Shown here: positions 1-63,498 of the stretch, piece after piece
Numbering within the stretch: the first letter of the stretch is position 1
How the letters are laid out: each line of letters opens with the position of its first letter
From: a virus
DNA length: 63,498 nt
Virus record (IMG/VR): IMGVR_UViG_3300025430_000019
Coordinates: 1 to 63,498 of that record
Reading direction: 5' to 3' (one strand)
The notes under the pieces: generated by a model
The model's input: the letters and a program-made list of their open reading frames with translations, nothing else
Databases searched by the model: none
What the model was told of the DNA's origin: nothing
Translations under genes and position numbers: made by a program

Positions 1-140
1 TTAACTTCATTGACAGTCTTTTGTACATCTTTGACAAGTGCTTTGCCTTCGTTGTACATAGCGCACAACTCTTTGACCCCAGTGAATGCGGCATTGGCAG
101 CTTGGAAAAGAAGCAGGAATTCAATGGCTGATCCTTATGT
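1..140. repeat. Left copy of 140-base terminal redundancy
   Basis: Bases 1-140 repeat 63359-63498. Bases 1-126 are identical; the copies differ at 127 (g here, a at 63485) and 138 (t here, a at 63496). On the minus strand, bases 1-125 are the 5' part of the gene that ends at 62773, and bases 135-137 are the stop codon of the collar-domain fibre gene. The two ends therefore join in a sensible gene order. The simplest reading is an assembly overlap of a circular or circularly permuted genome. A true short terminal repeat is less likely because the copies differ. Confidence 0.9.
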
Positions 141-1673
141 TTTGATAATGAAGTAAATGCCTAAATATGGAGAAATCGTACTAAATGCAGTGCTTGATCC
201 AGTTGAGTTTGTACCTGTAATCCCAGTAGATGCAGCGTTGGTTCCATAAGAAACACTACCACGGGTAGCTCCTGAAAAGAACTGAATACCACCAGAATCA
301 CCTGAAGCCCATGTTGTTGGGAAGTTATTTGAGTGGTTATGGGTTGGATCCGTAATACTATGGACGTGGCTTGGAAGTTGTGCAGAAGACGTCAAAGCTG
401 TTGTGGCTGCACCACCCGTAGAAGCTAAGGCAATTGCAGATAAAGTTCCGGTCAAACTTGTAGAAGATAAAGTCTGGGTTACGCTGACCGTATAAACTCC
501 AACCCCACCAAAAGTACCAGATACAAAACCTGTAATAGTCGTGCCAGAAGCTACGCTACCTCCAGATAAAACTTGATTAACACCAATAGTTCCAGTTCCA
601 AGAGCAGATACAGTTAAAGTAGTACCCGATATACTTCCAGTAAAAGTCGATGTACTTCCAGAAGTTGCACCAATTGGCATAGCACCAGAATAATTAGGTA
701 GTAAGAAAGTGCCGCTTGAGCCGCCAAACGTATACCCAATAACCCCAAATAAAGTAGAGTAGGTAGAAGTAGAAACACCCTGGCCGTTGCATATTAAATA
801 TCCAGAAGGCGGGCTAGATACAGACCACATATTAATAGTTCCTGTTGGAACTCCAACGGGCGTAACAGTATTTTGAACAAAAGCTGTAGTAGCTATGTTT
901 ACTGAATTATCCCCAGTGGGCATAGTTGGAGCCGTTGCCCCCGCAGTGCCTGTAAATGTTGTTCCGCCCGATACCGTCTGAGATATATTAACTGTCCAGG
1001 TAGTACCACTTCCGCTGATAATCTCGGTTCCGCTTGTAACACCGGTTCCAGAAATCCTTTGACCAGGGAATATTACCCCACTGGCTATGGCGCTAACCGT
1101 TAAAGTTGTTCCAGAAATACCACCTGTAAATGATGCGGCAGTATAAGCTCCTAAAACCCCGGCAGCAGATAAATTGCCTACATCCGTTGAATTTCCAGTA
1201 ACGCTTAGGTTACCGTTGATATTAAAGTTACCGGCAGATCCTGTTTGTGCAGAGTAAAAGCCAGCTCCAGATCCTGTGGCATTTGCTGCATCGCAATAGC
1301 ACTGAGCCGTAGTTCCAGACGAGCCGTAAGGAATAGCTAAAGTAGTTGAACCGCCTGTAGCAGACATAGTTATAGTCTGACCGCACAAGTTAACAACAAT
1401 ATACATCTTATTAACCAGGGGAGCTACGATAGTTACCCCAGCACTTGGGCTTCCTGTAAACACAAGAACCATGCTCCTGGCGTCATCTACAGTACCGTTA
1501 TATGCCTGTAATGTATAGGTAGTTAAACCCGTTAAACTGATCGGCCTGACGCCGGAAATAGACTGTTCAAGCAAAGTTCCAAGGTTAGTATTGGTTGTAT
1601 TACCCCAGGTTCCTGACTGGTCGCCCGTGCCCATAATGGCCAGTCTTAGTGATGTTGAGTACGTTGTTGACAT
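135..1673 (-). CDS. Tail fibre/collar-domain protein
   Basis: 512 residues. Residues about 278-335 (GTINMW...[10 protein letters not shown]...GTFLLPNY) match the phage tail collar fold seen in T4 gp12-like and microcystin-dependent-protein-like fibres. A His-rich stretch near 433-451 ([15 protein letters not shown]) follows, as in collar domains that hold metal ions between chains. Two copies of a Thr/Gly-rich cassette (SGTTLTVSA...TYTVS.TQT) lie at about 182-247 and 345-413. The cassettes interrupt the fibre and also occur in the tail hub gene at 58585-61029. It probably makes distal host contact. It is the last gene of the fibre cluster; its stop TAA forms part of the next gene's Shine-Dalgarno sequence (TAAGGA) across the contig junction. 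Start ATG has AAGGACT upstream. Confidence 0.8.
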
Positions 1674-1682
1674 AGTAAGTCC

Positions 1683-2408
1683 TTACTGACTGTTGTTTAT
1701 CTTTACCCAAACGGTTGTTTGACCGTTATTGAGCTGTGTCCAAGTTTCTGATTGACTGTCATTGATCTGCGCCCAAGATGTACTTTGAGCACTATTTACC
1801 TGGGTCCATGTCTCAGACTGTGCATCGTTTACCGCAGCCCAAGTCACTATCTGACTATCGTTGATTCTAAACCAACCCCCCACGGCGTTCAAGTCAAGGA
1901 ATGAAAGCAGCTCGGTTATAGCCTCGACAAACTGGGCGGTAATAGTTGGGGAATCTTTAAGGCTAAACGCCTCCGTTATGCTGACCGAGGTGTTGACATT
2001 AGCCGTTGAGGAGTCGGCTAAGCTGAAGTTCTGGGTAATAGACTGGAGGAAAGCTGAAGTCTGGGTGCTTGAGTCTGCAAATATCAGGTTTTCTGAGATA
2101 GAGTTAACAAAAGCCCAAGACTGCGTGTTGGAATCGGCTAAGCTAAAGTTCTCTGAGCGCGTCTCAAGGAATGAGGACTGCTGAGTATTTGAATCGGCAA
2201 AAGATACTGGCTCCCCGATACCTTCGATATAAGTGTCAATCTCGCTGTTAAAGTCAGTAAAGATTAAAGGCTCTGATAAAGCCAAAGGGAAATTGGCGGT
2301 AATGGTCGGAGTATCCGCAAACCCAACGTTCTGAGTAATCGTTAAGATGTACTGAGTTGACCCTAGGGAAGCAAAGGGTGGTTGGGCAAATGCGGCGTAT
2401 CCAAACAA
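1683..2408 (-). CDS. Repeat-rich putative tail fibre protein
   Basis: 241 residues with two separate internal repeat families. Residues about 22-170 hold roughly seven degenerate units of 23-24 residues built around SITENFSLADSSTQ. Residues about 180-241 hold short units of about 11 residues of the type NDSQSETWTQ/NSAQSTSWAQ. No known domain is recognised. Position between the C1q-like and the collar-domain proteins, repeat architecture and low charge argue for an elongated tail-fibre or shaft component. It ends ten bases before the collar protein start and begins directly after the stop of the upstream gene (2409). Confidence 0.65.
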   Translation of the reverse strand: MFGYAAFAQPPFASLGSTQYILTITQNVGFADTPTITANFPLALSEPLIFTDFNSEIDTYIEGIGEPVSFADSNTQQSSFLETRSENFSLADSNTQSWAFVNSISENLIFADSSTQTSAFLQSITQNFSLADSSTANVNTSVSITEAFSLKDSPTITAQFVEAITELLSFLDLNAVGGWFRINDSQIVTWAAVNDAQSETWTQVNSAQSTSWAQINDSQSETWTQLNNGQTTVWVKINNSQ

Positions 2409-2861
2409 TTAAGCAGACCTCACTAAACAACCTGAAAAATTAGTATACGTTAACCCCGCAATAATTTGAGTTCCTCCAGAATAAACCCAAATTTCAAAAA
2501 AATCTGAAGTCCCGTTTGCTTGCATTAAAGTTGAAATATTTAAAATTTGAGAACTTGCTCCGGAGCCTGTTGGAGTTGAACTTCCTTGCATAATTACACT
2601 GTTGTTTTTGTAAAGTGCAATATATCCGTTAATACCGGAACCTCCAAGTTGCGCCTGACCGTTTAATTGATAGTAACCCGCAATAGTAGGTGTAAATCTG
2701 TATGTTGAGGTGTTATTAAAGTTTGTATTTGTATCAAATACTTTTGTATCGAAAAGAACTTTTGTCCATGTGTTTGCCGTAATTGTTTGTGTAGTACCTA
2801 AACTAACTAAAAAAGCAGGACCACCTAAAGACATTTGAGGCTGAACTTGGGTTAATGACAT
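2409..2861 (-). CDS. C1q/TNF-like jelly-roll fibre protein
   Basis: 150 residues. The pattern QTITANTWTKVLFDT..FDTN.NFNN.STYRFTPTIAGYYQLNGQ is typical of C1q-like (complement C1q/TNF-fold) domains found in phage and bacterial adhesins: a short N-terminal tail, then a trimeric beta jelly roll. It is likely a host-binding tip. It sits downstream of the glycine-rich adhesin in the same minus-strand fibre operon, with AAGGAATAAC before the ATG. The fold assignment is from motif recognition; receptor binding is inferred from context. Confidence 0.7.
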   Translation of the reverse strand: MSLTQVQPQMSLGGPAFLVSLGTTQTITANTWTKVLFDTKVFDTNTNFNNTSTYRFTPTIAGYYQLNGQAQLGGSGINGYIALYKNNSVIMQGSSTPTGSGASSQILNISTLMQANGTSDFFEIWVYSGGTQIIAGLTYTNFSGCLVRSA

Positions 2862-2890
2862 AGTTATTCCTTACTTATATAGTGTGTTGG

Positions 2891-3541
2891 TTACCATTCA
2901 AATATAACAATACCATTTCCGCCAGGCTGTGAATTTGGATAAGTAGCATTGAATGCGCCTCCTCCACCAGCCCCATAAGCATTTGAAGAGCCATAGTTTA
3001 GACCTCCAGCCGCACCTCCTCCGTTACCACCACCGCCACCACCGCCACCAAAAATACTTGCACCACCTAATCCCGCCACGTTGTAGTTCGTACCAACTGC
3101 TGAACCACCCGCACCACCTGGAATATTTAACGTTGCATTTGAACAAGTTCCACCAGGTCCCCCTCCATAAGCACTTACAGCACCAGTACCACCAGTGGCA
3201 GTAATAGTTGTAATAGTTTGAGTTCCTGAAGAAATGCTCGAACTAGTCCCTGAGTTTCCAAAAACACCTGCTGCGCTTACCGATGCACCACCCGATCCAA
3301 CAGTTACAGAAATTGTGTTTCCAGGAGTTAAGCTAGTAAGCCAAGAAATTCCAGCACCTGCAGCTCCTCCACCAGCTCCACCTTGGTTTCCAGCAATAGG
3401 GCCACCTCCAGAACCGCCACCGCCAACAACAGTAACTTTGAGTGCTGTAACTCCTGTCGGTATAGTAAATGTTCCACTGGATGTAAATGCTTGTCCGTAA
3501 ACACCGGGTAATACAGATGCTATGTATACTGCATTGGTCAT
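2891..3541 (-). CDS. Glycine-rich adhesin-like protein
   Basis: 216 residues, dominated after residue 30 by Gly tracts (GGGGSGGG, GGGGGGGGNGGGAAGG). The start resembles glycine-rich domains of phage receptor-binding proteins (GQAFTSSGTFTIPTGVTALKVTVVGGGGSGGG). Such sequences are known to form polyglycine-II sandwiches in T4-like gp38 adhesins; whether this one does is inference. The ATG overlaps the stop of the upstream small chaperone-like gene (ATGA, 3538-3541), so the two are translationally coupled. The C terminus GGNGIVIFEW is typical of this family. Confidence 0.7.
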   Translation of the reverse strand: MTNAVYIASVLPGVYGQAFTSSGTFTIPTGVTALKVTVVGGGGSGGGPIAGNQGGAGGGAAGAGISWLTSLTPGNTISVTVGSGGASVSAAGVFGNSGTSSSISSGTQTITTITATGGTGAVSAYGGGPGGTCSNATLNIPGGAGGSAVGTNYNVAGLGGASIFGGGGGGGGNGGGAAGGLNYGSSNAYGAGGGGAFNATYPNSQPGGNGIVIFEW

Positions 3542-3807
3542 ACTGTTACTCCAGTCAAAGCTGTTATTTCAGCAGAGGTTAGTCCTAGTGCTGTTAGCTT
3601 AGATATTGCAGATGCTTTAGCCGTTGCTTGGGATTGTTCATTAGCAGTTTCTTGGGCTTGTAGCCTAACTATTTCATCTTCTATTTGTTTATCAGTCAAA
3701 TTGCATTCAGTTGGCTTAATCCATTGAACGACAACATCATTTTCCATGATAAGTTCTGCACCAGGTATTAAAGATACAATTGCATCATGTTTTCTTATTA
3801 TTCTCAT
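3538..3807 (-). CDS. Tail fibre assembly-like small protein, copy B
   Basis: 89 residues. The C-terminal third (ATAKASAISKLTALGLTSAEITALTGV) is homologous to the C terminus of the gene at 5343-5630 (AMAKLNALGITADEIKSILG). Both lie directly downstream of a fibre gene with the same MYIGN N terminus and overlap its stop by ATGA. That arrangement and the helical Ala/Gln-rich C terminus suggest a fibre chaperone or a small tail component. No enzymatic motif is seen, and the chaperone role is inference from position and duplication. Confidence 0.55.
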   Translation of the reverse strand: MRIIRKHDAIVSLIPGAELIMENDVVVQWIKPTECNLTDKQIEDEIVRLQAQETANEQSQATAKASAISKLTALGLTSAEITALTGVTV

Positions 3808-4853
3808 CCTGCAATCTCCATAGCAATAAGTTGGTTCAAGTTAGTAGCACTATAGTCATTTAAATAAACCGTTGAGGAAGTTGTTGCTAAACCAATTTGA
3901 TAAGATATTGCAGAGGTTGTTGCAGGTGAGTCAACAAAATTATATGAGGTATTTGTCCAATTTCTATTAACGGTAAAACTATCCGTGAATATTCCATTAC
4001 CAGCAGAAACATTAGTTCCATTACGCATAAATGTAAAGTATGTATATGCGTTCATTTGAACACTTAAAGAGCAAAACAAAAATATTCTGCTACTCGTACT
4101 ATTTGGCGTAATAGATAGTGTCGGCCCAATTCCTGCAAAAGTTGCACTACTACTAGAATACCTTGCATTTATATTAGCTGTTACAACTTGCAGTATTCCG
4201 CCTGTTTGTGCCGCCATTGGTCTTCCACTACTATTAAGTATTGACCCGCTTGTTACAGTTGGCGTTGTCATAGATGGAGTAACTAAAGACAGGCTAGATG
4301 CTAATTGGCTAGACCCAACTGCGCCTGAAGCTATATAAGAACCTGTCACCGCGCCCGCAGTAGCAGGAATAGCATTAAGAACTGAGCTAACCAGGAAGCT
4401 CTCTATCGTTACCGTATCCCCTGTTGTACATCCATTGTTTAAAACTACCGTAGTTCCGTTGGTCGCTGTGTAGTCTGGGGTCGGCAGGTATACACCGTTT
4501 CTGTATACGTTAATAAATCCTGCTGTGTAGCTAGGCGGTGTAAATGTAGTCTGTCCTGATGTTGCAGTAAAGTTAGTTACTGTTCTGTAAGCCGTTGTTG
4601 TGACATTAGACGCAGGTATGCCTAAATACCTGGCTGATATATTTCCTGTTCCGCTTGGCGGTGCGCCCGAGAAGGTCAGCGTTGTACCTGATACTGAATA
4701 TGTACTCGGATCTTGAACGACACCTGATACAACCACCAAGACGGACGCAGTGTTCGCAGGTGCAACAGACATTGTAAAAACAGTAGTTGAGTTATTCCCG
4801 TTGAACGTATCTACTACGAACGCTATTTGGTACGGTTGATTTCCAATGTACAT
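3804..4853 (-). CDS. Fibre protein, copy B (MYIGN N-terminal domain)
   Basis: 349 residues. Residues 1-80 (MYIGNQPYQ, DTFNGNNSTTVFTMSVAP, FSGAPPSGTGNISARYLG) match the N terminus of the gene at 5627-6667 and so define a shared virion-attachment module. A second similar beta module follows at about 90-155 (TNFTATSGQTTFTPPSYTAGFINVYRNGVYL). The C-terminal part (from about 215, GGILQVV...DSPATTS..Y.I) is homologous to the whole gene at 4854-5339. It is therefore a fusion of an attachment domain with a jelly-roll-like tip. Start is one base below the stop of the upstream gene. Confidence 0.65.
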   Translation of the reverse strand: MYIGNQPYQIAFVVDTFNGNNSTTVFTMSVAPANTASVLVVVSGVVQDPSTYSVSGTTLTFSGAPPSGTGNISARYLGIPASNVTTTAYRTVTNFTATSGQTTFTPPSYTAGFINVYRNGVYLPTPDYTATNGTTVVLNNGCTTGDTVTIESFLVSSVLNAIPATAGAVTGSYIASGAVGSSQLASSLSLVTPSMTTPTVTSGSILNSSGRPMAAQTGGILQVVTANINARYSSSSATFAGIGPTLSITPNSTSSRIFLFCSLSVQMNAYTYFTFMRNGTNVSAGNGIFTDSFTVNRNWTNTSYNFVDSPATTSAISYQIGLATTSSTVYLNDYSATNLNQLIAMEIAG

Positions 4854-5339
4854 TTAGCGAATTTCCTTAAGTATTATTATTGATGTTTGCCCATTGGCAT
4901 TTATAGTTCCTGTACCTGCATTAACACCCCAATATACAGTATAAGTTGTGCTTGAAGTTGTTGCAGGAGAATCTAAATATTGCCAAGACAAATTACTTTG
5001 TACTGAGCTTCCTGGTGAATATAAAAGCCCAAAACTTTGAGTAATACCTGAACCCCCAGCAAGATTTGTAGAATTTCTATAAGTAGTTGCTGAAACATAA
5101 TCACCCGCCCCAGGCGTATTAACATCAACTAAGGTTACAGCTATTAATATCTTACTTGTTGAGAACTGTGGAGTAATTGAAGCTGTTAATCCTAATGAAA
5201 CAAATGATGTTGAGGATGTAGTAAGTCCTCCTCCTATAGTACCCTGCACAACCTGAATCACCGACCCAGTTGGCATATTAACAGCCGTTATGATCTGACT
5301 TTGGGATAAACCTGTATTGTCTATTGTTGAGAGTGGCAT
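4854..5339 (-). CDS. Jelly-roll-like fibre tip protein
   Basis: 161 residues. The sequence (GSVIQVVQGTIGGG, SITPQFSTSKILIAV, DSPATTSSTTYTVYWG) parallels the C-terminal domain of the adjacent fibre gene at 3804-4853, so the domain exists here both alone and fused. It resembles beta-sandwich tail-fibre proteins common in environmental phages. It probably binds the host surface or caps a fibre. It lies four bases downstream of the small chaperone-like gene. Confidence 0.55.
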   Translation of the reverse strand: MPLSTIDNTGLSQSQIITAVNMPTGSVIQVVQGTIGGGLTTSSTSFVSLGLTASITPQFSTSKILIAVTLVDVNTPGAGDYVSATTYRNSTNLAGGSGITQSFGLLYSPGSSVQSNLSWQYLDSPATTSSTTYTVYWGVNAGTGTINANGQTSIIILKEIR

Positions 5340-5342
5340 GGT

Positions 5343-5630
5343 TTAACCTAGTATAGATTTGATCTCATCTGCTGTAATGCCAAGCGCATTTAGTTTGGCC
5401 ATTGCTGACGCTCTTGTTGATGCTGCTGTTGTAATTAATGCTTGCAATGCTGTCTTATCTGCATCGTGTTGCGTTTGGTTATACACAATTTCCCCGTTAA
5501 CTAATGTTAAATACGGGTACTTATCAAACGTAAATGATGTAGGAATAAGCACCGCATCTGACGGTATAAGCGATACCTGCGTATCATCAAACCCCCAAGT
5601 TTTATTATCAGGTGTTATATAGTGGTTCAT
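5343..5630 (-). CDS. Tail fibre assembly-like small protein, copy A
   Basis: 95 residues. The N terminus (MNHYITPDNKTWGFDDTQVSLIPSDA) reads like phage tail-fibre assembly proteins, and the C terminus (ASAMAKLNALGITADEIKSILG) is shared with the gene at 3538-3807. Start ATG overlaps the stop of the upstream fibre gene (ATGA, 5627-5630). Coupled translation with the fibre fits a chaperone role, which is inferred. Confidence 0.55.
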   Translation of the reverse strand: MNHYITPDNKTWGFDDTQVSLIPSDAVLIPTSFTFDKYPYLTLVNGEIVYNQTQHDADKTALQALITTAASTRASAMAKLNALGITADEIKSILG

Positions 5631-6667
5631 CGTAATTCAACCCAAGTATTAAGTGCGCCACTACCGCCATTCGTAGCCACGCTATATGTAGCACCGACTG
5701 GAACAACTCCGCAAACCGGACCAAAATAATTTGTTGTAGGAGCTTGCATACTTGTAAAAACAACAACACTGCTAACCGTTAAACTTGTTGCATATCCTAC
5801 AGTATTAGATCCAGTCATTACAAAAACAAATATGGGTCTTCCAGTTGAATTGGTGTAAGTTGTACCAAGTGCCCTACTTCCTGTTACGCTCGTCCATGTT
5901 TGAGGACTATATCCTAATGAAGTAGATGTTTGTGTGCTTGTATCTGAAAAAGTAATATATTTGCTTGAGCCTAATTGAACGCCTGTACTTGTTATTTGTG
6001 CAGAATATGCAGATTTAGCCTGACCAAATCCACCAGTGTAAAACTGAATGGCGTTAGATGTCCCTGTGCTGTCAGTAGCAATAACTAAATTACCCGTAGT
6101 TCCTGATCCGCTTGGAGCGGACATCAACAAATAACCTTCATTAGCACCTGTAGTCGTATAACTTGAATTGTTATATGTTGAGCTGGTAATGCCCATGTCC
6201 ACCCAGCCCGATGCGTCATTACCGTTATTTGGGTATGCTGAAAAATCAGCAGAACTATTCGCACCGTTAAAAGTGTTATAGATGTACGTTTGGATATAGT
6301 TATTAGCTGATCCGGTACTACCTGTAATTGGGTTTGTAGCGCCGCCCAAAGGAGCAGATGTGCCTGTGTAAACCGGCCCTGTTACCTGGTATGAATTCGT
6401 AGGAACAATAACCTGTACAAGTAAGCTCGTGTACTGAACCCAAATATTATTTGTACCGCTTGGGGGTGCAGAAGCAAACGTAATCGTATTGCCTGAAACT
6501 GTATAAGCTGATCCTGGGTTCTGTGTGACGTTAGCTACTACCACTAACATCTGATATGTAGATGCAACCGGACGAGACAGTGTAAAAACTGTGGTCGAGG
6601 CATTCCCGCTGAAGAAGTCTACAGCAGGTGTGTAAGCTTGGTTGTTTGGGGTATTGCCTATATACAC
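5627..6667 (-). CDS. Fibre protein, copy A (MYIGN N-terminal domain)
   Basis: 346 residues. Residues 1-80 (MYIGNTPNNQAY, VDFFSGNASTTVFTLSRPV, FASAPPSGTNNIWVQY) are the same attachment module as in the gene at 3804-4853. The middle (about 120-230) resembles a trimeric fibre segment with NTFNGANSSADFSAYPNNGNDASG. The C-terminal 90 residues (SRALGTTYTNSTGRPIFVFV...) resemble a different tip from copy B. This fits a duplicated cassette that kept the base and exchanged the tip. Confidence 0.65.
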   Translation of the reverse strand: MYIGNTPNNQAYTPAVDFFSGNASTTVFTLSRPVASTYQMLVVVANVTQNPGSAYTVSGNTITFASAPPSGTNNIWVQYTSLLVQVIVPTNSYQVTGPVYTGTSAPLGGATNPITGSTGSANNYIQTYIYNTFNGANSSADFSAYPNNGNDASGWVDMGITSSTYNNSSYTTTGANEGYLLMSAPSGSGTTGNLVIATDSTGTSNAIQFYTGGFGQAKSAYSAQITSTGVQLGSSKYITFSDTSTQTSTSLGYSPQTWTSVTGSRALGTTYTNSTGRPIFVFVMTGSNTVGYATSLTVSSVVVFTSMQAPTTNYFGPVCGVVPVGATYSVATNGGSGALNTWVELR

Positions 6668-6676
6668 AACTAATCC

Positions 6677-7003
6677 TTAAATTGCGGTAAGGGCGCTAAT
6701 CCACACATCGCCAGAAGTAGCCGTGCCGTTTTGCACATACAAGGCATCACTTGCAATCAGTACTACTCTGCTTCCCTGAATCACCTCAAGAGAGCCGCCA
6801 GCCGGAACAGTGGCTTGATAGACCAAATAGTAATTAACCGCTGAACGCGTAATATATACAGAAGTCGTAATGGGGGATGCTGTTGTATTAGATACGATCA
6901 AACTGGCAATAGCTACTGTGCCCGAACTAATCGAAGAAATAACCGCCACCGCTGATGTACCAACGTTCTTATAGGCATAGGATGTATTTGCGTATGTGGT
7001 CAT
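6677..7003 (-). CDS. Small virion protein, beta-rich
   Basis: 108 residues, Thr/Ser/Val-rich and without charged clusters (YKNVGTSAVAVISSISSGTVAIASLIVSNTTASPITTSVYI). The alternating hydrophobic pattern predicts a small beta-sandwich. Similar proteins occur next to fibre genes of environmental phages. It lies in the fibre operon, ten bases upstream of the MYIGN fibre gene. The structural role is inferred from position only. Confidence 0.5.
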   Translation of the reverse strand: MTTYANTSYAYKNVGTSAVAVISSISSGTVAIASLIVSNTTASPITTSVYITRSAVNYYLVYQATVPAGGSLEVIQGSRVVLIASDALYVQNGTATSGDVWISALTAI

Positions 7004-7004
7004 G

Positions 7005-7376
7005 TTAGCCCATCATAAAAGATTGAAAGTATGCGCTCTGATCCGGCACGTTTGAATATGCAGAAAACTCAGAGGGGTATGTACAGAACACCGTCAGTGT
7101 ATCTGATGTGCTAAAACTAATCAGTGAAGTGTTTCCTGAACTATTAGACAGCACCGTTGTGCGAGATAGCGTATTACCAGAGGAAGTATAAGAACCAATT
7201 CCAACTTCCCAAGTAGCCGCAGTAGGATCTACGATTGTGTAATAAGTGGAGTTGCCGTTACCAATCCCGTTAGAAAATGTCTGAAAGCTGTTTACTGCGC
7301 CCGATAGATTAACCGAGCCTGTGCCCGTGGCTACAGTGCCATTCTCCTGAACGCGATCCGCAACTACAAAAGCCAT
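7005..7376 (-). CDS. Conserved virion-associated protein
   Basis: 123 residues. The pattern MAFVVADRVQENGTVATGTGSVNLSGAVNSFQTFSNGIGNGN..YYTIVDP...WEVGIGSYTSSGNTLSRTTVLSNSSGN is a recognisable small phage protein found near tail fibre genes of many podoviruses and siphoviruses. No function is established that I can name. It is followed one base later by the next minus-strand gene. Confidence 0.55.
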   Translation of the reverse strand: MAFVVADRVQENGTVATGTGSVNLSGAVNSFQTFSNGIGNGNSTYYTIVDPTAATWEVGIGSYTSSGNTLSRTTVLSNSSGNTSLISFSTSDTLTVFCTYPSEFSAYSNVPDQSAYFQSFMMG

Positions 7377-7385
7377 TCATAATCC

Positions 7386-7997
7386 TTAAGACGTGGCAGT
7401 GGTCGAATATGTAACTGCTACAGTATCACCTGCGGTTGTTGTTTTAGCTACTGAGAACCCACCTGCACTCCAAAGAGTTCCAGTTGTTGAGCTTTGTGTG
7501 GAGCTTGCGCCTGTACCTGTAACCAAGAAACATCCTGTAATCGTACCGCCAGAACCTGTGATTGTGTAAGTAATAGCCGTTGCAGAACTCGTCACAATGT
7601 TAGAGCCTGAAGTCGTTACGTTATTGCCTGTAGCAGTAGCAAACACTGCTGTGCCGCGAACGGCAGAACCACCAACGGTATAGTTCGTAAACTCTGTCCA
7701 ATCTGAATGAGAAGACATTGTGTCTGTAGGTGAATACCCTGTACTTGTAGCAATAAGACCAAGATAAGGCCCAACAAGCGTATAACCTGAAGCAGTATAC
7801 AAAGTGGTGTTCATCATTAGAATCTTGCCAACCTGTACAACCTGGTTCTCAAACCCTTCTTCCCACTTCACATTACCGCTTGCGTCACGGCAAGTCATAG
7901 TCCAAAAGCCTTCTAAGCCAATTGGGTTTTCTGCTTTTGCATTTGTATGGAGCGTAGCTACTGCGTAATCTCCACATCCTTGTACTTCGTTAGCCAT
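7386..7997 (-). CDS. Putative virion protein
   Basis: 203 residues from the ATG at 7997, chosen because AGGAG lies seven bases upstream. The open frame runs 18 codons further upstream, but those overlap the preceding gene and look non-coding. The N-terminal region (FWTMTCRDASGNVKWEEGFENQVVQVGKILMMNTTLY) resembles proteins of unknown function next to phage tail genes. The C-terminal half is a Thr/Ser-rich beta repeat. Cellular role unknown; a virion location is inferred. Confidence 0.55.
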   Translation of the reverse strand: MANEVQGCGDYAVATLHTNAKAENPIGLEGFWTMTCRDASGNVKWEEGFENQVVQVGKILMMNTTLYTASGYTLVGPYLGLIATSTGYSPTDTMSSHSDWTEFTNYTVGGSAVRGTAVFATATGNNVTTSGSNIVTSSATAITYTITGSGGTITGCFLVTGTGASSTQSSTTGTLWSAGGFSVAKTTTAGDTVAVTYSTTATS

Positions 7998-8005
7998 TGT
8001 GACTC

Positions 8006-8434
8006 CTAAGAAATTGTTATAACAGCAGTAGATGAAGTTGCTGCGGGCCAAGTTATTGTGAAGTTACTCATAGTAATATCACTGCCAAAATTTAAAACTG
8101 CTACCGAGTTTCCTGTAGTCGCATTGTAGATTAAAGCGCCCCTAGCTGTAATAGTTGCGCCCGTCCAGGTCACATTATTAAAGTAAGGAAATGCTACGTT
8201 ATTCGCTAAATCTACGCTTGGGTTTTGGGAGATTGTGATTGTATTTCCACCGGCTGTATAACCAGTAGCCACAACCTCATTGGAAGTTCCAGAATAGGTT
8301 GAAGTTGTATTGCCAAGAGTAGCTAACCCAGTATACAAAGCAACCTTATATGTATAAGGAGAGCTTGTTGTAAAGTTAACCAGACCGTTTAAGCAGTCTG
8401 ATTTAAACTGGGTAGTTTGGGTTTGGACGATCAT
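8006..8434 (-). CDS. Putative virion protein
   Basis: 142 residues. It has a beta-rich pattern (KVALYTGLATLGNTTSTYSGTSNEVVATGYTAGGNTI) resembling small phage structural proteins that begin with a short helical stretch (TQFKSDCLNGLVNF). The start ATG overlaps the stop of the head-tail adaptor gene (ATGA, 8431-8434), so expression is coupled to it. I recognise no catalytic motif. Confidence 0.5.
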   Translation of the reverse strand: MIVQTQTTQFKSDCLNGLVNFTTSSPYTYKVALYTGLATLGNTTSTYSGTSNEVVATGYTAGGNTITISQNPSVDLANNVAFPYFNNVTWTGATITARGALIYNATTGNSVAVLNFGSDITMSNFTITWPAATSSTAVITIS

Positions 8435-9384
8435 ATAGCAGCATTACCTTTAATATTTGTATTGAGCTTTGTTTGACCATCCCTGTACGCATCGCCTCTC
8501 TCAAGTCCATCACCAAGGCGTTTAGCAAGTTGAAGTGCTTCAGAGTACTTATCTTCGTAGTACTTAACCATATCCTGCTCACCCTTCATGAATAGCATTG
8601 CTTCGCGCATAGATCCATATAAAAGCACGGGATCAAAGTTATCCCCCAACCAGCTTGTGCCAGTTGAGTTGTTAATCGTTGCAACTGGAACGGAAAAGCC
8701 AGAACCAGAGCCGCCAACATAGGTAGACAATACGCTCAATGTATCTCCTACCTGGTAGAAGTTACCACCATTTTGCAGAGTAACTGAAGAAACCGTTCCG
8801 CCAGAACCGATCAAAATATCTCCATAAGCGCCATTTCCAGATCCGCCAGACAACGGTACATTCTGATAAAGACCAGGAGTATATGTAGATCCAGCAGTTA
8901 CCGATCCAAGGCCAGTAATAATGCCTTGAACGATTGAGGGCGGATAAAAGAAATAGTGCAGTTCTACGTTATAAGTATTTGTAGAATCTGGGGTAGGACC
9001 AAGAATACAAGATAACTCATTAGCATTGCCGTACTGAGGGCCAAATATCGCATAATACTTAGGAACACCAGTAGCATTTGGGCTAGGATAAGCTTCTCTA
9101 ATAAAGTTAACGTCTTTATTAAGCAGATAAGTAAAAGGTACAGTCGTATAGTCAGACGTATAAACAGCTATTGAATAAGTAGATAGCCAATCTAATGGCA
9201 AAGATAAATACTGATTCCCGCCGGTTAAAGTACCTGTTACGTTCTTACGGAGTGAGGCAAAATTAATCGTGTTATACACACGCTCCTCACACTGCTGAAC
9301 GAATATAGGAATATTTGAAAGAAACAAAGACTCCGTATTCTCAGCATACGCTTGGATCGTGTTGTATAACGTCTCGTAGTTCAC
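8431..9384 (-). CDS. Head-tail connector/adaptor with inserted Gly-rich domain
   Basis: 317 residues. The helical N terminus (YNTIQAYAENTESLFLSNIPIFVQQCEERVYNTINFASLR) and C terminus (REAMLFMKGEQDMVKYYEDKYSEALQLAKRL) fit the all-helical adaptor ring proteins under the portal, comparable in role to T7 gp11 or P22 gp4. Between residues about 153 and 238 an unrelated Gly/Ser/Thr-rich beta domain is inserted (SGGSGNGAYGDILIGSGG, GGSGSGFSVPVATIN), probably looping outward from the ring. Assignment rests on pattern and gene order near 10237-11169. Confidence 0.6.
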   Translation of the reverse strand: MNYETLYNTIQAYAENTESLFLSNIPIFVQQCEERVYNTINFASLRKNVTGTLTGGNQYLSLPLDWLSTYSIAVYTSDYTTVPFTYLLNKDVNFIREAYPSPNATGVPKYYAIFGPQYGNANELSCILGPTPDSTNTYNVELHYFFYPPSIVQGIITGLGSVTAGSTYTPGLYQNVPLSGGSGNGAYGDILIGSGGTVSSVTLQNGGNFYQVGDTLSVLSTYVGGSGSGFSVPVATINNSTGTSWLGDNFDPVLLYGSMREAMLFMKGEQDMVKYYEDKYSEALQLAKRLGDGLERGDAYRDGQTKLNTNIKGNAAI

Positions 9385-9623
9385 GCCATTGGCCCCCTAG
9401 CAATTCTGCCTTTAGTAGCAGCGCCATTTCCACGAGTTTCAATTCCTGTTGTCTCAACCATATCGTTGTGACCAATAGAAACACCACCGTTTAGTGGAGT
9501 CCAATTTTTACGGGTTGGCATTTCAACAGAGAAACCAATGTCTTTTTGCTCTAAAGCAGAACCATCCATTTTGTGTGGCGGCGCATACTCAGATGCTGGG
9601 CCATTAAACTTTTTAGTAGCCAT
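9381..9623 (-). CDS. Small conserved phage protein
   Basis: 80 residues, basic and low-complexity at the C terminus (GIETRGNGAATKGRIARGPMA). That ending resembles the short tails of the neighbouring proteins at 11923-12516 and 12688-13338. Start ATG overlaps the TAA of the upstream small gene (TAATG, 9621-9625), and the stop overlaps the ATG of the connector gene. Probably a minor virion or assembly protein; no function is recognised. Confidence 0.6.
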   Translation of the reverse strand: MATKKFNGPASEYAPPHKMDGSALEQKDIGFSVEMPTRKNWTPLNGGVSIGHNDMVETTGIETRGNGAATKGRIARGPMA

Positions 9624-9802
9624 TATTTGCTCCCAGGTTTTTGGTTGCGTGCACGTGCTAGATTACGGCCCATAGCTTTCATAGCTTTGCCTGTTACACC
9701 GCCCTTAGCCATTTTCTTTACGCCAAGTTTCTTTTCTTCTTTTTGAAGCATTGACTTAATAAGCTTTTTGTCTTCTGCTTCGTCTTCATGTTTTTTAGCC
9801 AT
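9623..9802 (-). CDS. Small Lys-rich protein
   Basis: 59 residues, read directly from the minus strand: it starts MAKKHEDEAEDKKLIKSM and ends RNLARARNQKPGSK. TAGGAG precedes the ATG at 9802, and the stop overlaps the next gene's start (TAATG). Composition is strongly basic with an acidic patch near the N terminus. The MAKGGVTGKAMK segment resembles the Met/Lys/Gly-rich patches in other genes of this cluster. Likely a small DNA- or capsid-associated protein; function unknown. Confidence 0.65.
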   Translation of the reverse strand: MAKKHEDEAEDKKLIKSMLQKEEKKLGVKKMAKGGVTGKAMKAMGRNLARARNQKPGSK

Positions 9803-9811
9803 TTTCTACTC

Positions 9812-10234
9812 CTACGTTATCGTTACAGAATTTACCGTGCCATTTGCAACCAAATAGTTTGGCGTTAACTTTCTATCAAACCCACTAGCCCCACCTACTG
9901 GACGCCAGCCCCACTGAATAACTCGACTTCCAGTCTCTGGATACCCAACTTCATTCAATGTGTTTAGCACGCCATTTTGGGTTTGCAAACCACTGTTACC
10001 GGAACCATAATAACTTATATCAGGTCTTGGCTCACGAACCGCTTGCGGATCGTTAACTGGATACATACCCAATTGTAGTTGTGGATGATCTGGGTCCCAA
10101 CATTCTCTGCAAACTTTAATCGAATAAGGTTTGGTTTTTATTGTCTCTTTTTTAAGCTCTACAAGTTTGTATCGTTGACCGCATCTGTCACATTCAGCAA
10201 TCGCAAACTTGCCAGAAGAATACTTACTTGGCAT
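9812..10234 (-). CDS. Zinc-ribbon virion-associated protein
   Basis: 140 residues. Residues 15-45 contain CDRCGQRYKL...KVCRECWDPDHP, a four-cysteine zinc ribbon (CxxC...CxxC). The rest (PQLQLGMYPVNDPQAVREPRPD; WGWRPVGGASG) is a conserved phage pattern. It sits between the two connector-like genes, so a tail-completion or head-tail junction role is plausible. That role is inference. Confidence 0.6.
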   Translation of the reverse strand: MPSKYSSGKFAIAECDRCGQRYKLVELKKETIKTKPYSIKVCRECWDPDHPQLQLGMYPVNDPQAVREPRPDISYYGSGNSGLQTQNGVLNTLNEVGYPETGSRVIQWGWRPVGGASGFDRKLTPNYLVANGTVNSVTIT

Positions 10235-10236
10235 GG

Positions 10237-11169
10237 CTACCTCGAATAGAAGATGTTCCTAGGAACCCAACGAATCGGGGCAGTTTCTCTGTCTTCAGTA
10301 GCCGCTAAATTAAACTGATCCTCGTAATCTTGTTTAAGCATCATTACCCGATTTGGGTCAACTTCAGGCTTTTTAACGCTTATAAAATAAGCAAGCCCAG
10401 CCACAAAACAGTTAATAAACCTAAACGGTATATCCTGGATATTTACTCCACCGCCTGCATCTTGAATACGCCTCATGCGCCAATATACAAGTGTGTATGG
10501 GCCACCACCTGAATCTGGCGTGGGCCAAACGGTCAGGTTAGGAAGATATTGTATTGTTACAACTGCACCTGCAGTATGCGCTGCAGCGGTTGTTCCGTTT
10601 TGACCACGGTAACAGTTAACAATTTGGTTACCGCTAATATTAGCGTACCCAATAATTTCATTATCTAGCTGAATATACCCAGAAGACCGTAAGTTCTGGG
10701 TAGTGCTTAATGTTAAAGTCGTGTCTGTTGCAAGGCAAGTACTTGCAAGAGTTATAGTTGTTGTGTCTGAATTGCCAGTTTGGCGGTTATACCAAACTTG
10801 GATTGGGCGCCCAGTCGTTAATTTATTAGGTATAGTGGAATAGGTACTTTCACTAATACGGCTTAAATTAATGTCAGATTGATTAGAGGGGCTAGTATTA
10901 CTTGTACGGGTTACAAGATCAAGAATATCAATAGTATCAACTGGAACATTGTAAAAGGCTTGCCCCGTAACTAGGGGGATTACGCATTCTTCAACAGTCC
11001 AAAGATTAATACCGCGGTTTGACCACTCAATGGTCATAAGATTTATTGACCTACGCGCCGTGCGTAAGTCGTATCCAGACCGCATCTGAAGACCGCAACG
11101 CTCATACGACTCCTCGACTAACTCGGTGAGATCTAAATTAAACGCTGTGGTTCCAGATGTTTGTGCCAT
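10237..11169 (-). CDS. P22 gp4-like head-tail connector candidate
   Basis: 310 residues. The start (DLTELVEESYERCGLQMRSGYDLRTARRSINLMTIEWSNRGINLWTVEE) has the helix-turn-helix pattern seen at the N terminus of P22 gp4-type tail accessory factors that sit under the portal ring. The C terminus (IQDIPFRFINCFVAGLAYFISVKKPEV...LKQDYEDQFNLAATED) is helical and typical of the same group. A beta insertion occupies residues about 130-215 (TTITLASTCLATDTTLTLSTTQ...GYIQLDNEIIGYANISGNQIVNCYRGQ). Confidence 0.65.
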   Translation of the reverse strand: MAQTSGTTAFNLDLTELVEESYERCGLQMRSGYDLRTARRSINLMTIEWSNRGINLWTVEECVIPLVTGQAFYNVPVDTIDILDLVTRTSNTSPSNQSDINLSRISESTYSTIPNKLTTGRPIQVWYNRQTGNSDTTTITLASTCLATDTTLTLSTTQNLRSSGYIQLDNEIIGYANISGNQIVNCYRGQNGTTAAAHTAGAVVTIQYLPNLTVWPTPDSGGGPYTLVYWRMRRIQDAGGGVNIQDIPFRFINCFVAGLAYFISVKKPEVDPNRVMMLKQDYEDQFNLAATEDRETAPIRWVPRNIFYSR

Positions 11170-11171
11170 TA

Positions 11172-11474
11172 TTAATTGGCTTTATTAGATGCTGATTGTT
11201 CTTGAGCAACAGTCTGTGGAGCTTCAACTACTGGGGCTACAACTGGAGCAGCCACAATTACTGGGGCTTCTACTGTCGCAACTGGAGCCACTACTGGGCC
11301 TTCAATTACTGGAGCAGCAGGTTGTGCAATATCAAGGTGCTCTTCCAACTTAGCCAATAAGGCTTGAGTTTCTTGAGTTATTGCGCCGTGAGCAGCCTCT
11401 TGAGAAGCGGCTACATGCTTAATCAAAGCATATAAATGCTCAACGTTTGCTTCGATGTGTTTGAGTAAACTCAT
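11172..11474 (-). CDS. Small protein with Pro/Ala/Val-rich tail
   Basis: 100 residues. The N-terminal 50 residues are helical (LLKHIEANVEHLYALIKHVAASQEAAHGAITQETQALLAKLEEH). The C-terminal half is a repetitive Pro-Val-Val-Ala spacer (PVVAPVATVEAPVIVAAPVVAPVVEAP), likely an extended linker. Start ATG overlaps the upstream stop at 11471-11474. Function unknown. Confidence 0.55.
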   Translation of the reverse strand: MSLLKHIEANVEHLYALIKHVAASQEAAHGAITQETQALLAKLEEHLDIAQPAAPVIEGPVVAPVATVEAPVIVAAPVVAPVVEAPQTVAQEQSASNKAN

Positions 11475-11725
11475 TTTTTCTTCCTTGTTTTGGCTGATTT
11501 AATAAAATCTTGTTTAGTAGGGGCGCCTTTTGCCCCTGGCTTTCTCATTTTTTCTTTTGAACCATGCTTAATCCGGTCTTGCTTTGCATGGATATTGGCA
11601 TAAAGTCCGATAGGTCCGCCGCTTTTGTATACCTCAACATCATTTGGATTGTCCTTTCGAACAATCTTCTTTTTATCAGGCATTTTGGACGGATTTACTG
11701 CACCCATCCCACGGCTGGCCATCAT
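11471..11725 (-). CDS. Small basic phage protein
   Basis: 84 residues with about 30 percent Lys/Arg (KKKIVRKDNPND, KHGSKEKMRKPGAKGAPTKQDFIKSAKTRKKK). It belongs to the run of small basic genes between the major head genes and the connectors. Composition suggests nucleic-acid contact inside the virion or during assembly, which is inference. Start overlaps the upstream stop (11722-11725, ATGA-type). Confidence 0.55.
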   Translation of the reverse strand: MMASRGMGAVNPSKMPDKKKIVRKDNPNDVEVYKSGGPIGLYANIHAKQDRIKHGSKEKMRKPGAKGAPTKQDFIKSAKTRKKK

Positions 11726-11913
11726 TTCTTTTTAGCCATTCCACCACCGCACATAGCTTTGACGTGCTCGTGGTGTTTCATGTGACCAGCAGCATGTTCG
11801 CCGTATACTTTGTGATGGTGAACATGACCACCGTCTTCCATTTTTTCCATCATATGCACGTTATGTGTATGAGCTGGAGTTGCTTCCTTCATCATTGGTA
11901 CTTCGCGTTCCAT
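11722..11913 (-). CDS. His/Met-rich small protein
   Basis: 63 residues containing about 12 His and 10 Met (HTHNVHMMEKMEDGGHVHHH, GHMKHHEHVKAMCGGGMAKKK). The density of His, Met and one Cys resembles metal-binding peptides, for example for Ni, Cu or Zn. No family is recognised. The MCGGGMAKKK tail resembles the Met/Gly/Lys ends of neighbouring genes. Metal binding is an inference from composition. Confidence 0.55.
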   Translation of the reverse strand: MEREVPMMKEATPAHTHNVHMMEKMEDGGHVHHHKVYGEHAAGHMKHHEHVKAMCGGGMAKKK

Positions 11914-11922
11914 AATTACTCC

Positions 11923-12516
11923 TTAACAAAATTTACCACGGGTTTTGCCTTTTTGAGCAATACCATCTGCACGAGCTGAAGCTGTTCCGCCAGAAGCCAT
12001 CTTCTTAACAGTTTTGCCGCCACGTTTCATTCCGGTGTCGCTACCTGCCATTTTTTCTTCGAGGTCACGAGTATGTCCACGTTTTTGAAGTTTGGACTCA
12101 CCGAATTTACCATGTTTGTTTGATCCTTTTTCTACGTCTTCTGACATAGTTTTAGGACCCATAGTTTCACCACCTTTAGCCATTTTTTTCATAGATCCAC
12201 CTTTTTTCATACCAGGAGTTGGGGCCATACCGCCCATACCAGCTTGAGGTGGCATAGGAGCTTCAGCCATTGCAGGAGCAGGAGCGCCCATTTCTGGAGC
12301 AGCTGCAGGACGACGTTTAGCTGCGATCATTGCAGCTACCATTTTTGGGTTAATTTTTGACTTGGGCATATCACCACCTTTTGAGAACTTCTTACTTTTA
12401 TCAGCATCGCTGAAATCTTTCCCAACAGATTGTGGGATACCTACCTTTTTAGCAAACGCTGGGTTGTGCGCCACCGCCGCCATTAAGTTATGTTGAGCTT
12501 TGGACTTACTTGGCAT
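11923..12516 (-). CDS. Conserved basic virion-cluster protein
   Basis: 197 residues. The N terminus MPSKSKAQHNLMAAVAHNPAFAKKVGIPQSVGKDF is a pattern that recurs in environmental phages. The middle is Pro/Ala/Met-rich (PEMGAPAPAMAEAPMPPQAGMGGM). The C terminus ASARADGIAQKGKTRGKFC matches that of the gene at 12688-13338. Several MKKGG/MAKGG patches occur. No function is known to me; position and the shared tail suggest a head-associated protein. TTAAGGAGT at its stop supplies the next gene's Shine-Dalgarno sequence. Confidence 0.6.
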   Translation of the reverse strand: MPSKSKAQHNLMAAVAHNPAFAKKVGIPQSVGKDFSDADKSKKFSKGGDMPKSKINPKMVAAMIAAKRRPAAAPEMGAPAPAMAEAPMPPQAGMGGMAPTPGMKKGGSMKKMAKGGETMGPKTMSEDVEKGSNKHGKFGESKLQKRGHTRDLEEKMAGSDTGMKRGGKTVKKMASGGTASARADGIAQKGKTRGKFC

Positions 12517-12691
12517 CTTTCTTTACCAACTTCTGAACTGTATCAGTTTCCCAAATACGAATTATTAAATACACCAATGATAAAACACTTGTTATAAAAA
12601 ACACGGTAGGCTCCATCCAACCCATCATTCCAAGGAACGTAGTTGTAACAGCAGCTCCATCAGCCATTTCTTTTACATCATGTCCATTCAT
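12506..12691 (-). CDS. Holin-like small membrane protein
   Basis: 61 residues: a short soluble N terminus (MNGHDVKEMADGAAVTTTFLGMMGWM), a hydrophobic segment at about 27-46 (EPTVFFITSVLSLVYLIIRI), then WETDTVQKLVKKDAK. The pattern hydrophobic helix plus IRIWETxTVQKL and a charged tail matches small class II-type phage holins. It lies among head genes rather than in the lysis cassette at 61-63 kb, which has its own membrane protein. The start overlaps the stop of the upstream gene. Confidence 0.5.
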   Translation of the reverse strand: MNGHDVKEMADGAAVTTTFLGMMGWMEPTVFFITSVLSLVYLIIRIWETDTVQKLVKKDAK

Positions 12692-13338
12692 AAATATTTA
12701 CCCCTTGTATGTCCTCTCGATGCAATACCATCAGCGCGTTTAGAAGCATGTGAGCGAACTTTACCACCTCTACGCATATTTTCGCTACTGGGTTCTTTTG
12801 GCTTACCTATGTCATCTCTTGGGCCAGAATTAGATTCAGATGCGGTTTTAGACTTTAAACCTGGCATAGACCCAGATATTGACTTGCTTTCTAAATCACC
12901 CCGTGCAATGCGGTCTTTAGATTCTTTAGAAAGTTCTACTTTTTCGCTGGGGGCTGTTGCTTTATCAATTAAAGCACTTACGCCGGGATGTGCATTTCTT
13001 AAAGTTTCGTATGTTACTTTTCCAATAGAGCCTTCAGGCCTATCTTTTGTAGCGCGTTCAATAGCATTACCAATTTCATTTCCAGCGTCATAAGCAAGTC
13101 CAGCTGCACCAGCTCTATTAGCTGATCTTAATACAGAACGCCCACCAGCTTCTTGCTGTTGCTGTCTATTCCAGCTATTTTGAGCGTCGGAATTTAATCC
13201 TTTTTTAATGCGTTCTATATCATCTTTAATACCACTAAGATCTTCTTTAGGGTTAGGAACAATATCTTTAGCATTTGTCTTGCCAGAAGATTTAAAAGGT
13301 TCCATACCTTCTGGAGCTGATTTATTTAAACGTCCCAT
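12688..13338 (-). CDS. Conserved virion-cluster protein with shared C-terminal motif
   Basis: 216 residues, mostly hydrophilic and probably partly disordered, with a Gly/Ala patch at about 72-90. The last 19 residues (ASKRADGIASRGHTRGKYL) parallel the end of the gene at 11923-12516. MRRGGKVRSH before it parallels MKRGGKTVKK there. The duplicated tail may be a capsid- or DNA-targeting signal. No domain is recognised. Confidence 0.55.
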   Translation of the reverse strand: MGRLNKSAPEGMEPFKSSGKTNAKDIVPNPKEDLSGIKDDIERIKKGLNSDAQNSWNRQQQQEAGGRSVLRSANRAGAAGLAYDAGNEIGNAIERATKDRPEGSIGKVTYETLRNAHPGVSALIDKATAPSEKVELSKESKDRIARGDLESKSISGSMPGLKSKTASESNSGPRDDIGKPKEPSSENMRRGGKVRSHASKRADGIASRGHTRGKYL

Positions 13339-13339
13339 A

Positions 13340-13585
13340 TTAGCACTTCCAAGCTTTAAGAGATTTGTTAATTCTGCTATCTGGATCGTTCTTTTTCTTT
13401 TCGCCAGTTAACTTCTTTTTCATGCCTTCCATTCTGGCACAGAACGAATCTTTTCTTGAACCGCCTTCAGGTTGTGGGGGTTTCAAGTTATGTCCTTCTT
13501 TTTTAGCAGAAGCTCGCCCCTTAGCATTTAAACCGCCATTTGGGTTTTTACCTTCTTTGCGTTGCCATGCTGGGGACTTAGCCAT
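13340..13585 (-). CDS. DUF6321-type protein
   Basis: 81 residues. The sequence SPAWQRKEGKNPNGGLNAKGRASAKKEG...GGSRKDSFCARMEGMKKKL...KKNDPDSRINKSLKAWKC matches the DUF6321 pattern, a conserved small basic protein of phages that lies among head genes. The invariant-looking Cys, Arg and terminal WKC are present. Its molecular role is not established. ATG overlaps the TAA of the upstream gene (TAATG). Confidence 0.7.
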   Translation of the reverse strand: MAKSPAWQRKEGKNPNGGLNAKGRASAKKEGHNLKPPQPEGGSRKDSFCARMEGMKKKLTGEKKKNDPDSRINKSLKAWKC

Positions 13586-14361
13586 TATGTATTTCCTGCG
13601 TCTGCTGCGTTTTTAATCAGATAACCTTCTTGCGAAACTGTCAAAGCCGCAGTACCGGTACTAACTTTTGCTTGCAATTGAATGTCTGTTTTTTCCGGTA
13701 CAGCCCTAGGCATTACTCGCTGTGTATGGTAGTTGTTTGTAAACGGAGCCACAATAGTAACAGTCGGTACACCTGTGCTACTTGTTTGGTAGTTTTGATA
13801 CGTTGCAAAACCTGCGGGGTTGGCGTTTAAGCTGGTGTTAATATCAATCCGGCTTAAATAGAACGTATATCCGGCAGGCACAGTGTAAATGCCCATCAAA
13901 GTGCGGCCATTACCCGCCGCAATCTCTGCATACAATGTTGTATCTGATGTGTCTTTTAACGTAATATTACCAGTAGGAGCGCCACTAGCTACTGACATAC
14001 TGTTGATACGGAAATAAGACTTAACCGTAGTTACAGCCGTTGTACCGTTAAGTTTTATGTTTTCAGAAATTTGGTTGTAGTTTGCGTCTAAACCGTTAAT
14101 AGTTATTAACGAAGTTGCATCTGCGCCAGTGTTAACAGAACTAACAAGGTGCATTTGAATAGCAGATGACGGGAAAGTATAGGAGGTATTACCTTCCCAC
14201 ACAGGCACAAACGATGTACCTACCGCTGTTTGATAACCATAAATGTTTAAAACACTATGTCCATATACTTGACCACGAGCTACTTGTAGGTCAAATGGTT
14301 CCGTCTTGTTTTGACGTGTTGATGACGATATTATGCCGCCGCTAGATAACGATGTTGCCAT
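13585..14361 (-). CDS. Putative head decoration/virion protein
   Basis: 258 residues, beta-rich throughout (LINIYGYQTAVGTSFVPVWEGN; TGNITLKDTSDTTLYAEIAAGNGRTLMGIYTVPAGYTFYLSRID). The segment around TVPAGYTFYL is seen in phage structural proteins that coat the head. It follows a Rho-independent terminator (14387-14404), which may tune its level relative to the capsid gene. The decoration role is inferred. Confidence 0.55.
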   Translation of the reverse strand: MATSLSSGGIISSSTRQNKTEPFDLQVARGQVYGHSVLNIYGYQTAVGTSFVPVWEGNTSYTFPSSAIQMHLVSSVNTGADATSLITINGLDANYNQISENIKLNGTTAVTTVKSYFRINSMSVASGAPTGNITLKDTSDTTLYAEIAAGNGRTLMGIYTVPAGYTFYLSRIDINTSLNANPAGFATYQNYQTSSTGVPTVTIVAPFTNNYHTQRVMPRAVPEKTDIQLQAKVSTGTAALTVSQEGYLIKNAADAGNT

Positions 14362-14386
14362 GAATAATCTCCTTAAAGGTTAAAGA

Positions 14387-14404
14387 TAGGGGCCGAAGCC
14401 CCTA
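14387..14404 (-). terminator. Hairpin terminator/attenuator on minus strand
   Basis: Read on the minus strand: TAGGGGC, loop TTCG, GCCCCTA, then TCTTTAACCTTT. The seven-base GC-rich stem with a UUCG tetraloop lies five bases past the stop of the 14409-15110 gene. The T tract is weak, so it may act as an attenuator or RNA-stabilising hairpin. Confidence 0.65.
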
Positions 14405-14408
14405 GAGA

Positions 14409-15110
14409 TTAGTCAAAGTTACCGTATGGGTAAGCTGAGCTTGTACCAATGTTCATGTCATTTTGGTTGTAACGCATTGTTACCTCAATTTGACCTGATG
14501 TTGGAGTTGTTAAGCCAGTGTTAGTAATTTTAAGTGTTACAACAACTTGACCAAACCATGCTGGATCTGTACCAACTTGTGGGTTTTGGAAGTCTTGTAA
14601 TGTTGCACTAGCATAAGGCAATTGTGAGCCAACATAAGTTGCTGTTCCACGAGTAGCTGAAGTGATTGCAGCCATCGTAGCATATACACCAGTAGATGTA
14701 GCAAAGTTGTTAGAAACATAAGGCTGAATTGAATTAGCTGTTACGCTTCCATCAGTTGGCAATGTGCCAACGTCAACGATCACATCAGTGATATTGCAAG
14801 AATAAGGAATATAGAAAACTACGCCGCGATAAATAGTGCCTGTAGCGTCAGCAGTTGGGGCAGAAGCTTTAGTAGGTCCGCTATTGCTAAATACGCCAGC
14901 TTGTGGAGTATAAATAGTAGCAATGCTGTTTGGGATGTTATTAGATGCAACAAAAATACCAGAACCGCCACCGTAGTTAGCAGTGTTAGGTGTTGTTACA
15001 GAAAAATCTAATAGGGCCGTTTGAACGAGGTCTGTATAACCTACATCACGAATTGGGCCAAAACGATTTTGCCCAGATAGGATTGGGCCGGAGAATGTGG
15101 AACGTGCCAT
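14409..15110 (-). CDS. Putative head protein downstream of capsid
   Basis: 233 residues. The start MARSTFSGPILSGQNRFGPIRDVGYTDLVQTALLDFSVTT is a pattern of conserved phage head-region proteins. The rest is beta-rich (GTIYRGVVFYIPYSCNITDVIVDVGTLPTDGS; FGQVVVTLKITNTG). The flanking promoter, leader and terminator suggest it is expressed as its own unit at high level. That would suit a decoration or minor capsid protein. AAGGACATTTGTC precedes the ATG. Confidence 0.55.
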   Translation of the reverse strand: MARSTFSGPILSGQNRFGPIRDVGYTDLVQTALLDFSVTTPNTANYGGGSGIFVASNNIPNSIATIYTPQAGVFSNSGPTKASAPTADATGTIYRGVVFYIPYSCNITDVIVDVGTLPTDGSVTANSIQPYVSNNFATSTGVYATMAAITSATRGTATYVGSQLPYASATLQDFQNPQVGTDPAWFGQVVVTLKITNTGLTTPTSGQIEVTMRYNQNDMNIGTSSAYPYGNFD

Positions 15111-15121
15111 GACAAATGTCC

Positions 15122-15208
15122 TTATGCAAAAGTTACCTTGTTAATCGTTGCATCGTCTGCTGGGCCAGTGGCAACAAGGTGGAATTCCCAGATAACTGAA
15201 ATATACAC
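15122..15208 (-). CDS. Possible 28-residue ORF or gene remnant
   Basis: A GTG-started frame read from the minus strand ends ADDATINKVTFA followed by TAAGGA. That stop-plus-Shine-Dalgarno join is typical of genuine gene ends in this genome. The first codons overlap the -10 box of the promoter at 15200-15227, so both cannot be used as proposed. It may be a remnant of a head gene that lost its 5' part. Low confidence as a gene. Confidence 0.25.
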   Translation of the reverse strand: MYISVIWEFHLVATGPADDATINKVTFA

Positions 15209-15227
15209 TAAAAAATACAAAAGTCAA
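15200..15227 (-). promoter_or_regulatory. Sigma70-like promoter on minus strand
   Basis: Read on the minus strand: TTGACT (15227-15222), 16 bases, TATATT (15205-15200). It lies immediately beyond the capsid terminator, so transcription of the 14409-15110 gene can restart. The transcribed leader contains an 8-base perfect inverted repeat (ACCTTGTT at 15135-15142, AACAAGGT at 15173-15180). Confidence 0.6.
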
Positions 15228-15230
15228 TAA

Positions 15231-15254
15231 AAATGGGAGCCGAAGCCCCCATTT
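15231..15254 (-). terminator. Rho-independent terminator after major capsid gene
   Basis: On the minus strand the sequence is AAATGGGGGC, loop TTCG, GCTCCCATTT, then TTATTGAC. The stem is ten pairs with one G-T pair and is closed by a stable UUCG loop. It lies four bases past the capsid stop codon and is the strongest terminator in the late block. Confidence 0.85.
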
Positions 15255-15258
15255 ATTT

Positions 15259-16161
15259 TTAGTAGGAACCGTAGATTCCTAATGGATCAGACCAGCCAAA
15301 GCTGTAACGCTCACGAGACTTGTAACGAACATTACCGGTATCGAAGTCCCCGTCCATAGAATTTTGCAATGGTGTACGAACGAAGTGCTTGAGACCGTTA
15401 GGTACGTCAGTTGTCAAGAACCAAGCATTGGTAGCTGTCAAGAAGTGGTTAATTGTATAACCTTCTGGAACAGAACCGTTGTTCTTGATTGCGTTGATGT
15501 CGTTGTTGTTTGTACCAACACGGAGTTCAGTATCGAGCAAACGTGTTGCAACGAACTGGAGTGCTGGAGGAACAACCAATTTCTTAGGTTTAGCAGCGAT
15601 CAAGAGGCCACGCTCATCTGTCCATGCAGCGATCTGAATAACAGCATTTTCAAGGGCTGTTTCGTTCAAGTCAGCAGGAGTAGAAGGAGTGTTAGCGTTA
15701 GTACCACCGTTAACGAGTGGGTGTGCTATGTTAAGTAAAGAAACACCATCACCACCAGCATAAGCAGCGTTGAATGCGTTGTTTAGAACAGCGGCTGCTT
15801 TAACTTGCTTGGTGTAAGCCATAGCACGAGCTAGACCTTTTGTATAACGCGCAGACAATGAGTCATACAAGTTATCCTCAATAGCCTCTTCTGTTAAGGA
15901 GAAGCCAAGAGCGATTGTCTCGTGGTTATAGCGGGCTGTCCATGCTTCTTGAGCATTGTCATAAGCGATGGCGTTGCCCTCGGCCTTAACAGGTGCTGCA
16001 GAGAAACCTGACAGTTTTGTTTCTTCTTCGAATGAACGCTCAGAGGTCTCTGTTTCATAGATCTCTTTGTGTTCTTCGCCGTAGCGTGCGTACTCTAATC
16101 CAAACAATGCGTTCAGTCCAGGGAGCAGCTCTTTGAGCAGTTGTGCGCGTGAAATTGCCAT
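15259..16161 (-). CDS. Major capsid protein (Mu gpT-like)
   Basis: 300 residues. The N terminus (RAQLLKELLPGLNALFGLEYARYGEEHKEIYETETSERSFEEETKLSGF) and the segment YNHETIALGFSLTEEAIEDNLYD...SARYTKGLARAMAYTKQV match HK97-fold major head proteins of the Mu gpT-like group. The end ERYSFGWSDPLGIYGS is typical. It self-assembles into the icosahedral shell, presumably with the scaffold at 17482-18432. There is no obvious N-terminal cleavage domain, consistent with a separate scaffold. AAGGAGTAAC lies before the ATG and a strong terminator follows. Confidence 0.85.
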   Translation of the reverse strand: MAISRAQLLKELLPGLNALFGLEYARYGEEHKEIYETETSERSFEEETKLSGFSAAPVKAEGNAIAYDNAQEAWTARYNHETIALGFSLTEEAIEDNLYDSLSARYTKGLARAMAYTKQVKAAAVLNNAFNAAYAGGDGVSLLNIAHPLVNGGTNANTPSTPADLNETALENAVIQIAAWTDERGLLIAAKPKKLVVPPALQFVATRLLDTELRVGTNNNDINAIKNNGSVPEGYTINHFLTATNAWFLTTDVPNGLKHFVRTPLQNSMDGDFDTGNVRYKSRERYSFGWSDPLGIYGSY

Positions 16162-16174
16162 TTTATGTTACTCC

Positions 16175-17011
16175 TTAAACAGCGGTTGCAGTGTAATACT
16201 CATGTATACCGAAATTCAATTTAACAAGAACTTCAGGATAGTTTGTAAACACAATGGTTGATGCGGAAGGAATAGCTGTTACGCCACCCGGTACTGCTGG
16301 AGCTACGTTTAAAGTTCCAGATGTTGCGCCGGCTGAAATAGCTGCGGTAACAAAAGATCCAGTTTCAATTAACTGTCCATTAGTTGCTAAGTAAGCTACG
16401 TCAGCACCTTGCAACACGTTGCCGTTAGGTCCGGTTGTCATAGTGATAGTAGTTGTGCTTGAGCTACCAACAGCAGAGTAAGATTGAGCTGTATCACGAA
16501 CAATATCAACAACGCGCACAGGGAATGTGTTTGTAGTCAAAGTTGCAGAGTAAAGCAATGCGTTAGCAGAGTCGCCAGTATTGACGTTACCAGTGTTGTT
16601 AATCATCTGGTAGTTTTGGCCAATCATGGGGATGCTTGCTGATGCAACAGTAGTTCCAGATGAGCAAACAACAGCTTTGAAAACTGTGTCAGGATCATCA
16701 CAAACAACTGCTTGTGCATCACCAGCTAAAGTGCTTGCAGGCCAGTATTGGCTGAAACGCTTTTGCTTAGTTACTGGGTCTGTATAGTTACAGCCAAGGA
16801 AAATACCAACCATGCCTGATGCACCGCCACCAGTAGAAACTGATTGACGTGTGATGAAGCCTTGGGCTAGTGCAACGAAATCGCCGTAAAAAATACTGGT
16901 AGCATAGCCGTACTGGATAGGCAACTGACGAGTTGATCCAGCAAAAACTTGTCCACCAATAAGATTTACAGGCTTTAGGCCGTAAGGGGCCGATACTGTA
17001 GGATATGCCAT
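16175..17011 (-). CDS. Head protein between scaffold and capsid genes
   Basis: 278 residues. The start MAYPTVSAPYGLKPVNLIGGQVFAGSTRQLPIQYGYATSIFYGD is a common pattern of phage head-cluster proteins directly upstream of gpT-like capsid genes. The protein is beta-rich (GMVGIFLGCNYTDPVTKQKRFSQYW) with a Thr/Gly-rich second half. Probably a decoration or second shell protein. Its stop forms TAAGGAGT, the capsid gene's Shine-Dalgarno sequence. Confidence 0.6.
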   Translation of the reverse strand: MAYPTVSAPYGLKPVNLIGGQVFAGSTRQLPIQYGYATSIFYGDFVALAQGFITRQSVSTGGGASGMVGIFLGCNYTDPVTKQKRFSQYWPASTLAGDAQAVVCDDPDTVFKAVVCSSGTTVASASIPMIGQNYQMINNTGNVNTGDSANALLYSATLTTNTFPVRVVDIVRDTAQSYSAVGSSSTTTITMTTGPNGNVLQGADVAYLATNGQLIETGSFVTAAISAGATSGTLNVAPAVPGGVTAIPSASTIVFTNYPEVLVKLNFGIHEYYTATAV

Positions 17012-17027
17012 TTAAATCTCCAAAAAT

Positions 17028-17480
17028 TTATGAACCTTTTCCAAAGCTCACCTGCGTTTTGCCTTCTCTAAAGATCGGCATACGTGGGTCACTTTGACGC
17101 ATTAAATTGTTATCCACAGCTTCCGTCTGTTTCCGTGTTTGGTCAGCGTAGTAATCTTGCTGCTGTTGCACGAATTCTTCAGGTGTTTTGCAAAGTAACA
17201 ACCCGCCAATTTCAATGTTGCCTTTAAAGCGTCCATTGTCATCAACTAGCAGTTTGAATTTCGGTTGTTCCTCTACTGTCACAGGCTCCCAGCCTTCCCT
17301 CAGTCTTGAAGAAAGATTGCGGGGGTCCGCATTGTTCAGCATCGAAACACGAATCCATCTGTAAGCATAACCAGCCTGTTTGTCCGGCTCAGGTAAAAGT
17401 TCTGGTGGACGCCACTGCTTAGGGCGCTCAGTAAGTTCACGGTTATCTAGCTCACGGGTCAATCTTGTTTTGTCGGTCAT
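17028..17480 (-). CDS. Conserved head-assembly region protein
   Basis: 150 residues, hydrophilic. The recognisable segment YRWIRVSMLNNADPRNLSSRLREGWEPVTVEEQP...IGGLLLCKTPEEFVQQQQDYY recurs in many phages between scaffold and capsid genes. No function is established that I know of. It starts one base downstream of the scaffold stop, indicating coupling. Confidence 0.6.
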   Translation of the reverse strand: MTDKTRLTRELDNRELTERPKQWRPPELLPEPDKQAGYAYRWIRVSMLNNADPRNLSSRLREGWEPVTVEEQPKFKLLVDDNGRFKGNIEIGGLLLCKTPEEFVQQQQDYYADQTRKQTEAVDNNLMRQSDPRMPIFREGKTQVSFGKGS

Positions 17481-17481
17481 G

Positions 17482-18432
17482 TTATAGCTCCAATTTTAAA
17501 AGTTCACGGGCGTACTGCTCATTAGTCAAACCAAGTCTTTTTGCGATAGCTTGTTGTGAGGTCTTTAACTTCACAGGCTGCTTTGCTGTGCTTCTGGTTG
17601 CAGACGCTACAACAGTGCTCGCTCTTCGACTCTGAGTTTTGGGTTCATTGTCTACTTCATCGACTTTAGTTTGAGGTTCCAAGGCTTCAAAATAGTCAGG
17701 GAACGCTTTGCGTACTGTTTTGTCCAGCCGCTCATAATACTGATCACTACCTATGAACTCTTTACCGTATTCGTCGGCAAGCTCTTCATGTACACCGAGT
17801 GCAAAAGCGGTCATAGATTTTTTACTTCCATACCACGGATTCTTTGCAGTCCAATTCTGAAGTTTGGGGTCAGTTGGACGTGCTTGTTCCTGCACTTGTG
17901 GCATTTGTACCTCATTTTCGAGGTTTTGTAAAGTAGGTCTGTAATTTTTCGCACTATTTAGTTTTAGTGTTGCGTCAGTCATACGCTGCTGAGCTTCAAT
18001 AATCTTGTCAGCTTCGCCTGTTTCTAACGCCTCCCTATACCCTCTTTTAGCGATTTCTACTGCCAATTCAGCCGCATTAGTGGCTGTAGACATGTATTCT
18101 TTCTCGCCAGAAGATAAAGTAGACCTAAGTCGCTTATTTTCTTCAAGAAGTTTTTGAGCAGCTTCAACAGCAGCTTGGCGCTCTCTAGTAGCGGCTTCTT
18201 TCTCACGACGCTCATCGTGCCAGACTTTCTTCATCTGGATAAGCTTTTCTTTAGCTTCTACGCTGTATTTATCTAGCTCATCTACTTCTAGCTTCTCAAC
18301 AATCTCTTTGGGCATAGGCTGGCGCCCACGGTCCTCGGGGGGAGTATCGTCTTCTAGTTCAATGTCTATTTCAACATCGGGTTTACCCTTATTTACAGGA
18401 TCTATCTCGTCTGGGAATTTGTATTGTTCCAT
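17482..18432 (-). CDS. Scaffolding protein candidate
   Basis: 316 residues, highly charged. The acidic N terminus (DVEIDIELEDDTPPEDRG) is followed by a long coiled-coil segment at about 60-165 (KEKLIQMKKVWHDERREKEAATRERQAAVEAAQKLLEENKRLRS). The C terminus is basic and helical (KTSQQAIAKRLGLTNEQYARELLKLEL). Acidic-coil-basic-tail order and its place between portal and capsid genes fit internal scaffolds such as P22 gp8. The identification is by architecture, not sequence motif. Confidence 0.7.
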   Translation of the reverse strand: MEQYKFPDEIDPVNKGKPDVEIDIELEDDTPPEDRGRQPMPKEIVEKLEVDELDKYSVEAKEKLIQMKKVWHDERREKEAATRERQAAVEAAQKLLEENKRLRSTLSSGEKEYMSTATNAAELAVEIAKRGYREALETGEADKIIEAQQRMTDATLKLNSAKNYRPTLQNLENEVQMPQVQEQARPTDPKLQNWTAKNPWYGSKKSMTAFALGVHEELADEYGKEFIGSDQYYERLDKTVRKAFPDYFEALEPQTKVDEVDNEPKTQSRRASTVVASATRSTAKQPVKLKTSQQAIAKRLGLTNEQYARELLKLEL

Positions 18433-18444
18433 TTTTGTTGGTCC

Positions 18445-18849
18445 TTAATTTTTACGTTTAATACCACGTGGATCATCGACCGTACCTTCGACTGTATCGT
18501 CGTTGATTAAGCGGAATTCTCTACCGTGAATGACTAAGCGAGTACCAGCATTGGGTCGTACAAGAATGAAGTCTCCTTGTTTGCACCAGGGTCCGGACGG
18601 AAATTTAGCAGTATCTTTATAAGCATCAGGTCCCATAGATACGACAAAGAGTACTGTTGTTAGCATCTCGTCAAATTGAATGGTCTGATCAGCTTTAATA
18701 ATACCGCTCTCGAACTCTTTTTCTTGTTCGGGAATTGCACACAGGATTTTGTAGCCTGCGGGTCTTGGTAATTGCTTAGCTTTTTCTTCTTCCGTTTTGT
18801 GAAAGATTCTGTCTAAGTCAACTGCCAAGGAGGGGTCGATTTTAGTCAT
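18445..18849 (-). CDS. GroES-like co-chaperonin
   Basis: 134 residues. The order of segments (LPRPAGYKILCAIPEQEKEFESGIIKAD; VLFVVSMGPDAYKDTAKFPSGPWCKQGDFILVRPNAGTRLVIHGREFRLINDDTVEGTV) follows the chaperonin-10 beta-barrel: ...GYKIL, a glycine-rich mobile-loop region, V..VG.G, G..V.V. .G. .. .I.G.....I.... A phage Cpn10 can redirect host GroEL to fold a capsid protein, as T4 gp31 does. Its position between portal and scaffold genes supports that role. The first 25 residues are an extra extension. Overlaps the upstream gene by eight bases. Confidence 0.7.
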   Translation of the reverse strand: MTKIDPSLAVDLDRIFHKTEEEKAKQLPRPAGYKILCAIPEQEKEFESGIIKADQTIQFDEMLTTVLFVVSMGPDAYKDTAKFPSGPWCKQGDFILVRPNAGTRLVIHGREFRLINDDTVEGTVDDPRGIKRKN

Positions 18850-19033
18850 CGTCGGAATGCTCCAAGTGTTTTATGAGGTCGTTTGCGTAATCACGTGCGA
18901 ACGATAGACCTCGAATCTCGCCGCACAATCTTGAATACTCGTTATGGTCAACGCATTGTCCTCCGCTAACCCATTGTCTTAACGAGTCAACTTTTTTGTC
19001 TATCTCGTTAATTACTGTTTCGAGTTCTCTCAT
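18842..19033 (-). CDS. Small conserved helical protein
   Basis: 63 residues (ETVINEIDKKVDSLRQWVSGGQCVDHNEYSRLCGEIRGLSFARDYANDLIKHLE). The pattern resembles small helical proteins found beside phage portal genes. The ATG overlaps the portal stop (19030-19033), and the 3' end overlaps the GroES-like gene. Function unknown; expression is coupled to the portal. Confidence 0.6.
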   Translation of the reverse strand: MRELETVINEIDKKVDSLRQWVSGGQCVDHNEYSRLCGEIRGLSFARDYANDLIKHLEHSDDD

Positions 19034-21594
19034 TCTTTACCTTTCTTTGTTTCAGGTGTAGTTTGCTGATTCATCAAGTTTGCCATGTGTTGATGCGCAT
19101 GGTCGCTACGTTTTTGGTTTGTCTGATGCTCAAGGTTGCTTTTCTGTTGGCCTTGTTGGTGCTGCAAGTTTGTCATGTGCTTAGTTATATCAATTGCACT
19201 TGTTAGCCCTGCGCGTTGGGACTCCCTATCATGCAACATCTGATCTGCTTGGACTTTAGCCGCGGCGTTGAGTCCAGCTGTTTGTTGCTGCGTTTGAATG
19301 CGTTGTTGTTCAAGTTGTAGCTGTGCTTGTTTATAAGCTTGCTCCGCCTTGTCGTTAGCAATCTTGCGTTGCAGGTCTTGCGCTTTAATCTGCAAGTCTT
19401 GTTGCTGAAGCTGAATAAGCGGGTCTTGCGCTTGCTGTTGGTTTTGTTGCTGCTGGGCTTCTTGCTGGTGTTGTTGCAACAATTTTTGTGAAGCCTGGGC
19501 TGCAAGTTGAGATATGCGAACTTCCATATCTTTTGGAATATTTTCTTGTTCGCCGTACAAATTGTCGTCTTTCTCTTCGGGTAACGTGATACCCATTGCT
19601 TGTTCCATTTGCTTGCGGTACTCGTAGCCTAAATGCTCAGCAATATGAGCGTTCATAGCTGACTGCATCTGCTGCGCCATCGGGTTTTGACCAATAATTT
19701 GCATGATCTTCGGGTCTTGCATAGCTGACATATGGACTGTAATATGCGCCTGGTGATCCTGATATAAGAACGCTTTTACAGGTTTTAGCGCAATAATGTT
19801 CTGGTTTTCTGTAACTGGATCAGTCGGTAGCATATCTTCATCCAACTTAACCAGCTTCTGTGCGTTCTTAATACCCAGCACGTCTAGCATCTGCCTATAT
19901 AAGAGCGCCATATTAAATAGCTGAGGCTGGCCCTGGGCAAGTTGTAATACTGCTTGGTACTGCACAATCTTTTGCGCCATTGTCGCGGCGTTGGGATCGC
20001 TAACTGGGTGGATGTCACACATGTCATAGTCAGACTGTTTGGCACGACGGTCTGCATTGTCAGGCTCGTACTCATAATCTTCTGGCGTGTCGTCACGGAT
20101 AATGTCACGTAGCAAGCAAAGTTCTAACTTCATCGCATAGTGAATGCGAGCTTGAACAGCGCTCATCACCTTTAACGTTCTCTCTAAGATTGCCAACGTT
20201 GTGCCAACTGGAGCTGCAGCTGACATATCAGAGACAGTTAAATCAGCTGTGTTTGCAAACCTACGACCATCTTCTACGATCTGGTTAAGTAGCGTCATCA
20301 ATACTTGTGACGGTTCTTTATATGGCAACGGCATTACGTTGTCACGCATTGTTCCACTTGGAACATCTACATCACGGAACTCTCCGGGGCTTATTGGGGT
20401 GTCGTCACCTTTGATACGTAAACCTTTAGTTTTGAAGCCGCCAGGCAGATTAGATAATGTACCGGCGTCCACAAGCTGCCTAATAAGGCTAGTACCAGAC
20501 TTAGCAAAAGAACCAATAAGATGTATAAGCCCAAAAGCATAAAAACCAAAGCCTGGTATGTAAGAGTAATGAACAAAGTGATTACGCTTTTTGCGCAATT
20601 TATCCTCTTGTTTCCAGTTCCTACGAATTGATAAGACATTAGCGGTTCCTTTTTCGATTGTTATGACATATGGGAGAGCAATGCCATCATCGTCCTCGTA
20701 ACCTTCTAAGTCACGGTCAACGTGCATCTCAAGAATCTTATAGCGGTCATCGGCTGTTGCCCTAAACCCCATGTTTTCTGCGATCTTTTTCTCAACATCA
20801 TCAAGATTGTTAATTGGGTCGCCGAGGTCAATGTCGCGGTAAAAACCTGCCACTTGAAGTTTGCGCACCTCGTTCTCAGTCTTGCGCATGACATGGGTAA
20901 CACGTGGGCTTGTTTGCAAGCTTGACGCGCCATATGGCACAACTAAATCATCAGCGGATACAAACATAGCTGCTGGACGGTTTGTATCTGGGTCAAAATA
21001 AACTTTCTTAAATGCGTTACCAGCTAGACCCAAACCCCACACCATACGCTCATGCTCAGGTCTGTACTCAACCATCTCGTCCGTAATGCGGTAATTCATA
21101 TCGTCTTGTACGCGCTGAGCCGCATCTTTTTTCTCTGGCGTCTCACGCCCAATTATTTGGGTCTTAACAGGTCCAGTTGCGGGTAGCGTTTCCATAACTG
21201 TCTCAGCTTGAAACTTAACTATTGCTTCAGCAAGGAGTGGATGGTATACGCCACATGCGCCCTCCCAAGGCTCGCTTCGTTCTTCTATTTTTAAGCCAAG
21301 AAGTTCTAAGCCATCTACATATGTTTGCATCCAGTCTTTGCGGGACGAAATATCATCTTCAAAATCTGAAAGCAACTCACTTGCAATTGCTGCAAGCGTA
21401 CTCTCATCCATGAACTCAGCGAGGTTAGCATCAAAGTCATTCTTTGATGGGCCTGGCATCATCTCAATCTCAAAATCTCCAGCATGGATAGTTACATCGT
21501 CTGGGTTCTCAATTTCAATTTCGAGGTCTGGGCCTTCTTCTATAGGCAATTGATCTATGCCTTGCGGCGCCTGGGAGAGAGATTTATCTAACAT
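19030..21594 (-). CDS. Portal protein
   Basis: 854 residues. The body (about 60-640) has the pattern of large podovirus portals: DDISSRKDWMQTYVDGLELLGLKIEERSEPWEGACGVYHPLLAEAIVKFQAE near the N terminus, and YIPGFGFYAFGLIHLIGSFAKSGTSLIRQLVDAGTLSNLPGGFKTKGLRI in the middle. The last 200 residues are a Gln-rich coiled coil (LLQQHQQEAQQQQNQQQAQ), resembling the long C-terminal helical barrel of P22 gp1. It forms the ring through which DNA is packaged and ejected. It lies nine bases after the large terminase gene. Confidence 0.85.
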   Translation of the reverse strand: MLDKSLSQAPQGIDQLPIEEGPDLEIEIENPDDVTIHAGDFEIEMMPGPSKNDFDANLAEFMDESTLAAIASELLSDFEDDISSRKDWMQTYVDGLELLGLKIEERSEPWEGACGVYHPLLAEAIVKFQAETVMETLPATGPVKTQIIGRETPEKKDAAQRVQDDMNYRITDEMVEYRPEHERMVWGLGLAGNAFKKVYFDPDTNRPAAMFVSADDLVVPYGASSLQTSPRVTHVMRKTENEVRKLQVAGFYRDIDLGDPINNLDDVEKKIAENMGFRATADDRYKILEMHVDRDLEGYEDDDGIALPYVITIEKGTANVLSIRRNWKQEDKLRKKRNHFVHYSYIPGFGFYAFGLIHLIGSFAKSGTSLIRQLVDAGTLSNLPGGFKTKGLRIKGDDTPISPGEFRDVDVPSGTMRDNVMPLPYKEPSQVLMTLLNQIVEDGRRFANTADLTVSDMSAAAPVGTTLAILERTLKVMSAVQARIHYAMKLELCLLRDIIRDDTPEDYEYEPDNADRRAKQSDYDMCDIHPVSDPNAATMAQKIVQYQAVLQLAQGQPQLFNMALLYRQMLDVLGIKNAQKLVKLDEDMLPTDPVTENQNIIALKPVKAFLYQDHQAHITVHMSAMQDPKIMQIIGQNPMAQQMQSAMNAHIAEHLGYEYRKQMEQAMGITLPEEKDDNLYGEQENIPKDMEVRISQLAAQASQKLLQQHQQEAQQQQNQQQAQDPLIQLQQQDLQIKAQDLQRKIANDKAEQAYKQAQLQLEQQRIQTQQQTAGLNAAAKVQADQMLHDRESQRAGLTSAIDITKHMTNLQHQQGQQKSNLEHQTNQKRSDHAHQHMANLMNQQTTPETKKGKE

Positions 21595-21602
21595 GATAGT
21601 CC

Positions 21603-23132
21603 TTAATAATATGATTTGCGCCGGTTGGACTTGAAGTAAATTACTTCGTCCTCTTCGTCGGAGTCAAGGCGAATGAAGCCGCCCTTGCGAAAACGTATGA
21701 TTGCTTGGGATGTGGAGTCAACCAAGTCGTCGTGTTCTCCTGACGGGAAACTTGCTATTTCTTCAACTACTTCTTCAGCCCATGATGTTCTTGGCACCCA
21801 GACCCTGCCACTAGCAAATATATCCGCACAGGAATTTAACCTCGCTACTTTATCATTTCCTGCTGATGGTGTGAAGTCTTGAACGGGGATGCCCATCGCC
21901 CTCATCTCAGCTACTAGGGGAGCACCCGACGCCTTAGCCTCTATTATGATTGAATCTGGACTCCAGTCTTTATATTGTTCGTACGCAACTTTCTTGAGTT
22001 CTGGAAACTCCATGCGCCGTTTAAATGAATTAAGCAAAATAATATTTGCCTGGTTAACGCCTCTATCGTCTGGGCGGTCAAAGATACCCCACGTTGTACA
22101 AGCTGAGTAGTCGCTTCGCTGGGTTTTAAGAAATGCAGTATCCCAAGACTGAATAATGAAGTTGACGTAGGGCGGGTGATCTTCTTCCCACCACTGCCAC
22201 CATTCGCGTTTGATAATCGCTGATACATCGCTGGTTGGCTGCTGCATGTACTGCGCCATCCACTTAGCATTAGGAAGTTCTTGGTGAAGCGCTTCTAATT
22301 CATCAATGTTCCAAAATTCTGGCCATAGGGGTTTACCCGAAGGTAATATAGCTGGAAACTCGATCACTTCCCAGTTTTCCCCCGAGCGTTGTGCAGCTGC
22401 TTTTAAGACTTGTCCCGTTAAATCTTTCTTAGACCAGCGGGTCATAACCATAATAATAGAACCACCAGGCTGCAGACGCTGCCTTGGACCTGACGTATAC
22501 CACTCGTAAGTCTTGTCGTAAATCTCTGGGTTGGTTTCGCTTAGCGCCGCTTCTTGCTCAGAGTGCGGGTCGTCAATAATGAGAATGTCCGCGCCCTTAC
22601 CTGTGACAGCACCGCCCACACCGATAGCAAAATAGTCTCCGCCCTCGTTAGTTGCCCACCTGCCAGCTGCCTTGGAATCAGACTGGAGTCCAACTCCAGG
22701 GAAAATTGACTTATATACATCTGAGTCCACAAGATTACGGACCTTTCTTCCGAAACCCACGGCGAGTTCAGCAGTATGAGATGTCTGGATAACTTTTTTC
22801 TTTGGGAATTTACCCAAAAACCAAGCAGGTAATAAGTAAGAAGCAAATTCAGACTTAGTATGGCGCGGAGGCATATTAATAATAAGTCGTTTGATCTCCC
22901 CGTTAGCCACTCTTTCAAACGCCCTAGCCATTTTTGCATGATGTGCTCCGTCGATGAACCCAGGCCAGACTTTATGGGCAAAATCCATGAAGTTGTTCTG
23001 GCAGTTCTCTTTATGTTTAACTTCTAGCGTAGTATCTAGCTGCTCTAGCATCACACGTAGCTCAGAATCCGACAACTTGTCCAGATTATTAAGTAAAAAC
23101 TGGATCTCAGTTGCGTTATTCGGGCTGATCAT
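21603..23132 (-). CDS. terL: Terminase large subunit
   Basis: 509 residues. The ATPase domain shows a Walker A variant MPPRHTKSE at 87-95 and Walker B ILIIDDPH at 183-190, followed by a MVMTRWSKKDLTG coupling motif near 228-240. The nuclease domain has SWDTAF with Asp331, then IIIEAKASG and a late acidic site GEHDDLVDS, giving the RNase H-like metal cluster. It cuts and pumps DNA through the portal at 19030-21594. It overlaps the small-subunit gene by 17 bases. Length and motifs are complete. Confidence 0.93.
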   Translation of the reverse strand: MISPNNATEIQFLLNNLDKLSDSELRVMLEQLDTTLEVKHKENCQNNFMDFAHKVWPGFIDGAHHAKMARAFERVANGEIKRLIINMPPRHTKSEFASYLLPAWFLGKFPKKKVIQTSHTAELAVGFGRKVRNLVDSDVYKSIFPGVGLQSDSKAAGRWATNEGGDYFAIGVGGAVTGKGADILIIDDPHSEQEAALSETNPEIYDKTYEWYTSGPRQRLQPGGSIIMVMTRWSKKDLTGQVLKAAAQRSGENWEVIEFPAILPSGKPLWPEFWNIDELEALHQELPNAKWMAQYMQQPTSDVSAIIKREWWQWWEEDHPPYVNFIIQSWDTAFLKTQRSDYSACTTWGIFDRPDDRGVNQANIILLNSFKRRMEFPELKKVAYEQYKDWSPDSIIIEAKASGAPLVAEMRAMGIPVQDFTPSAGNDKVARLNSCADIFASGRVWVPRTSWAEEVVEEIASFPSGEHDDLVDSTSQAIIRFRKGGFIRLDSDEEDEVIYFKSNRRKSYY

Positions 23133-23718
23133 TAACTTCTACGTCCGTAATATCGAGAGAATTGGCTAATTTTTCGTGTGTTGGGGTGTTTTCGAACGTA
23201 TTTAACTGCATTAATGTTCGAATTCTGTCCCGAATTGCCTCTTTTAACTCGTCAGAAGTCTTGTGTGTGATGGTAATTTCTTGTTTTTCAGTGAATAAAT
23301 CGGACGCTTTGCCCAGTAATTCAAGCGCTTTTAGTGCAGTTCTGTTGTCATCGTCATTTGAGATCTGCAATAAGCGGTTCATTACTATTGTTCTGACCTG
23401 AACCTTGTCGCTTATGACCTGCTTCTCGTACTCATTAATATAACCAGCAAGTTGAAGTGCAACGCCGGGGCGTTTCATATCCTCGCGGGTCTGAGCCTGT
23501 GCAGTTTTATCTGTTTTTTTACCGAGATTTCGGAACATTTCAATGGCTTTTTCGTTTTCCTCCTCGGATAAATCGAAAGTGGCGCCATCACCTAGCTCTT
23601 GTAATAACAGAGCAGTGTTCCCCATGACTTTTGCATGGTCGTTTAGATCTTCCATTTCCATAGCGTCAGCTACGATGGGTATAGGTTTGTCGAGAGTTGG
23701 CTCAACTTGAATATTCAT
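23116..23718 (-). CDS. terS: Terminase small subunit candidate
   Basis: 200 residues from the ATG at 23718, which has AAAGGTG upstream. An 80-codon upstream extension of the frame runs through a G/C-run intergenic region without a ribosome site and is not used. The protein is helical (EEENEKAIEMFRNLGKK; EYEKQVISDKVQVRTIVMNRLLQISNDDDNRTALKALELLGKASDLFTEK). It lies directly upstream of the large subunit, the usual position. It would recognise the packaging site, perhaps in 23719-23950. Confidence 0.65.
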   Translation of the reverse strand: MNIQVEPTLDKPIPIVADAMEMEDLNDHAKVMGNTALLLQELGDGATFDLSEEENEKAIEMFRNLGKKTDKTAQAQTREDMKRPGVALQLAGYINEYEKQVISDKVQVRTIVMNRLLQISNDDDNRTALKALELLGKASDLFTEKQEITITHKTSDELKEAIRDRIRTLMQLNTFENTPTHEKLANSLDITDVEVNDQPE

Positions 23719-23953
23719 AACACCTTTTTGTGGGTATCGGTGGGCGTAGTATAGCAAAAGTTTTTTGAAAAATATATACCCCCCGGGGGTCGAACGAAAT
23801 TTTAGTGACGGGGGGGTTTCGTATAACAGAGAATAGGATGAAGTGTAAGCAGCGCTTCCAAATCTATTTTTGGAAATCGAGTGAGCAAAGTAATGTGTGA
23901 AGTCTCCCCAGGGGCAAGGCGTCAAAATAGGGTCATAGGGGTATAGTGGGGTC

Positions 23954-23980
23954 GACATAGTAACAATACGTTATTTTGTC
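23954..23980. promoter_or_regulatory. 27-base dyad, copy 1
   Basis: GACATAGTAAC, spacer AATAC, GTTATTTTGTC. It has the same 11-5-11 geometry as the nine other copies and is the most divergent one. It lies upstream of the first early promoter. Confidence 0.7.
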
Positions 23981-24017
23981 CTTTTCTAAACTATTTTTGT
24001 TGTATTTATACAAACGA

Positions 24018-24046
24018 CGATAAATAGTGGGAAAGTGTGGTAATAT
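24018..24046 (+). promoter_or_regulatory. Early promoter 1
   Basis: -10 TAATAT (24041-24046), preceded by AGTGGGAAAGTGTGG. The core matches promoters at 25392 and 26198 in spacing and sequence, but the -35 region (CGATAA) is poor, so activation may be needed. An inverted repeat GTCGAT/ATCGAC (24053-24072) begins at the expected start of transcription. Confidence 0.6.
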
Positions 24047-24094
24047 CAACCCGTCGATTAATTCCGATCGACATAACTAACAGGAGATACTCAT

Positions 24095-24751
24095 ATGAGT
24101 ACAGAGAAAACAGTAGTTGAATCTACATTGACAGTCGATCAAACCGCATCCTTTGACGATATCGGTTCAACACTCGGCGCTAGTGATATCGACAGAGATA
24201 CAGCGATTGATCTATTCTTTAACCTAGTATTTGTCAATGGTAACGTTGACTATACATTATGGGTTGATGGTTCTAAGCGCATCATGAATGCTTATGCTAT
24301 TAAAAAAGGTATCAAGTGCATTATGAACGATGGAACATTAAACCCAACAGTTAAAACAATGTGGACAAGGTTTACAAAGGACGTAGCTGATAAACATGGT
24401 ATCGTAAAACCTACAAAGCCAACTACTGAGGCTAAAGCAAAAAGCGAGCAAAGGGCTAAAGCTGAAGCTAAACTCGAAGTACTCAAAGCTAAACCAGTAG
24501 AAGAGTTACAAGCTGAGTTAAAGTCTAAGCTGGCTAACCCTACTACTTCAAGTCTTAATGAGGCTAAAGCAATCACTAAAGCAATTGAGGCTAAAGCAAA
24601 GGATATCGAAAAGGCTGAGGATGAGGCTACGAAAACAGTCCGCAAATCGATCAAGGATATGCTAGCGAAAATTGATAGCTACTCTGATTTGGTTGATATT
24701 GAGACATACATTGTAGATATGATTAGCAACCATAGCCCTGCAACATTCTAA
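24095..24751 (+). CDS. Early protein, paralogue 1
   Basis: 218 residues, first gene of the early block. It shares with the gene at 25507-26142 the core TLNPTVKT.W.R.TK...D.HGIVKPTKPT (about 82-108) and a charged helical second half (KAKSEQRAKAEAKLEVLKAKPVEELQAELKSKL). The Lys-rich coil and the conserved TLNPTVKT core could suit a nucleic-acid-binding regulator, but no known domain is recognised. AGGAGA precedes the ATG. Flanked by 27-base dyads on both sides; it is a candidate for the protein that binds them. Confidence 0.7.
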   Translation: MSTEKTVVESTLTVDQTASFDDIGSTLGASDIDRDTAIDLFFNLVFVNGNVDYTLWVDGSKRIMNAYAIKKGIKCIMNDGTLNPTVKTMWTRFTKDVADKHGIVKPTKPTTEAKAKSEQRAKAEAKLEVLKAKPVEELQAELKSKLANPTTSSLNEAKAITKAIEAKAKDIEKAEDEATKTVRKSIKDMLAKIDSYSDLVDIETYIVDMISNHSPATF

Positions 24752-24761
24752 AATCTAGTAA

Positions 24762-24788
24762 GACAGAGTTACAAATTGTAACTTTGTC
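24762..24788. promoter_or_regulatory. 27-base dyad, copy 2
   Basis: GACAGAGTTAC, spacer AAATT, GTAACTTTGTC. It lies ten bases past the stop of paralogue 1 and just before a terminator. Confidence 0.8.
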
Positions 24789-24798
24789 CAATTAGCAA

Positions 24799-24821
24799 AG
24801 CCTCCCTAGGGAGGCTTTTTT
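24799..24821 (+). terminator. Rho-independent terminator after paralogue 1
   Basis: A perfect 18-base palindrome AGCCTCCCT/AGGGAGGCT is followed by TTTTTT. It separates paralogue 1 from the control region. Confidence 0.85.
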
Positions 24822-24928
24822 GTTGTCTCTGCTTTGCGTGTAACGCAAAGTGTAGCATAGATTTTCAGCAAAATCAAATTATTTTTAAAATTTTTTTAGG
24901 GAACTGGTTGTAAGCGACGAACTAGCCC

Positions 24929-24962
24929 CAATCATAGAAAATCCTTAGCACCACGTGATTAA
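24929..24962. repeat. 34-base direct repeat A
   Basis: It begins CAATCATAGAAAATCC and ends CACGTGATTAA; 31 of 34 bases match repeat B at 25131-25164. It contains the palindrome CACGTG and abuts dyad copy 3. Confidence 0.85.
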
Positions 24963-24989
24963 GACTTAGTTACAAAGTGTTACTTTGTC
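24963..24989. promoter_or_regulatory. 27-base dyad, copy 3
   Basis: GACTTAGTTAC, spacer AAAGT, GTTACTTTGTC. It directly follows direct repeat A. Confidence 0.8.
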
Positions 24990-25034
24990 CTGTAATGTTC
25001 GAAAAATCGAGCAATGTTCGCCGTATTGTTCCAC

Positions 25035-25255
25035 GTAAGTTGTTGATTTTAAAGCAAAGTTCTATTGTTCGTATTGTTCCGACAAAAAAAGTACTTTCTG
25101 AAATCTAAAACGGTCTTCGCATGGTGTAAGCAATCATAGAAAATCTTTAGCATCACGTGTTTAATTTCAGTTTCGAGATATAAATAATATAACAATATAA
25201 CATTAGAACACTATACTATTCAATACAATGTTCCTCAATGAAATCAACAACTTAC
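25035..25255. repeat. 15-base inverted repeat bracketing the iteron cluster
   Basis: GTAAGTTGTTGATTT at 25035-25049 and its exact complement AAATCAACAACTTAC at 25241-25255, 191 bases apart. Confidence 0.75.
25131..25164. repeat. 34-base direct repeat B
   Basis: It begins CAATCATAGAAAATCT and ends CACGTGTTTAA. It is a near copy of repeat A, 202 bases downstream, without an adjacent well-conserved dyad. Confidence 0.85.
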
Positions 25256-25391
25256 AAAACTTGATAATGTTCCAAGCACTAGAACATTACAGAACATTGC
25301 CACAAATTAATACTTCGTAACTAGTTTACACCTAACCCGTATTACATTACGTTTCAAATATCGCTGCCTAAATTTTAAGCAGGACAAACGC

Positions 25392-25420
25392 TTGACATGA
25401 GTGGGATTTTGTGGTAATAT
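25392..25420 (+). promoter_or_regulatory. Early promoter 2
   Basis: TTGACA (25392-25397), 17 bases, TAATAT (25415-25420). It is a near-consensus sigma70 promoter, inside a 40-base core shared with the promoter at 26198. An imperfect hairpin (CTTCG...GTTA GAAA TAACGAAG) starts at the expected transcript 5' end, and dyad copy 4 follows. Confidence 0.85.
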
Positions 25421-25451
25421 AGGGCTTCGCCCGTTAGAAATAACGAAGCGA

Positions 25452-25478
25452 GACAAAGTTACATTTCGTTACTTTGTC
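25452..25478. promoter_or_regulatory. 27-base dyad, copy 4
   Basis: GACAAAGTTAC, spacer ATTTC, GTTACTTTGTC. It lies 28 bases before the ATG of paralogue 2, inside its expected leader. Confidence 0.85.
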
Positions 25479-25506
25479 CTTAACCTAAACTTACTGGAGA
25501 GAAACC

Positions 25507-26142
25507 ATGTCATTAGAGAAAACAACAGTATCCGAAGCAGTTGCACAACTTACTGGGCAACAAGTTGCTATCTTCAAATCCCTCGGTGCAGTATTCGCAG
25601 AAAATGAGATGTCGCTTGATTCATCCCTTGATTCATTTAAAGACAACGTGATCATCGAATCGCAGGTTGATTATTATTTGTGGGAAGCAGGCTCACTTGA
25701 GTGGAAGCAGGGATATGCCGAGACAAAGCGAATTAAACTGTACATGACCGATAACACGCTTAACCCAACAGTCAAAACCGCATGGTCACGCTATACCAAA
25801 GCACTAGGTGATAGGCATGGTATCGTGAAGCCTACAAAGCCAACGAGTACTGCAAGCGCTAAGGCATCCCAACGTGCAGGGAACAAAGCGAAAGTGGACG
25901 AGTTGAAAACCAAATCGTTCGATGAACTTGAAGCATTGCTCAAGGGTAAACTAGTGCACCCAACAACGCAGTCCCTCAAGGAAGCAAAGCCCATTCAACA
26001 GGCAATCGAAGCCAAGAAACAAGATATTGTTAAGGCAGAGAATGAGGAGACAAAAGCAATTAAGAAAGCTCTAGTCGAGTGGATGAACGATCAGTCGTAC
26101 GAAACGCTTTACAACCTCGCCGTTAATTACGGTGCGATCTAA
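25507..26142 (+). CDS. Early protein, paralogue 2
   Basis: 211 residues, homologous to the gene at 24095-24751. The shared core is TLNPTVKTAWSRYTKALGDRHGIVKPTKPT (broken in this copy by no gaps), followed by a Lys/Glu-rich helical region (KAKVDELKTKSFDELEALLKGKLVHPTTQSLKEAKPIQQAIEAKKQDI). GGAGAG precedes the ATG. It has its own strong promoter and a dyad in the leader, consistent with autoregulation. No known family is recognised. Confidence 0.7.
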   Translation: MSLEKTTVSEAVAQLTGQQVAIFKSLGAVFAENEMSLDSSLDSFKDNVIIESQVDYYLWEAGSLEWKQGYAETKRIKLYMTDNTLNPTVKTAWSRYTKALGDRHGIVKPTKPTSTASAKASQRAGNKAKVDELKTKSFDELEALLKGKLVHPTTQSLKEAKPIQQAIEAKKQDIVKAENEETKAIKKALVEWMNDQSYETLYNLAVNYGAI

Positions 26143-26164
26143 GCAAATCCAACGCTCGGCAACT

Positions 26165-26178
26165 GCCCCTTCGGGGGC
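26165..26178 (+). terminator. Short hairpin, weak terminator
   Basis: GCCCC, loop TTCG, GGGGC, followed by TATTGTC. The stem is stable but the T tract is poor. It lies 22 bases past paralogue 2 and just before promoter 3. Confidence 0.5.
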
Positions 26179-26197
26179 TATTGTCGTGGACAAACGC

Positions 26198-26226
26198 TTG
26201 ACACAAGTGGGATTTTGTGGTATACT
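26198..26226 (+). promoter_or_regulatory. Early promoter 3
   Basis: TTGACA (26198-26203), 17 bases, TATACT (26221-26226). An 8-base perfect inverted repeat TACTGTAC/GTACAGTA (26223-26243) overlaps the -10 box and start site, as an operator would. Dyad copy 5 follows. It drives the small-gene operon from 26302. Confidence 0.88.
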
Positions 26227-26258
26227 GTACGTTCAGTACAGTAAATTATTTCAACAAC

Positions 26259-26285
26259 GACAAAGTTACATCTCGTTACTTTGTC
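26259..26285. promoter_or_regulatory. 27-base dyad, copy 5
   Basis: GACAAAGTTAC, spacer ATCTC, GTTACTTTGTC. It lies 16 bases before the ATG at 26302. Confidence 0.85.
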
Positions 26286-26301
26286 CCAACAGGAGAGCAT
26301 C

Positions 26302-26496
26302 ATGCAAGTAAAACTTAACCCGACAATCCAAGCACTTGATCGCAAGTTCAACGTGCTATATACAAAACAACTAAGCGACATTCAAGGCATGGCATACGGT
26401 GTGCGTGAGGATTTCGAGCAGGGCGATCGACGCATTACGTTTAATCAATGCTATAACAATGCAAGTAAAACTATCGCATGGTGGATGCCAGTATGA
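26302..26496 (+). CDS. Small early protein
   Basis: 64 residues from the ATG at 26302, chosen for AGGAG seven bases upstream; the frame extends upstream only through the dyad. The sequence (NPTIQALDRKFNVLYTKQLSDIQGMAYGVREDFEQGDRRITFNQCYNNASKTIAWWM) matches no family I know. First gene after promoter 3; its stop overlaps the next start (ATGA). Confidence 0.65.
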   Translation: MQVKLNPTIQALDRKFNVLYTKQLSDIQGMAYGVREDFEQGDRRITFNQCYNNASKTIAWWMPV

Positions 26497-26705
26497 GCGA
26501 CCATCCGCTTTGTACCCAATGCTTTAGCGACACCGTTTCCCCGAAGCGTGTGTTGCTAGGCTACACGGTATGCCTAGAGTGTGGCGAAGCAAACGCCGAG
26601 CGACAAGCTAGGTTGCGTACCGTAGTTCCGATGAACAAGTCCAACTATATATTAGTTAGCGACTTGTCACTTCTTAAACAACTTAACCCAAAGAGAACAA
26701 CATGA
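26493..26705 (+). CDS. Small zinc-ribbon protein, copy 1
   Basis: 70 residues from the ATG at 26493, which overlaps the upstream stop. CTQC and CLEC (residues about 7-10 and 27-30) form a four-cysteine zinc ribbon, similar to that in the gene at 26995-27204. Such small ribbons commonly bind nucleic acid or host proteins; the target is unknown. Its stop overlaps the next ATG. Confidence 0.65.
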   Translation: MSDHPLCTQCFSDTVSPKRVLLGYTVCLECGEANAERQARLRTVVPMNKSNYILVSDLSLLKQLNPKRTT

Positions 26706-26998
26706 CAATTAAACCACAGGCACTTAACATTGAGCGACTAATCAGCCTCGGTATGTACGAGACTAGGAATGAGAGCGCAGCACCCTCAGCATACGCTATG
26801 CTTGAGCAATGCGTGAGCGAAACGCTGGAAGAGATCGAGTCTATATCCGACGAGTTAATCTCTGTTCGCAAGAACGGCATCAGCCGTGACCACATCGACC
26901 TCGTAGTGTTCGATGCGCAATCAAGGCTAGCCAGACTAATGGTCAGACTGAACGACACAGTATCGGAATGCAACTATGTCCATGAGGGAGAAGTATGA
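26702..26998 (+). CDS. Small helical early protein
   Basis: 98 residues, acidic and helical (YAMLEQCVSETLEEIESISDELISVRKNG; FDAQSRLARLMVRLNDTVSE). It sits between the two zinc-ribbon paralogues with ATGA overlaps on both sides. That suggests the three products are made in fixed ratio. No family recognised. Confidence 0.6.
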   Translation: MTIKPQALNIERLISLGMYETRNESAAPSAYAMLEQCVSETLEEIESISDELISVRKNGISRDHIDLVVFDAQSRLARLMVRLNDTVSECNYVHEGEV

Positions 26999-27204
26999 GC
27001 CACTACCACTTACCGATATGCACGAACTGTTATAGCGTTCGTGTTCCACCACGCAATGCACATAGATTGCGTCCAGTTTGCGAGCGATGCGAAGACTCAA
27101 CTACGTTGATGCAAGACTCCAACTCCAAGCTATCCAAATGGTTAGCTACTCGTGTTGACTCACGACGCATCGTAACAACCAATACTAGGAAATCAAATGA
27201 TTGA
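26995..27204 (+). CDS. Small zinc-ribbon protein, copy 2
   Basis: 69 residues. CTNC and CERC (about 9-12 and 29-32) give a four-cysteine ribbon like that at 26493-26705 (CTNCYSVRVPPR versus CTQCFSDTVSPK). The C terminus is basic (RVDSRRIVTTNTRKSND). Likely a duplicated early regulator or host-interaction protein. Overlaps the next gene by eight bases. Confidence 0.65.
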   Translation: MSHYHLPICTNCYSVRVPPRNAHRLRPVCERCEDSTTLMQDSNSKLSKWLATRVDSRRIVTTNTRKSND

Positions 27205-27391
27205 AATATCAATGACCGAGTTATTATTATTTACGTGGGGCGCAGTCATGACTCTGCTCTATTTCAAAACCCAGACCGAATACAAGGAAGCTGAGTATCT
27301 GTTCAGTAAGACTTTGTATCTTATCGCAAAGAAGAAAGCCGTCCTCATTGACGACGGTGACACCTGCCACTTAAAGGGAATAGATGAATAA
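27197..27391 (+). CDS. Small membrane protein
   Basis: 64 residues. An N-terminal hydrophobic segment (about 7-22, TELLLFTWGAVMTLLYF) is followed by a charged cytoplasmic-looking tail. One membrane span is predicted by eye. The role is unknown; early small membrane proteins often alter the host envelope or exclude other phages. Confidence 0.55.
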   Translation: MIEISMTELLLFTWGAVMTLLYFKTQTEYKEAEYLFSKTLYLIAKKKAVLIDDGDTCHLKGIDE

Positions 27392-27494
27392 AGAAAAAGT
27401 ACAACACTTCGTGGTTAATGCTATGTTCACAATCGTGTACGTATTTTGCATTGCCGTTATGTTTATGGATGCTCTAGTATGGCGTCCTCACTAG
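27384..27494 (+). CDS. Tiny membrane protein
   Basis: 36 residues, read directly: MNKEKVQHFVVNAMFTIVYVFCIAVMFMDALVWRPH (given in two parts: MNKEKVQHFVVN and the hydrophobic AMFTIVYVFCIAVMFMDAL). The ATG overlaps the upstream gene by eight bases, and the TAG stop ends on the first base of dyad copy 6. One transmembrane helix. Coupling and composition support a real gene. Confidence 0.5.
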   Translation: MNKEKVQHFVVNAMFTIVYVFCIAVMFMDALVWRPH

Positions 27495-27520
27495 ACAAAG
27501 TTACATCCCGTAACTATGTC
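27494..27520. promoter_or_regulatory. 27-base dyad, copy 6
   Basis: GACAAAGTTAC, spacer ATCCC, GTAACTATGTC. It lies 20 bases before the ATG at 27541. No sigma70 promoter is visible immediately upstream. Confidence 0.85.
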
Positions 27521-27540
27521 CAACAACCCAAGGAAACAAA

Positions 27541-27963
27541 ATGAAAAGAAGTAACTCAAAGAAAGCAACGGTTCTCAAGATGTTAGCCAAGCATCACTCA
27601 CCGAAAGACGTAGCCAAGCAAGCTGGTTGCTCTATTGCATATGTGTATAGCGTGCGTCATGCTGAGAAGATTAAATCTAAGTTCTCTCCGCCGAAGCTAC
27701 CCAAGCCTACGATTGTTGAGAAGCATTGGATACCCGACGCAACAATACCCGAAGGCTACATTCAAATCTCAAATGCCGAGCACGATATGTTAATCAAGAA
27801 CGCATCCAAGGGTAGAGCATACGATAGTGTGCGTGAACGCAACGAAGAACTCGAAGCGCAGTATGCACTATGCGAAGAACAACTCCACATGGAACAATGC
27901 AAAGTGTTTGACCTCAAAGCTATCGTTAAATATTTAGAGGAGAAACTAAATGCCAACAACTAA
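27541..27963 (+). CDS. HTH plus coiled-coil protein
   Basis: 140 residues. Residues 8-40 (KATVLKMLAKHHSPKDVAKQAGCSIAYVYSVR) look like a helix-turn-helix: a helix, then SPKDVAKQAG, a turn, CSIAYVYSV recognition helix. The C terminus (about 95-138, RERNEELEAQYALCEEQLHMEQCKVFDLKAIVKYLEEKL) is a coiled coil that could dimerise it. A dimeric DNA-binding protein is what the 27-base dyads would need, and one dyad sits directly upstream. The link is inference. AAGGAAACAAA precedes the ATG. Confidence 0.65.
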   Translation: MKRSNSKKATVLKMLAKHHSPKDVAKQAGCSIAYVYSVRHAEKIKSKFSPPKLPKPTIVEKHWIPDATIPEGYIQISNAEHDMLIKNASKGRAYDSVRERNEELEAQYALCEEQLHMEQCKVFDLKAIVKYLEEKLNANN

Positions 27964-28924
27964 GATCAATCTTGGTCATGGAAACTGTGCTAGTATCCCG
28001 CAAATCTCATCGTATGCTCAAGCACAGGCACATTACAACTTTGTCAAACCGATACGTGGCGACGACCAAGTGCGACCGATTGGGGCACGACGCTTTAAGT
28101 GGTATACCATTAACAAGCGAGACTACATCGAAGATGCACCGATGTATAGCGCAACGCTAGTTAATACGAACTTAGTCGAGTACTACCACGACGGACGTAT
28201 TAGCATAACCACAGGTGGTTATAGATCAGTGACGAACAACTCATTCCTCAACTTTGTGTTGATGGGCTTGGGCAATGTCGTATCTGTTAGTGGCAAATGG
28301 TATTGGAAACCACATCGTAGCGACAAGTACTATTACTTTCCGATACAACGAAACCATTGGTTGCACCTCGACGAGCAAGGCATACCGACTAATCCAGTAC
28401 AAGAGTACAAGAACTTGATCAACCGCAAAGCAATGAACGCAATACGAAAGAAGTATATGCCGATCATAGAATACGGTCGTCTGATGTTAACGGCTGACCA
28501 AGTTGTACCGTTAAGAATTGTTCATGAGTTACAGGCTGAGTTAAAAAATGTCTTGTCGTTCAAGGTAATGTCTAAACGTATGTATTTTTGGAATACTGAG
28601 TCTAAAGAGCAATACAAGAATGGTATTGCCAAATCCATTGAGTATCTTGACAAGGCGCTTGATACCAACGACTTAGATATGTTCTATAACATAACAATGC
28701 TTATGGCTAATCAGTATGGGCATTACTCATACGTTAGAGAAACAACTACTTGTTCACCCAAGGAGTTCAGAGCAGGATTCGACTTGTACCTCAGGGAAAT
28801 ATATTGGCAAGATGTATTCATCCAAGAGGAACAACCGATAGGCAAGGCGTTTTATGATGCGTACGCATCGTTTCTCGCCAATAAGAAGGACACAGTTACA
28901 GTTCGTAACTATGTCGTTAAGTAA
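27950..28924 (+). CDS. Uncharacterised early protein
   Basis: 324 residues. No family recognised. It is rich in Tyr/Asn/Arg, with segments such as GARRFKWYTINKRDY, YHDGRISITTGGYRSVTNNSFLNFVL and KWYWKPHRSDKYYYFPI. These resemble a beta domain at the N-terminal side, with a helical C-terminal half. Similar proteins sit next to MoxR/VWA genes in other environmental phages, to my recollection. The last codons contain dyad copy 7. GAGGAGAAAC precedes the ATG, which overlaps the upstream gene by 14 bases. Confidence 0.55.
   Translation: MPTTKINLGHGNCASIPQISSYAQAQAHYNFVKPIRGDDQVRPIGARRFKWYTINKRDYIEDAPMYSATLVNTNLVEYYHDGRISITTGGYRSVTNNSFLNFVLMGLGNVVSVSGKWYWKPHRSDKYYYFPIQRNHWLHLDEQGIPTNPVQEYKNLINRKAMNAIRKKYMPIIEYGRLMLTADQVVPLRIVHELQAELKNVLSFKVMSKRMYFWNTESKEQYKNGIAKSIEYLDKALDTNDLDMFYNITMLMANQYGHYSYVRETTTCSPKEFRAGFDLYLREIYWQDVFIQEEQPIGKAFYDAYASFLANKKDTVTVRNYVVK
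28889..28915. promoter_or_regulatory. 27-base dyad, copy 7 (inside coding sequence)
   Basis: GACACAGTTAC, spacer AGTTC, GTAACTATGTC. It lies wholly within the last codons of the 27950-28924 gene and 42 bases before the MoxR gene start. Confidence 0.8.
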
Positions 28925-28957
28925 GTTAGTTAATCATCCACAGAAAAGGAAATCAAA

Positions 28958-30052
28958 ATGTCAGAAGTATTCTTAAACAAAACCGCATCCCTCAAAGAAG
29001 CAGAGGACTTGATCGTAGCTTGTGGCGCAGATGCTACCATTCACCTAGTAGGCGAGCCTGGTGTGGGCAAAACATCTATGTTCAAAAATATTGTACAGAG
29101 AACGGATCATAAAGGGATTTACATCGACGCACCAAACATCGAGCTTGGCGAGTTAGGTATACCAATCCCTGATCACGCAACAAAAACAACTCGTATGTAT
29201 CCAAACGAGCAATGGGGTTTTCATCTCAACGAGCCACTTGTTATCTTTATTGACGAGTTCACCAAAGGTCATCAAGCAGTTCAGAATATGTTGCATCCTA
29301 TGCTCAACGAACCACGTATGATCATGGGCATACCGTTACATCCCGAAACTATTGTTGTAACCGCAGGTAACTTTACAGGCGACGGAGTAGGCGACAACAT
29401 GAAGGCGCATAGCCGTAACCGAGTATCAGTTGTTGCAGTACGCAAGCCACACGCAGGCTTTAACGTAGATGGTTCCGTTGATGAAGACTCATGGGGCGCA
29501 TGGGCAATCAAGCATGACATAGCCCCCGAGATTCTTGCATGGGTTAAGGAAACACCACATACTCTTGCATCATATCTTGACCCTGCACAAAGCGGTAACA
29601 AGTACATCTTCAATCCGAAGGAAGCACAGAAGTCTTTTGTTAGTCCACGTTCCCTTGCTAGAGCATCGCATATTTTGAAACGCAGATCCCAAAGCACCGA
29701 AAACGCAATCATTACTGCGCTCGAAGGTACGATAGGCGCACCTGCATCACGTGATCTTATGGCATACGTTAAGGTGGCTGACAGCTTACCGACGTGGGAA
29801 TCCATAGTGCGTGACCCTGACGTAGCGACTGTTCCGTCATCACCTGCGGCTCTGTGTTTACTTGCGTTTAGCGCCGTTCAACGCGTCGACCGAGACTCAA
29901 TCGGTAAGTTCTTTACGTATCTCAAACGTACACCGAAAGAGTTGCAGTCCGTGTTCTGTTTGACTGGCATGGCTAACGCTGACAAGAAGAAGCTATTCAT
30001 GACTAGCCAATCGTTCATTGACTGGATGCGTACCAATCAATACTTATTCTAA
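28958..30052 (+). CDS. MoxR-type AAA+ ATPase
   Basis: 364 residues. Walker A is GEPGVGKT at 32-39 and Walker B VIFIDE at 95-100, followed by FTKGHQAVQNMLHPMLNEPRMIMGIPLHPETIVVTAGN (sensor 1) and a probable arginine region. The order fits MoxR/CobS-like AAA+ ATPases, which work with a VWA-domain partner; the next gene is such a partner. N4-like phages carry a comparable pair. The substrate is unknown; remodelling of a host or replication complex is plausible. AAAGGAAATC precedes the ATG. Confidence 0.85.
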   Translation: MSEVFLNKTASLKEAEDLIVACGADATIHLVGEPGVGKTSMFKNIVQRTDHKGIYIDAPNIELGELGIPIPDHATKTTRMYPNEQWGFHLNEPLVIFIDEFTKGHQAVQNMLHPMLNEPRMIMGIPLHPETIVVTAGNFTGDGVGDNMKAHSRNRVSVVAVRKPHAGFNVDGSVDEDSWGAWAIKHDIAPEILAWVKETPHTLASYLDPAQSGNKYIFNPKEAQKSFVSPRSLARASHILKRRSQSTENAIITALEGTIGAPASRDLMAYVKVADSLPTWESIVRDPDVATVPSSPAALCLLAFSAVQRVDRDSIGKFFTYLKRTPKELQSVFCLTGMANADKKKLFMTSQSFIDWMRTNQYLF

Positions 30053-30056
30053 ACAC

Positions 30057-30083
30057 GACAGAGTAACACTTTGTAACTTTGTC
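30057..30083. promoter_or_regulatory. 27-base dyad, copy 8
   Basis: GACAGAGTAAC, spacer ACTTT, GTAACTTTGTC. It lies 18 bases before the VWA gene start, between the two genes of the MoxR/VWA pair. Confidence 0.85.
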
Positions 30084-30101
30084 TCAACCAAGGAAATATA
30101 A

Positions 30102-31295
30102 ATGAGTAACTTAACTGCAGAACAACGCATCGAAAGATGCCACGTTCAATTAATGAAACACCCAAGCTTTTGCTTGTTCTCAGGTTTGTTTATGGTGGGT
30201 AAGGTTAGTGTCGATGACAAGACACCGACTGCTAAAACCAACGGTCTTGACGTAACATACGGCAGAGATTTTGTTGGCTCACTCAACGACAAACAACTAG
30301 GCTTTCTTATTCTCCACGAGAATATGCACAAAGCGTATCGTCACCTGGTCGTTTGGAAGACTCTATACAAGCGTAATAGATGGCTTGCCAATGCAGCGTG
30401 CGACTACGTTATTAACTTACAACTCATGGACTATGACCCACATGGACAGGACATCGAGTTCCCAACCGATAAGGATGGCAACCAGATTGGTCTCGTTGAT
30501 GAGAAGTATCGGGGCATGGATGCACACCAAGTGTTTCTTAAATTACTTGAGGAACATGGCGACGTTCAACCCCCCGATGGTGACGAAGGACTCGACGATC
30601 ATGACTGGGAAAGTGCGGAGGAGATGACCGACAAGGAGAAAGAAGAAGCGGCGAAGGAAATCGAAGATGCTCTACGTCAGGGTCAGATACTTGTTGGCAA
30701 GATGAAGGGTAACGTATCACGTGAGGTTCAAGACTTACTTACGCCGAAGGTAGATTGGAAAGAAGCATTGCGTGACTTTATCAAATCAACAACTGCAGGT
30801 AAAGACCAGACGACATGGCGACGACTGCACAAGCGGTACATCGGTATGGATATTGTTATGCCTAGCACATTCGACGAGAAAGTCGGACCTATTACTGTGG
30901 CAATAGATACGTCAGGAAGTATCGGCCACGAGGAACTCGCTCAATTCTTATCCGAGGTTAAGCTAATCTGTGAAGAAGTCAGACCTGAGAAGTTGGACAT
31001 ACTGTACTGGGATACTCGCGTAGCAGGGCATGAGGTTTACTCCGATGCCGAACTTGCTAATGTTGTTTACGTAACCGAAGCCAAGGGCGGTGGTGGTACT
31101 GAACCTTCGTGTGTACCTAAGTATATGCGCAAGCACAACATGACTCCCGAGTGTCTTATTATGCTAACAGATGGTTACATTGGCGACCAGACTCGCAACG
31201 ACTGGTCAATCAATTCTCCAATCATGTGGTGTATCAAAGGCAACAACCACTTCGACAACGCTAGCGTGACAGGAAAGGTTGTTCATGTCGAGTGA
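30102..31295 (+). CDS. VWA-domain protein with metallopeptidase-like N terminus
   Basis: 397 residues. Residues 72-76 are HENMH in LILHENMHKAYRH, an HExxH zinc-site pattern as in DUF2201-type putative metallopeptidase domains. The middle is acidic (DGDEGLDDHDWESAEEMTDKEKEEAAKEIED). The C-terminal VWA domain has the MIDAS motif DTSGS near 268-272 and LTDGYIGD near 360. It is the expected partner of the MoxR ATPase upstream. Whether the HExxH site is active cannot be judged here. Confidence 0.8.
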   Translation: MSNLTAEQRIERCHVQLMKHPSFCLFSGLFMVGKVSVDDKTPTAKTNGLDVTYGRDFVGSLNDKQLGFLILHENMHKAYRHLVVWKTLYKRNRWLANAACDYVINLQLMDYDPHGQDIEFPTDKDGNQIGLVDEKYRGMDAHQVFLKLLEEHGDVQPPDGDEGLDDHDWESAEEMTDKEKEEAAKEIEDALRQGQILVGKMKGNVSREVQDLLTPKVDWKEALRDFIKSTTAGKDQTTWRRLHKRYIGMDIVMPSTFDEKVGPITVAIDTSGSIGHEELAQFLSEVKLICEEVRPEKLDILYWDTRVAGHEVYSDAELANVVYVTEAKGGGGTEPSCVPKYMRKHNMTPECLIMLTDGYIGDQTRNDWSINSPIMWCIKGNNHFDNASVTGKVVHVE

Positions 31296-31509
31296 GATAA
31301 AAGATTGGTGTGTAATTCGGGTCTATCACCGTAGGCTCGAAACAGTCAGCAACGACTTTGTGCGGTACGAAGCCGCCAACGTATTCAATGCTCCACCACA
31401 CAAGCGTATGGGTGTGGAGTACTTGACCAAAGAAGAAGCAGAAGCAATGGCTAAATTTTTAAACTTTATTGAGGAATCAAATGAAAGAAACGATAGTACC
31501 CCAAGGTAG
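31285..31509 (+). CDS. Small early protein
   Basis: 74 residues from the ATG at 31285; AGGAAAGG lies upstream within the VWA gene, overlapped by 11 bases. The sequence (IKDWCVIRVYHRRLETVSNDFVRYEAANVFNAPPHKRMGVEYLTKEEAEAMAKFLNF) suggests a small alpha/beta fold. No family recognised. Overlaps the next gene by 29 bases. Confidence 0.55.
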   Translation: MSSEIKDWCVIRVYHRRLETVSNDFVRYEAANVFNAPPHKRMGVEYLTKEEAEAMAKFLNFIEESNERNDSTPR

Positions 31510-31666
31510 GAAGTTAGACAACAAAGTAAACATAAGTCTTAACCGTGAGACCGTTGAACAGTTGGCGAAGTTCAAAGACAGACTCGGAGAAGTGCTGGGT
31601 GTAGAGCTATCCTATGCTCAAGCTATACAGTACTTAATTAAACATCAACCAACCAAGACAGAGTAA
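31481..31666 (+). CDS. Ribbon-helix-helix-like small protein
   Basis: 61 residues from the ATG at 31481 (GAGGAATCAA upstream). The pattern KVNISLNRETVEQLAKFKDRLGEVLGVELSYAQAIQYLIKH fits an Arc/CopG-like fold: a short strand, a helix, a turn and a second helix. RHH dimers bind palindromic DNA, so this is another candidate for the dyads. Its TAA stop lies inside dyad copy 9, which would couple gene end and operator. Confidence 0.5.
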   Translation: MKETIVPQGRKLDNKVNISLNRETVEQLAKFKDRLGEVLGVELSYAQAIQYLIKHQPTKTE

Positions 31667-31683
31667 CAGTTTGTAACTTTGTC
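31657..31683. promoter_or_regulatory. 27-base dyad, copy 9
   Basis: GACAGAGTAAC, spacer AGTTT, GTAACTTTGTC. The left arm contains the stop codon of the RHH-like gene. It lies 26 bases before the ATG at 31710. Confidence 0.85.
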
Positions 31684-31709
31684 CATCTTTAATACACAGG
31701 AGAATTCAT

Positions 31710-32579
31710 ATGACAACAGAAAACAGTATTTCAATCGCATCATCATCAATGCTAGTAGAGTTATCAATCAGTACTTGGACTGCACGTAAGTTAGACAAGC
31801 GTGTATCAGCCGAGGTTGATCTCGCAAAGGGTACTAAGACACAGGCAGGTAACTACAACAAGAATCTGCTTGCAGGTACAGGGGTGTTGGAAAACATTAC
31901 CAAGTACGCATCCAATGCGAGAGCATGGCATATTAAACAAACATTACCTTGGTCTGACAGTGGCTTGCGTTTGTTACCGATGACTAACTTCATTGCGTAC
32001 AAGGAACAACTCAATCAGCTAGAACAGAACTACGACGCTTTAGTTTCTAAGTTCCTGATAGCCTACCCTGAGTTGGTATCAGCAGCTGCGTTTCAATTAG
32101 GTTCACTCTTTAATAGAGACGAGTACCCTGAGTCACACAAGATTGCAACCAAGTTCAAGTTCTCTTACAACTTCCTTCCAGTACCAATGGCAGGTGACTT
32201 CCGTATCGACATCAACGAAGAAGCGAAGAACGAGATCATCGAGTCATGCCGTAAGATGTATGACGAGCGTCTTAACAACGCAATGCGTGATGCGTGGACT
32301 AGGTTGCACACTTGCCTCATTCACTTGAGCGAGAGGTTAGCCCCAACCGAACAAGGTGAACGTAAGATATTCAGAGACACATTAGTAGAGAATACGAAAG
32401 AGTTACTGGAGTTATTAAAACATTTTAATCTCACACATGACCCGAAGCTTGATCAGGCTAGGCAGGAATTGCAACAAGCGTTAGGCGCACACACGGCTGA
32501 CACATTGCGTGACATGGAGATGGCACGTGAGACAGTCAAGGCTAGAGTCGATGAGATTCTTGGTAAATTTAATTGGTAA
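31710..32579 (+). CDS. Conserved early protein of the MoxR/VWA module
   Basis: 289 residues, mainly helical (YKEQLNQLEQNYDALVSKFLIAYPELVSAAAFQLGSLFNRDEYPE; MRDAWTRLHTCLIHLSERL). The beginning SSSMLVELSISTWTARKLDKRVS is a pattern I associate with phage proteins encoded beside MoxR/CobS-like ATPases (possibly the DUF3150 type; not certain). It would be a third component of that complex. CAGGAGAATTCAT precedes the ATG, with a dyad just upstream. Confidence 0.6.
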   Translation: MTTENSISIASSSMLVELSISTWTARKLDKRVSAEVDLAKGTKTQAGNYNKNLLAGTGVLENITKYASNARAWHIKQTLPWSDSGLRLLPMTNFIAYKEQLNQLEQNYDALVSKFLIAYPELVSAAAFQLGSLFNRDEYPESHKIATKFKFSYNFLPVPMAGDFRIDINEEAKNEIIESCRKMYDERLNNAMRDAWTRLHTCLIHLSERLAPTEQGERKIFRDTLVENTKELLELLKHFNLTHDPKLDQARQELQQALGAHTADTLRDMEMARETVKARVDEILGKFNW

Positions 32580-32588
32580 GGAAATATT

Positions 32589-33458
32589 ATGTTAACAATA
32601 AACAGAGATCAACTAAACATAGACAAACGGCAGACACCGATACATCCTGATTTGGAGAAGTTTGCAACGCAAGTATCATTCGCTAAACCTTTGTGTACAT
32701 TTATAGCATTGAAAGATTGTTTTAAGAACGTATACCATGAAGGGAATTGGAGTGACTATATATACAAGCTACATATCTACCAAAACGGTGATAAGGTAGG
32801 CGAAGTATTTGTAGATACCCATTACAAGCAAGGTACTAACGAGCGTGAATCAATCTACGGCATCAAGTCTTTTCGCATAGAAAAAAGCCGAGGTGATCGT
32901 AACTCAACTACATCCAGAGATATGAAGGTAGCCCTACGTATTGCTAAGAAAACGCTTGTTGCGAGAGAGCTGGAAGAAATGCGTAGTGTCATTGACGACA
33001 AGGTACGTGGTTGCATCGGTAATATAATGTACCGCACGACAGGTATGTTGACGTACACTATGGATATAAACCATGAAGCCCAGTTGTATGCAATATCAGC
33101 GTATCAAGCTAGGAAGAAAGGCGAAACAACTGTTACTGTACCTGCGCATCCCGTGACTGTAACCGCTAGCAAGCTTAACGACCACACCATTGCGTGCGAT
33201 TTGTATATGGAAATATATGCACTTAAACAGTATCTCAAAGCTAACACAGGATACGGCATTAAAGTAATGGCTGACGACAGTATCATAATGCTAACGTATA
33301 GTACGGGCGAATTGTCTCGCTTAAGTTCTTATCATGAGTTACCCGATAGTATTCAGTCTAAGTTTGCGATGTTCAAGGTACTCAAGGATGACGAGCCGTA
33401 TGCGCATCTTGGTTGTAAATTTAACGAGAATATATTTTATATAGCCCCCGATACTTGA
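32589..33458 (+). CDS. Uncharacterised early protein
   Basis: 289 residues. The N-terminal part is alpha/beta (FIALKDCFKNVYHEGNWSDYIYKLHIYQNGDKVGEVFVDTHY). A central basic helix follows (TTSRDMKVALRIAKKTLVARELEEMRSVIDDKVRGC). No known domain is recognised. It follows the 31710-32579 gene by nine bases with AAGGAAATATT as ribosome site. Probably in the same operon and pathway. Confidence 0.55.
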   Translation: MLTINRDQLNIDKRQTPIHPDLEKFATQVSFAKPLCTFIALKDCFKNVYHEGNWSDYIYKLHIYQNGDKVGEVFVDTHYKQGTNERESIYGIKSFRIEKSRGDRNSTTSRDMKVALRIAKKTLVARELEEMRSVIDDKVRGCIGNIMYRTTGMLTYTMDINHEAQLYAISAYQARKKGETTVTVPAHPVTVTASKLNDHTIACDLYMEIYALKQYLKANTGYGIKVMADDSIIMLTYSTGELSRLSSYHELPDSIQSKFAMFKVLKDDEPYAHLGCKFNENIFYIAPDT

Positions 33459-33588
33459 TACAATACACACAGAATCCTCCTGTGGATTTCTCTGGACTGT
33501 GATACGTTGACCTAACAGATGTTTGCGTAACTAAAACAAGTCTCTCCTCACCGCAAGTAGGATGCGGAATCTGTTTAGCCTACACACT

Positions 33589-33613
33589 AAGCCCTCCTCG
33601 TGAGGGCTTTTTT
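33589..33613 (+). terminator. Rho-independent terminator
   Basis: AAGCCCTC, loop CTCGT, GAGGGCTT, with the T run continuing to 33613 (TTTTTT). It ends the operon that begins at promoter 3. Confidence 0.88.
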
Positions 33614-33617
33614 ATTG

Positions 33618-33644
33618 GACAAAGTTACATATTGTTACTTTGTC
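33618..33644. promoter_or_regulatory. 27-base dyad, copy 10
   Basis: GACAAAGTTAC, spacer ATATT, GTTACTTTGTC. It lies upstream of the promoter at 33673, as copy 1 does for promoter 1. No further copy is seen to the right. Confidence 0.85.
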
Positions 33645-33672
33645 CTATTAGGGTTTTTTCCTAAAATATTTC

Positions 33673-33701
33673 TTGCAAAACCCTAGATTTAGGACTATAC
33701 T
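33673..33701 (+). promoter_or_regulatory. Sigma70 promoter for replication genes
   Basis: TTGCAA (33673-33678), 17 bases, TATACT (33696-33701). It lacks the AGTGGG core of early promoters 1-3. It drives the VRR-NUC, polymerase and downstream genes. Confidence 0.75.
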
Positions 33702-33735
33702 ATGTCAAGTCTTAAAACAATACAGGAAAAGCGAG

Positions 33736-34068
33736 ATGGCACAAACACCAGAAGCTAAGGTAAAGCGAAGCGTCACCGACTTATTAGACAAGTATAACGT
33801 CTATTACTTCAAGCCTGCCACTGGCGGATATGGTAGATCAGGTGTGCCCGATATAGTAGGGTGCTTTCATGGGTACTTCATAGCTATTGAATGCAAAGCC
33901 AACGGCGCAAAACCAACCGCACTACAAGAACGTGAACTCAAACGCATATATGAACACGGCGGTGTCACTGCCGTTGTAGGCGACGATGACGACTTAGACT
34001 TACTCAAGAAAAGCCTCGACACAATTTTGTTTGTCCGTTCGAGCCAGTTCCCTAAAAGGGAACAATAA
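33736..34068 (+). CDS. VRR-NUC nuclease
   Basis: 110 residues from the ATG at 33736, which follows AGGAAAAGCGAG. A TTG further upstream falls inside the promoter and is not used. The motif GVPDIVGCFHGYFIAIECKANGAKPTALQ is the VRR-NUC/PD-(D/E)XK core: PD with Asp, then ECK, then Gln. Such small nucleases act on branched DNA and pair with SNF2-type helicases in phages; one lies at 40627. First gene of its operon. Confidence 0.85.
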   Translation: MAQTPEAKVKRSVTDLLDKYNVYYFKPATGGYGRSGVPDIVGCFHGYFIAIECKANGAKPTALQERELKRIYEHGGVTAVVGDDDDLDLLKKSLDTILFVRSSQFPKREQ

Positions 34069-34092
34069 CATCACTCTAGCCCAAGGAAAAAT

Positions 34093-34548
34093 ATGAACGC
34101 AGGAATTGAAATTTTAATCAAACGAATGGAAACTAACCCCGAGGAATTTTTAGATCACCCCGAGATAGATACGTTTAGTCATTGGCATACGATTGTACGA
34201 GAATTTGAAGGCGCATTTACAAAAGAAGATTTAGATGCTTATAACGAAGCACGTAGACAAATGCTTGAAAAACAATTTACCGAAACAGTACTATCAATGC
34301 TTACAGAAGGGAAGGATAGACTCCCAAAGCAACACTTCATAACAAGACCCAGCGGTACTCTTTCGGCTGGTCAGACTCAAGGGGGGTATTCAATTCATAA
34401 AATTAATAACCAAACATACACTCAAGCAGATTTAACTTCGCACTTGTTAGCTATTCAAAACAATGTGCTTAGACAAACTGATTTCAAACACACAGTACAG
34501 ACGAAGGACACACTATGGAACAAGATCAAAAACATATTGAGCAAATGA
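34093..34548 (+). CDS. Small protein, paralogue of next gene
   Basis: 151 residues. The N terminus MNAGIEILIKRMETNPEEFLDHPEIDTF parallels that of the 69-residue product downstream. It continues with a helical stretch (YNEARRQMLEKQFTETVLSMLTEG). A 60-residue C-terminal extension is not shared. Function unknown; it precedes the DNA polymerase. AAGGAAAAAT lies before the ATG. Confidence 0.6.
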   Translation: MNAGIEILIKRMETNPEEFLDHPEIDTFSHWHTIVREFEGAFTKEDLDAYNEARRQMLEKQFTETVLSMLTEGKDRLPKQHFITRPSGTLSAGQTQGGYSIHKINNQTYTQADLTSHLLAIQNNVLRQTDFKHTVQTKDTLWNKIKNILSK

Positions 34549-34754
34549 ACGATGGCATTGCAATAGTATTGCAACGCATGGAGACACATCCCGAAGAATT
34601 TTTTGGCACAGAAGACAAATGGAAGTTTATCTTTAAAGATTACTTTAGAGACTCAATGACCGAAACCGAAAAGGGTTTGATGTTTGACAAGATGAAGAAA
34701 TTACGTCGTGCTGAGTTTACTACGCTAGTAATGAAAACAATGGTGGAAGACTAA
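34545..34754 (+). CDS. Small protein, paralogue of previous gene
   Basis: 69 residues from the ATG at 34545, chosen because it overlaps the upstream stop (ATGA) and aligns with the start of the paralogue: MNDGIAIVLQRMETHPEEFF versus MNAGIEILIKRMETNPEEFL. Helical C terminus (KMKKLRRAEFTTLVMKTMVED). The stop overlaps the polymerase start (TAATG). Possibly a small polymerase accessory factor, which is a guess from position. Confidence 0.6.
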   Translation: MNDGIAIVLQRMETHPEEFFGTEDKWKFIFKDYFRDSMTETEKGLMFDKMKKLRRAEFTTLVMKTMVED

Positions 34755-36553
34755 TGCAAATAATTACAATCGACTTTGAGACTTATTACTCGCAAGAGTT
34801 TAGTCTCTCCAAGATGACGACAGAGGAATACGTTCGTGATGAGCGTTTCCAAGTTATTGGGTTTGCGTATCAGATAGATGATACTGAGCCACGTTGGGTG
34901 ACTGGAACAACTGAGCATATTAAAGCGCAACTCGAAGCCCTGCCTTGGAAGGACTCGTATGCCTTAGCACACAATGCTGTGTTTGACGGTGCAATTATGT
35001 CGTTTATTTTTGGCATCAAACCTAAGATGTGGCTTGATACACTTAGTATGGCAAGGGCAACCGATGGCTTAGAGGCAGGAAACTCGCTTGCTAAACTTGC
35101 TCAACGCTATGAGTTAGGTGTCAAAGGCACGGAAGTTGTACAAGCACTTGGTTATCGTCGTGAGAATTTTAATCCTGCGGAACTTGAAGCCTACGGAAAA
35201 TACTGTTGCAACGACGTCACTCTAACCTTTGACTTGTTTAATATATTGATTCAAAGGTTTTCTAAATCAGAACTGCAACTGATTGATCTGACTATTAGAA
35301 TGTTTACTGAACCTGTACTTAGACTCAACACGCCTGTACTGGAACAACATTTAATTAAAGTTAAAGCTCGCAAAGAAAAGTTACTTGAAGCTTGCGTATC
35401 AGATAAAGATACGTTGATGAGTAACCCAAAATTAGCTGAACTGCTTGAAGGACTTGGTGTTGAGATACCAATGAAGACCAGCCCTGCTACTGGAAAGGAA
35501 ACGTATGCCTTCGCAAAAAACGACGACGGGTTTAAAGCCCTTGCAGAACACCCTGACGAAAGAGTACAAGCGATTGTTGCAGCAAGATTGGGAACAAAAT
35601 CAACTCTTGAAGAAACAAGAACAGAAAGATTTATCTCTATCTCATTTCGAGGTGCGATGCCTGTCCCACTACGATACTACGCCGCACATACAGGACGTTG
35701 GGGAGGGGATGATAAACTCAACCTTCAAAATTTACCGAGACAATCACCTATTAAATCAGCAATTACGGCGCCTAATGGATTCAAGCTTATTGATGCCGAC
35801 TCGTCGCAAATCGAAGCAAGAACCTTAGCATGGCTTGCAGGGCAGAATGACTTAGTTGAAGCATTTGAAAAGGGCGAAGATGTATACAAGATTATGGCAT
35901 CGGCTATCTACGGCAAGGCTAGTGAAGAAATTACGAAGGATGAGAGGTTTGTGGGTAAGACGACCATCCTTGGTGCAGGCTACGGAATGGGGGCAGAAAA
36001 GTTTGCGCTTCAGCTTAAAACTTTTGGTGTTGAAATTGAGGTTGCGGAAGCAAAGCGAATCATCGATACGTATCGCAGCACATACCCACATATTGTTTCG
36101 CTATGGAAAGAAGCCAATAAATCGTTGGACGCATTGCGGTCATCGCAAACTACAACGGTTGGGGTACAACCCCAAGCGCTCTATATAACAGAGAATGGGT
36201 TTGTTCTACCAAGTGGGCTGTTTCTCAATTATCCTGATCTACAAAAAGATGACGAGAACCAATACAGTTATCACTCACGCCGTGGTCGCATTAAGATATA
36301 CGGCGGTAAAGTAGTTGAGAATATTTGTCAGGCTCTTGCTCGTTGCGTGATCGGTGAGCAAATGCTACGTATATCTAAGAAGTACAAAGTTGCTTTGACT
36401 GTACATGATGCGGTTATGGCAGTTGTACCTGAAGCTGAAGCTGAGGAAGCACAGAAGTACGTTGAAGAATGTATGCGTTGGAGACCTGAATGGGCTAAGA
36501 CATTACCACTCAACTGCGAGTCAGGTATCGGAGACAACTATGCAGAATGTTAA
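34754..36553 (+). CDS. DNA polymerase, family A with 3'-5' exonuclease
   Basis: 599 residues. The exonuclease domain starts at the N terminus (IDFETYYS with Asp and Glu at about 6-8; LAHNAVFDGAIM; CNDVTLTFDLF). The polymerase domain has motif A DADSSQIEAR near 346-355, motif B RFVGKTTILGAGYGMG and motif C VHDAV at 550-554. The metal-binding Asp552 is present, but the usual Glu after it is Ala553. There is no 5'-3' exonuclease domain. Replicative polymerase of the phage. Start overlaps the upstream stop. Confidence 0.92.
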   Translation: MQIITIDFETYYSQEFSLSKMTTEEYVRDERFQVIGFAYQIDDTEPRWVTGTTEHIKAQLEALPWKDSYALAHNAVFDGAIMSFIFGIKPKMWLDTLSMARATDGLEAGNSLAKLAQRYELGVKGTEVVQALGYRRENFNPAELEAYGKYCCNDVTLTFDLFNILIQRFSKSELQLIDLTIRMFTEPVLRLNTPVLEQHLIKVKARKEKLLEACVSDKDTLMSNPKLAELLEGLGVEIPMKTSPATGKETYAFAKNDDGFKALAEHPDERVQAIVAARLGTKSTLEETRTERFISISFRGAMPVPLRYYAAHTGRWGGDDKLNLQNLPRQSPIKSAITAPNGFKLIDADSSQIEARTLAWLAGQNDLVEAFEKGEDVYKIMASAIYGKASEEITKDERFVGKTTILGAGYGMGAEKFALQLKTFGVEIEVAEAKRIIDTYRSTYPHIVSLWKEANKSLDALRSSQTTTVGVQPQALYITENGFVLPSGLFLNYPDLQKDDENQYSYHSRRGRIKIYGGKVVENICQALARCVIGEQMLRISKKYKVALTVHDAVMAVVPEAEAEEAQKYVEECMRWRPEWAKTLPLNCESGIGDNYAEC

Positions 36554-37214
36554 GTGGTCTTATTCCTCATTAACTTTGTTTCAACAATGCCCACGCAAGT
36601 ATTTCCATTTGCGTGTACTCAAAGATGTAGTTGAGCCTGAGTCACCTGCCATGCTATACGGTACGCAAGTACACGAAGCTGCTGAACTATATGTCAAAGA
36701 TGGAACGAAGATACCGGAGAAGTTTGCATTCATTAAGCCAGTATTGGATACTCTTATTGCTACACCTGGTACAAAGCTTTGTGAATACAAGATGGGTTTA
36801 ACAAAGGATAAAGAACCATGTGACTTCTTTGCTGAAGATGTTTGGTTCAGAGGTGTTGCAGATTTGCTTATATTAAATGGCAGTACGGCTTATGTTGTAG
36901 ATTACAAGACAGGCAAGAGCGCACAGTACGCTGATAAGAAACAACTCGAGTTAATGGCGCTGGCTGTATTTAAACATTTCCCTGTTATAGAAAGAGTAAA
37001 AGCGGGATTAGTATTTCTTGTATCCGAGGAGTTTGTGAGGGAGCAGTACAACGTAGACATACAGGATGAGCGTTGGGCTATGTGGGATAGTGAAATTAAG
37101 CGTATTGAAGATGCAATTGAAAACGATACGTGGAATCCGAAGCAGAACTTTACTTGCAAGAAGTTTTGCCTAATTGAACATTGTGAACATAACGGAAAAG
37201 GAACTTATAGATGA
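36540..37214 (+). CDS. RecB/Cas4-like PD-(D/E)XK nuclease
   Basis: 224 residues from the ATG at 36540, overlapping the polymerase gene by 14 bases. Motifs are SYSSLTLFQQCPRKYFHLRV, YGTQVHEAAE, FRGVADLLILNG...VVDYKTGK (the D-DYK active site) and QLELMA. The C terminus CKKFCLIEHCEH with the early Cys in QQCP gives four cysteines, suggesting an iron-sulfur cluster as in AddB or Cas4. Likely processes DNA ends in replication or recombination. Confidence 0.85.
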   Translation: MQNVKWSYSSLTLFQQCPRKYFHLRVLKDVVEPESPAMLYGTQVHEAAELYVKDGTKIPEKFAFIKPVLDTLIATPGTKLCEYKMGLTKDKEPCDFFAEDVWFRGVADLLILNGSTAYVVDYKTGKSAQYADKKQLELMALAVFKHFPVIERVKAGLVFLVSEEFVREQYNVDIQDERWAMWDSEIKRIEDAIENDTWNPKQNFTCKKFCLIEHCEHNGKGTYR

Positions 37215-37504
37215 GTAACGTACCAAATCAAATTGTAAATTTACAAAAGATACAAGATGAAGCTGATAAACATGAAGCGTTTGTCGCTGAACAATACCAA
37301 GAAGCAATTATCAGTAACGAAGGGCTTGATGCAGGTCTAACAGTTGAAGGTCAACTTGAACGTAGATTTAAAGAATTGTTTATGCGTGTGTATAGCACAC
37401 ATATATACCCCGAGATACACAGAGCCGTTAACACAGAAGTTGCTGACGCTGCAATGAGACTTGGTAGACAACTTGGCACAATAAACAACGTACCAAAAAA
37501 ATAA
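37211..37504 (+). CDS. Small helical protein
   Basis: 97 residues (QIVNLQKIQDEADKHEAFVAEQYQEAIISNEG; QLERRFKELFMRVYSTHIYPEIHRAVNTEVADAAMRLGRQLG). Helical, no family recognised. ATGA overlap with the nuclease gene and TAATG overlap with the next gene show tight coupling. Confidence 0.55.
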   Translation: MSNVPNQIVNLQKIQDEADKHEAFVAEQYQEAIISNEGLDAGLTVEGQLERRFKELFMRVYSTHIYPEIHRAVNTEVADAAMRLGRQLGTINNVPKK

Positions 37505-37710
37505 TGATTACAGATCAAGACAAAGAATACTTACGACATCTATATGCAATGTTTGTGCTAAATGGGTTGTTGTCAAGACTTAATCCTGATGAAGTACATA
37601 CAGATAAAGTATGGCAATTTGTAGATGAAATAATCGAAACAAGCGAACCAAAACAAGCAGGCATTGCATCAATAAAAAGGAAAAAGAAAAGTGAGACCAA
37701 CACCATATGA
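37504..37710 (+). CDS. Small protein with basic tail
   Basis: 68 residues. Two helices (DQDKEYLRHLYAMFVLNGLLSRL; TDKVWQFVDEIIETSE) precede a Lys-rich tail (SIKRKKKSE). The GTG start of the next gene lies inside its 3' end. Unknown function. Confidence 0.55.
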   Translation: MITDQDKEYLRHLYAMFVLNGLLSRLNPDEVHTDKVWQFVDEIIETSEPKQAGIASIKRKKKSETNTI

Positions 37711-37903
37711 CACAGGCAAAGTAAAGATCGGTATCTACTATGAGCCGAAGGTTAACTACTACAACCCCGATCAAGACTGGGTACAGAAAGCATTGCTTGG
37801 TGTAGAGACATCATGGACAACCGACATCGTAGTTATAACGGCTATGTATGCACTATTGATCTATGCGTTTATGGGACTAATGACTAGGGGGTACTATGAA
37901 TAA
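37691..37903 (+). CDS. Small membrane protein, GTG start
   Basis: 70 residues starting at GTG 37691, with AAGGAAAAAG upstream. PTPYDTGKVKIGIYYEPKVNYYNPDQDWVQKALLG is a recognisable N-terminal pattern of small phage membrane proteins. A hydrophobic segment follows at about 46-64 (IVVITAMYALLIYAFMGLM). Overlaps the next gene by eight bases. Confidence 0.65.
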   Translation: MRPTPYDTGKVKIGIYYEPKVNYYNPDQDWVQKALLGVETSWTTDIVVITAMYALLIYAFMGLMTRGYYE

Positions 37904-38213
37904 AGAAGTAACACAAGAGCAGGGTGAGCAGTTAGCAAGACTTGGATGGCAAGAAATTGATTGTCCGATTTGTGGAGGTGGTGCACGAGCGTTTCCAAAG
38001 CAAGAGCAAGGTGAGCCTGTGGGTAAGTTTGCAAAGTTTACCGATGGCATTTGGCGAGAAGTCACAGACGGGTCTGCTGGAGTGCCTCTCTATACTCATT
38101 CTAAAGAATGGGTAGGGTTAACTGATGAAGATGATATTGATTGGGAAGAAGGCGACAGTTTAAGAGATTTGTTTAAAGCAATAGAGTCTAAGTTGAAGGA
38201 GAAAAACACATGA
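37896..38213 (+). CDS. Small protein with CPxCGG motif
   Basis: 105 residues. One half zinc site (CPICGGGARAF) near residue 23, a central region (EPVGKFAKFTDGIWREV...GVPLYTH) and an acidic helical C terminus. Similar proteins occur in the variable small-gene regions of phages. Function unknown. Its 3' end belongs to the repeated AAGAACACATGA-type junction. Confidence 0.55.
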   Translation: MNKEVTQEQGEQLARLGWQEIDCPICGGGARAFPKQEQGEPVGKFAKFTDGIWREVTDGSAGVPLYTHSKEWVGLTDEDDIDWEEGDSLRDLFKAIESKLKEKNT

Positions 38214-38437
38214 CACCCGCAGAATTACTTCACAAAGATGCGGCAGGGTATGCAACCAACCGCAAACTTGCTTACATCGGGCTGATGAATAAAAAAGAAG
38301 TTGATCATATGACTGAAGATGCTCTTAATGGGATATGGCTTGCTCACTATGAAGGCTACAGGGAGGGTTATTGGGTTGCCACTGGTGATGTTAAATTTTC
38401 AACCGACCCCGCTAAATTAAAGAATAAGAACACATGA
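38210..38437 (+). CDS. Small protein of unknown function
   Basis: 75 residues (ELLHKDAAGYATNRKLAYIGLMNKKEVDHMTEDALNGIWLAHYEGYREGYWVATGDVKF). It begins at an ATGA overlap and ends with KLKNKNT, encoded by a 27-base junction that recurs at 38545-38571. No family recognised. Confidence 0.55.
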   Translation: MTPAELLHKDAAGYATNRKLAYIGLMNKKEVDHMTEDALNGIWLAHYEGYREGYWVATGDVKFSTDPAKLKNKNT

Positions 38438-38571
38438 TTACATTTACATACGGACAAATTTTTTTAATCATTGGGTTAAGCATTGTTGATGGCGTTTTGC
38501 TTGGTTTTATTTTGACCACGCATTTTATTAGCAAAGAAAGAAAAGCTAAATTAAAGGATAAGAACACATGA
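38411..38571 (+). repeat. Two copies of a 27-base gene-junction repeat
   Basis: Copies at 38411-38437 and 38545-38571 differ in one base. Each runs from GCTAAATTAAAG to AACACATGA, so it encodes the last residues of one gene, the ribosome site and the ATGA start of the next. A looser copy ends at 38213. Confidence 0.8.
38434..38571 (+). CDS. Tiny membrane protein
   Basis: 45 residues, read directly: MITFTYGQIFLIIGLSI then VDGVLLGFILTTHFIS, ending KLKDKNT. A hydrophobic N-terminal two-thirds suggests one membrane helix. It starts and ends in ATGA overlaps carried by the junction repeat, which supports it as a gene. Confidence 0.6.
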   Translation: MITFTYGQIFLIIGLSIVDGVLLGFILTTHFISKERKAKLKDKNT

Positions 38572-38681
38572 ATGATGTACTGGATGCGTTGATACTTATA
38601 GCAGTACTTGGGCTGGGTGCAGTATGGATAACCGCTGTATTTTGCTATGTGTTATTTATACTGGGGGTGTATGATGACTGA
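38568..38681 (+). CDS. Tiny membrane protein
   Basis: 37 residues (MNDVLDALILIAVLGLG, then AVWITAVFCYVLFILGVYDD). Almost entirely one transmembrane segment. Begins in the second junction repeat (ATGA) and overlaps the next gene start. Confidence 0.55.
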   Translation: MNDVLDALILIAVLGLGAVWITAVFCYVLFILGVYDD

Positions 38682-38865
38682 AGAAGAGATATTTGCATTA
38701 GCCATAAAAGCAGATTTATACCTAGATTCAGATGAATCAGTTATTAAATTTGGGAAACTAATAGCAGAAAAAGAACGTGAGGAGTGTGCAAAGATATGTG
38801 AAGAATCTGAGTATCCTGATGGAATTGATTTAGCTTATTTAATTCGAGCAAGGGGACAAGAATGA
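38674..38865 (+). CDS. Small phage protein
   Basis: 63 residues from the second of two adjacent ATGs (38671/38674), giving better spacing to GGGGGTG. The pattern MTEEEIFALAIKADLYLDSDESVIKFGKLIAEKEREECAKICEE, with EREECAKIC at its end, recurs in many phage small proteins of unknown role. The stop overlaps the next ATG. Confidence 0.6.
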   Translation: MTEEEIFALAIKADLYLDSDESVIKFGKLIAEKEREECAKICEESEYPDGIDLAYLIRARGQE

Positions 38866-39170
38866 GTGATGGTGGAAAAGGGTCTAAGCAAAGACCAACA
38901 GATCATAATAAGTTTGCAAGTAATTTTGATTTAATTTTTAGGAGTAAACCGATGGACGAAGAAACAAGAGAGATTGACCTACAACTTGGGGATGCGCTAT
39001 CAGAATTATCTTTGTATAAAGATGCAGTAAATGAAGCTACTGTTATATGCGAAAACGTAGATCATGGACGATATGGCGATGCACTTGTACACGTACAAAA
39101 ATTCTATGCTAAATTAGAAACTATACGCCAGTACAAATCTAAACAAGTTGACATGGATGGTAGATGCTGA
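38862..39170 (+). CDS. Small phage protein
   Basis: 102 residues. The N terminus MSDGGKGSKQRPTDHNKFASNFDLIF is a recognisable phage pattern; the rest is helical (DLQLGDALSELSLYKDAVNEATVICEN). Function unknown. Start overlaps the upstream stop by ATGA. Confidence 0.6.
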   Translation: MSDGGKGSKQRPTDHNKFASNFDLIFRSKPMDEETREIDLQLGDALSELSLYKDAVNEATVICENVDHGRYGDALVHVQKFYAKLETIRQYKSKQVDMDGRC

Positions 39171-39337
39171 TGATTGAGAAGATTAATACGTTTGAGAGTA
39201 GGCGTGGAGAAGAACGCGGTACTTTAAAAACAATCCATAGAATAATTTATCGTTGCTCAGTCTGCGGAAAAATGTTTGGCTTAAAAGAAGAAGCCGAAGT
39301 TCATAAACATAACGAAATAAGCGAAGGAGACAAATGA
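39170..39337 (+). CDS. Small zinc-finger-like protein
   Basis: 55 residues, read directly: starts MIEKINTFESRRGEERG and contains CSVCGKMFGLKEEAEVHKH. CxxC followed after 12 residues by HxH resembles a C2H2 zinc finger with an atypical His spacing. Starts on the last base of the upstream stop codon and its stop overlaps the next ATG (ATGA). Probably nucleic-acid or protein binding. Confidence 0.6.
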   Translation: MIEKINTFESRRGEERGTLKTIHRIIYRCSVCGKMFGLKEEAEVHKHNEISEGDK

Positions 39338-39537
39338 AATGCCCGAAATGCGACCATACGAAATCGATGGTAGTGGAGTCAAGGAAATCTCCCGACCACG
39401 AGAACTTAAGGAAACGATACTGCCTGAAATGCTATGCAACATTTCTGACAAAGGAAGTACTGCACGAAGGAAAACTAAGCCGAGCAGACAAGATACAGAC
39501 ACGCAACAACAATGGCCTTTTCCAACCACGCTTTTAA
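39334..39537 (+). CDS. NrdR-like zinc-ribbon protein
   Basis: 67 residues. MKCPKCDHTKSMVVESRKSPD...LRKRYCLKCYATFLTKEVL matches the zinc-ribbon start of NrdR-type repressors: CPxC, VxESR, RxRxCxxC, F.T.E. The ATP-cone domain of NrdR is absent, so it is a stand-alone ribbon. May bind DNA. ATGA overlap with the upstream gene. Confidence 0.7.
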   Translation: MKCPKCDHTKSMVVESRKSPDHENLRKRYCLKCYATFLTKEVLHEGKLSRADKIQTRNNNGLFQPRF

Positions 39538-39592
39538 CAAAGATAGGCAAGCCATTAAAGTTTAACCCAAGTAACCATGAGGAGGCAACATT

Positions 39593-39823
39593 TTGAACGT
39601 AGATGAAAAACAAGTGGGCGGCACACACTATAAAGATATGTCAATACAACCTTGGACTGTAATGGAAGCAGTACTTTCTATAGAGGAATTTAGAGGGTTT
39701 TTAAAAGGAAACATAATTAAGTACTCTATGCGCCAAGGACGTAAGGATAGTGACGATGGCGGCAAAGCTTTGCATTATCTGCAAAAGTTGAAAGCTATGG
39801 AGGAAAAAGATACAATGTTCTAA
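39593..39823 (+). CDS. DUF3310 protein
   Basis: 76 residues starting at TTG 39593, supported by GGAGG at an optimal distance and the lack of an ATG before the conserved region. GGTHYKDMSIQPWTVMEAVLSIEEFRGFLKGNIIKYSMRQGRKD...GKALHYLQKL is the DUF3310 signature, often found in phage nucleotide-metabolism regions. The biochemical role is unknown. Complete length for the family. Confidence 0.85.
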   Translation: MNVDEKQVGGTHYKDMSIQPWTVMEAVLSIEEFRGFLKGNIIKYSMRQGRKDSDDGGKALHYLQKLKAMEEKDTMF

Positions 39824-39834
39824 AGGAGAACACT

Positions 39835-40113
39835 ATGCCATACGTTAACAAACCAAGACCGTACAAAAAAGAATACGAACAACAAAAGGCTCGTAATGAA
39901 CAACCAAAACGCAACGCTAGGGCAAGAGCAAGATATAAGCTTGATAGTGAAGGGGTGGACAGGACAGGCAAGGACATCGACCATTCCATACCATTATCAA
40001 AAGGCGGCACTAACGCACCCTCAAATCTCAAGCTCAAGTCCCCAAGTGCAAACCGCAGTTTCTCCCGTAATTCAGACCACACGGTCAAAGTCAACAAACC
40101 CAAGCGAAAGTAA
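39835..40113 (+). CDS. HNH-type endonuclease candidate
   Basis: 92 residues. A basic N terminus precedes RTGKDIDHSIPLSKGGTNAPSNLKL, which fits the HNH core: DH, P, GG, N-L. The family's final His is replaced by a Ser/Asn-rich end (KSPSANRSFSRNSDH), so activity is uncertain. GGAGAACACT precedes the ATG. Small HNH proteins in phages act in packaging, homing or DNA degradation. Confidence 0.65.
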   Translation: MPYVNKPRPYKKEYEQQKARNEQPKRNARARARYKLDSEGVDRTGKDIDHSIPLSKGGTNAPSNLKLKSPSANRSFSRNSDHTVKVNKPKRK

Positions 40114-40132
40114 TTTTGCGATTACGCTTCGG

Positions 40133-40636
40133 ATGTTCTTTGAAAAGAATGGATGGGAATTTAGGGAAGAATATGAAATTAAAAAGTCTGGTAAACGCAT
40201 AGACTTTTGTGTTAAAGCTCCGTATCAAGGCGGTCATATATTCTTTGGGGTTGAATGCAAGCGGGACCTCAATGATGCAACCAATGCTACAGTATTAGCC
40301 GATCACTTTGAGCAAGCCGTAGCATATTCCCGTTCTCTTAATATGCCAGTGTTTCTTGCACCGGTCATGACCCAATATACCCAGAGTAGTTTATACGCAG
40401 GTGGACATAAGCTTCGTGCTATGTCAGCATTATCTGTATTCGGCGGTAGGTGTAACGTAGGTTTATTGGCAATTAATAGAAGCGTATGGCAAAACAAAGT
40501 TAGCGTAAACACCTATATGATTTTACGTGGCGGTTCGTTTTGGAACGAACGAGACGGATTTAACCCACAGAGAATGCAGATGGTCACATCTACAGGCTCA
40601 TCAAAAGACAGAGAAGATATAAAGATATGGCGGTAG
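40133..40636 (+). CDS. PD-(D/E)XK nuclease-like protein
   Basis: 167 residues from ATG 40133, the first start outside the HNH gene. The frame is open back to an ATG at 39896 with AAAGG upstream, so a start inside the HNH gene cannot be excluded. GKRIDFCVKAP...FFGVECKRDLND is a PD-(D/E)XK pattern (Asp, then ExK), followed by helices with Gln (HFEQAVAYSRSLNMPVFLAPV). It may act with the SNF2 helicase that it overlaps by ten bases. Confidence 0.6.
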   Translation: MFFEKNGWEFREEYEIKKSGKRIDFCVKAPYQGGHIFFGVECKRDLNDATNATVLADHFEQAVAYSRSLNMPVFLAPVMTQYTQSSLYAGGHKLRAMSALSVFGGRCNVGLLAINRSVWQNKVSVNTYMILRGGSFWNERDGFNPQRMQMVTSTGSSKDREDIKIWR

Positions 40637-42006
40637 TACAAAGATATACATGGCCTGGCGTACACCCACCGATGGCACATCAGAAAACAACGGCAGATTT
40701 CTTATCAACTAATCCACGTGCGTTTTGTTTTAATGAACAAGGCACAGGCAAAACAGCATCAGCTATCTGGGCATCAGACTTTTTGCTACTAACAAAACAA
40801 ATAAGACGAGTTCTTATTATTTGCCCACTATCCATTATGGATTCAGCTTGGAGAGCAGATTTGTTTAAATTTGCTATACACCGCAAAGCTAGTATTGCAT
40901 ACGGCACAAGAACAAAACGTCAAACAATTATTAATAGTGATGCCGAATACGTCATTATTAATTACGATGGTATTGAGATTGTTGCTAGTGAAATCAAAGA
41001 GGGTAACTTTGATTTAATCATAATAGATGAAGCTAACGCATATAAGAATCCGCAAACCAAACGTTGGAAAACTCTTAATCAAATCATAACGCCTGATACT
41101 TGGCTATGGCTTATGACGGGAACACCTGCTGCTCAGAGTCCAACCGATGCGTTTGGATTAGCTAAGCTTTGTGTACCACATAAAGTACCTCGGTTCTTTG
41201 GGTCGTTTAGAGATATGACCATGAGGAATATTAGCAAGTTCAAATGGATACCGAAGCCGGAAGCTAACGACATAGTATTCAATGCGCTTCAACCCGCTAT
41301 TCGGTTTACTAAAGAAGAATGTTTAGACCTTCCTGATGTTACGCATGTATTTAGAGATGCGCCACTTACTGCCCAGCAACAGAAGTACTATTCTATTTTA
41401 AAGAAGCAGATGTTAATAACCGCCGCGGGCGAGGACATATCAGGCGCAACTGCGGCAGTAAATATGAATAAGCTATTGCAAATATCAGGCGGTGCAGTCT
41501 ATTCCGATACAGGCGAAATAATTGAGTTTGATGTTAGCAACAGGCTTAGCGTAATTGAAGAAGTCATTAACGAAGCTAGTCATAAAGTATTGATCTTTGT
41601 GCCATTCACTCACACCATTAAATTATTATCCGACCATTTAACTAGGGTAGGAATATCAAACGAAATTATTAACGGTGATGTTCCAGTCGGTCAAAGGACT
41701 ACAATATTTAAACAATTCCAAGAACAAGACAACCCAAGAGTATTAGTTATACAACCGCAAGCTGCGGCACACGGGGTTACACTTACAGCTGCTAACGTTA
41801 TCGTGTGGTATTCTCCAGTCTCCTCAACCGAAACCTATCTACAAGCTAACGCACGTATTAATAGGAAAGGTCAAAAGAACTCTATGACTATAGTACATAT
41901 TAAAGGTAGTTCGATAGAGGAGCGTATGTATAACCTGCTTCAATCTAAGCTTGATGTACATACAAAGCTAATAGATTTATATAAAAATGAATTAGAAGAT
42001 ACTTGA
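40627..42006 (+). CDS. SNF2-type DEAD/DEAH helicase
   Basis: 459 residues. Motifs: NEQGTGKT (Walker A) at about 36-43, LIIIDEANAYKN (DEAN box) at about 129-140, LMTGTPAAQSP (motif III), and in the second RecA domain VLIFVPF, VLVIQPQAAAHGVTLTAAN (motif V) and QANARINRKGQ (motif VI) at about 410-420. It translocates on DNA using ATP. The VRR-NUC at 33736 is a typical partner. A new promoter follows its stop. Confidence 0.9.
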   Translation: MAVVQRYTWPGVHPPMAHQKTTADFLSTNPRAFCFNEQGTGKTASAIWASDFLLLTKQIRRVLIICPLSIMDSAWRADLFKFAIHRKASIAYGTRTKRQTIINSDAEYVIINYDGIEIVASEIKEGNFDLIIIDEANAYKNPQTKRWKTLNQIITPDTWLWLMTGTPAAQSPTDAFGLAKLCVPHKVPRFFGSFRDMTMRNISKFKWIPKPEANDIVFNALQPAIRFTKEECLDLPDVTHVFRDAPLTAQQQKYYSILKKQMLITAAGEDISGATAAVNMNKLLQISGGAVYSDTGEIIEFDVSNRLSVIEEVINEASHKVLIFVPFTHTIKLLSDHLTRVGISNEIINGDVPVGQRTTIFKQFQEQDNPRVLVIQPQAAAHGVTLTAANVIVWYSPVSSTETYLQANARINRKGQKNSMTIVHIKGSSIEERMYNLLQSKLDVHTKLIDLYKNELEDT

Positions 42007-42030
42007 CTTAGTAAAGTTTTAGTGTACAAT
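42003..42030 (+). promoter_or_regulatory. Sigma70 promoter
   Basis: TTGACT (42003-42008), 16 bases, TACAAT (42025-42030), overlapping the stop of the helicase gene. It drives the last replication operon. Confidence 0.75.
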
Positions 42031-42067
42031 ACTATCTCTCGTTAACAATAATATAAAGGAAAAGCAA

Positions 42068-42466
42068 ATGGACGGAACACCATCTGTCGATAAACTTGTC
42101 GACGTTTACATAAAGATTCGTGACGCTAAGGACGCAGCTAAGAGAGCATACGAAGAAAAGAATGCTGAACTTACTGAGCAAATGGACATCATAGAATCTG
42201 AAATCCTAGAGGTATGCAAAGCTACCGGTGCGGATAGTATTAAGACTCCACACGGTCTTGCTATGCGCTCTGTTAAAACTAGATACTGGACTAATGACTG
42301 GGATAAGTTCTATCAGTTTATGATGGACTATAAAGCACCCGAACTATTAGAAAGGCGTATACACCAAACAAATATTAAACAATTTTTAGTCGATAACCCC
42401 GAAGTGTTGCCACAAGGACTCAATGTGGACAACGCATATTCCATCACCGTAAGGAGAAGTAAATGA
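42068..42466 (+). CDS. Conserved phage replication-region protein
   Basis: 132 residues. The coiled-coil N-terminal half (VDVYIKIRDAKDAAKRAYEEKNAELTEQMDIIESEILEVCKATGADSIKTPHG) is followed by RYWTNDWDKFYQFMMDYKAPELLERRIHQTNIKQFL and VRRSK. This family is frequent upstream of single-strand-binding-like genes in phages. Function not established. AAAGGAAAAGC precedes the ATG; its stop overlaps the next gene. Confidence 0.65.
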   Translation: MDGTPSVDKLVDVYIKIRDAKDAAKRAYEEKNAELTEQMDIIESEILEVCKATGADSIKTPHGLAMRSVKTRYWTNDWDKFYQFMMDYKAPELLERRIHQTNIKQFLVDNPEVLPQGLNVDNAYSITVRRSK

Positions 42467-43380
42467 GTAAATTAGCCCTGTTCGAAAACAACCTGCCCGC
42501 ATACTTAAAGAATGTTGAACTTGACGATGTAACAAAAGCATTGTCTGGTGGTGGTAATAAAATTAAACGCATTGCCCTTGGTAATAACAAGTTCATACTT
42601 AAAGTTGGTGGCGTTGAAATATCTAAGAGCGCAAATGAAAAGATGAATGTTGTAGTTGTTAATGCTGCTAAAGATGTATCACGTACATTCTATGCTGCAG
42701 CATACGACCCAAGCGCAGAAGCAACTCCACCCGATTGCTGGTCACCTGATGGACGTACTCCTGATGCTTCTATCGAGAAACCACAATGCGCCACTTGCGA
42801 TAACTGCCCACAAAACATTGAAGGTTCTGGACAAGGTAAGAGCAAAGCTTGTAGATTTAACCGTCGTATCGCAGTTGTTCTTGCAAGCGATATTGGTGGT
42901 GATGTGTATCAAATGGAGTTAAAGTCTAAGTCATTCTTTTACAGCAAGAAAGAACCAGGCGATTTAGATCACATGCCGTTTGATCAGTACGCAAACTACG
43001 TCGGTTCACAAGGTTACAACCTTAACAATCTAGTAACTGAAATGCGCTTTGACGATGACTCAACGGTTGGCAAGTTATTCTTCCGTCCTATTGAGTTCTT
43101 ATCTGAAGAACAATGGGAAATTGCTAAGAAGCAAAAAGAAACTCCTGCAGCTAAGTCAGCAATTACTATGACTGTTGCACAAATTGATGGGGTTAAAAAG
43201 TTAGCTGCGCCTGAGCTTCCAAAGCTTGAGTCTGTTGCTAAACCTGCGCCTAAAGCTGTGAAGGTAGAAGTTGAAGTCGAAGAAGTACCAGAGCCTAAAA
43301 AGCGTAAAGAAGATAAACCTGTAGTTGCACCTAAGAAAGACTTAAAGTCAATCATGGGTGATTGGACTAACGAGGAATGA
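42463..43380 (+). CDS. Putative single-stranded DNA-binding/replication protein
   Basis: 305 residues. The core (about 33-210) is beta-rich with a four-Cys site CATCDNC...CRFNRR, which could hold zinc within an OB-like domain. From about 235 on it is a Lys/Glu/Pro-rich linker (KAVKVEVEVEEVPEPKKRKEDK) ending SIMGDWTNEE, a short acidic tail as in single-strand-binding proteins. The assignment is by architecture and operon position before the primase-helicase; I am not sure of it. Confidence 0.5.
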   Translation: MSKLALFENNLPAYLKNVELDDVTKALSGGGNKIKRIALGNNKFILKVGGVEISKSANEKMNVVVVNAAKDVSRTFYAAAYDPSAEATPPDCWSPDGRTPDASIEKPQCATCDNCPQNIEGSGQGKSKACRFNRRIAVVLASDIGGDVYQMELKSKSFFYSKKEPGDLDHMPFDQYANYVGSQGYNLNNLVTEMRFDDDSTVGKLFFRPIEFLSEEQWEIAKKQKETPAAKSAITMTVAQIDGVKKLAAPELPKLESVAKPAPKAVKVEVEVEEVPEPKKRKEDKPVVAPKKDLKSIMGDWTNEE

Positions 43381-43628
43381 ACTTACGTGGGTTCAGTTTA
43401 AGACTTGTTGAAGCCAACCAAAATGCTGACTCCAATCTAATTGGGGTTCAGCTAGGTAGGTATTGCATTGCTAAAGATATATCGGCAGTTGAAGCTGCCG
43501 CTATATTCGGCGTATCAAAGATGACAATCTATCAATGGTTCGTAGGCAATTCAAAACCCCACAAGACTAAAGCTGAAAAAATAAAAAGAGTATTGACTAA
43601 GGCTAAGTTCAATAATGGCAAAGACTGA
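43377..43628 (+). CDS. HTH (Cro/C1-like) regulator
   Basis: 83 residues. LGRYCIAKDISAVEAAAIFGVSKMTIYQWFVGNSKPHKTKAEKIKRVL is a clear helix-turn-helix of the XRE or MerR-like small-regulator type, with FGVSKMTIYQW as recognition helix. It overlaps both neighbours (ATGA upstream, 14 bases downstream), so it is made with the replication proteins. It may direct the primase to an origin or regulate transcription. Confidence 0.75.
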   Translation: MNLRGFSLRLVEANQNADSNLIGVQLGRYCIAKDISAVEAAAIFGVSKMTIYQWFVGNSKPHKTKAEKIKRVLTKAKFNNGKD

Positions 43629-46437
43629 TCTACTTGCGGCAGTGCTACCTCCAGATGGAGAAGGTAATTACTGTATCGTAGGTTTAAAACCAGGCGGGTA
43701 TCCAAAGCAAGAATTTGCAGATACTTTACTGGGAGCTGGGGAGCTTATAGATGATTTATTGAGTCAGGAATTTGATGTTTATTTTGCATGTGCTAAGTAC
43801 CTTGACCCAAACGAAGGACGAACACAGAAGAATAGCGCGTACTTTAAGAGCTTTTGGATTGACGTTGATTGCGGTGTGGGTAAACCATACGAAGATCAAA
43901 CTGTTGGACTTGCAGCGTTAAAGGAATTTTCTAAATCAATAAAGCTACCGTTACCGAGCGTAGTTAATTCTGGTCGTGGCATTCATGCTTACTGGACTTT
44001 GAACAAAACTATATCTCGTGATGAATGGTTACCTGTTGCAAAAAGACTTAAAGCCCTGTGCGAAGAACGAGGTTTCGAAGCTGACCCATCACGGACCGCT
44101 GAGAGCGCATCTATTCTTAGAGTATCAGAGACTTTAAATTTTAAGCAAGATCCCCCACTTCCTGTTGAGATTTTGCATATCAGCAAGGAGTTAGATTACG
44201 ATGAGGTTAAAAGAATACTTGGTGTGTTAGTTGCGCCGAGCTATATACCTCGGAATTACAGTGAAGCTGCTAAGATAAACAGAAGTAACACTCAAAGCAG
44301 ATTCAAAACCATCATGATGAAAACCATTGATGGCAAAGGTTGCAACCAGATTAAATATTTAGTTGAAAACCAAGATGCTTTAGACGAGCCGAAGTGGAGA
44401 GCAGTGCTTAGTATCGCTACACATTGTGTAGATAGGGATACTGCAATTCATGCGGTTAGTAAGGGGCACCCCGAATATAACTACGAATCCACAGAGGAGA
44501 AGGCAAATGATATTAAAGGCCCATACACATGCGATAAGATGGAGTATTACAACCCTGGACATTGCAAAGATTGTATCAACAAAGGAAAAATCTCCAACCC
44601 GATTCAACTCGGCAATGAGATCGCTGCGGCAGAACCAGAAGTTCCGATTATTGAGGAAACTCCAGAAGGAACAAAATCATATGAAGTGCCTACCTTACCT
44701 GAACCGTATTTCAGAGGCAAGAACGGCGGCGTATATCGGCTCCCTGCGGAAGAAGATGCGAAGCCTACATTAATATATGAACATGATTTATATGTAGTTA
44801 AGTTGCTACACGACCCCAAGCGAGGGGATGCAACTTGGATTAGACTACATCTCCCTAAAGACGGCGTACGAGAATTTGCGTTGCCGTTAACTGATGCTCT
44901 TACTCCAGAAAGATTACGTGAAAAATTAGCGTTTCACGGGGTTGCTGCCCCTAAGAAGCAGATGGACGGGATTATGTATTACATCATTATGTTCGTTAAA
45001 GAACTACAACATAAGACAAAGGTAGAAATTATGAGAACTCAATTTGGTTGGACACACGACAATGCAAAGTTCATTGTCGGTGAGAAGGAAGTCGGTGCAG
45101 AAAAAGTTGTTTATAGCCCGCCGTCGCAAGCAACGGGTAGCTTAGCTAACTATATGTTGCCCGTAGGAGATTATGACGAGTGGAAAAAGATTATTAATGT
45201 TTATAACCAACAAGGCTTTGAACCACATGCGTTTGCATTCTTTACAGCATTTGGCGCCCCGTTGCTTAAACATTTAAATCTTAAAGGCGCAATTATTAAC
45301 CTGATTAATAATACATCAGGTACAGGTAAGTCGACAGTACTTAAGATGTGCAATAGTGTTTGGGGCCACCCCGAAGAACTTATGTTGCAATGGAAGGATA
45401 CACCAAACTCAATGATGAATCGGCTTGGCGTTATGAACAATTTGCCGGTCACGATTGATGAAATTACAAAATTAACAGGGGATGTATTCTCAGACTTAGC
45501 ATACAGTATTTCGCAAGGCCGCGGTAAAAACCGACTAAAGCAACATGAAAATGCTGAGCGTATTAACGATACTAAGTGGGCAACAATTGCTTTATGCAGT
45601 TCAAACTCATCGTTCTACGATAAATTATCGTCACTTAAATCTACACCAGACGGTGAGTTTATGAGGTTGATTGAGTATCGTATTGAGATGACAAATAATC
45701 TTAGCAAAGAAGAAGCCGACATTATCTTTAATGCGCTATACAACCACTACGGTCATGCAGGGGTTGAGTATGCAAAATACTTAGTCGCTAATTTAGAAAC
45801 TGCATTGGACACAGTTAAACAAGTACAACAAAAGATTGACAAGGAAGTTGGGTTTACAGGGCGTGAAAGGTTTTGGTCTGGCGTTGCTGCTTGTAATATC
45901 GCCGGTGCTCTTATGGCTAAGGATATGGGCATTATCCCTGACTTTGATATTGGCAGAGTATATCGTTGGGTGATAAAAGAGATGAAGACTATGCGTGTAG
46001 AAGTTAAAGCGCCAGTCGAAGGAACATCTAGCATGATTGGCGAGTTCATGAATGAGCATAGAGCCGCTACGCTAGTTATAAATGGTGAGGTTGATGGCAG
46101 ATCAGGCATGGAACAATTGCCGATAGTTGAGCCGAAGTTTAATGAACTCCTGGTTAGGATTGAACCTGATACTAAGAAACTATTTATCAATGCCAAACAT
46201 TTGCGGGCTTATTGCGCCAAACACCAGATCGAGTTAAAGAATACTCTAAAGGGTTTAGCATCTGATAATATTTACATAGGTCAAGTTAAGAAGCGGCTAT
46301 CAAAAGGAACAAAGCTTCAGTCTCCTGCCATTGATGCGTATGTATTTTCGCTAGACAATGAGCACTTTTTAAACGCTGACTCTTTAATTGAAACTGCTAA
46401 ATCTACTCCAGATGTTGATTCACGGACTCAACTTTGA
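43615..46437 (+). CDS. Primase-helicase
   Basis: 940 residues. The N-terminal domain (about 50-200) has archaeo-eukaryotic-primase-like motifs: FWIDVDCG near 81-88, NSGRGIHAYW near 119-128 and ADPSRTAESASILRVSETLNFK. The region EYNYESTEEKANDIKGPYTCDKMEYYNPGHCKDCINKG supplies a Cys cluster near 300-325. The C-terminal helicase domain (DUF927-like) has NTSGTGKST near 565-573 and PVTIDEIT near 612. It would unwind and prime phage DNA for the polymerase at 34754. Confidence 0.85.
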   Translation: MAKTDLLAAVLPPDGEGNYCIVGLKPGGYPKQEFADTLLGAGELIDDLLSQEFDVYFACAKYLDPNEGRTQKNSAYFKSFWIDVDCGVGKPYEDQTVGLAALKEFSKSIKLPLPSVVNSGRGIHAYWTLNKTISRDEWLPVAKRLKALCEERGFEADPSRTAESASILRVSETLNFKQDPPLPVEILHISKELDYDEVKRILGVLVAPSYIPRNYSEAAKINRSNTQSRFKTIMMKTIDGKGCNQIKYLVENQDALDEPKWRAVLSIATHCVDRDTAIHAVSKGHPEYNYESTEEKANDIKGPYTCDKMEYYNPGHCKDCINKGKISNPIQLGNEIAAAEPEVPIIEETPEGTKSYEVPTLPEPYFRGKNGGVYRLPAEEDAKPTLIYEHDLYVVKLLHDPKRGDATWIRLHLPKDGVREFALPLTDALTPERLREKLAFHGVAAPKKQMDGIMYYIIMFVKELQHKTKVEIMRTQFGWTHDNAKFIVGEKEVGAEKVVYSPPSQATGSLANYMLPVGDYDEWKKIINVYNQQGFEPHAFAFFTAFGAPLLKHLNLKGAIINLINNTSGTGKSTVLKMCNSVWGHPEELMLQWKDTPNSMMNRLGVMNNLPVTIDEITKLTGDVFSDLAYSISQGRGKNRLKQHENAERINDTKWATIALCSSNSSFYDKLSSLKSTPDGEFMRLIEYRIEMTNNLSKEEADIIFNALYNHYGHAGVEYAKYLVANLETALDTVKQVQQKIDKEVGFTGRERFWSGVAACNIAGALMAKDMGIIPDFDIGRVYRWVIKEMKTMRVEVKAPVEGTSSMIGEFMNEHRAATLVINGEVDGRSGMEQLPIVEPKFNELLVRIEPDTKKLFINAKHLRAYCAKHQIELKNTLKGLASDNIYIGQVKKRLSKGTKLQSPAIDAYVFSLDNEHFLNADSLIETAKSTPDVDSRTQL

Positions 46438-46609
46438 TATTAATTGGTCTAAATTTATAGTAGGCGCATCGTTCTTTATCCCTTGTTTGGATACGGACGG
46501 TGCAGCTATGCAGGTTAAACGGACCGCAAAGAGGTTACGCTATAAGATAAAAACACAAGTTGTTGTAGAAAAAGGCATACAAGGATTGCGAATATGGCGC
46601 ATTAAGTAG
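46412..46609 (+). CDS. Small conserved phage protein
   Basis: 65 residues from ATG 46412, overlapping the primase gene by 26 bases. NFDINWSKFIVGASFFIPCLDT...AKRLRYKIKTQVVVEKGIQGLRIWRIK is a pattern seen at the end of replication operons of environmental phages. Function unknown. Upstream TTG 46388 is an alternative start. Confidence 0.6.
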   Translation: MLIHGLNFDINWSKFIVGASFFIPCLDTDGAAMQVKRTAKRLRYKIKTQVVVEKGIQGLRIWRIK

Positions 46610-46661
46610 TATGATTGCACCTGCGATTCATTTCGCTTTTCCTTGGCAAGTTGCCATTTCG

Positions 46662-46688
46662 CCCTCACCCTCGTGGTGGGGGTTTTTT
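46662..46688 (+). terminator. Terminator of the early block
   Basis: CCCTCACC, loop CTCGT, GGTGGGGG, then TTTTTT (46683-46688). The eight-pair stem includes one T-G pair. It lies at the convergence point and touches the stop codon of the opposing 2142-residue gene. No comparable T tract serves the leftward direction. Confidence 0.88.
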
Positions 46689-49600
46689 ATTCTTCATTTG
46701 CATAATTACGCCATCCTTCAAGTTGGGGTATCATTCTTTTATCTATACCCATACCACCTGTGATGTTAGAAAGCGCTCTATTTTTATAGCGAGTTTTAAT
46801 AGAATTTGTTAACGCATCTGGTGTAATGGCTTTGCCCGGATTAGTTTGGCTGAAATGCACGATCTTAGCAATGACTTTATCCATCATATATGTATCACCA
46901 GAATCTAAAGCAATAAAGAAGGCATTTAACAAATCATTATGTCTAGCAATAATTTCTTGTTCTGCATTTTTCATTTCAATATTTGCTTTTTGTGCTTGCG
47001 CGATTTTATCGGGCGTAAAACCAAGCATCTGTGCCAAAGCAAGGCGAGCAGGAACTTCTTCCATTAAAGTGTCACCTTTCATAGTAAGAGCTTGACCTTC
47101 TGAAAGATAGCGTAATCCAGTCATGACGTTTTTAATAGCAGATGGCATAGCGGTTTCAATAGCACGTTCTGTATGGCCTTGATTAAAACGATCTAATGCT
47201 TCAGCATAAGTTACTAACGCGCCAGCAGATGGGCCAAGCAAACTCATCATAGTATTTTGTAACGTAGTAAGGTCATCCTTACCTTTACGTACATCTTGGA
47301 ACCATAAGTCAGGTAAATTAGTGCTCATACGGTCTGCAAAGTTCAGTCCGCTGACTGTAGACAACGCGCCACGAGATAGTATTTCACCCGTAAACCCACC
47401 TAAATGTTTAAAGCACCAGTTCTTAAACCAATTTTCGGCATCAAACGGTTCGTCTGAATCACCAAATGCTGCATGAAAAGCTGAAGCAATGCCAGAGAAT
47501 ATAAACCAAAATGGTAAACCCGTCATGCCAGATGTAAGAAACGCCATGCCCATCATACCTAAGAACTGATCACGTGCTTCACGTTTAATACTTTCAAGTT
47601 CTTTAATCTTAGCTTTCATCAATTCTTCTTTATGCGGCGAGTTACGCATCTCTCGCTCATATGCAATAAGTTCAGCTTGCATACCATCGCCCAAAGATTT
47701 TTGAAGTGTTCTAAACATTAGCACAGTCATCTGTTGCGGATACATTTTAAATTGCAACAAAATATTACGGTAGTTACCGCGGAAATATCTTGGTTTATTG
47801 GTAGTGTTGTAGTTAAACAAAGTCTTTTTAACTAACGCATCGGCTTCTTGTATGGCTGTTTGGTAAGCTTGTTCTGCGGTATAACGTTGTTTACCATCAT
47901 GAGTTTTAGCATCTAACGCTTTATTATAGGCTAATTCAAATGTTGCCATAAACGTTGTCTCACGCATGTATTTTTCAGATGCGTGAAACGGTAAACTTGC
48001 GTAGTACATTATTTTGTTCCATCGACCAGTGTATTGGTTTGATGGTTTTTCACCGATTTGCGCAGCTTCATGCGATAGCGTAACATCAATAGTTCCGCGT
48101 CTAACGCCGTCTTGGTATACGTCGGCATAAGTCTTACCTATAGAATTACCGTTTTTATCTTTAACATCCATGCCTTCCATATTGGCTCTGGCTAGTGATA
48201 AAAACTCATATCTGCCTGATGTTTCATTTACAAATCCTGTTCCACCAAGCATACGATTAAACTTTGCAAACGCACTCGCTGTATTTTTTAACCCATACCT
48301 AGCATTTGCAGCAGGCGCCCATACGCCTCCAACACCAAGCAAGTTAATCATAAACGATGCTGGCGCAGTTAAGAAGTTTATAAAGCCAAATTGATTTAAC
48401 GCAGTGACAATTCCACTTTGTTTTGGTGGGTTAAGAATAGCAGTCTTAAGGTTTAACTCAAGTTCATGTACGTAATCTCTATACTTTAATGCCTCTCTAG
48501 CAGGCAGGCTTTTTAAACGTACTTGTGCTGAACGAAGGTCGGTGAATAGCTGTGGTAAATGCTCAAACCTAGAACGCTGATATGCCATACGTAAACGAGA
48601 CACTTCAAATGCACGAAGCATATCAATACTTGCACCAGGTATATTTTCACGGTGCATAAACATCTTACGAATACTTTCGTTTGGCATTAGCTCTAAATAC
48701 ATTTGGCCGAGTTGATCTTTAACTTGGTCGCGTAACGCCCCAATAGGGTCAGCTAATACTTTAGCATCTGAGCTACCTAAAATATCTTCCGTAGATTTAT
48801 CAACTAGAGATTTTAAACTTTCTAAATGCGCCCAGTCACTTAAATTACTATTAAGAATTTCGCTGAAATTATTTCCTGCTTGAATATCGCCACTTTCTTC
48901 AACTTGCCTAAGTACTTCTTCATCTGATGTGCCTTTTATAAAAGTACTTTTACCTTTTTCCTTTTTGATTAAGCGCTCTAATTCTTGTTCATAGGCATCA
49001 TCACGAGCACCGGCAGTTTCAAATTGCTGGAAAGTTTTACTTTTGCCTTTGCCTGTTTGCAACCAGAATTCGCCAAAACGTTTAAGCGGAAAGTAAATTT
49101 TAAGCGCGTCTTTAGCTATATTGTTTTTTAACTTAACTAATTCATCGTTAATTTCTTTTTCTGAAAGACCTTCACTTTTTAGTCTAGCATGAGTACGTTC
49201 TGCCTGGATTGCTATGTACTCATCCATACGTCTTTTATAAAAATCACGCACTTCACGATAAATTTTTAACGCTGTTCTACCGTCTTCAGTGCCGTCAACC
49301 ATTTTGTTCCAGGCATCTTTAAACCGTTTATCAACGTTGTGCCAGTTTGCGGCATCGTGTGCAGGGCCAGTAGTATCGGCTTCAATTTGATCAATCGTAG
49401 CATTAAGCATTACTTCATGCAACTGTTGAGCTTTATCAGGATTACTTTGAATTAATTGACTCCAAAGTTTAATTGCAGTATCGCCTTCCGCAAGTATTTT
49501 ATTGCGGGTATAAATCATTGCATCAACTTCTTTAACGTAATCTTTGAACTGTGGGATATTATCTCCAACAAGATCTGATAATTGGTCTAGTGTTAAAGCA

Positions 49601-52600
49601 CCAAGCAAAGCTCTGCGGTATTCTTCACGAACACTAGCTAAGTTAGAAACAAATTTACGTTTATTAACTTTGCTCCAAGGAGTATGGCTTCTTATTAAAT
49701 CTCCAATCGTGCCAAGCATACCTGTACGCTCAGCTGTATTAGCTCTAAATTTACCTTTTTTAGCCGCTATACTTTTTGCTATTTTTGGTTGTTTTTCGTC
49801 TTCAAACTTAGAAGTATTATCTAAAGATATAGAGTTTTGCGGTATAGCTGTACCCGGATTAAATGTATTAACGTTAGTTGTGCTTTCTTCTCTAGCAGAA
49901 AATAGTACATCTGTATTAGCCATAGTTTGGAACAATACATTATCTACACCAATTAATTTAGATATGTATTGAATAAACTTAGACCAAGTAGATTGGTTAG
50001 TTTTGTTTTCAGCATAAAGACTACGAAGTATTTTTTGAAAATCTCTATTGCTAAAAGCTTCAGCTATAAATTCATGTAAATTAAGAAGTCCATACTGTTC
50101 TGCATGTGGAGTTCCTTTAAGTTGTTTAACTGTGTTATGGTACAACGCTACTAAATTGTAATAAGCTCTACGTTGTTCTGGGTTTAACTTTTCAGGGTGC
50201 AACATTAAATCTGATACAGCAGCATGTGTAGACTCGTGCATTAGCACATAATTTGTTGTAACACCGCCATTTAAAGAATTATTAAGGGCAATAGACCCTT
50301 CGTAATAAAACCCAGCTGCAGCTAAAGACCCAACAGCTTCGTCTAATGATTTGTATGCAACTTTCGCTTGTTCCATCAAGCTTTTATTAGGCACTCTAAT
50401 TCTGCCGTCCATTAATCTGTTATAAGCTTCGGCCTTCAACAAAATTGGATTTATACTTGGGTCAAAGTTAGCTTCATTAAAATAACGATCCCATATGTGG
50501 TGGTAGTTAAGTTGCAGATAGGCTTCTACTTGGTTTCGTTGTACAGCCGTATGCGATAAAAAGTTTTCTAATACTTTATTAGTTATGTCATAGCCAATAT
50601 TTACAGTAAAGTTTAACCCAAGTAAACGATCAGCCAATTTGCTAAAGTACTCACCTCCGTAACGCACTATGCCTTTTAATGCGCCTCTAAAATCATTTGA
50701 ACGAATAGCATCATCAACTACTGGATGAACTGTAGCCTCTAACGTATTAATATCAGCATTTTGAACTTTAGGGCTACTAGACTTACTTTTCTTTTCTTTT
50801 TTATCTAAGCCTTTCTTTAGCTGCTGTTCTGTCTTACCCATTGCAATACGTGCTGGGTGGTTAACAGGCAGTTGAGGTTTTAATTCTTGCAGCTTTTTAG
50901 TAACCTCAGCTTTAGCTTCACGATCTATATTTTCGCCCGATCCAATAGCAACCGCTTGGTTAAACAAGTCATGGTATTGTTGAACAATAGGGTTGTTTTG
51001 TAAGTCGGCAGGGAGTTCTTCTATTCTTGGTGTTTGGCTTATGTGGCGAAGCTTTTCTTCTGTGCTTGACATAGGCTCAAGTTTTTTAGCTTCTTGTTCA
51101 GTTTCAACTTGTTCTGGCGTTGGCTCACCAAGTTCTTCTTCGTCTTGCTTACGCTGTTCTTCTTCAAGTTGAGATTGCTCTAATAACTTATCAGCTATTT
51201 CTTCATCAGTTGGTTCTTGATTTTGATTAAGTTCTTGGTCTAATTCATCTTGTAATGCAGCTTGTTCTTCTTCGCTAGGCGTTTCTTTGGTTTGTTCTTG
51301 GTTTGGCACACGAACCATGTAATCTACACGATCTTCAAACCCATTACGTGCATACCAGTCTTTTAGTTGTTCTTGATTAAGTCCGCCTAAAGAAGCATCG
51401 GGCTGCGCCGCAGGTACAAGAACTAAAGTTTTATCGTTAGTATCAGCCCAATTAGTAATTGCGCTTAATAATTTAGTACCCGCACCTTTATTTCTATTAG
51501 CTACATCCATGCCTGTTATCATGGTAGCGCCAATAAGATCATCAGATAAATCATTATCTTCGTCTAGCACTTTAAACCCGGCAGTAGCAAGTGGTTCTTG
51601 CCCTTTTGTAACTGAAGGTAGATACGCTCCTCTATCATTTACTCTAGCTGGTTTGGATTCAAAGGTTTCTTGTTCTTGCGTTTCTTTTGGTTGCAATGCC
51701 CCAACTTGTTCTGTATTTAGTTCAGCAGTGCTTGGTTGCGTTCCTCTTCCAGTTTGATCAGCAGGCTGTTCACTTCCCACCACATTACTTTGGGCATTTG
51801 TTTCAAGTCCTGGCTCAGTTCCTCGTTGGGAAGTAATCCCCTCAGATGTAGGAATGCCTGGCTGAGTAACTCCGGTGTTATCTCCAGTATTTCCTGCTGC
51901 ATTTTGTTCCTCCTGTATTTTATTACGGGCTTCAATATGTTTATCAATGTAATTGCTTAACTCTTCTTTAGTTGGTTCTTTGCCGTACTGTGCAACAAAA
52001 TCAGGTTTAACAATATCAGCAATCTGATTGCGTATTCTATTATTTGCAAGGTATCCTCGTATTCCACCAAGACCCGACATAGGAATGCCTTGTACAAATG
52101 TACCGACAACAGTCTCAATGTACTCCTTCATGGCATCAAGATCGGCGGTATCAAGACCTGCACCGAAACGTTCTGCCCATTGTTGTGCTAGCTCAGGTGG
52201 TATTTCTTTAGCTGTTGAAGCTGCGTATACTTTAGCAACGTCATATAACAAATTTTTACCTGCCGCGTCTAAACCACTTAACGCACCAAGACCAAATCTT
52301 TCTGAAAGAAAATCGGCGCCTGCATGGATTGCCATTGCTGGCGCAAGTTTAGTAAAGTTAAGTTCTTGGGCTATGTCTGCATTAGGATTTTTATTTTGTA
52401 TTTCTTCAATAGCACGGGAACCTGGTTCGCCAACACCGTGGAATGCAGCTTGCGTTGCCATACCAAGCATACTGCCTTTACTAAGCATAAGCTTTTTAGC
52501 GGAGTCAGCTACAAACTTAATGCCAGCTTTTGTGCCTTCTTTTTCAGCAACTTCTTCGGCTAACTTTTTAACACCTTGTTTAACTAATTGTTTTTCAGCA

Positions 52601-53115
52601 ATTCCAGCTAAACCTCCAGGTATTGCGCCAACACCACCAAAGAATGCTCCAAGCCCTGCGCCAACACCCGCTGACAATAAACTTTCACCAGCGTTAGCAA
52701 CACCTTGTCCCACCATATAAGGCAGGTACTCTGTTATAAAACCGTTGACGCTATCATTCCATGCAACTTTAGCTTGTAAAGGTTCTTCTTCTTTTTTAGC
52801 TTCCTCCATACCCTTTAAGCCATTAGCAATCATGTCGTGGCTAAAGTCACCTTCACCTGCTAATTTTTGTATGCCAGCTCCAGTTATAACTTTGGCAGCA
52901 TTCCATAGTTCTTTAGTTTGTGGGGCATAAGCTTTAATACCACGAACAAATGCGCTACTATCATCTTGATCGGCTACGGCTGCAGGGTGAACATTATCAA
53001 CAGTAGGCTTAGTATCCCAAGGAGCAGGACCGGCCATGCCACTTGGGTGTTGTTCCCAAGGCGCAACTTCATCTTCTTTAGTTGCTGCTTGTTCCCACGG
53101 CGCAAGTTGAGCCAT
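46687..53115 (-). CDS. Giant polyvalent virion protein (PLxRFG type)
   Basis: 2142 residues. The N terminus repeats APWE/APWD four times (LAPWEQAA, VAPWEQHP, PAPWDTKP). Residues about 495-610 look like a GNAT acetyltransferase (ANRNKGAGTKLLSAI; LKDWYARNGFEDR). HESTH near 958-962 (YVLMHESTHAAV) is a gluzincin-type HExxH. PLKRFGEF near 1343 is the PLxRFG motif. A hydrophobic segment lies near 1850-1885. It is probably carried in the virion and ejected into the host with DNA. Last gene of the late block; start overlaps the upstream stop (TAATG). Confidence 0.75.
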   Translation of the reverse strand: MAQLAPWEQAATKEDEVAPWEQHPSGMAGPAPWDTKPTVDNVHPAAVADQDDSSAFVRGIKAYAPQTKELWNAAKVITGAGIQKLAGEGDFSHDMIANGLKGMEEAKKEEEPLQAKVAWNDSVNGFITEYLPYMVGQGVANAGESLLSAGVGAGLGAFFGGVGAIPGGLAGIAEKQLVKQGVKKLAEEVAEKEGTKAGIKFVADSAKKLMLSKGSMLGMATQAAFHGVGEPGSRAIEEIQNKNPNADIAQELNFTKLAPAMAIHAGADFLSERFGLGALSGLDAAGKNLLYDVAKVYAASTAKEIPPELAQQWAERFGAGLDTADLDAMKEYIETVVGTFVQGIPMSGLGGIRGYLANNRIRNQIADIVKPDFVAQYGKEPTKEELSNYIDKHIEARNKIQEEQNAAGNTGDNTGVTQPGIPTSEGITSQRGTEPGLETNAQSNVVGSEQPADQTGRGTQPSTAELNTEQVGALQPKETQEQETFESKPARVNDRGAYLPSVTKGQEPLATAGFKVLDEDNDLSDDLIGATMITGMDVANRNKGAGTKLLSAITNWADTNDKTLVLVPAAQPDASLGGLNQEQLKDWYARNGFEDRVDYMVRVPNQEQTKETPSEEEQAALQDELDQELNQNQEPTDEEIADKLLEQSQLEEEQRKQDEEELGEPTPEQVETEQEAKKLEPMSSTEEKLRHISQTPRIEELPADLQNNPIVQQYHDLFNQAVAIGSGENIDREAKAEVTKKLQELKPQLPVNHPARIAMGKTEQQLKKGLDKKEKKSKSSSPKVQNADINTLEATVHPVVDDAIRSNDFRGALKGIVRYGGEYFSKLADRLLGLNFTVNIGYDITNKVLENFLSHTAVQRNQVEAYLQLNYHHIWDRYFNEANFDPSINPILLKAEAYNRLMDGRIRVPNKSLMEQAKVAYKSLDEAVGSLAAAGFYYEGSIALNNSLNGGVTTNYVLMHESTHAAVSDLMLHPEKLNPEQRRAYYNLVALYHNTVKQLKGTPHAEQYGLLNLHEFIAEAFSNRDFQKILRSLYAENKTNQSTWSKFIQYISKLIGVDNVLFQTMANTDVLFSAREESTTNVNTFNPGTAIPQNSISLDNTSKFEDEKQPKIAKSIAAKKGKFRANTAERTGMLGTIGDLIRSHTPWSKVNKRKFVSNLASVREEYRRALLGALTLDQLSDLVGDNIPQFKDYVKEVDAMIYTRNKILAEGDTAIKLWSQLIQSNPDKAQQLHEVMLNATIDQIEADTTGPAHDAANWHNVDKRFKDAWNKMVDGTEDGRTALKIYREVRDFYKRRMDEYIAIQAERTHARLKSEGLSEKEINDELVKLKNNIAKDALKIYFPLKRFGEFWLQTGKGKSKTFQQFETAGARDDAYEQELERLIKKEKGKSTFIKGTSDEEVLRQVEESGDIQAGNNFSEILNSNLSDWAHLESLKSLVDKSTEDILGSSDAKVLADPIGALRDQVKDQLGQMYLELMPNESIRKMFMHRENIPGASIDMLRAFEVSRLRMAYQRSRFEHLPQLFTDLRSAQVRLKSLPAREALKYRDYVHELELNLKTAILNPPKQSGIVTALNQFGFINFLTAPASFMINLLGVGGVWAPAANARYGLKNTASAFAKFNRMLGGTGFVNETSGRYEFLSLARANMEGMDVKDKNGNSIGKTYADVYQDGVRRGTIDVTLSHEAAQIGEKPSNQYTGRWNKIMYYASLPFHASEKYMRETTFMATFELAYNKALDAKTHDGKQRYTAEQAYQTAIQEADALVKKTLFNYNTTNKPRYFRGNYRNILLQFKMYPQQMTVLMFRTLQKSLGDGMQAELIAYEREMRNSPHKEELMKAKIKELESIKREARDQFLGMMGMAFLTSGMTGLPFWFIFSGIASAFHAAFGDSDEPFDAENWFKNWCFKHLGGFTGEILSRGALSTVSGLNFADRMSTNLPDLWFQDVRKGKDDLTTLQNTMMSLLGPSAGALVTYAEALDRFNQGHTERAIETAMPSAIKNVMTGLRYLSEGQALTMKGDTLMEEVPARLALAQMLGFTPDKIAQAQKANIEMKNAEQEIIARHNDLLNAFFIALDSGDTYMMDKVIAKIVHFSQTNPGKAITPDALTNSIKTRYKNRALSNITGGMGIDKRMIPQLEGWRNYANEE

Positions 53116-56100
53116 TATTTAACTTTCCAATTTTCTTGTTTAGATGGATCACCACCTTGGAATACATAAGTTTTACCGTTGTAAGGTTTTTCTGTACCTA
53201 CAAGTATAGATCCAAGCGTTGACTGTGGCGCGGTTGTGTTTGGTGTAGTATAACCTTTTGAAAGTTTTTCAGCTATTTTTTCTTCATATGCACGAATTTT
53301 ATTTACGTCGCCTGTTGCCTTAACTTTACTATATTCTGTATCGTATATAGCAGAGTTAGCTAACCAATCTTTAAATGCGTTACCCCTAGCAATAGCAAGA
53401 CGTGTTTCGTTAGATTCAGCAGTGGGTGTGGTTGCAGCTGTGTATCTACGTAACGCTTCTTCTTTACTGACATTATTTTTTTCCATAATGTCTTTAATAA
53501 CTTCTTGTTTATTTTTCTCAGGTAAATTCTGACCTTCAAGGCGCATTTGTTCAACTTCTTTAGCGCTAGTACTGCGAGCACCTTCAACTTTTTCATTGCT
53601 TGTTGCACGCATTTGCTCAACTTCTTTAGCGCTTGCAGCATGTTTATCGGCAACTTTAAGGTCAATATCGCCTTTCATCTTAGTTGCTTTTAAGTTAGCC
53701 GCAATTTCTGAAGCTTTATCGTAATGTTGAGCCGCAAGTGTCCAAAGACCAAGCTCTTCAGCACGTTTACCTTTTTCAATTTCAGCCTGACCTTTAAGCG
53801 CCTCCATTTTCATTGCTTGCATTTTGTCTTGTAAATTAGCTTCGCTACTTGCAAAGTCTCCCATTGCCGCAGCAATACCAGCACCGACTGGCCCACGGAA
53901 GTTTGCGAGCTTGCCAAAAGTTTGAGCAGCGTTAAGGTTGCGCATAATATATGCTTGCTTATCCATACCTAGTACTTGATCTTCATAAGCTTTATTAAGC
54001 GCATCCATTTTCTTATATGAATCCGGACCAAGCCCAATAGCTTTCTTCAAATCATCTGTATAAGACTTAACATCTGTGCCATAGTTCTTCGGCATAAAGT
54101 CGTTACTTTCTGCAGCTTCATCAAGTTTCTTAACGGCTTTGTCTTCGTCTTTAGCAAGAGTTTTAGCAGTGGCTGTTTCCTTAGCCAAAACAGTTTGTTT
54201 AAGTTTTTCTTTTGGTGCGGCAGCTGCAACTGCTTTAGCTTCGGCAGCTTTAGCTTCTGGTGTTCCTGCTAAGCCTGCAGCAGATACGGGTATAACTCCG
54301 CTTCTACCTGGATACTGTGTTGGATTATTGTTTGGCCCTTGTGGCGCACCAAGTCCAGGGCCGCCAGGTGTTTGAACTGGCGCCGTAGCTTGTGGGTTCA
54401 TTACCGATGCAGATTGGTTTTGTAACGCCATACCTTGTTCTGGAGTTAATTGCCTTACTCCAAGCCCAGCATTTGGCGCAGTGGTATCAACCGGTCTCGA
54501 TGTAGGAGCAGCTTGGGCTATTCCTCCAGGAGTGGGGGTTTGAGGTTGTTGAGCACTATCGATGCTGTTACCTACATAACTTAAAATTTTATCGCCAGAA
54601 CCTTTACCCATTGCTTGATCCGCTTGTTCACGAATTGCATTTTGATATGATTGAGCTGCATTAGTAAATGCAGTAGCCTTAGCTGTATCTCCGGCTTGAA
54701 ATGCACTTAGTTGTTGAGCTTTTACATCAGCTAGATTTTGAATTAATGGTGCGAATTGAGCAGTTGACGCTGGGTTATCTTTCATTAACTGGGCACCTGC
54801 CGCTATAGGTGGTGTCGTATTGCTAGACGTAAAAGGCGTAATAGCCCGCATTAAATCCCCACCTTCATATCTTGGTACACCGCCCTCGGCTAAAGCAACA
54901 ATGCCCCCGCTAGGAGCCGCACCGCCCATATTTGTAGGTGCAAGTGGTATACCTGCTTTCTCTTGAATTAAACGTTTAAGCTCTGGGCTTTTTGTTTGTG
55001 AAGCATATTTAGCTAATGCAGATGGATCTGTTGCTGCTATATCTTCAAGCTCATTATTTAAACTTGCAAGTACACCTGCATAATGCCGTGGCACGGCTTC
55101 GGTAATACCGCCTTTTTTCTTACTCTGTGGGTTTAGTGAATTATATATAGACGCAGCAGCACCACCGGCACCAACGCCTTGTAATATTGAATTAGGCGCT
55201 GCTTGATATTGATTAGTTGTAGTTGACTGCATTGGTAAACCATGCAGCATATTGGACATCATGCCCAATTCCATTAACGGATATTGTTGTGCATTACTGT
55301 AATTTTGAATAGCTTGGTTAATTACTTGCTGTTGGTTAGCTTGTTGTAATTGACCTTGCTGTGCTTGTGTACCAAGTATGCTTTGTTGTGCGGCAAGATT
55401 TTGCCCACCGATATTAGCAAGTTGATTAGCGCCTTGCATAGCTTGATTAGTGGCACCGAGACCAGCTTGTAAACCTTGTAATTGAAATGCGTCGTTTTGA
55501 TTGTATTGATTTTGAGCTGCGCCAAATGCGTTGTTATACGCATTGCCAATCATTTGTTGTTGCGCAAGGTTTTGGTTTTGTGAATTTAAAGCGTTCATTA
55601 CCGCTTCACGGCTTCCGCCAAAAGCGCCAGCATGTGTAGCATTACCTTGCTCTTGTGCACCTTGCATACCGTACTGCTGATTCAACAACTGTAGGGATGG
55701 ATTAAGCGCACTTGTGATATACGGATTCATATATCCGCCAACTTGCTGCTGGAAGTTTTGTGGGGTAGCAGAATTAGCAAGCTGATTCATCTGATTGGCA
55801 TAGCCCATAGACTGACCAATACCCATTCCAGTAACATCTTCTGCTTGACCATATTGGCCAGGCGTCTGTAAGTTTGCTGCCGATGATTGTGCTTGTTGTT
55901 GAAGTGGGCTAAACCCTGCTACTGCAGCTTGAGCAGCTTGTGTCGGCGTGGCTGGAGTTCCGTCAGGGTTTGTTGAACCGTATGCTTGATATGGTTGAAA
56001 ACCATTAATGTTATAAATTTGGTTTCCGTTAGAATCTGTACCGCCAGGCGTAGTTTGGAACAATTGTTGCTGCGTTGCTCCCAGCATTGTTTCTACATAT

Positions 56101-56267
56101 GGTTGAGCATATGATGGGATATTAGATGTATTTGTCGTAGACGTTGTATTTGTCGGTTGGCTTCCGCCGCCTTGAGGTATGATACCTCCGCCTGCTTTAC
56201 GTATAAAAGCACGGTCAGGTAAATCTGGAATACCTAACAAAGCCATTGAACTATTATTAAATCTCAT
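53115..56267 (-). CDS. Internal virion/ejection protein candidate
   Basis: 1050 residues. Residues 1-360 are Gln/Asn/Gly-rich with IPSYAQPYVETMLGATQQQLFQ and FSPLQQQAQ patterns typical of phage internal virion proteins. The middle is low-complexity (PTPGGIAQAAPTSRPVD). From about 700 it is a long charged coiled coil (KLKQTVLAKETATAKTLAKDEDKAVKKLDEAAES; KEVEQMRATSNEKVEGARSTSAKEVEQMRLEG). Likely ejected with the DNA, or part of a transient tunnel. Located between a second ejection candidate and the giant protein. Confidence 0.6.
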   Translation of the reverse strand: MRFNNSSMALLGIPDLPDRAFIRKAGGGIIPQGGGSQPTNTTSTTNTSNIPSYAQPYVETMLGATQQQLFQTTPGGTDSNGNQIYNINGFQPYQAYGSTNPDGTPATPTQAAQAAVAGFSPLQQQAQSSAANLQTPGQYGQAEDVTGMGIGQSMGYANQMNQLANSATPQNFQQQVGGYMNPYITSALNPSLQLLNQQYGMQGAQEQGNATHAGAFGGSREAVMNALNSQNQNLAQQQMIGNAYNNAFGAAQNQYNQNDAFQLQGLQAGLGATNQAMQGANQLANIGGQNLAAQQSILGTQAQQGQLQQANQQQVINQAIQNYSNAQQYPLMELGMMSNMLHGLPMQSTTTNQYQAAPNSILQGVGAGGAAASIYNSLNPQSKKKGGITEAVPRHYAGVLASLNNELEDIAATDPSALAKYASQTKSPELKRLIQEKAGIPLAPTNMGGAAPSGGIVALAEGGVPRYEGGDLMRAITPFTSSNTTPPIAAGAQLMKDNPASTAQFAPLIQNLADVKAQQLSAFQAGDTAKATAFTNAAQSYQNAIREQADQAMGKGSGDKILSYVGNSIDSAQQPQTPTPGGIAQAAPTSRPVDTTAPNAGLGVRQLTPEQGMALQNQSASVMNPQATAPVQTPGGPGLGAPQGPNNNPTQYPGRSGVIPVSAAGLAGTPEAKAAEAKAVAAAAPKEKLKQTVLAKETATAKTLAKDEDKAVKKLDEAAESNDFMPKNYGTDVKSYTDDLKKAIGLGPDSYKKMDALNKAYEDQVLGMDKQAYIMRNLNAAQTFGKLANFRGPVGAGIAAAMGDFASSEANLQDKMQAMKMEALKGQAEIEKGKRAEELGLWTLAAQHYDKASEIAANLKATKMKGDIDLKVADKHAASAKEVEQMRATSNEKVEGARSTSAKEVEQMRLEGQNLPEKNKQEVIKDIMEKNNVSKEEALRRYTAATTPTAESNETRLAIARGNAFKDWLANSAIYDTEYSKVKATGDVNKIRAYEEKIAEKLSKGYTTPNTTAPQSTLGSILVGTEKPYNGKTYVFQGGDPSKQENWKVK

Positions 56268-56677
56268 ATCTTTGCCTCTACAGTTATATAGCGTTCAGTT
56301 AATCCGTAACGTTTCCACAACCGAACAACGGATGGACGGGAAGCGCCTTGAATTTTTGTTGCACCTAAATTTTTTAAAATTACTTTTAGTTGGGCAAAGG
56401 TATCTTGGTTTGTAATTAGTTTGCCACCCATTGTAGTTATGAAAGCATTACGATCATTTGGACCGTTATTAAACTGAACAGTTGCAGCACCATGAATAGT
56501 GCCGGTTTCATCGACGGCTACTAATAAAATCCACTGCCCAGTATTAACATACATTTTAACTTGATCTAACGTATAGTCGTCCCCAGCATGTTTTCTTGCA
56601 GACTCAATAAACCCCTCAACTTTTGGCCAAAATTGAGCTGCAAAATTGCTGTTAACGTACTGTATAGTTAGAGTCAT
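56264..56677 (-). CDS. GNAT-like acetyltransferase
   Basis: 137 residues. The core WILLVAVDETGTIHGAATVQF...NAFITTMGGKLITNQDTFAQLKVILKNLGATKIQGASRPSVVRLWKRYGLTERYITVEAKI has the GNAT topology and a terminal WKRYGLTERY strand, as in small phage N-acetyltransferases next to structural genes. The classical acetyl-CoA loop Q/RxxGxG/A is not evident. Overlaps both neighbouring genes by four bases. Confidence 0.65.
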   Translation of the reverse strand: MTLTIQYVNSNFAAQFWPKVEGFIESARKHAGDDYTLDQVKMYVNTGQWILLVAVDETGTIHGAATVQFNNGPNDRNAFITTMGGKLITNQDTFAQLKVILKNLGATKIQGASRPSVVRLWKRYGLTERYITVEAKI

Positions 56678-58236
56678 GCTGGTAAATATTTTTCTGCTTT
56701 AATTTCTTTACCTTGTTCTTTAGAGCCAGTTCTTGCTTCTCTAACTTTATCCATCATTGAATAAAGACGTTTTGCACCTGCATCAGTAGAGCCGTTGCCG
56801 AGGTGAGATACAACATCAGCAGGCACAACAAACTCCCCGTCCGCAAGCCTGGCAGGCTGCTTATGTGCAATAGTAGCAGGTATATTATCAGACATACCGT
56901 CGCCAGGGCCTTTAAGTAATCGACCACCATCTGAATAGCCTCCTAAGTTAAATCCGCCAGGCACGCCACCGCCAGCATAAGCGTTCATAATCCCGCCTTG
57001 CGCAGCTGAAGTTGGTGGAGTTGATGGAGTTGATGGGGCTAAATTTAATGCGCCAAGTGCTCCAGTGTTTTGTTGGGGTAAACCCTGCATACCGGTAACT
57101 CCTGCTAATTTAGCATTCATTATTTGTGCTCTTTGATAAGGGTTTTTACCGCGCAAATCTGGGTCATCATTATTCACAATACCCTGCCCCATGCCGTACG
57201 AAGAACCTCCAGCTGTTCCATAACCTGTATTAAATGGATCTGGATTTGTGGCTAAGTTTATATATTGGTTTAGTTCTTGTGATAGTGCATCAGTATAGTG
57301 CCCGCTAGTAGAACCACCGGATGCCATAGAATTAGCAATAGGTTGAGCCATTGGCATATTACTTGGCTGGTATCCCATCATCTGATTTGCAGATGTAGGC
57401 ATTTGTGTAGGGGCATGATATATATTATTTGATATATTGCTCTGTGGGTACATTTCGCCAGGAACGCCGCCCATAGCCATACTTGCAATTCCCCCACTTG
57501 AACCTGTATACGGATTGTTTTGATAGTTACGGTACGAAGAAGGGTTAATTGCTGTTGGGTTTGCATTACCGCCTGGCTTAAAATTAGGAGACAATTTGTA
57601 CCCAGTTAGTGGGCCTGTGTACGTAGTGTTAATTCCTGGGCTTGTACCTTTATTTAGTAAACCCATCTTACTTGCAAGAATTCCTCCGCCAATTGCAGTT
57701 GCAGTTTTATTTTGGCTCATCCAATCAAGGGCGCTATTAAAATAACCCATAACCCCACTAGGGGCTGCGGCTTCGCCAGATCCTAACGCAGCTCCACCAC
57801 CAATTCCAGCACTAGCTCCGCTAGTTCCTAGTACATACGGATTTCCTGAACCCATAACACTTTGTAAATATGACGGTGATGATGCCCCTGTCCCTAATGC
57901 GTTTGCGTCGGGAAAATATGAAGTTGCCCCAATGCCAGCACTACTAGCACCACCAGGTGCAGTTAAACCAGGTCCAACTAATGAGCTTGTTCCATCTAAA
58001 GCTGAAATTTGATCTGGGGCCAAAGCTACAACATTAGAAGCAGCGGCTGGAGCAGCGGCTGGAGCAGCGGTAGCTCCAGGTATTACGGTGTCTGTAATAG
58101 CCTCAGTACCGCCTAATCCAAGTAGCTCAGGATTCGTTATTCCAACGGCTAATGCCCCAAGAGCAAGCGCGTCGAGTCCTTTAGAGCCACCTAAAGTGTC
58201 GCTAATACTACCTACTGGATCAGACCAAAAACTCAT
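56674..58236 (-). CDS. Internal virion protein with conserved C-terminal module
   Basis: 520 residues. The N-terminal region is Ala/Gly/Ser-rich with hydrophobic stretches (LDALALGALAVGITNPELLGLGG; TAIGGGILASKMGLLNKG). The middle is Asn/Pro/Met-rich. The C terminus GPGDGMSDNIPATI..KQPARLADGEFVVPADVVSHLGNGSTDAGAKRLYSMMDKVREARTG is a module shared by tail-tape and internal proteins of many phages. Its role there is unproven. First of three consecutive ejection candidates. Confidence 0.6.
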   Translation of the reverse strand: MSFWSDPVGSISDTLGGSKGLDALALGALAVGITNPELLGLGGTEAITDTVIPGATAAPAAAPAAASNVVALAPDQISALDGTSSLVGPGLTAPGGASSAGIGATSYFPDANALGTGASSPSYLQSVMGSGNPYVLGTSGASAGIGGGAALGSGEAAAPSGVMGYFNSALDWMSQNKTATAIGGGILASKMGLLNKGTSPGINTTYTGPLTGYKLSPNFKPGGNANPTAINPSSYRNYQNNPYTGSSGGIASMAMGGVPGEMYPQSNISNNIYHAPTQMPTSANQMMGYQPSNMPMAQPIANSMASGGSTSGHYTDALSQELNQYINLATNPDPFNTGYGTAGGSSYGMGQGIVNNDDPDLRGKNPYQRAQIMNAKLAGVTGMQGLPQQNTGALGALNLAPSTPSTPPTSAAQGGIMNAYAGGGVPGGFNLGGYSDGGRLLKGPGDGMSDNIPATIAHKQPARLADGEFVVPADVVSHLGNGSTDAGAKRLYSMMDKVREARTGSKEQGKEIKAEKYLPA

Positions 58237-58246
58237 AACTATCCCC

Positions 58247-58585
58247 TTAAGATGTTCTTACTTTAAGCACGTTACCTGCGCTTGTATCTACATAAATATC
58301 GCCAACTCTTAACAAACCATTTGCGTAATCCGTCTGCGTAGGTAAGCTAATAACTTGTCCAGTACCTGAAGTCCCAGGTTGGCTAAAATTTAAAGCAGAA
58401 ATAACCTGAGAAACTGTTGTTGAGTTTGGCGCGGTTACTCTTTGCGTAGCCATAGCAGATGGACCTGGACTATCTAACTGCGTAAAGTAAAGGCGCAGAG
58501 CATTTGTTAGCTGGTTAATATAAGCAGGATCATACTCAGCGGGTGCAATTGGTATGTTGGGTTGATGTGTAGTTCCAGTTGACAT
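58247..58585 (-). CDS. Small virion protein
   Basis: 112 residues. N-terminal IPIAPAEYDPAYINQLTNALRLYFTQLDSPGP is a recurring pattern of small phage proteins between tail hub and internal protein genes; the C terminus is GDIYVDTSAGNVLKVR. Function unknown. Start overlaps the stop of the tail hub gene at 58585. Confidence 0.6.
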   Translation of the reverse strand: MSTGTTHQPNIPIAPAEYDPAYINQLTNALRLYFTQLDSPGPSAMATQRVTAPNSTTVSQVISALNFSQPGTSGTGQVISLPTQTDYANGLLRVGDIYVDTSAGNVLKVRTS

Positions 58586-61029
58586 TACCTTCTCCCATCC
58601 GGTCTAATATCAAACCTAGGAACACCGAGCTGCCACGCTGTTCCAATTGTATTGGACTCAATTCTAAACGCCATTTGACGTCCTCTGAGCCTTGTATAAA
58701 CCTGGCCAGTAAACTGTTGTATGTTGTACGCGTTTGTGGCTGCGTAATTGTTTGCACTGACAACCTGTGGAGTTGCCGCCGCGCCGTAAGCAGTTCCAGA
58801 ATTCTCTCTTGGTTTAACCGTCATCGTCACATAAGGTTCAGCAGGTGCTCCAGCTTGGTTTGAATTAGACCCGTTAAAGTTAACGTCCGGTAATATTCTC
58901 CAAACAAACCCAAAGTTCTGACCTTCTGCAATCTCAAAGTCGGATGATTGAATATAAGCATCTATTGGCAAAACGGCGGCAGTAGACAAATCATCTGTAC
59001 CGCTTTCATGGTTTAACAATAAACCATTTCCGTTGGTTGTCAATACTGTAATCTGGCTATTAGAAGACCCAACAACCTGGCTAGGAGATATCGTATAAGT
59101 GCCAACTCCGCCTGTTCCGGTTCCAAGAGCCGTAATGGTTGTATTTGGAGCTATTCCAGGTCCTGTTAACGTTTGTCCAACAGCTAAAGTACCAAGTGTA
59201 ATAGCGGTAACATGTAATGTAGTTGCAGATATATACCCAGTAAAAATACAGTTTGTGTTGTAAGAAGCGGCAACGGGATAGAACTCAATACCGTTCTGTA
59301 TCCATGCGGTTCTGGACATTTCCCCGTAATACCAAATATTCTCTAAGTAGTTATAGACTACATAAGAGTCAACAATCGTATTTGGATTTGCGGATGTGCC
59401 TGTACCGTTTGGCCCGGCAATAGAACAATAGAACCACCAAATCTCATTAAACTGCTCATTAGCACCGGCAAATACTTGATAAGACTGCTGTTGGTTTAAC
59501 TGCTCAAATACATATTGACGCACTGCACAATCAAGCGTAGATACCGTACCTGTATACCGATAGAACTTATCCTGCCCCATCCAATAGGTCGTATTGTTAA
59601 TCGTCACCATGCAATTGGGAGACATAACAGATATATTGTCCATCATGATCTGGAAGCCCCAAACATATGGGGCGCCAATATACTGCATAGAATAAAGAGC
59701 AGAATCAGTCCAAACTAATATCTCCTGACGGGTCGTTCTGGCTCCAACAATATAAGAACCGTTACTTAATATGTAATCACCTGCCTGGTTTGTTACGCTA
59801 GGCGTCCATTGCTGAGGATTGGCCTGGTCTGACCAGCGAACGCACATTGGGTTAAATGTAGAAGAGCCATACGGGTTAGCTCCAAAAGCAATAACAAACT
59901 GCTGAATGGAAGACGCTATGACCTGATATGTTTGGGTTGGTACATTAGAAGCGCCAGACAAAGAAGATAATGGGATAGCCCTGGTTCCTACTCCGTTTGC
60001 GTCTTGCCAATAATATATAGCACCGCCTCTAGGGGCAATAACTAAATCTTGACCGTAGTTATCGTTAGACCAAAGCCTGAGCTGAGATCCAACACCCGCT
60101 CCGGCGTAAGACGTCCCCCATCCACGAGTACCTGTTTGCTCTTGTACAACTACAGAAGATCCACCGCCGCTACCCGTAGAAGTAGCAGTTAATGTGCTAG
60201 AAATTGTGGATGTAGAAATCGTATATGTGTTTGTGCCGGTAGAAGTAATTTGATATGCAAAATTATTAAGCACTGATGCCGGTATGCCGTTAGTCGTTGT
60301 AGCTCCTGTAAAAATAACAAAAGTACCAGTCGTTAAACCGTGAGCAGTCTGGGTAACCGTAATAGTCCCGCTTGTATTTGTAGTTGCAAATGGGTTAGAT
60401 CCTAAAGATACGCTTAAAGGCTGAGAAGCTCCGCCCCAAGGACCTGCGCCCCATCCGTTACTGACCGTATATACATCAAGACCTACTGGGACTTCATACC
60501 CCGCAGATACCGATCCGCCGCCAGTAGCACTTGAAGATGCAGTAGTTGACGCAGTAATCGTATATGTATTAGCACTTGGGTTAATGGATACGACTTGATA
60601 TTCACCACTTATGGTTAATCCGCCAACAGCAGAACCGCCGCTAAATACAACATAGTCCCCAACACTAGGGTCATAGCTTCCATCCGTTACAGTAACCGTT
60701 GCAGAACCGGAAGTAGTTGTAAAAGGATTGGTTAGCGAATCAGACTGGATAAAAGGAGTTATATCGTTATAAGTACCACCTTGATAGATGTAATACTTAA
60801 TTTGGGTTCCTACGCCTATTAGATTATTTCCCGCAAGGTCAACCCAATTCCAAAGCGCGCGGGCATGGCCTAAGTACTGATTAGGGCTAACCTGGCTCCA
60901 TCCGCCTATCTTTTCTGGAAACCCAGAGCGGAACCGAATGTTATTACAGTCGAACCATCCACCAGTGTTGGCAAAATCTGTGCCTTCACGGTTAACTCCT
61001 GGTCTGAACTGTAATTTCTGTAAGGGCAT
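58585..61029 (-). CDS. P22 gp10-like tail hub/DNA stabilisation protein
   Basis: 814 residues. The pattern [42 protein letters not shown]...[27 protein letters not shown], with [20 protein letters not shown]...[27 protein letters not shown], is typical of the P22 gp10 family, which closes the tail tube. Three Thr/Gly-rich insertions interrupt it: near residues 100-165, 210-290 and 594-660. The last matches the cassette in the collar-domain fibre. It defines the tail as short and P22-like. Confidence 0.85.
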
Positions 61030-61036
61030 AGATTCC

Positions 61037-61642
61037 TCAAGCTAAAACGGACATGGCATGTTGATACCTCGCCATGCGATCCTCTTGCCCAATTGTCCCA
61101 CCATTTATAGCTTTTGTCAGCCCCGTAAAGTCATTATTATCCACATGACGGTTTAGATTGTGCTTTTCCCAAAAAACTGCGGCGGAAATAGCTGATCCCT
61201 CCGGCGTAGCTACAGCATCAGGATTAGATACAAAGTCAATCTGTGTAGCATCTGATAACTGTTCGTATCCTGCTTTACCTGTCGTTTGGAGCCATCCGCG
61301 ACCACGGTAATTCCACCCATCCCCAGATTCTTCGTCACCGTTCGACATACGGTTAGCGTAAGCACGGTTAGCTATCTTTTCAGGATTATGAGCATATTCG
61401 CTTGCGTTTTCTTCATTGAAATGGCTAGGCCATGTGCGAATAAGCGACTCGGCTTTATAGTTTAGGTTTTCTTCCATGAATCGAAAACTGTCGGACTCAT
61501 GCCCGCACTGCGCAATAAAGGCAGCTAACCTTTCAGGCGTAGATAAATCGGCCTTTTCAATAGCCATGTTCATCGCACCGATCAATGCCTCGGCATGACC
61601 AATATCTATTTTTGCTGCTTCAGCGAGTTGTTGAGCTTCCAT
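61037..61642 (-). CDS. GH19-type endolysin
   Basis: 201 residues. [36 protein letters not shown] with Glu49 as likely acid, and [39 protein letters not shown], are the signature of glycoside hydrolase 19 (chitinase-fold) phage endolysins, which cut peptidoglycan. There is no signal peptide, so a holin is required for release. Overlaps the Rz-like gene by 23 bases. Confidence 0.9.
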
Positions 61643-62096
61643 TGATTAATTCCTTTACTTGATTATAGGTTGCGATACAAGCGTTTAGTTTCCTGATTGC
61701 GAGGTCCCCATCGTCTGTGACGGAGACAAGATCTGTAGCAGTCTTTGGGTCAAGTTGGGCTGTTGCGGTGTCAGATCCGCTGGAAGGTCCGGCATCCTTG
61801 GAGGGACATACTGTGCCTTTAGTTTTGACGAAGAGCTGCAACTTGCCAGTAGCAATATCAGCATCACGCTTAGCAATTTGTTTTTGAGCTTCATTTTGCA
61901 CCTTGTCTAATTGTGTTGATAAGTCTGTAATCTTTCCGTTAAGCTCTTGTTCTGTAGCCCTTGCTTGTTCGTTAGCCTTAGCTATTTGTAAAGCTACTTC
62001 AGTCTGAGATTCATCATACCCTTTATGATGGCCGTAGAAATACGAAACAGATCCAATCAATATAAAGAGGATGAGTTCTATCTGCGCTCTATTCAT
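61620..62096 (-). CDS. Rz: Inner-membrane spanin (Rz-like)
   Basis: 158 residues. An N-terminal signal anchor (IELILFILIGSVSYFYG, about 6-22) is followed by a periplasmic coiled coil (ALQIAKANEQARATEQELNGKITDLSTQLDKVQNEAQKQIAKRDADI), the i-spanin architecture. A complete lipoprotein gene is nested in another frame within it, exactly like Rz/Rz1 pairs. Start overlaps the holin candidate's stop (ATGA). Confidence 0.85.
   Translation of the reverse strand: MNRAQIELILFILIGSVSYFYGHHKGYDESQTEVALQIAKANEQARATEQELNGKITDLSTQLDKVQNEAQKQIAKRDADIATGKLQLFVKTKGTVCPSKDAGPSSGSDTATAQLDPKTATDLVSVTDDGDLAIRKLNACIATYNQVKELINGSSTTR
61685..61894 (-). CDS. Rz1: Outer-membrane spanin lipoprotein (Rz1-like), nested
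   Basis: 69 residues, wholly inside the Rz-like gene in another frame. MKLKNKLLSVMLILLLASC is a lipoprotein signal with a lipobox (LLASC, Cys19). The mature part is Pro/Gln-rich (YVPPRMPDLPADLTPQQPNL), as in o-spanins. It reaches from the outer membrane to Rz and completes lysis. Strong evidence for a Gram-negative host. Confidence 0.85.
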   Translation of the reverse strand: MKLKNKLLSVMLILLLASCSSSSKLKAQYVPPRMPDLPADLTPQQPNLTQRLLQILSPSQTMGTSQSGN

Positions 62097-62464
62097 AGTG
62101 CTGGCCTATCATTTGGGTTGCCAAAATGGGGAGAAGAAGTTGTTGGGGCAAACGTCTTAGGAGCAGTCGGAACAGAACTTCCAAAAGAAGTGGCACAAGA
62201 CGTTGTAGGTATTGTAGGCTTCGGTAGCGTATTAGAACCTTTTGCAATGTAATTTGCCAATATCTGAAGAAGCTGCCCGGCAACTAGGGTAAGTACTGTA
62301 AAGATCTGCTTATCAGCGGGAGCTTCATTAAACAAGGGTTGCTCTGTAAATACGATGCTATAGCCAAAAAGAATAACAATAAATACCAAGGCGATACTGA
62401 ACATCCGGATTACGAACCGGTTTGTCTCTGCGTTTAACTGCTCAGTTGTCTTGTGATTTGCCAT
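62093..62464 (-). CDS. Holin candidate in lysis cassette
   Basis: 123 residues from the ATG at 62464; the frame is open further up, but that part is the complement of a real lipoprotein gene's frame. Two hydrophobic segments are seen: MFSIALVFIVILFGYSIVF (about 21-39) and IFTVLTLVAGQLLQILANYIA (about 54-74), with a Pro/Thr-rich tail. Position before spanin and endolysin genes fits a holin. No clear Shine-Dalgarno sequence; it overlaps the lipoprotein gene by 23 bases. Confidence 0.6.
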   Translation of the reverse strand: MANHKTTEQLNAETNRFVIRMFSIALVFIVILFGYSIVFTEQPLFNEAPADKQIFTVLTLVAGQLLQILANYIAKGSNTLPKPTIPTTSCATSFGSSVPTAPKTFAPTTSSPHFGNPNDRPAL

Positions 62465-62621
62465 TAGTTGGTTTGTTAAAGTATTCAGGACACGTTTGAG
62501 TAGCGACACATAAGGGCGGTTTGCAGTCATCATCACTCCAATGCTTGGGGTCTTGGCAGTGGTATCTGTACCTGTCGGAGCACCCCACTAACAACATAAT
62601 CAATAAAGCGCATATTTTCAT
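62442..62621 (-). CDS. Small Cys-rich lipoprotein
   Basis: 59 residues, read directly: signal MKICALLIMLLVGC with lipobox Cys14, then SDRYRYHCQDPKHWSDDDC and PPLCVATQTCPEYFNKP. Five further cysteines could form disulfides in the periplasm. AGGACAA precedes the ATG, which overlaps the upstream stop (ATGA, 62618-62621). I recall the SDRYRY.CQDP pattern from lysis regions of environmental phages. Function unknown; possibly envelope modification or superinfection exclusion. Confidence 0.65.
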   Translation of the reverse strand: MKICALLIMLLVGCSDRYRYHCQDPKHWSDDDCKPPLCVATQTCPEYFNKPTNGKSQDN

Positions 62622-62809
62622 TTGTCCTTCTGAGCCTCAAGTTCTTTCTTCAGCTTTTCAATTCTTTTGAGATCATTTGCAATTAATATCCTATCCTGGT
62701 GTACATCCATGTACATAATACCAATCACCGGCAAAATCAGGACGAAGAGAAGCGCCAAGATAATTATAGTGATTACATATCCCCATGACTCGCTCGATTT
62801 ATTGCCCAC
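62618..62809 (-). CDS. Small membrane protein
   Basis: 63 residues from a GTG at 62809; a TTG at 62872 would add 21 residues inside the upstream gene. One hydrophobic segment (YVITIIILALLFVLILPVIGIMYM, about 11-34) is followed by a charged helix (LIANDLKRIEKLKKELEAQKDK). The pattern is that of a small phage membrane protein or antiholin. Start choice is uncertain. Confidence 0.55.
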   Translation of the reverse strand: MGNKSSESWGYVITIIILALLFVLILPVIGIMYMDVHQDRILIANDLKRIEKLKKELEAQKDK

Positions 62810-63483
62810 ATCAGTCCCGCCAAATATATTGCTACAAAGATGACCACCACCGTGTAAGCACTCATCAACCAAGCCCTATCTGCTAAATCTCTTGCTTCTG
62901 CTTCCCGCTGAGCTTTCTTCCTAAGCTCCGCCTTCCTTGCGATCTCCTGCTTTGCCTTAACCGTACCGATCATTTCATTGACGCGCGTATAAAGATCTTT
63001 TAGTTCTGGGGGGACATGGTAGATCATGAATTCTGTTAGATCTGTACCCATCTGCTCCAACTGCGTCTTTGCCAAAACCAACCGAATCGCTATCTCATAC
63101 GTCTCACCATCTGGATCGTAGATCTTCTCAATCCGTTCTTCTTCAGTCCTAATTGCATCTGCACAAGCTTTGTAGTTCTTGAAGAATGAAACTAGCTGAT
63201 CTCCAATCTCTGCGTAAATAGCCTTTTCGTCAAACTTTACCTTTTCCTTTTTCTGATTCTTAGGATTAATATCTTGCAGTGTTTTCTTCTCTTCCACCGG
63301 AGGGGAAAACAGATTTATTATCCACCCCCATATCCCCTTTACCTCTTTCCCTATTTGTTTAACTTCATTGACAGTCTTTTGTACATCTTTGACAAGTGCT
63401 TTGCCTTCGTTGTACATAGCGCACAACTCTTTGACCCCAGTGAATGCGGCATTGGCAGCTTGGAAAAGAAGCAGGAATTCAAT
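62773..63483 (-). CDS. Membrane-anchored coiled-coil protein at contig junction
   Basis: About 237 residues if translation starts at ATT 63483, six bases after AAGGA. The next start is TTG 63426, without a ribosome site, and would remove IEFLLLFQAANAAFTGVKE, which looks like real coding. The protein has NEGKALVKDVQKTVNEVKQIGKEVKGIWGWIINLF, a charged coiled coil (KAKQEIARKAELRKKAQREAEARDLADRAW) and a C-terminal membrane segment (AYTVVVIFVAIYLAGLMWAI). It begins the lysis region after the collar-fibre gene. Confidence 0.65.
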   Translation of the reverse strand: MEFLLLFQAANAAFTGVKELCAMYNEGKALVKDVQKTVNEVKQIGKEVKGIWGWIINLFSPPVEEKKTLQDINPKNQKKEKVKFDEKAIYAEIGDQLVSFFKNYKACADAIRTEEERIEKIYDPDGETYEIAIRLVLAKTQLEQMGTDLTEFMIYHVPPELKDLYTRVNEMIGTVKAKQEIARKAELRKKAQREAEARDLADRAWLMSAYTVVVIFVAIYLAGLMWAINRASHGDM

Positions 63484-63498
63484 GACTGATCCTTAAGT
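63359..63498. repeat. Right copy of 140-base terminal redundancy
   Basis: Matches bases 1-140 except at 63485 and 63496. Joining the copies places the collar-fibre stop codon next to the start of the 62773-63483 gene with a TAAGGA stop-plus-ribosome-site join, as elsewhere in the late block. Confidence 0.9.

Follow-up and report, generated by a model that had tools for sequence, protein, structure and literature searches.

The window analysed here is the whole 63,498-base record IMGVR_UViG_3300025430_000019, whose phage is known solely through environmental DNA. Between its leftward late block and the first gene of a block presumed to be early from its gene content and sigma70-like promoters lies a 27-base dyad (copy 1, 23954–23980). 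It is the first of ten such dyads, each with two 11-base arms around a 5-base spacer, and all ten lie where a first-pass annotation of the sequence had placed them. All features described below are on the plus strand. The first early gene (24095–24751) encodes a candidate dyad-binding protein of 218 amino acids, predicted by AlphaFold to be all-helical (pLDDT 91), in which codons 84–101 (PTVKTMWTRFTKDVADKH; 24344–24397) carry class-linked residues and form a candidate recognition helix. Copy 2 (24762–24788) and then an intrinsic terminator (24797–24818) follow, and copy 3 (24963–24989) lies within a long non-coding region; an iteron-like non-coding stretch occupies 24980–25300. A strong sigma70-like promoter (TTGACA-N17-TAATAT; 25392–25420) stands upstream of copy 4 (25452–25478), 28 bases 5′ of the ATG of a 211-amino-acid paralogue of the first gene and second candidate binder (25507–26142). 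Another strong promoter of this type (TTGACA-N17-TATACT; 26198–26226) stands upstream of copy 5 (26259–26285), 16 bases 5′ of the ATG at 26302.

Further into the block, copy 6 (27494–27520) is 20 bases 5′ of the ATG of an HTH-like protein with a C-terminal coiled coil (27541–27963), whose N-terminal part varies among relatives. Three conserved backbone genes are each preceded by a dyad: a MoxR-type AAA ATPase (28958–30052) by copy 7 (28889–28915; 42 bases before the ATG and overlapping the end of ORF 27950), a DUF2201 putative metallopeptidase with a VWA-like domain (30102–31295) by copy 8 (30057–30083; 18 bases), and a DUF3150-like protein with a weak Pfam match (31710–32579) by copy 9 (31657–31683; 26 bases). 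Between the last two genes lies that of a ribbon-helix-helix-like (RHH) protein (31469–31666, ATG at 31481), a rival binder or partner. Copy 10 (33618–33644) separates an intrinsic terminator (33589–33609), found at the same position in several relatives, from a downstream sigma70-like promoter (TTGCAA-N17-TATACT; 33673–33701). Copies 1 and 10 lie upstream of promoter-like sequences, as annotated. The annotation had further counted seven copies 16–42 bases before a start codon; the number of strict copies so placed is six (copies 4–9), each before an ATG.

Allowing up to three mismatches, the pattern GACAAAGTWAC-N5-GTWACTTTGTC matched exactly these ten sites on both strands of the 63,498 bases, against a mean of 0.00 matches in 100 dinucleotide shuffles. 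An eleventh, decayed dyad with four mismatches (26954–26980) lies inside the 3′ end of ORF 26702, 14 bases 5′ of the start codon at 26995. The dyads had been described as absent outside this block, and indeed the best match beyond 23.9–33.7 kb had five mismatches (49648) and the next seven, leaving the late block without sites. Every copy has A as spacer base 1 and C or T as base 5; the ten share one spacer orientation in this sequence, whereas three of the ten sites are reversed in the relative L050, which rules out strict polarity as a general rule.

Comparable dispersed dyads occupy the same gene junctions in about 40 IMG/VR relatives, so that the sites are kept in place among close relatives. 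The dyads of these phages fall into at least 12 sequence classes, within each of which all sites have changed together, yet the genes between them remain 60–85% identical despite the change of class. L050 has an intact dyad at the junction that matches the decayed copy. In four long relatives the sites are restricted to one stretch of about 10 kb (reversed-pattern control, 0). In loci of six classes, an SD sequence with an ATG lay within 60 bases 3′ of 126 of 204 sites; the figure was 15% for random positions, and 8 of 204 for the opposite strand. The GTCA class was rejected as a single clade on the MoxR plus VWA tree (AU p 1.7e-56). The stretches searched of DSL-LC04 and HTVC027P held no convincing dyad family and no homologue of the 24095 protein.

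Judged from these comparisons, dyad class apparently varies in step with the protein encoded at 24095 and its paralogues. With backbone distance held, distance within this family correlated with difference in dyad class (partial r 0.746), a link that rests on distances not fully corrected for shared ancestry, since counting class changes by parsimony gave no separation of the gene trees (excess 0–3); every other gene except that for RHH gave a partial r of at most 0.35. The family is fast-changing and sits first in the early block, usually with its own dyad: one lies near or in the start of 32 of 41 tested genes, and eight of nine first copies in the GTCA class have none nearby. Columns 84, 87, 88 and 91 are among the ten most class-linked of 180 and belong to one predicted helix (84–101). 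A residue-to-base rule pairing Arg92 with the core AC held in most held-out phages and failed in the distant L146. A second rule, Glu91 with CGA, was discarded after failing in the second copy of held-out L130 and in L146, with L137 and L122 doubtful. Searches of Pfam, PHROGs and PDB gave the family no significant match, and fold searches with the whole protein and an N-domain model matched no known DNA-binding fold. A similarity to the MecI recognition helix was not significant (E 0.36). Among the binders named in the first-pass annotation, the 24095/25507 family is favoured as the most likely one on this comparative evidence, and the HTH and RHH proteins are weaker candidates.

For the HTH-like protein at 27541, no link with dyad class was seen (partial r 0.04), and this phage and L050, though of one class, have unlike N-terminal parts in it; it was rejected as the binder. 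The RHH protein at 31469 is the chief candidate in a rather unlikely alternative, in which the dyads are DNA operators bound by another phage protein, acting by itself or jointly with the 24095 family (one arrangement would put RHH on the outer GACA and the 24095 protein on the inner core). RHH proteins are typical dimeric operator binders. Where the gene exists, its distance also tracks class (partial r 0.689), and an N-terminal GR..D stretch is common to TTAC, AAGG and GTCA phages, all of which have the outer GACA. However, the gene was not found in CTTAG, GCGACAT, CAGACA and TCTGAC phages, all of which bear dyads, and in some of these classes the gap between the VWA and DUF3150 genes is too short to hold it; RHH was rejected as sole binder because of the missing gene. 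Moreover, its predicted strand (KVNVSINPETM type) is nearly constant across many classes, and L050 (TTAC) and L052 (AAGG) have similar RHH proteins despite their different class.

Both the 24095 and the RHH readings take the dyads to act as DNA. Action in RNA, as 5′-leader hairpins for a translational regulator, RNase III or an antitermination factor, seems improbable to us, although most sites are expected to be transcribed, 14–42 bases before start codons. Copies 4 and 5, for instance, lie about 25 bases 3′ of the start sites expected from the sigma70-like promoters and so would be transcribed, and copy 2 comes just before a terminator. The A/T positions also show some coding-strand A bias (in the GTCA class, AA 42 versus TT 11). 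Against this, the arms vary without compensation: inner-arm variants in the largest class occur singly as GA in 16 sites and TC in 12, and as the compensated pair GC in 2 of 78. Fixed stem positions are even anti-complementary (P < 1e-4 by shuffling in GTCA and CTTAG), with one GTCA-class A/T position complementary in 12 of 78 sites against 28.1 expected, and CTTAG A/T positions in 1 against 11.5 and 3 against 12.7. AA..AA and TT..TT versions, which are the same DNA site and different RNAs, both occur; copies 1 and 10 precede promoters, and no Rfam family matched the dyads. The RNA hairpin was ruled against on these grounds, and with it the RNase III sites that had been offered as an alternative are disfavoured. 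The earlier preference for a dimeric DNA-binding protein is borne out by the same variation, which supports reading the dyads as double-stranded-DNA operators rather than RNA stems.

A role in replication, partition or genome organisation instead of transcription is distinctly improbable. The many sites in one 10-kb region adjoining replication genes, and the iteron-like stretch noted above, could suggest it, but the sites are tied to gene starts, at about one per gene junction with no cluster at a single locus, and no ParA-type gene was detected: PF00589, PF00239 and PF13614 (integrase, resolvase and ParA) had no match in seven long records, which may be incomplete, with controls working. Least credible is another idea raised earlier, that the dyads serve a virion-carried phage RNA polymerase, as in the single-subunit N4 type, by acting as its promoters or recognition hairpins, for although similar elements are dispersed before genes and very large virion-type proteins (2142 and 1050 amino acids) are present, neither Pfam nor PHROGs recognised a polymerase domain in the large late proteins, nor did a PDB sequence search of the largest (a PF00940 search gave no match, as did its control), and copies 4 and 5 each have a strong sigma70-like promoter a short way upstream.

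Our preferred reading, held with moderate confidence, is that the dyads are operators for a phage protein, most likely of the 24095/25507 family, in an autoregulated, stoperator-like repressor system of diversifying specificity. The 24095-family protein would be made first from the early block and would bind, as a dimer or as a heterodimer of both paralogues, to the two half-sites, each made up, from the outside inwards, of ACA, an A/T-rich bridge and a core specific to the class. As it accumulated, the protein would turn down its own gene and the early genes that follow, by blocking initiation where a site adjoins a promoter (copies 1 and 10) and by blocking elongation, in stoperator fashion, at between-gene sites inside the operon (copies 4–9). 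Diversification of specificity at all sites together would be expected if phages of the same class could shut off each other's early genes.

In Cluster A mycobacteriophages (L5, Bxb1 and relatives), stoperators are many operator copies dispersed over the genome, mostly not at promoters, and each group pairs its own consensus with a repressor that has diverged in parallel (PMC6550527). The present array resembles them in that one operator recurs at many scattered points between genes, and in that operator consensus and candidate regulator appear, by association, to diversify together among relatives. Stoperators also keep one predominant orientation relative to transcription, on which the signs here are mixed: by spacer bases all ten copies agree in this phage, three of ten are reversed in L050, and A/T positions in the GTCA class are biased 42:11. 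Stoperators are, however, asymmetric and 13 bp long, and the repressor contacts them as a monomer through its two DNA-binding domains (PMC9283540, PMC6550527), whereas here the sites are 27-bp dyads with two half-sites and the candidate protein has no recognised domains; the Pfam, PHROGs and PDB searches gave no significant sign of homology to the Cluster A immunity repressors. Cluster A phages are also temperate, whereas the seven long, possibly incomplete records examined here showed no integrase or partition genes.

SPBRE of phage SPbeta offers a second parallel, as a repeated intergenic element that was detected computationally before it proved to be bound by the master repressor MrpR (YopR) (PMC10516654). 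It differs in being a 15-bp motif at promoters of a temperate phage, and MrpR has a tyrosine-recombinase fold, unlike the all-helical 24095 model, which matched no fold in our searches and no PF00589 profile. The conserved inverted repeats (CIRs) of Streptomyces phage phiC31, a temperate phage with a known repressor, number more than a dozen over early intergenic regions, and one repressor binds them; we know of no series of co-switching classes among them like that seen here.

The best-known examples of dispersed operators with shifting specificity come from temperate phages, where superinfection immunity depends on them. A comparable arrangement occurs here in a widespread environmental phage group with no lysogeny genes found, so that a repressor would lack its usual purpose, and with a protein family unlike known repressors. 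The constant placement of the sites, and spellings that apparently shift along with a fast-changing early protein, suggest a control switch acting across the genome, with a 'password' that varies from one related phage to another. More tentatively, the family may be a new class of regulator with an undescribed all-helical fold and dispersed operators, in which the protein and about ten operators switch together, giving at least 12 'immunity-like' groups among otherwise similar lytic phages without lysogeny genes. Should the preferred reading hold, these phages would provide a natural series of matched pairs of protein and DNA site from which to read a recognition code, and one would have to ask what leads lytic phages to retain and diversify the array.

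Dispersed dyads also occur in a distant relative that has MoxR and VWA genes, Planktothrix phage Pag-Yong1 (OL906435.1). Unlike the phage studied here, it has no detectable 24095-family gene, and its proteins UMO76074 and UMO76054, considered as members, showed no detectable link to the family. Its dyads (GGTTCAGNCTGAACC) number about 25–30 and, in a further difference, extend throughout the late genes, many of them just before start codons.

All ten copies of the 27-base inverted repeat (11-base arms, 5-base spacer) between 23954 and 33644 were located exactly where the first-pass annotation had placed them. A degenerate consensus allowing up to three mismatches matched just these ten in 63,498 bases and nothing in shuffled sequence, and the claimed absence of dyads outside this 9.7 kb was borne out, the best outside match having five mismatches. 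A looser scan added an eleventh, decayed dyad at 26954–26980, inside the 3' end of ORF 26702 and 14 bases 5' of the start codon at 26995. The reported spacing of 16–42 bases before a start codon stands, for six strict copies rather than seven; most of these directly follow the stop codon of the preceding gene. Because copies 4 and 5 lie ~25 bases past the expected starts of strong sigma70-like promoters, transcription is expected to run through them. A terminator comes directly after copy 2, and copy 10 has a terminator upstream and a promoter downstream.

A pattern search picked up the same motif in 11 IMG/VR stretches. Most of these hardly differ from the window; one, at ~70% identity, has six sites in the part first retrieved. 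The VWA protein identified 69 relatives (near-identical contigs were removed in part, and IMG/VR records may be fragments), and a de novo search revealed dispersed dyads, of other sequence than the window's, in the majority of those that extend into this part of the genome. Classes named by inner core and assigned by inspection of the search output, some from loci with few sites, include TTAC (the window and relative L050), GTCA, AAGG, CTTAG, GCGACAT, TCGACA, TCGAA, TCAAG, CAGACA, TCTGAC, CCATA and ATCGACA. Many share a plan of outer bases, ACA, an A/T bridge, inner core, spacer and mirror image. Site positions are kept among relatives, 5' of the first early gene, an HTH-type gene, MoxR, VWA and DUF3150, with a further site between terminator and promoter ~2 kb beyond the DUF3150 site. 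Of 204 sites from loci in six classes, 126 lie within 60 bases before an SD and ATG, compared with 15% of random positions, and in four long GTCA-class relatives every site falls within one ~10 kb stretch. MoxR, VWA, DUF3150 and PolA, which lie between or beside sites, are ~60–85% identical within the main clade; the sites have therefore been altered individually and in concert, while the genes around them stayed stable.

Planktothrix phage Pag-Yong1 (OL906435.1) carries ~25–30 copies of a different dyad, GGTTCAGNCTGAACC, across early and late genes, and encodes paralogous proteins UMO76074 and UMO76054, the latter adjoining a MoxR-type gene. More distant MoxR-bearing phages (L144, L145, L155 and L157) have compact dyads, CCTAACA..TGTTAGG and GTTCTTATTTAAGAAC. 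No gene of the 24095 family, discussed below, was detected in these four loci, whose dyads may be served by another regulator.

The original preference for a DNA-binding protein over an RNA hairpin is upheld by the GTCA class (78 different sites), in which half-sites vary independently, with single changes lacking compensation (inner position 12/20: TA 48, GA 16, TC 12, GC 2). One GTCA A/T position is complementary in 12 of 78 sites against 28.1 expected from shuffling, and two CTTAG positions in 1 and 3 of 28 against 11.5 and 12.7 (P < 1e-4 in each class, values that are optimistic because sites of one class derive from related phages). Both AA..AA and TT..TT versions are present; these are one site read on either strand of DNA and two different loops in RNA, which argues against an RNA stem. 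The broken palindromy may reflect hairpin avoidance, an asymmetric complex (for instance a heterodimer), or the two together. In both of the classes where anti-complementarity is strongest, the candidate protein comes as two paralogues, a pairing that fits a heterodimer, as a lead only.

Among the binders initially proposed, the family of the paralogues at 24095 (218 aa) and 25507 (211 aa) is favoured. It occurs in 40 loci besides the window, including 33 of the 38 classed relatives in the gene-distance comparison, the other five loci ending before that region. Usually the first gene of the block, it has a dyad near or within its start in 32 of 41 genes tested; eight of the nine exceptions are GTCA-class first copies. 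At a given backbone distance, distance in this family tracks dyad class best (partial r 0.746). The RHH protein at 31469 came second (0.689, among the 26 loci with the gene), and is missing in CTTAG, GCGACAT, CAGACA and TCTGAC phages. ORF 27950 and the neighbour at 23116 reached 0.35 and 0.33, and the HTH protein at 27541, also put forward at first, stayed at or below 0.17, as did MoxR, VWA, DUF3150, PolA and the nuclease.

On the backbone tree, GTCA as a single clade was rejected (AU p 1.7e-56), and CTTAG is split too. The backbone sisters L036 (GTCA) and L032 (TCGAA) have 24095-family proteins 18% identical; identity is 37% between those of L036 and L026, which share the GTCA class and have distant backbones. 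TTAC, AAGG, GTCA and CTTAG proteins form one well-supported side of the family tree. The gene trees could not be told apart by counting class changes under parsimony, so the evidence linking family to class is distance-based.

With overall distance controlled, a column scan of the family ranked columns 84, 87 and 88 within the first eight of 180, and column 91 within the first ten. All four lie on helix 84–101 of the AlphaFold model (mean pLDDT 91; N-domain alone 95), for which PDB and BFVD searches gave no fold match; this candidate recognition helix is likely linked to dyad class. With one exception, Glu91 accompanied cores holding CGA, and Arg92 cores holding AC, in the first set; these rules were fixed before being checked on new contigs. 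The Arg92 rule held in L130, L125 and L126 but not in the distant L146; L137, with few sites, and L122, which has Lys and the core CGGA, are compatible with it. The Glu91 rule held in L125 and L126, was doubtful in L122 and L137, and failed in L146 and the second copy of L130. After these failures, a simple residue-to-base code was not established.

Most likely, early genes would be repressed by a dyad-bound protein, some at initiation and most via an elongation block, and the same protein would control its own gene; binding, dimerisation and repression are putative. The system is similar to the Cluster A mycobacteriophage stoperators (PMC6550527, PMC9283540) and to SPBRE/MrpR of SPbeta (PMC10516654), but cannot be assigned to either, because site geometry, protein family and missing lysogeny genes set it apart.

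The dyad-bearing block runs rightward and includes MoxR-type ATPase, DUF2201/VWA and DUF3150-like genes, followed by genes for an Hjc/VRR-like nuclease, family-A DNA polymerase, exonuclease, SNF2-type helicase and primase-helicase. A leftward block holds the terminase, portal and capsid genes. A late protein of 2142 aa (46687–53115, minus strand) has an LPD39 (large polyvalent protein) domain and a C-terminus similar to DarB-like PHROG proteins, and is possibly injected together with the DNA. No close DNA relative was found among GenBank phages. Among bacterial and archaeal genomes a single match came up, contig CAIQQL010000047.1 (5.3 kb) in a lake-sediment bin assigned to an uncultured archaeon. 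This contig carries two dyads of the TTAC class and a fragment of VWA with 92% identity, and is probably of phage origin and mis-binned.

The gene before ORF 27950 (27541–27963; also in L032, L039, L050 and L052) keeps a coiled-coil C-terminus of the ..YLEGK type, and its DNA-binding-like N-terminal part varies among relatives, as if exchanged. Non-coding 24980–25300 contains ten TGTTC/GAACA words (~0.9 expected by length), some within AATGTTC and CGTATTGTTCC repeats; it is iteron-like and a possible replication origin. A 34-base repeat, CAATCATAGAAAATCCTTAGCACCACGTGATTAA, has two copies (91%) in the non-coding region, at 24929–24962 and 25131–25164, and similar sequence precedes a dyad in L039. 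Non-coding GGGAACTGGTTGTAAGCGACGCACTAGCC-like sequence at 24900–24930 is kept in L040, L048, L049 and L050, directly 5' of a dyad.

Follow-up and report, generated by a model that had tools for sequence, protein, structure and literature searches.

Gene arrangement and features of the region

The window (the whole stretch of DNA that was analysed, 63,498 bases) is the record of an uncultured freshwater phage and is classed as linear. Genes up to 24 kb run leftward and encode terminase, portal and structural proteins; a rightward block from 24 to 46 kb holds the early and replication genes, including those for an AAA ATPase (28958), a DUF2201/VWA protein (30102), DNA polymerase A (34754), an SNF2 helicase (40627) and a DUF927 primase-helicase (43615); and the remaining virion genes run leftward from the early block to the end of the record. 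A 2142-aa gene lies at 46687-53115, and the C-terminal part of its product matches DarB-like antirestriction PHROG families. Among named phages, RHph_TM3_14A and KPP25 come closest in their DNA polymerase (36% identical).

The region studied, 24752-25506, lies immediately to the right of the divergence point between leftward and rightward genes, with the large terminase gene (21603-23132) and its neighbour close by and divergent from it. It is the largest ORF-free gap in the window (755 bp, compared with 236 bp for the next) and, as originally predicted, separates two paralogous genes whose products are 47% identical (97/205). The upstream product has no Pfam or PHROG match, and an A1-type protein paralogous to it gave no PDB or BFVD fold match at E≤0.001. 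The features, in order along the sequence, are listed below.

24095-24751, + strand: upstream flanking gene, 218 aa, family A1
24762-24789: dyad 1 (GACAGAGTTAC-n5-GTAACTTTGTCC), between the stop codon and the terminator
24797-24826, + strand: intrinsic terminator for the upstream gene, with its hairpin at 24797-24818 and then a T-rich tail
24899-24927, + strand: element E1, GGGAACTGGTTGTAAGCGACG(C)..., strongly conserved, with one mismatch to its 22-nt consensus (24899-24920) in the window
24929-24962, + strand: 34-nt direct repeat, copy 1, directly after E1
24963-24990: dyad 2, bordering the iteron array on its left
24994-25079, + strand: left iteron block, five AWTGTTC sites (24994, 25013, 25025, 25064 and 25073; spacings 19-12-39-9)
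25035-25049, + strand: element E3, TAAGTNNTTGATT, the left arm of the 15-bp inverted repeat
25108-25130, + strand: element E2, acGGTCTTCGCATgGTGTAA (in relatives AAAGACCCCCTTCGCATAGTG)
25131-25164, + strand: 34-nt direct repeat, copy 2, directly after E2
25160-25222: AT block with inverted iterons (AACAATATAACATTAGAACA), a candidate unwinding element with a lowest 60-bp GC of 0.18
25227-25298: right iteron block, AWTGTTC at 25227 (+), 25266 (+), 25282-25288 (-) and 25292-25298 (-)
25241-25255, - strand: second, inverted E3, the right arm of the 15-bp inverted repeat
25392-25420, + strand: sigma70 early promoter TTGACA-17-TAATAT, with TG preceding the -10, at the end of the region
25452-25479: dyad 3, in the leader between the promoter and the ribosome-binding site
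25507-26142, + strand: downstream flanking gene, 211 aa, of the same superfamily as the upstream gene
26198-26226: second strong early promoter TTGACA-17-TATACT, a near-copy of the 25392 promoter, followed by a dyad

The original prediction, made from the density of nested repeats, treated this whole stretch as one replication or partition control region. Its individual repeats are all present: the two 34-base direct repeats at 24929 and 25131 are identical at 31 of 34 positions (91%), the 15-base inverted repeat 25035/25241 is perfect (100% complementary) and consists of the two E3 copies, and the heptamers, dyads, terminator hairpin and strong promoter are in place. They proved to be of different natures. 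The terminator and the 25392 promoter are ordinary early-transcription signals. An Rfam search of the region gave only sub-threshold Phe_leader matches, at the terminator hairpin, and a weak PhotoRC-I match, all of which were taken as chance.

The iteron array and the AT block

Nine AWTGTTC heptamers in both orientations, as predicted, lie between 24994 and 25298 (seven on the + strand and two on the - strand), out of 43 in the whole window. The nine fall within 311 bp, compared with a maximum of three in 300 first-order simulations; 2000 simulations that used the composition of the region itself averaged 0.33 and reached at most four. A further GAACA site, absent from the original prediction, lies at 25206 inside the AT block, and the 120-bp stretch beginning at 25131 has the second lowest GC in the whole window. 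The region thus has what is looked for in an iteron-type origin, namely multiple copies of a short sequence in one intergenic region and an adjacent AT-rich element (60-bp GC minimum 0.18).

Conservation of the array in related phages

Fourteen fully syntenic relatives, found through the AAA gene, were used for alignment; L094 and L104, which also match A1, stood outside these 14 and have 2 and 8 sites in 400 bp, respectively, with L094 ending near the gene. The aligned order begins with a terminator-like sequence at the place corresponding to the window's terminator, followed by E1 (GGGAACTGGTTGTAAGCGACGC), one dyad, forward TGTTC iterons and E2 (GACCCCCTTCGCATAGTG), and continues with the AT block with inverted iterons (TATATAGAACAATAGAACATTATA), iterons in both orientations, a sigma70 promoter (at the corresponding place, of the TTGACA-17-TATACT type), a second dyad and a gene. 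Each of the 14 relatives has 6-12 AWTGTTC sites per 400 bp, with 9 in the window and 0.25-0.49 expected from the locus average. Hence, of the repeats that the original prediction would have expected to recur in close relatives sharing the replication genes, the heptamer cluster is there and the 34-nt repeats were seen in none of the 14 aligned relatives; judged from the alignment, the latter look like an accessory feature of the window's lineage, outside the conserved core.

A wider scan with the AAA protein gave 72 loci, 57 of them with at least 3 kb upstream of the AAA gene. At AAA identities of at least 61%, 33 of 39 such loci had 6-13 AWTGTTC sites in 400 bp, although this represents fewer than 33 independent cases because several loci are near-duplicates; below 61% identity, the cluster was found in 0 of 18. 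Among the six loci without it, L039, L040 and L041 (looked at among 17 chosen loci) instead have AATGTTA, in 10-12 copies at the matching place, L016 and L024 have a short upstream stretch, and L026 has no clear cluster in the 10 kb upstream of AAA. The array stands 2.4-5.4 kb upstream of the AAA-ATPase gene, near a GC dip. In a motif-blind 7-mer search of the 49 loci (of 72) with at least 4.5 kb upstream of AAA, the top clustered 7-mer (at least 5 copies, ties included) contained TGTT/AACA in 31 of 33 close loci and in 8 of 16 distant ones, L073 being counted through a tie (its listed top 7-mer is AAGTGGC); another 7-mer came out on top in 6 of the 16 distant loci, and two close and two distant loci had no cluster of five. 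Related iterons (AATGTTA, TGTTTAT and TGTTACG) occupy the same place in part of the remaining loci and in KPP25. At the DNA level, a search of named phages with the L042 region gave no match at E≤1, and with the window array no homologue, the matches listed having E of about 1 or more and covering at most 15% of the query.

The internal geometry of the cassette is also conserved. In 20 of 21 cassettes, the last + strand iteron lies 101-123 bp from the AT block (in L186 the block could not be recognised), and the 60-bp GC minima across 20 cassettes are 0.08-0.30. The left-block spacings of the window (19-12-39-9) recur in L186, and L038 and L078 have 20-12-39-9. One copy of E3 with no more than one mismatch was found in 19 of 21 cassettes, L053 and L175 being without it, and the opposed E3 pair occurs in the window, L023, L038 and L078. 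The distance from the AT block to the promoter -35 is variable (114-201 bp, and 345 bp in L051, where a reversed 61-aa ORF lies between array and promoter).

The surroundings of the array are less constant. In most genomes it precedes the A2 gene, but in L023 and L186 it follows that gene, the order there being E1, promoter, dyad, A2 gene, terminator, E1, array and promoter; elsewhere it precedes A2 or another gene, and the gene behind the promoter differs between genomes. E1 is a 22-nt element that heads early units after a terminator and is separable from the array: it stands before two units in L023 (5820 and 6737), L186 (8440 and 9349) and L187 (907 and 3, minus strand, L187 ending at its second E1), with the array found once each in L023 and L186. 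Conversely, 17 loci keep the array without E1 (allowing up to 4 mismatches) and without a match to A1 or A2. A host origin of E1 was considered and set aside, as its three matches in genome contigs, none of them with the array, are about what chance would give by our own estimate.

Comparison with KPP25-type phages and known replication origins

In KPP25, clusters of TGTTACGA/TCGTAACA with AT-rich tracts lie at 1059-1484 and 32922-33200 of locus L199 (26.4 and 58.3 kb in the record), and the TGTTACGA clusters are the two lowest-GC 120-bp stretches of the genome (0.30 and 0.34, the next being 0.44). KPP25, phiR18, CRPAP1904 and R4900a each have two clusters, the first in the early block and the second in the late block at a distance of about half a genome, and these are candidates for a pair of origins. 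The portions of the KPP25/Kochitakasuvirus literature covered gave no description of such a pair as origins, and the phrase 'origin of replication' has 0 occurrences in the portion of PMC13340246 covered. KPP25 and phiR18 (Kochitakasuvirus) resemble the window in having tandem TGTTACGA iterons, in KPP25 within its AT-richest stretches, at an early intergenic place; they differ in having two clusters and another iteron sequence, and the DNA polymerase is only 36% identical. In RHph_TM3_14A, the lowest-GC stretch (0.23) lies inside the corresponding 770-bp early gap of that phage.

Two characterised systems have a comparable anatomy. SPP1 has oriL and oriR, each with direct repeats plus an AT-rich DUE (in the sections of PMC6316719 covered), and is alike in placing repeats of initiator sites beside an AT-rich unwinding element and, with respect to the KPP25-type relatives, in having an early copy and a second, late copy. 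The window differs in that a gp38-like initiator was not identified, in its 7-8 bp iterons in both orientations around the AT block, and in its single array. The lambda ori (PMC7466680, in part) is similar in that its iterons border an AT-rich tract and stand behind a promoter in the early region; it differs in being part of the initiator gene O and in its 4 iterons (6 in Stx phages), whereas the array of the window is intergenic, has 10 short sites in opposed blocks and has no initiator gene around it.

A candidate origin of replication and its alternatives

Because the array is tied neither to one gene nor to E1 and keeps no fixed distance to the promoter, a genome-level element is the favoured reading, and the array is a candidate iteron origin; one array per locus, moving relative to the genes, staying early and having an AT-rich centre, is as expected of such an element. 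We therefore favour, with some reservation and on the strength of sequence comparison, the reading that the core at about 24990-25300 is an iteron-type origin of DNA replication. The whole region is probably a composite early control region, in which the origin is joined to the main early promoter. From the anatomy and the comparison with relatives, we infer how such an origin would fire: an initiator encoded by the phage would attach to the TGTTC iterons in the opposed blocks flanking the AT block (25160-25222), would melt this block and would then load the phage helicase-primase, and the sigma70 promoter at 25392, from which early transcription starts, may help to activate the origin. As for the predicted control function, the conserved heptamers, their fixed geometry and the GC minimum are in keeping with replication; partition has no support, as none of the proteins scanned matched a partition protein.

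Several observations count against an origin. No initiator was recognised among the proteins scanned, and no fold could be recognised for the A1 and A2 proteins, which are lacking in loci that keep the array. The exceptions L026, L016 and L024, the missing E3 in L053 and L175, the other top 7-mer in 6 of the 16 distant loci and the shortness of the iterons were likewise counted against it; the iterons of lambda and SPP1 are longer than the 7-8 bp sites (8-9 bp spacing) seen here. In the aligned genomes, moreover, a promoter follows the array, so that a role in transcription is possible. GC skew was tried as an origin test and rejected: the window, KPP25 and RHph_TM3_14A each have one extremum within about 1-3 kb of the region, but this is the gene-strand switch, by which the cumulative skew minimum of the window at 23 kb is likewise confounded, and because the extrema coincide with such switches GC skew cannot decide on an origin.

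The main rival to the origin reading is that the TGTTC array controls transcription, as cooperative activator or repressor sites that set the strength or timing of the 25392 promoter. This would agree with the TTGACA-17-TATACT-type promoter that follows the aligned cassettes, with the region being the main early promoter region, and with short tandem sites at 8-9 bp, which fit a cooperative regulator. We nevertheless consider it rather unlikely, since the spacing between AT block and -35 is unconserved (114-345 bp) where the internal geometry is conserved, a reversed ORF separates array and promoter in L051, the second strong early promoter that each genome has (26198 in the window) is without an array in the window, the gene behind the promoter differs between genomes, and control of transcription has no need of a central AT block. 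That the array is instead a packaging site (pac/cos) for the small terminase subunit is suggested by the terminase genes lying, divergently, 1-3 kb to its left; the two clusters of the KPP25-type phages, about half a genome apart, and the association of the array with early promoters and a GC minimum make this quite improbable. A partition or centromere site of a plasmid-like prophage is less probable by far: iterated short sites between paralogous genes are centromere-like in outline only, no ParA/ParM-like or ParB-like family and no integrase match was found among the proteins scanned, and neither Pfam nor PHROG gave a match for the flanking proteins, the array persisting where their genes are lost.

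As an iteron-type origin, the array would offer a precise, testable candidate for a large group of freshwater phages that are uncultured, as well as for the cultured KPP25-type relatives, and the iteron series could help to find the initiator by coevolution.

A dispersed family of dyads upstream of early genes

The three predicted dyads, located at 24762, 24963 and 25452, are members of a wider family that reaches 33.6 kb and was absent from the original prediction. The window has about 11 such imperfect 28-bp sites, all within 23954-33645; scored against the consensus on the better strand, ten copies reach at least 22/28 and one reaches 19, and all other matches in the window score 18 or less. 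Most lie about 45-70 nt upstream of early-gene start codons. A scan that fixed the GAC/GTC ends and required complementarity at 8 or more of 11 positions gave 129 candidates, of which eight were removed by eye as chance-like (L027 2774, L042 1379 and 6140, L054 3057 and 11161, L073 10696, L078 13700 and L051 4424), leaving 121 from 15 genomes. These fall into five sequence classes that differ by genome (GTTAC, GTGTC, CTTAG, CTGAC and ATAAG). In 94 of the 121, an RBS-like start codon lies no more than 90 nt downstream, with a median gap of 21 nt. A promoter matching at least 9/12, with the end of its -10 lying 15-60 nt before the dyad, accompanies 32 of the 121 (compared with 3.7% in the control), with at least two such dyads per genome; these promoter-linked dyads usually lie 31-46 nt after the -10, and the remaining sites have no promoter there.

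The two halves are unequal at particular positions. Position 5 is identical in 20 of the 121 sites compared with 47.8 expected within genomes (0 of 5000 shuffles), a deficit that is conservative because the scan criteria favour identity of the halves. Position 6 is identical in 75 of the 121 compared with 86.5 expected, and positions 9 and 10 show no covariation, position 10 being identical in 96 of 121 (97.5 expected). Homologous dyads in related genomes are not independent, and in a subset of 6 diverse genomes position 5 was identical in 7 sites compared with 17.9 expected. Only L078 departs from this, its halves being symmetric at position 5 (7/7). The asymmetric CTTAG-class sites occur in both orientations before genes, in a ratio of about 18:7.

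These sites might alternatively act at the RNA level, as hairpins in mRNA leaders (translational or RNase III signals), and not as DNA operators, which would not conflict with the origin reading. Consistent with this are their place in leaders (a median of 21 nt to the start codon in 94 of 121), most of them without a promoter within 60 bp upstream, and the mismatches in the sense orientation, where over 129 sites G.U exceeded A.C (28 compared with 11) and A.A exceeded T.T (111 compared with 47). On the other side, the halves vary independently at positions 9 and 10, the asymmetric CTTAG-class dyad stands in either orientation before genes, and position 5 is identical less often than by chance (20 compared with 47.8) and therefore pairing is not the selected property. 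RNA hairpins are thus a possible, if doubtful, explanation. From the sequence patterns, the dyads are read as a separate, dispersed operator-like system, DNA sites with selection against a perfect transcript hairpin; they would be operators for a phage DNA-binding protein in early-gene leaders, probably shutting early transcription down. Such asymmetry would be an unusual signature, that of palindromes with selection for unequal halves at one position.

The closest parallel is with the stoperators of cluster A mycobacteriophages, many repressor-type sites spread over early units in a genome-specific version (as described in the part of PMC6550527 covered), and the dyads are likewise numerous near dispersed early units, with their own sequence version in each genome. 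Stoperators, in contrast, are 13-bp, asymmetric sites mostly in one orientation, whereas the dyads are 27-28 bp imperfect palindromes, unequal at position 5 and beside the RBS, for which the repressor is only a candidate. That candidate reader is the product of a 65-aa ribbon-helix-helix-like ORF at 31469-31666, which ends in a dyad and is present in 10 of 10 genomes with GTTAC, GTGTC or ATAAG dyads and in 0 of 5 with CTTAG or CTGAC dyads. Its predicted fold has an N-terminal extended stretch and two helices and weakly matches TCP-type DNA-binding domains (E 0.6); it has no Pfam match, the ribbon-helix-helix label coming from the sequence pattern. Heterodimers of A1 and A2 reading the two halves were rejected as an explanation, as L078 is symmetric at position 5 and L023 has both genes, so that the contrast by presence of A2 fails.

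Taken together, the two systems allow a joint reading that we offer as speculative: a gene-independent origin cassette, its iteron drifting (AATGTTC, AATGTTA, TGTTTAT, TGTTACG) around a constant TGTT core, and a genome-wide set of asymmetric operators might together switch the phage from early transcription to replication, with selection keeping the palindromic leader sites unequal at one or two positions, whereby they would be bound as DNA without forming a perfect hairpin. RHph_TM3_14A (L200 6047-9329 and 18464) has dispersed dyads of its own, of the GGTTACC-n-GGTAAC type, before early genes.
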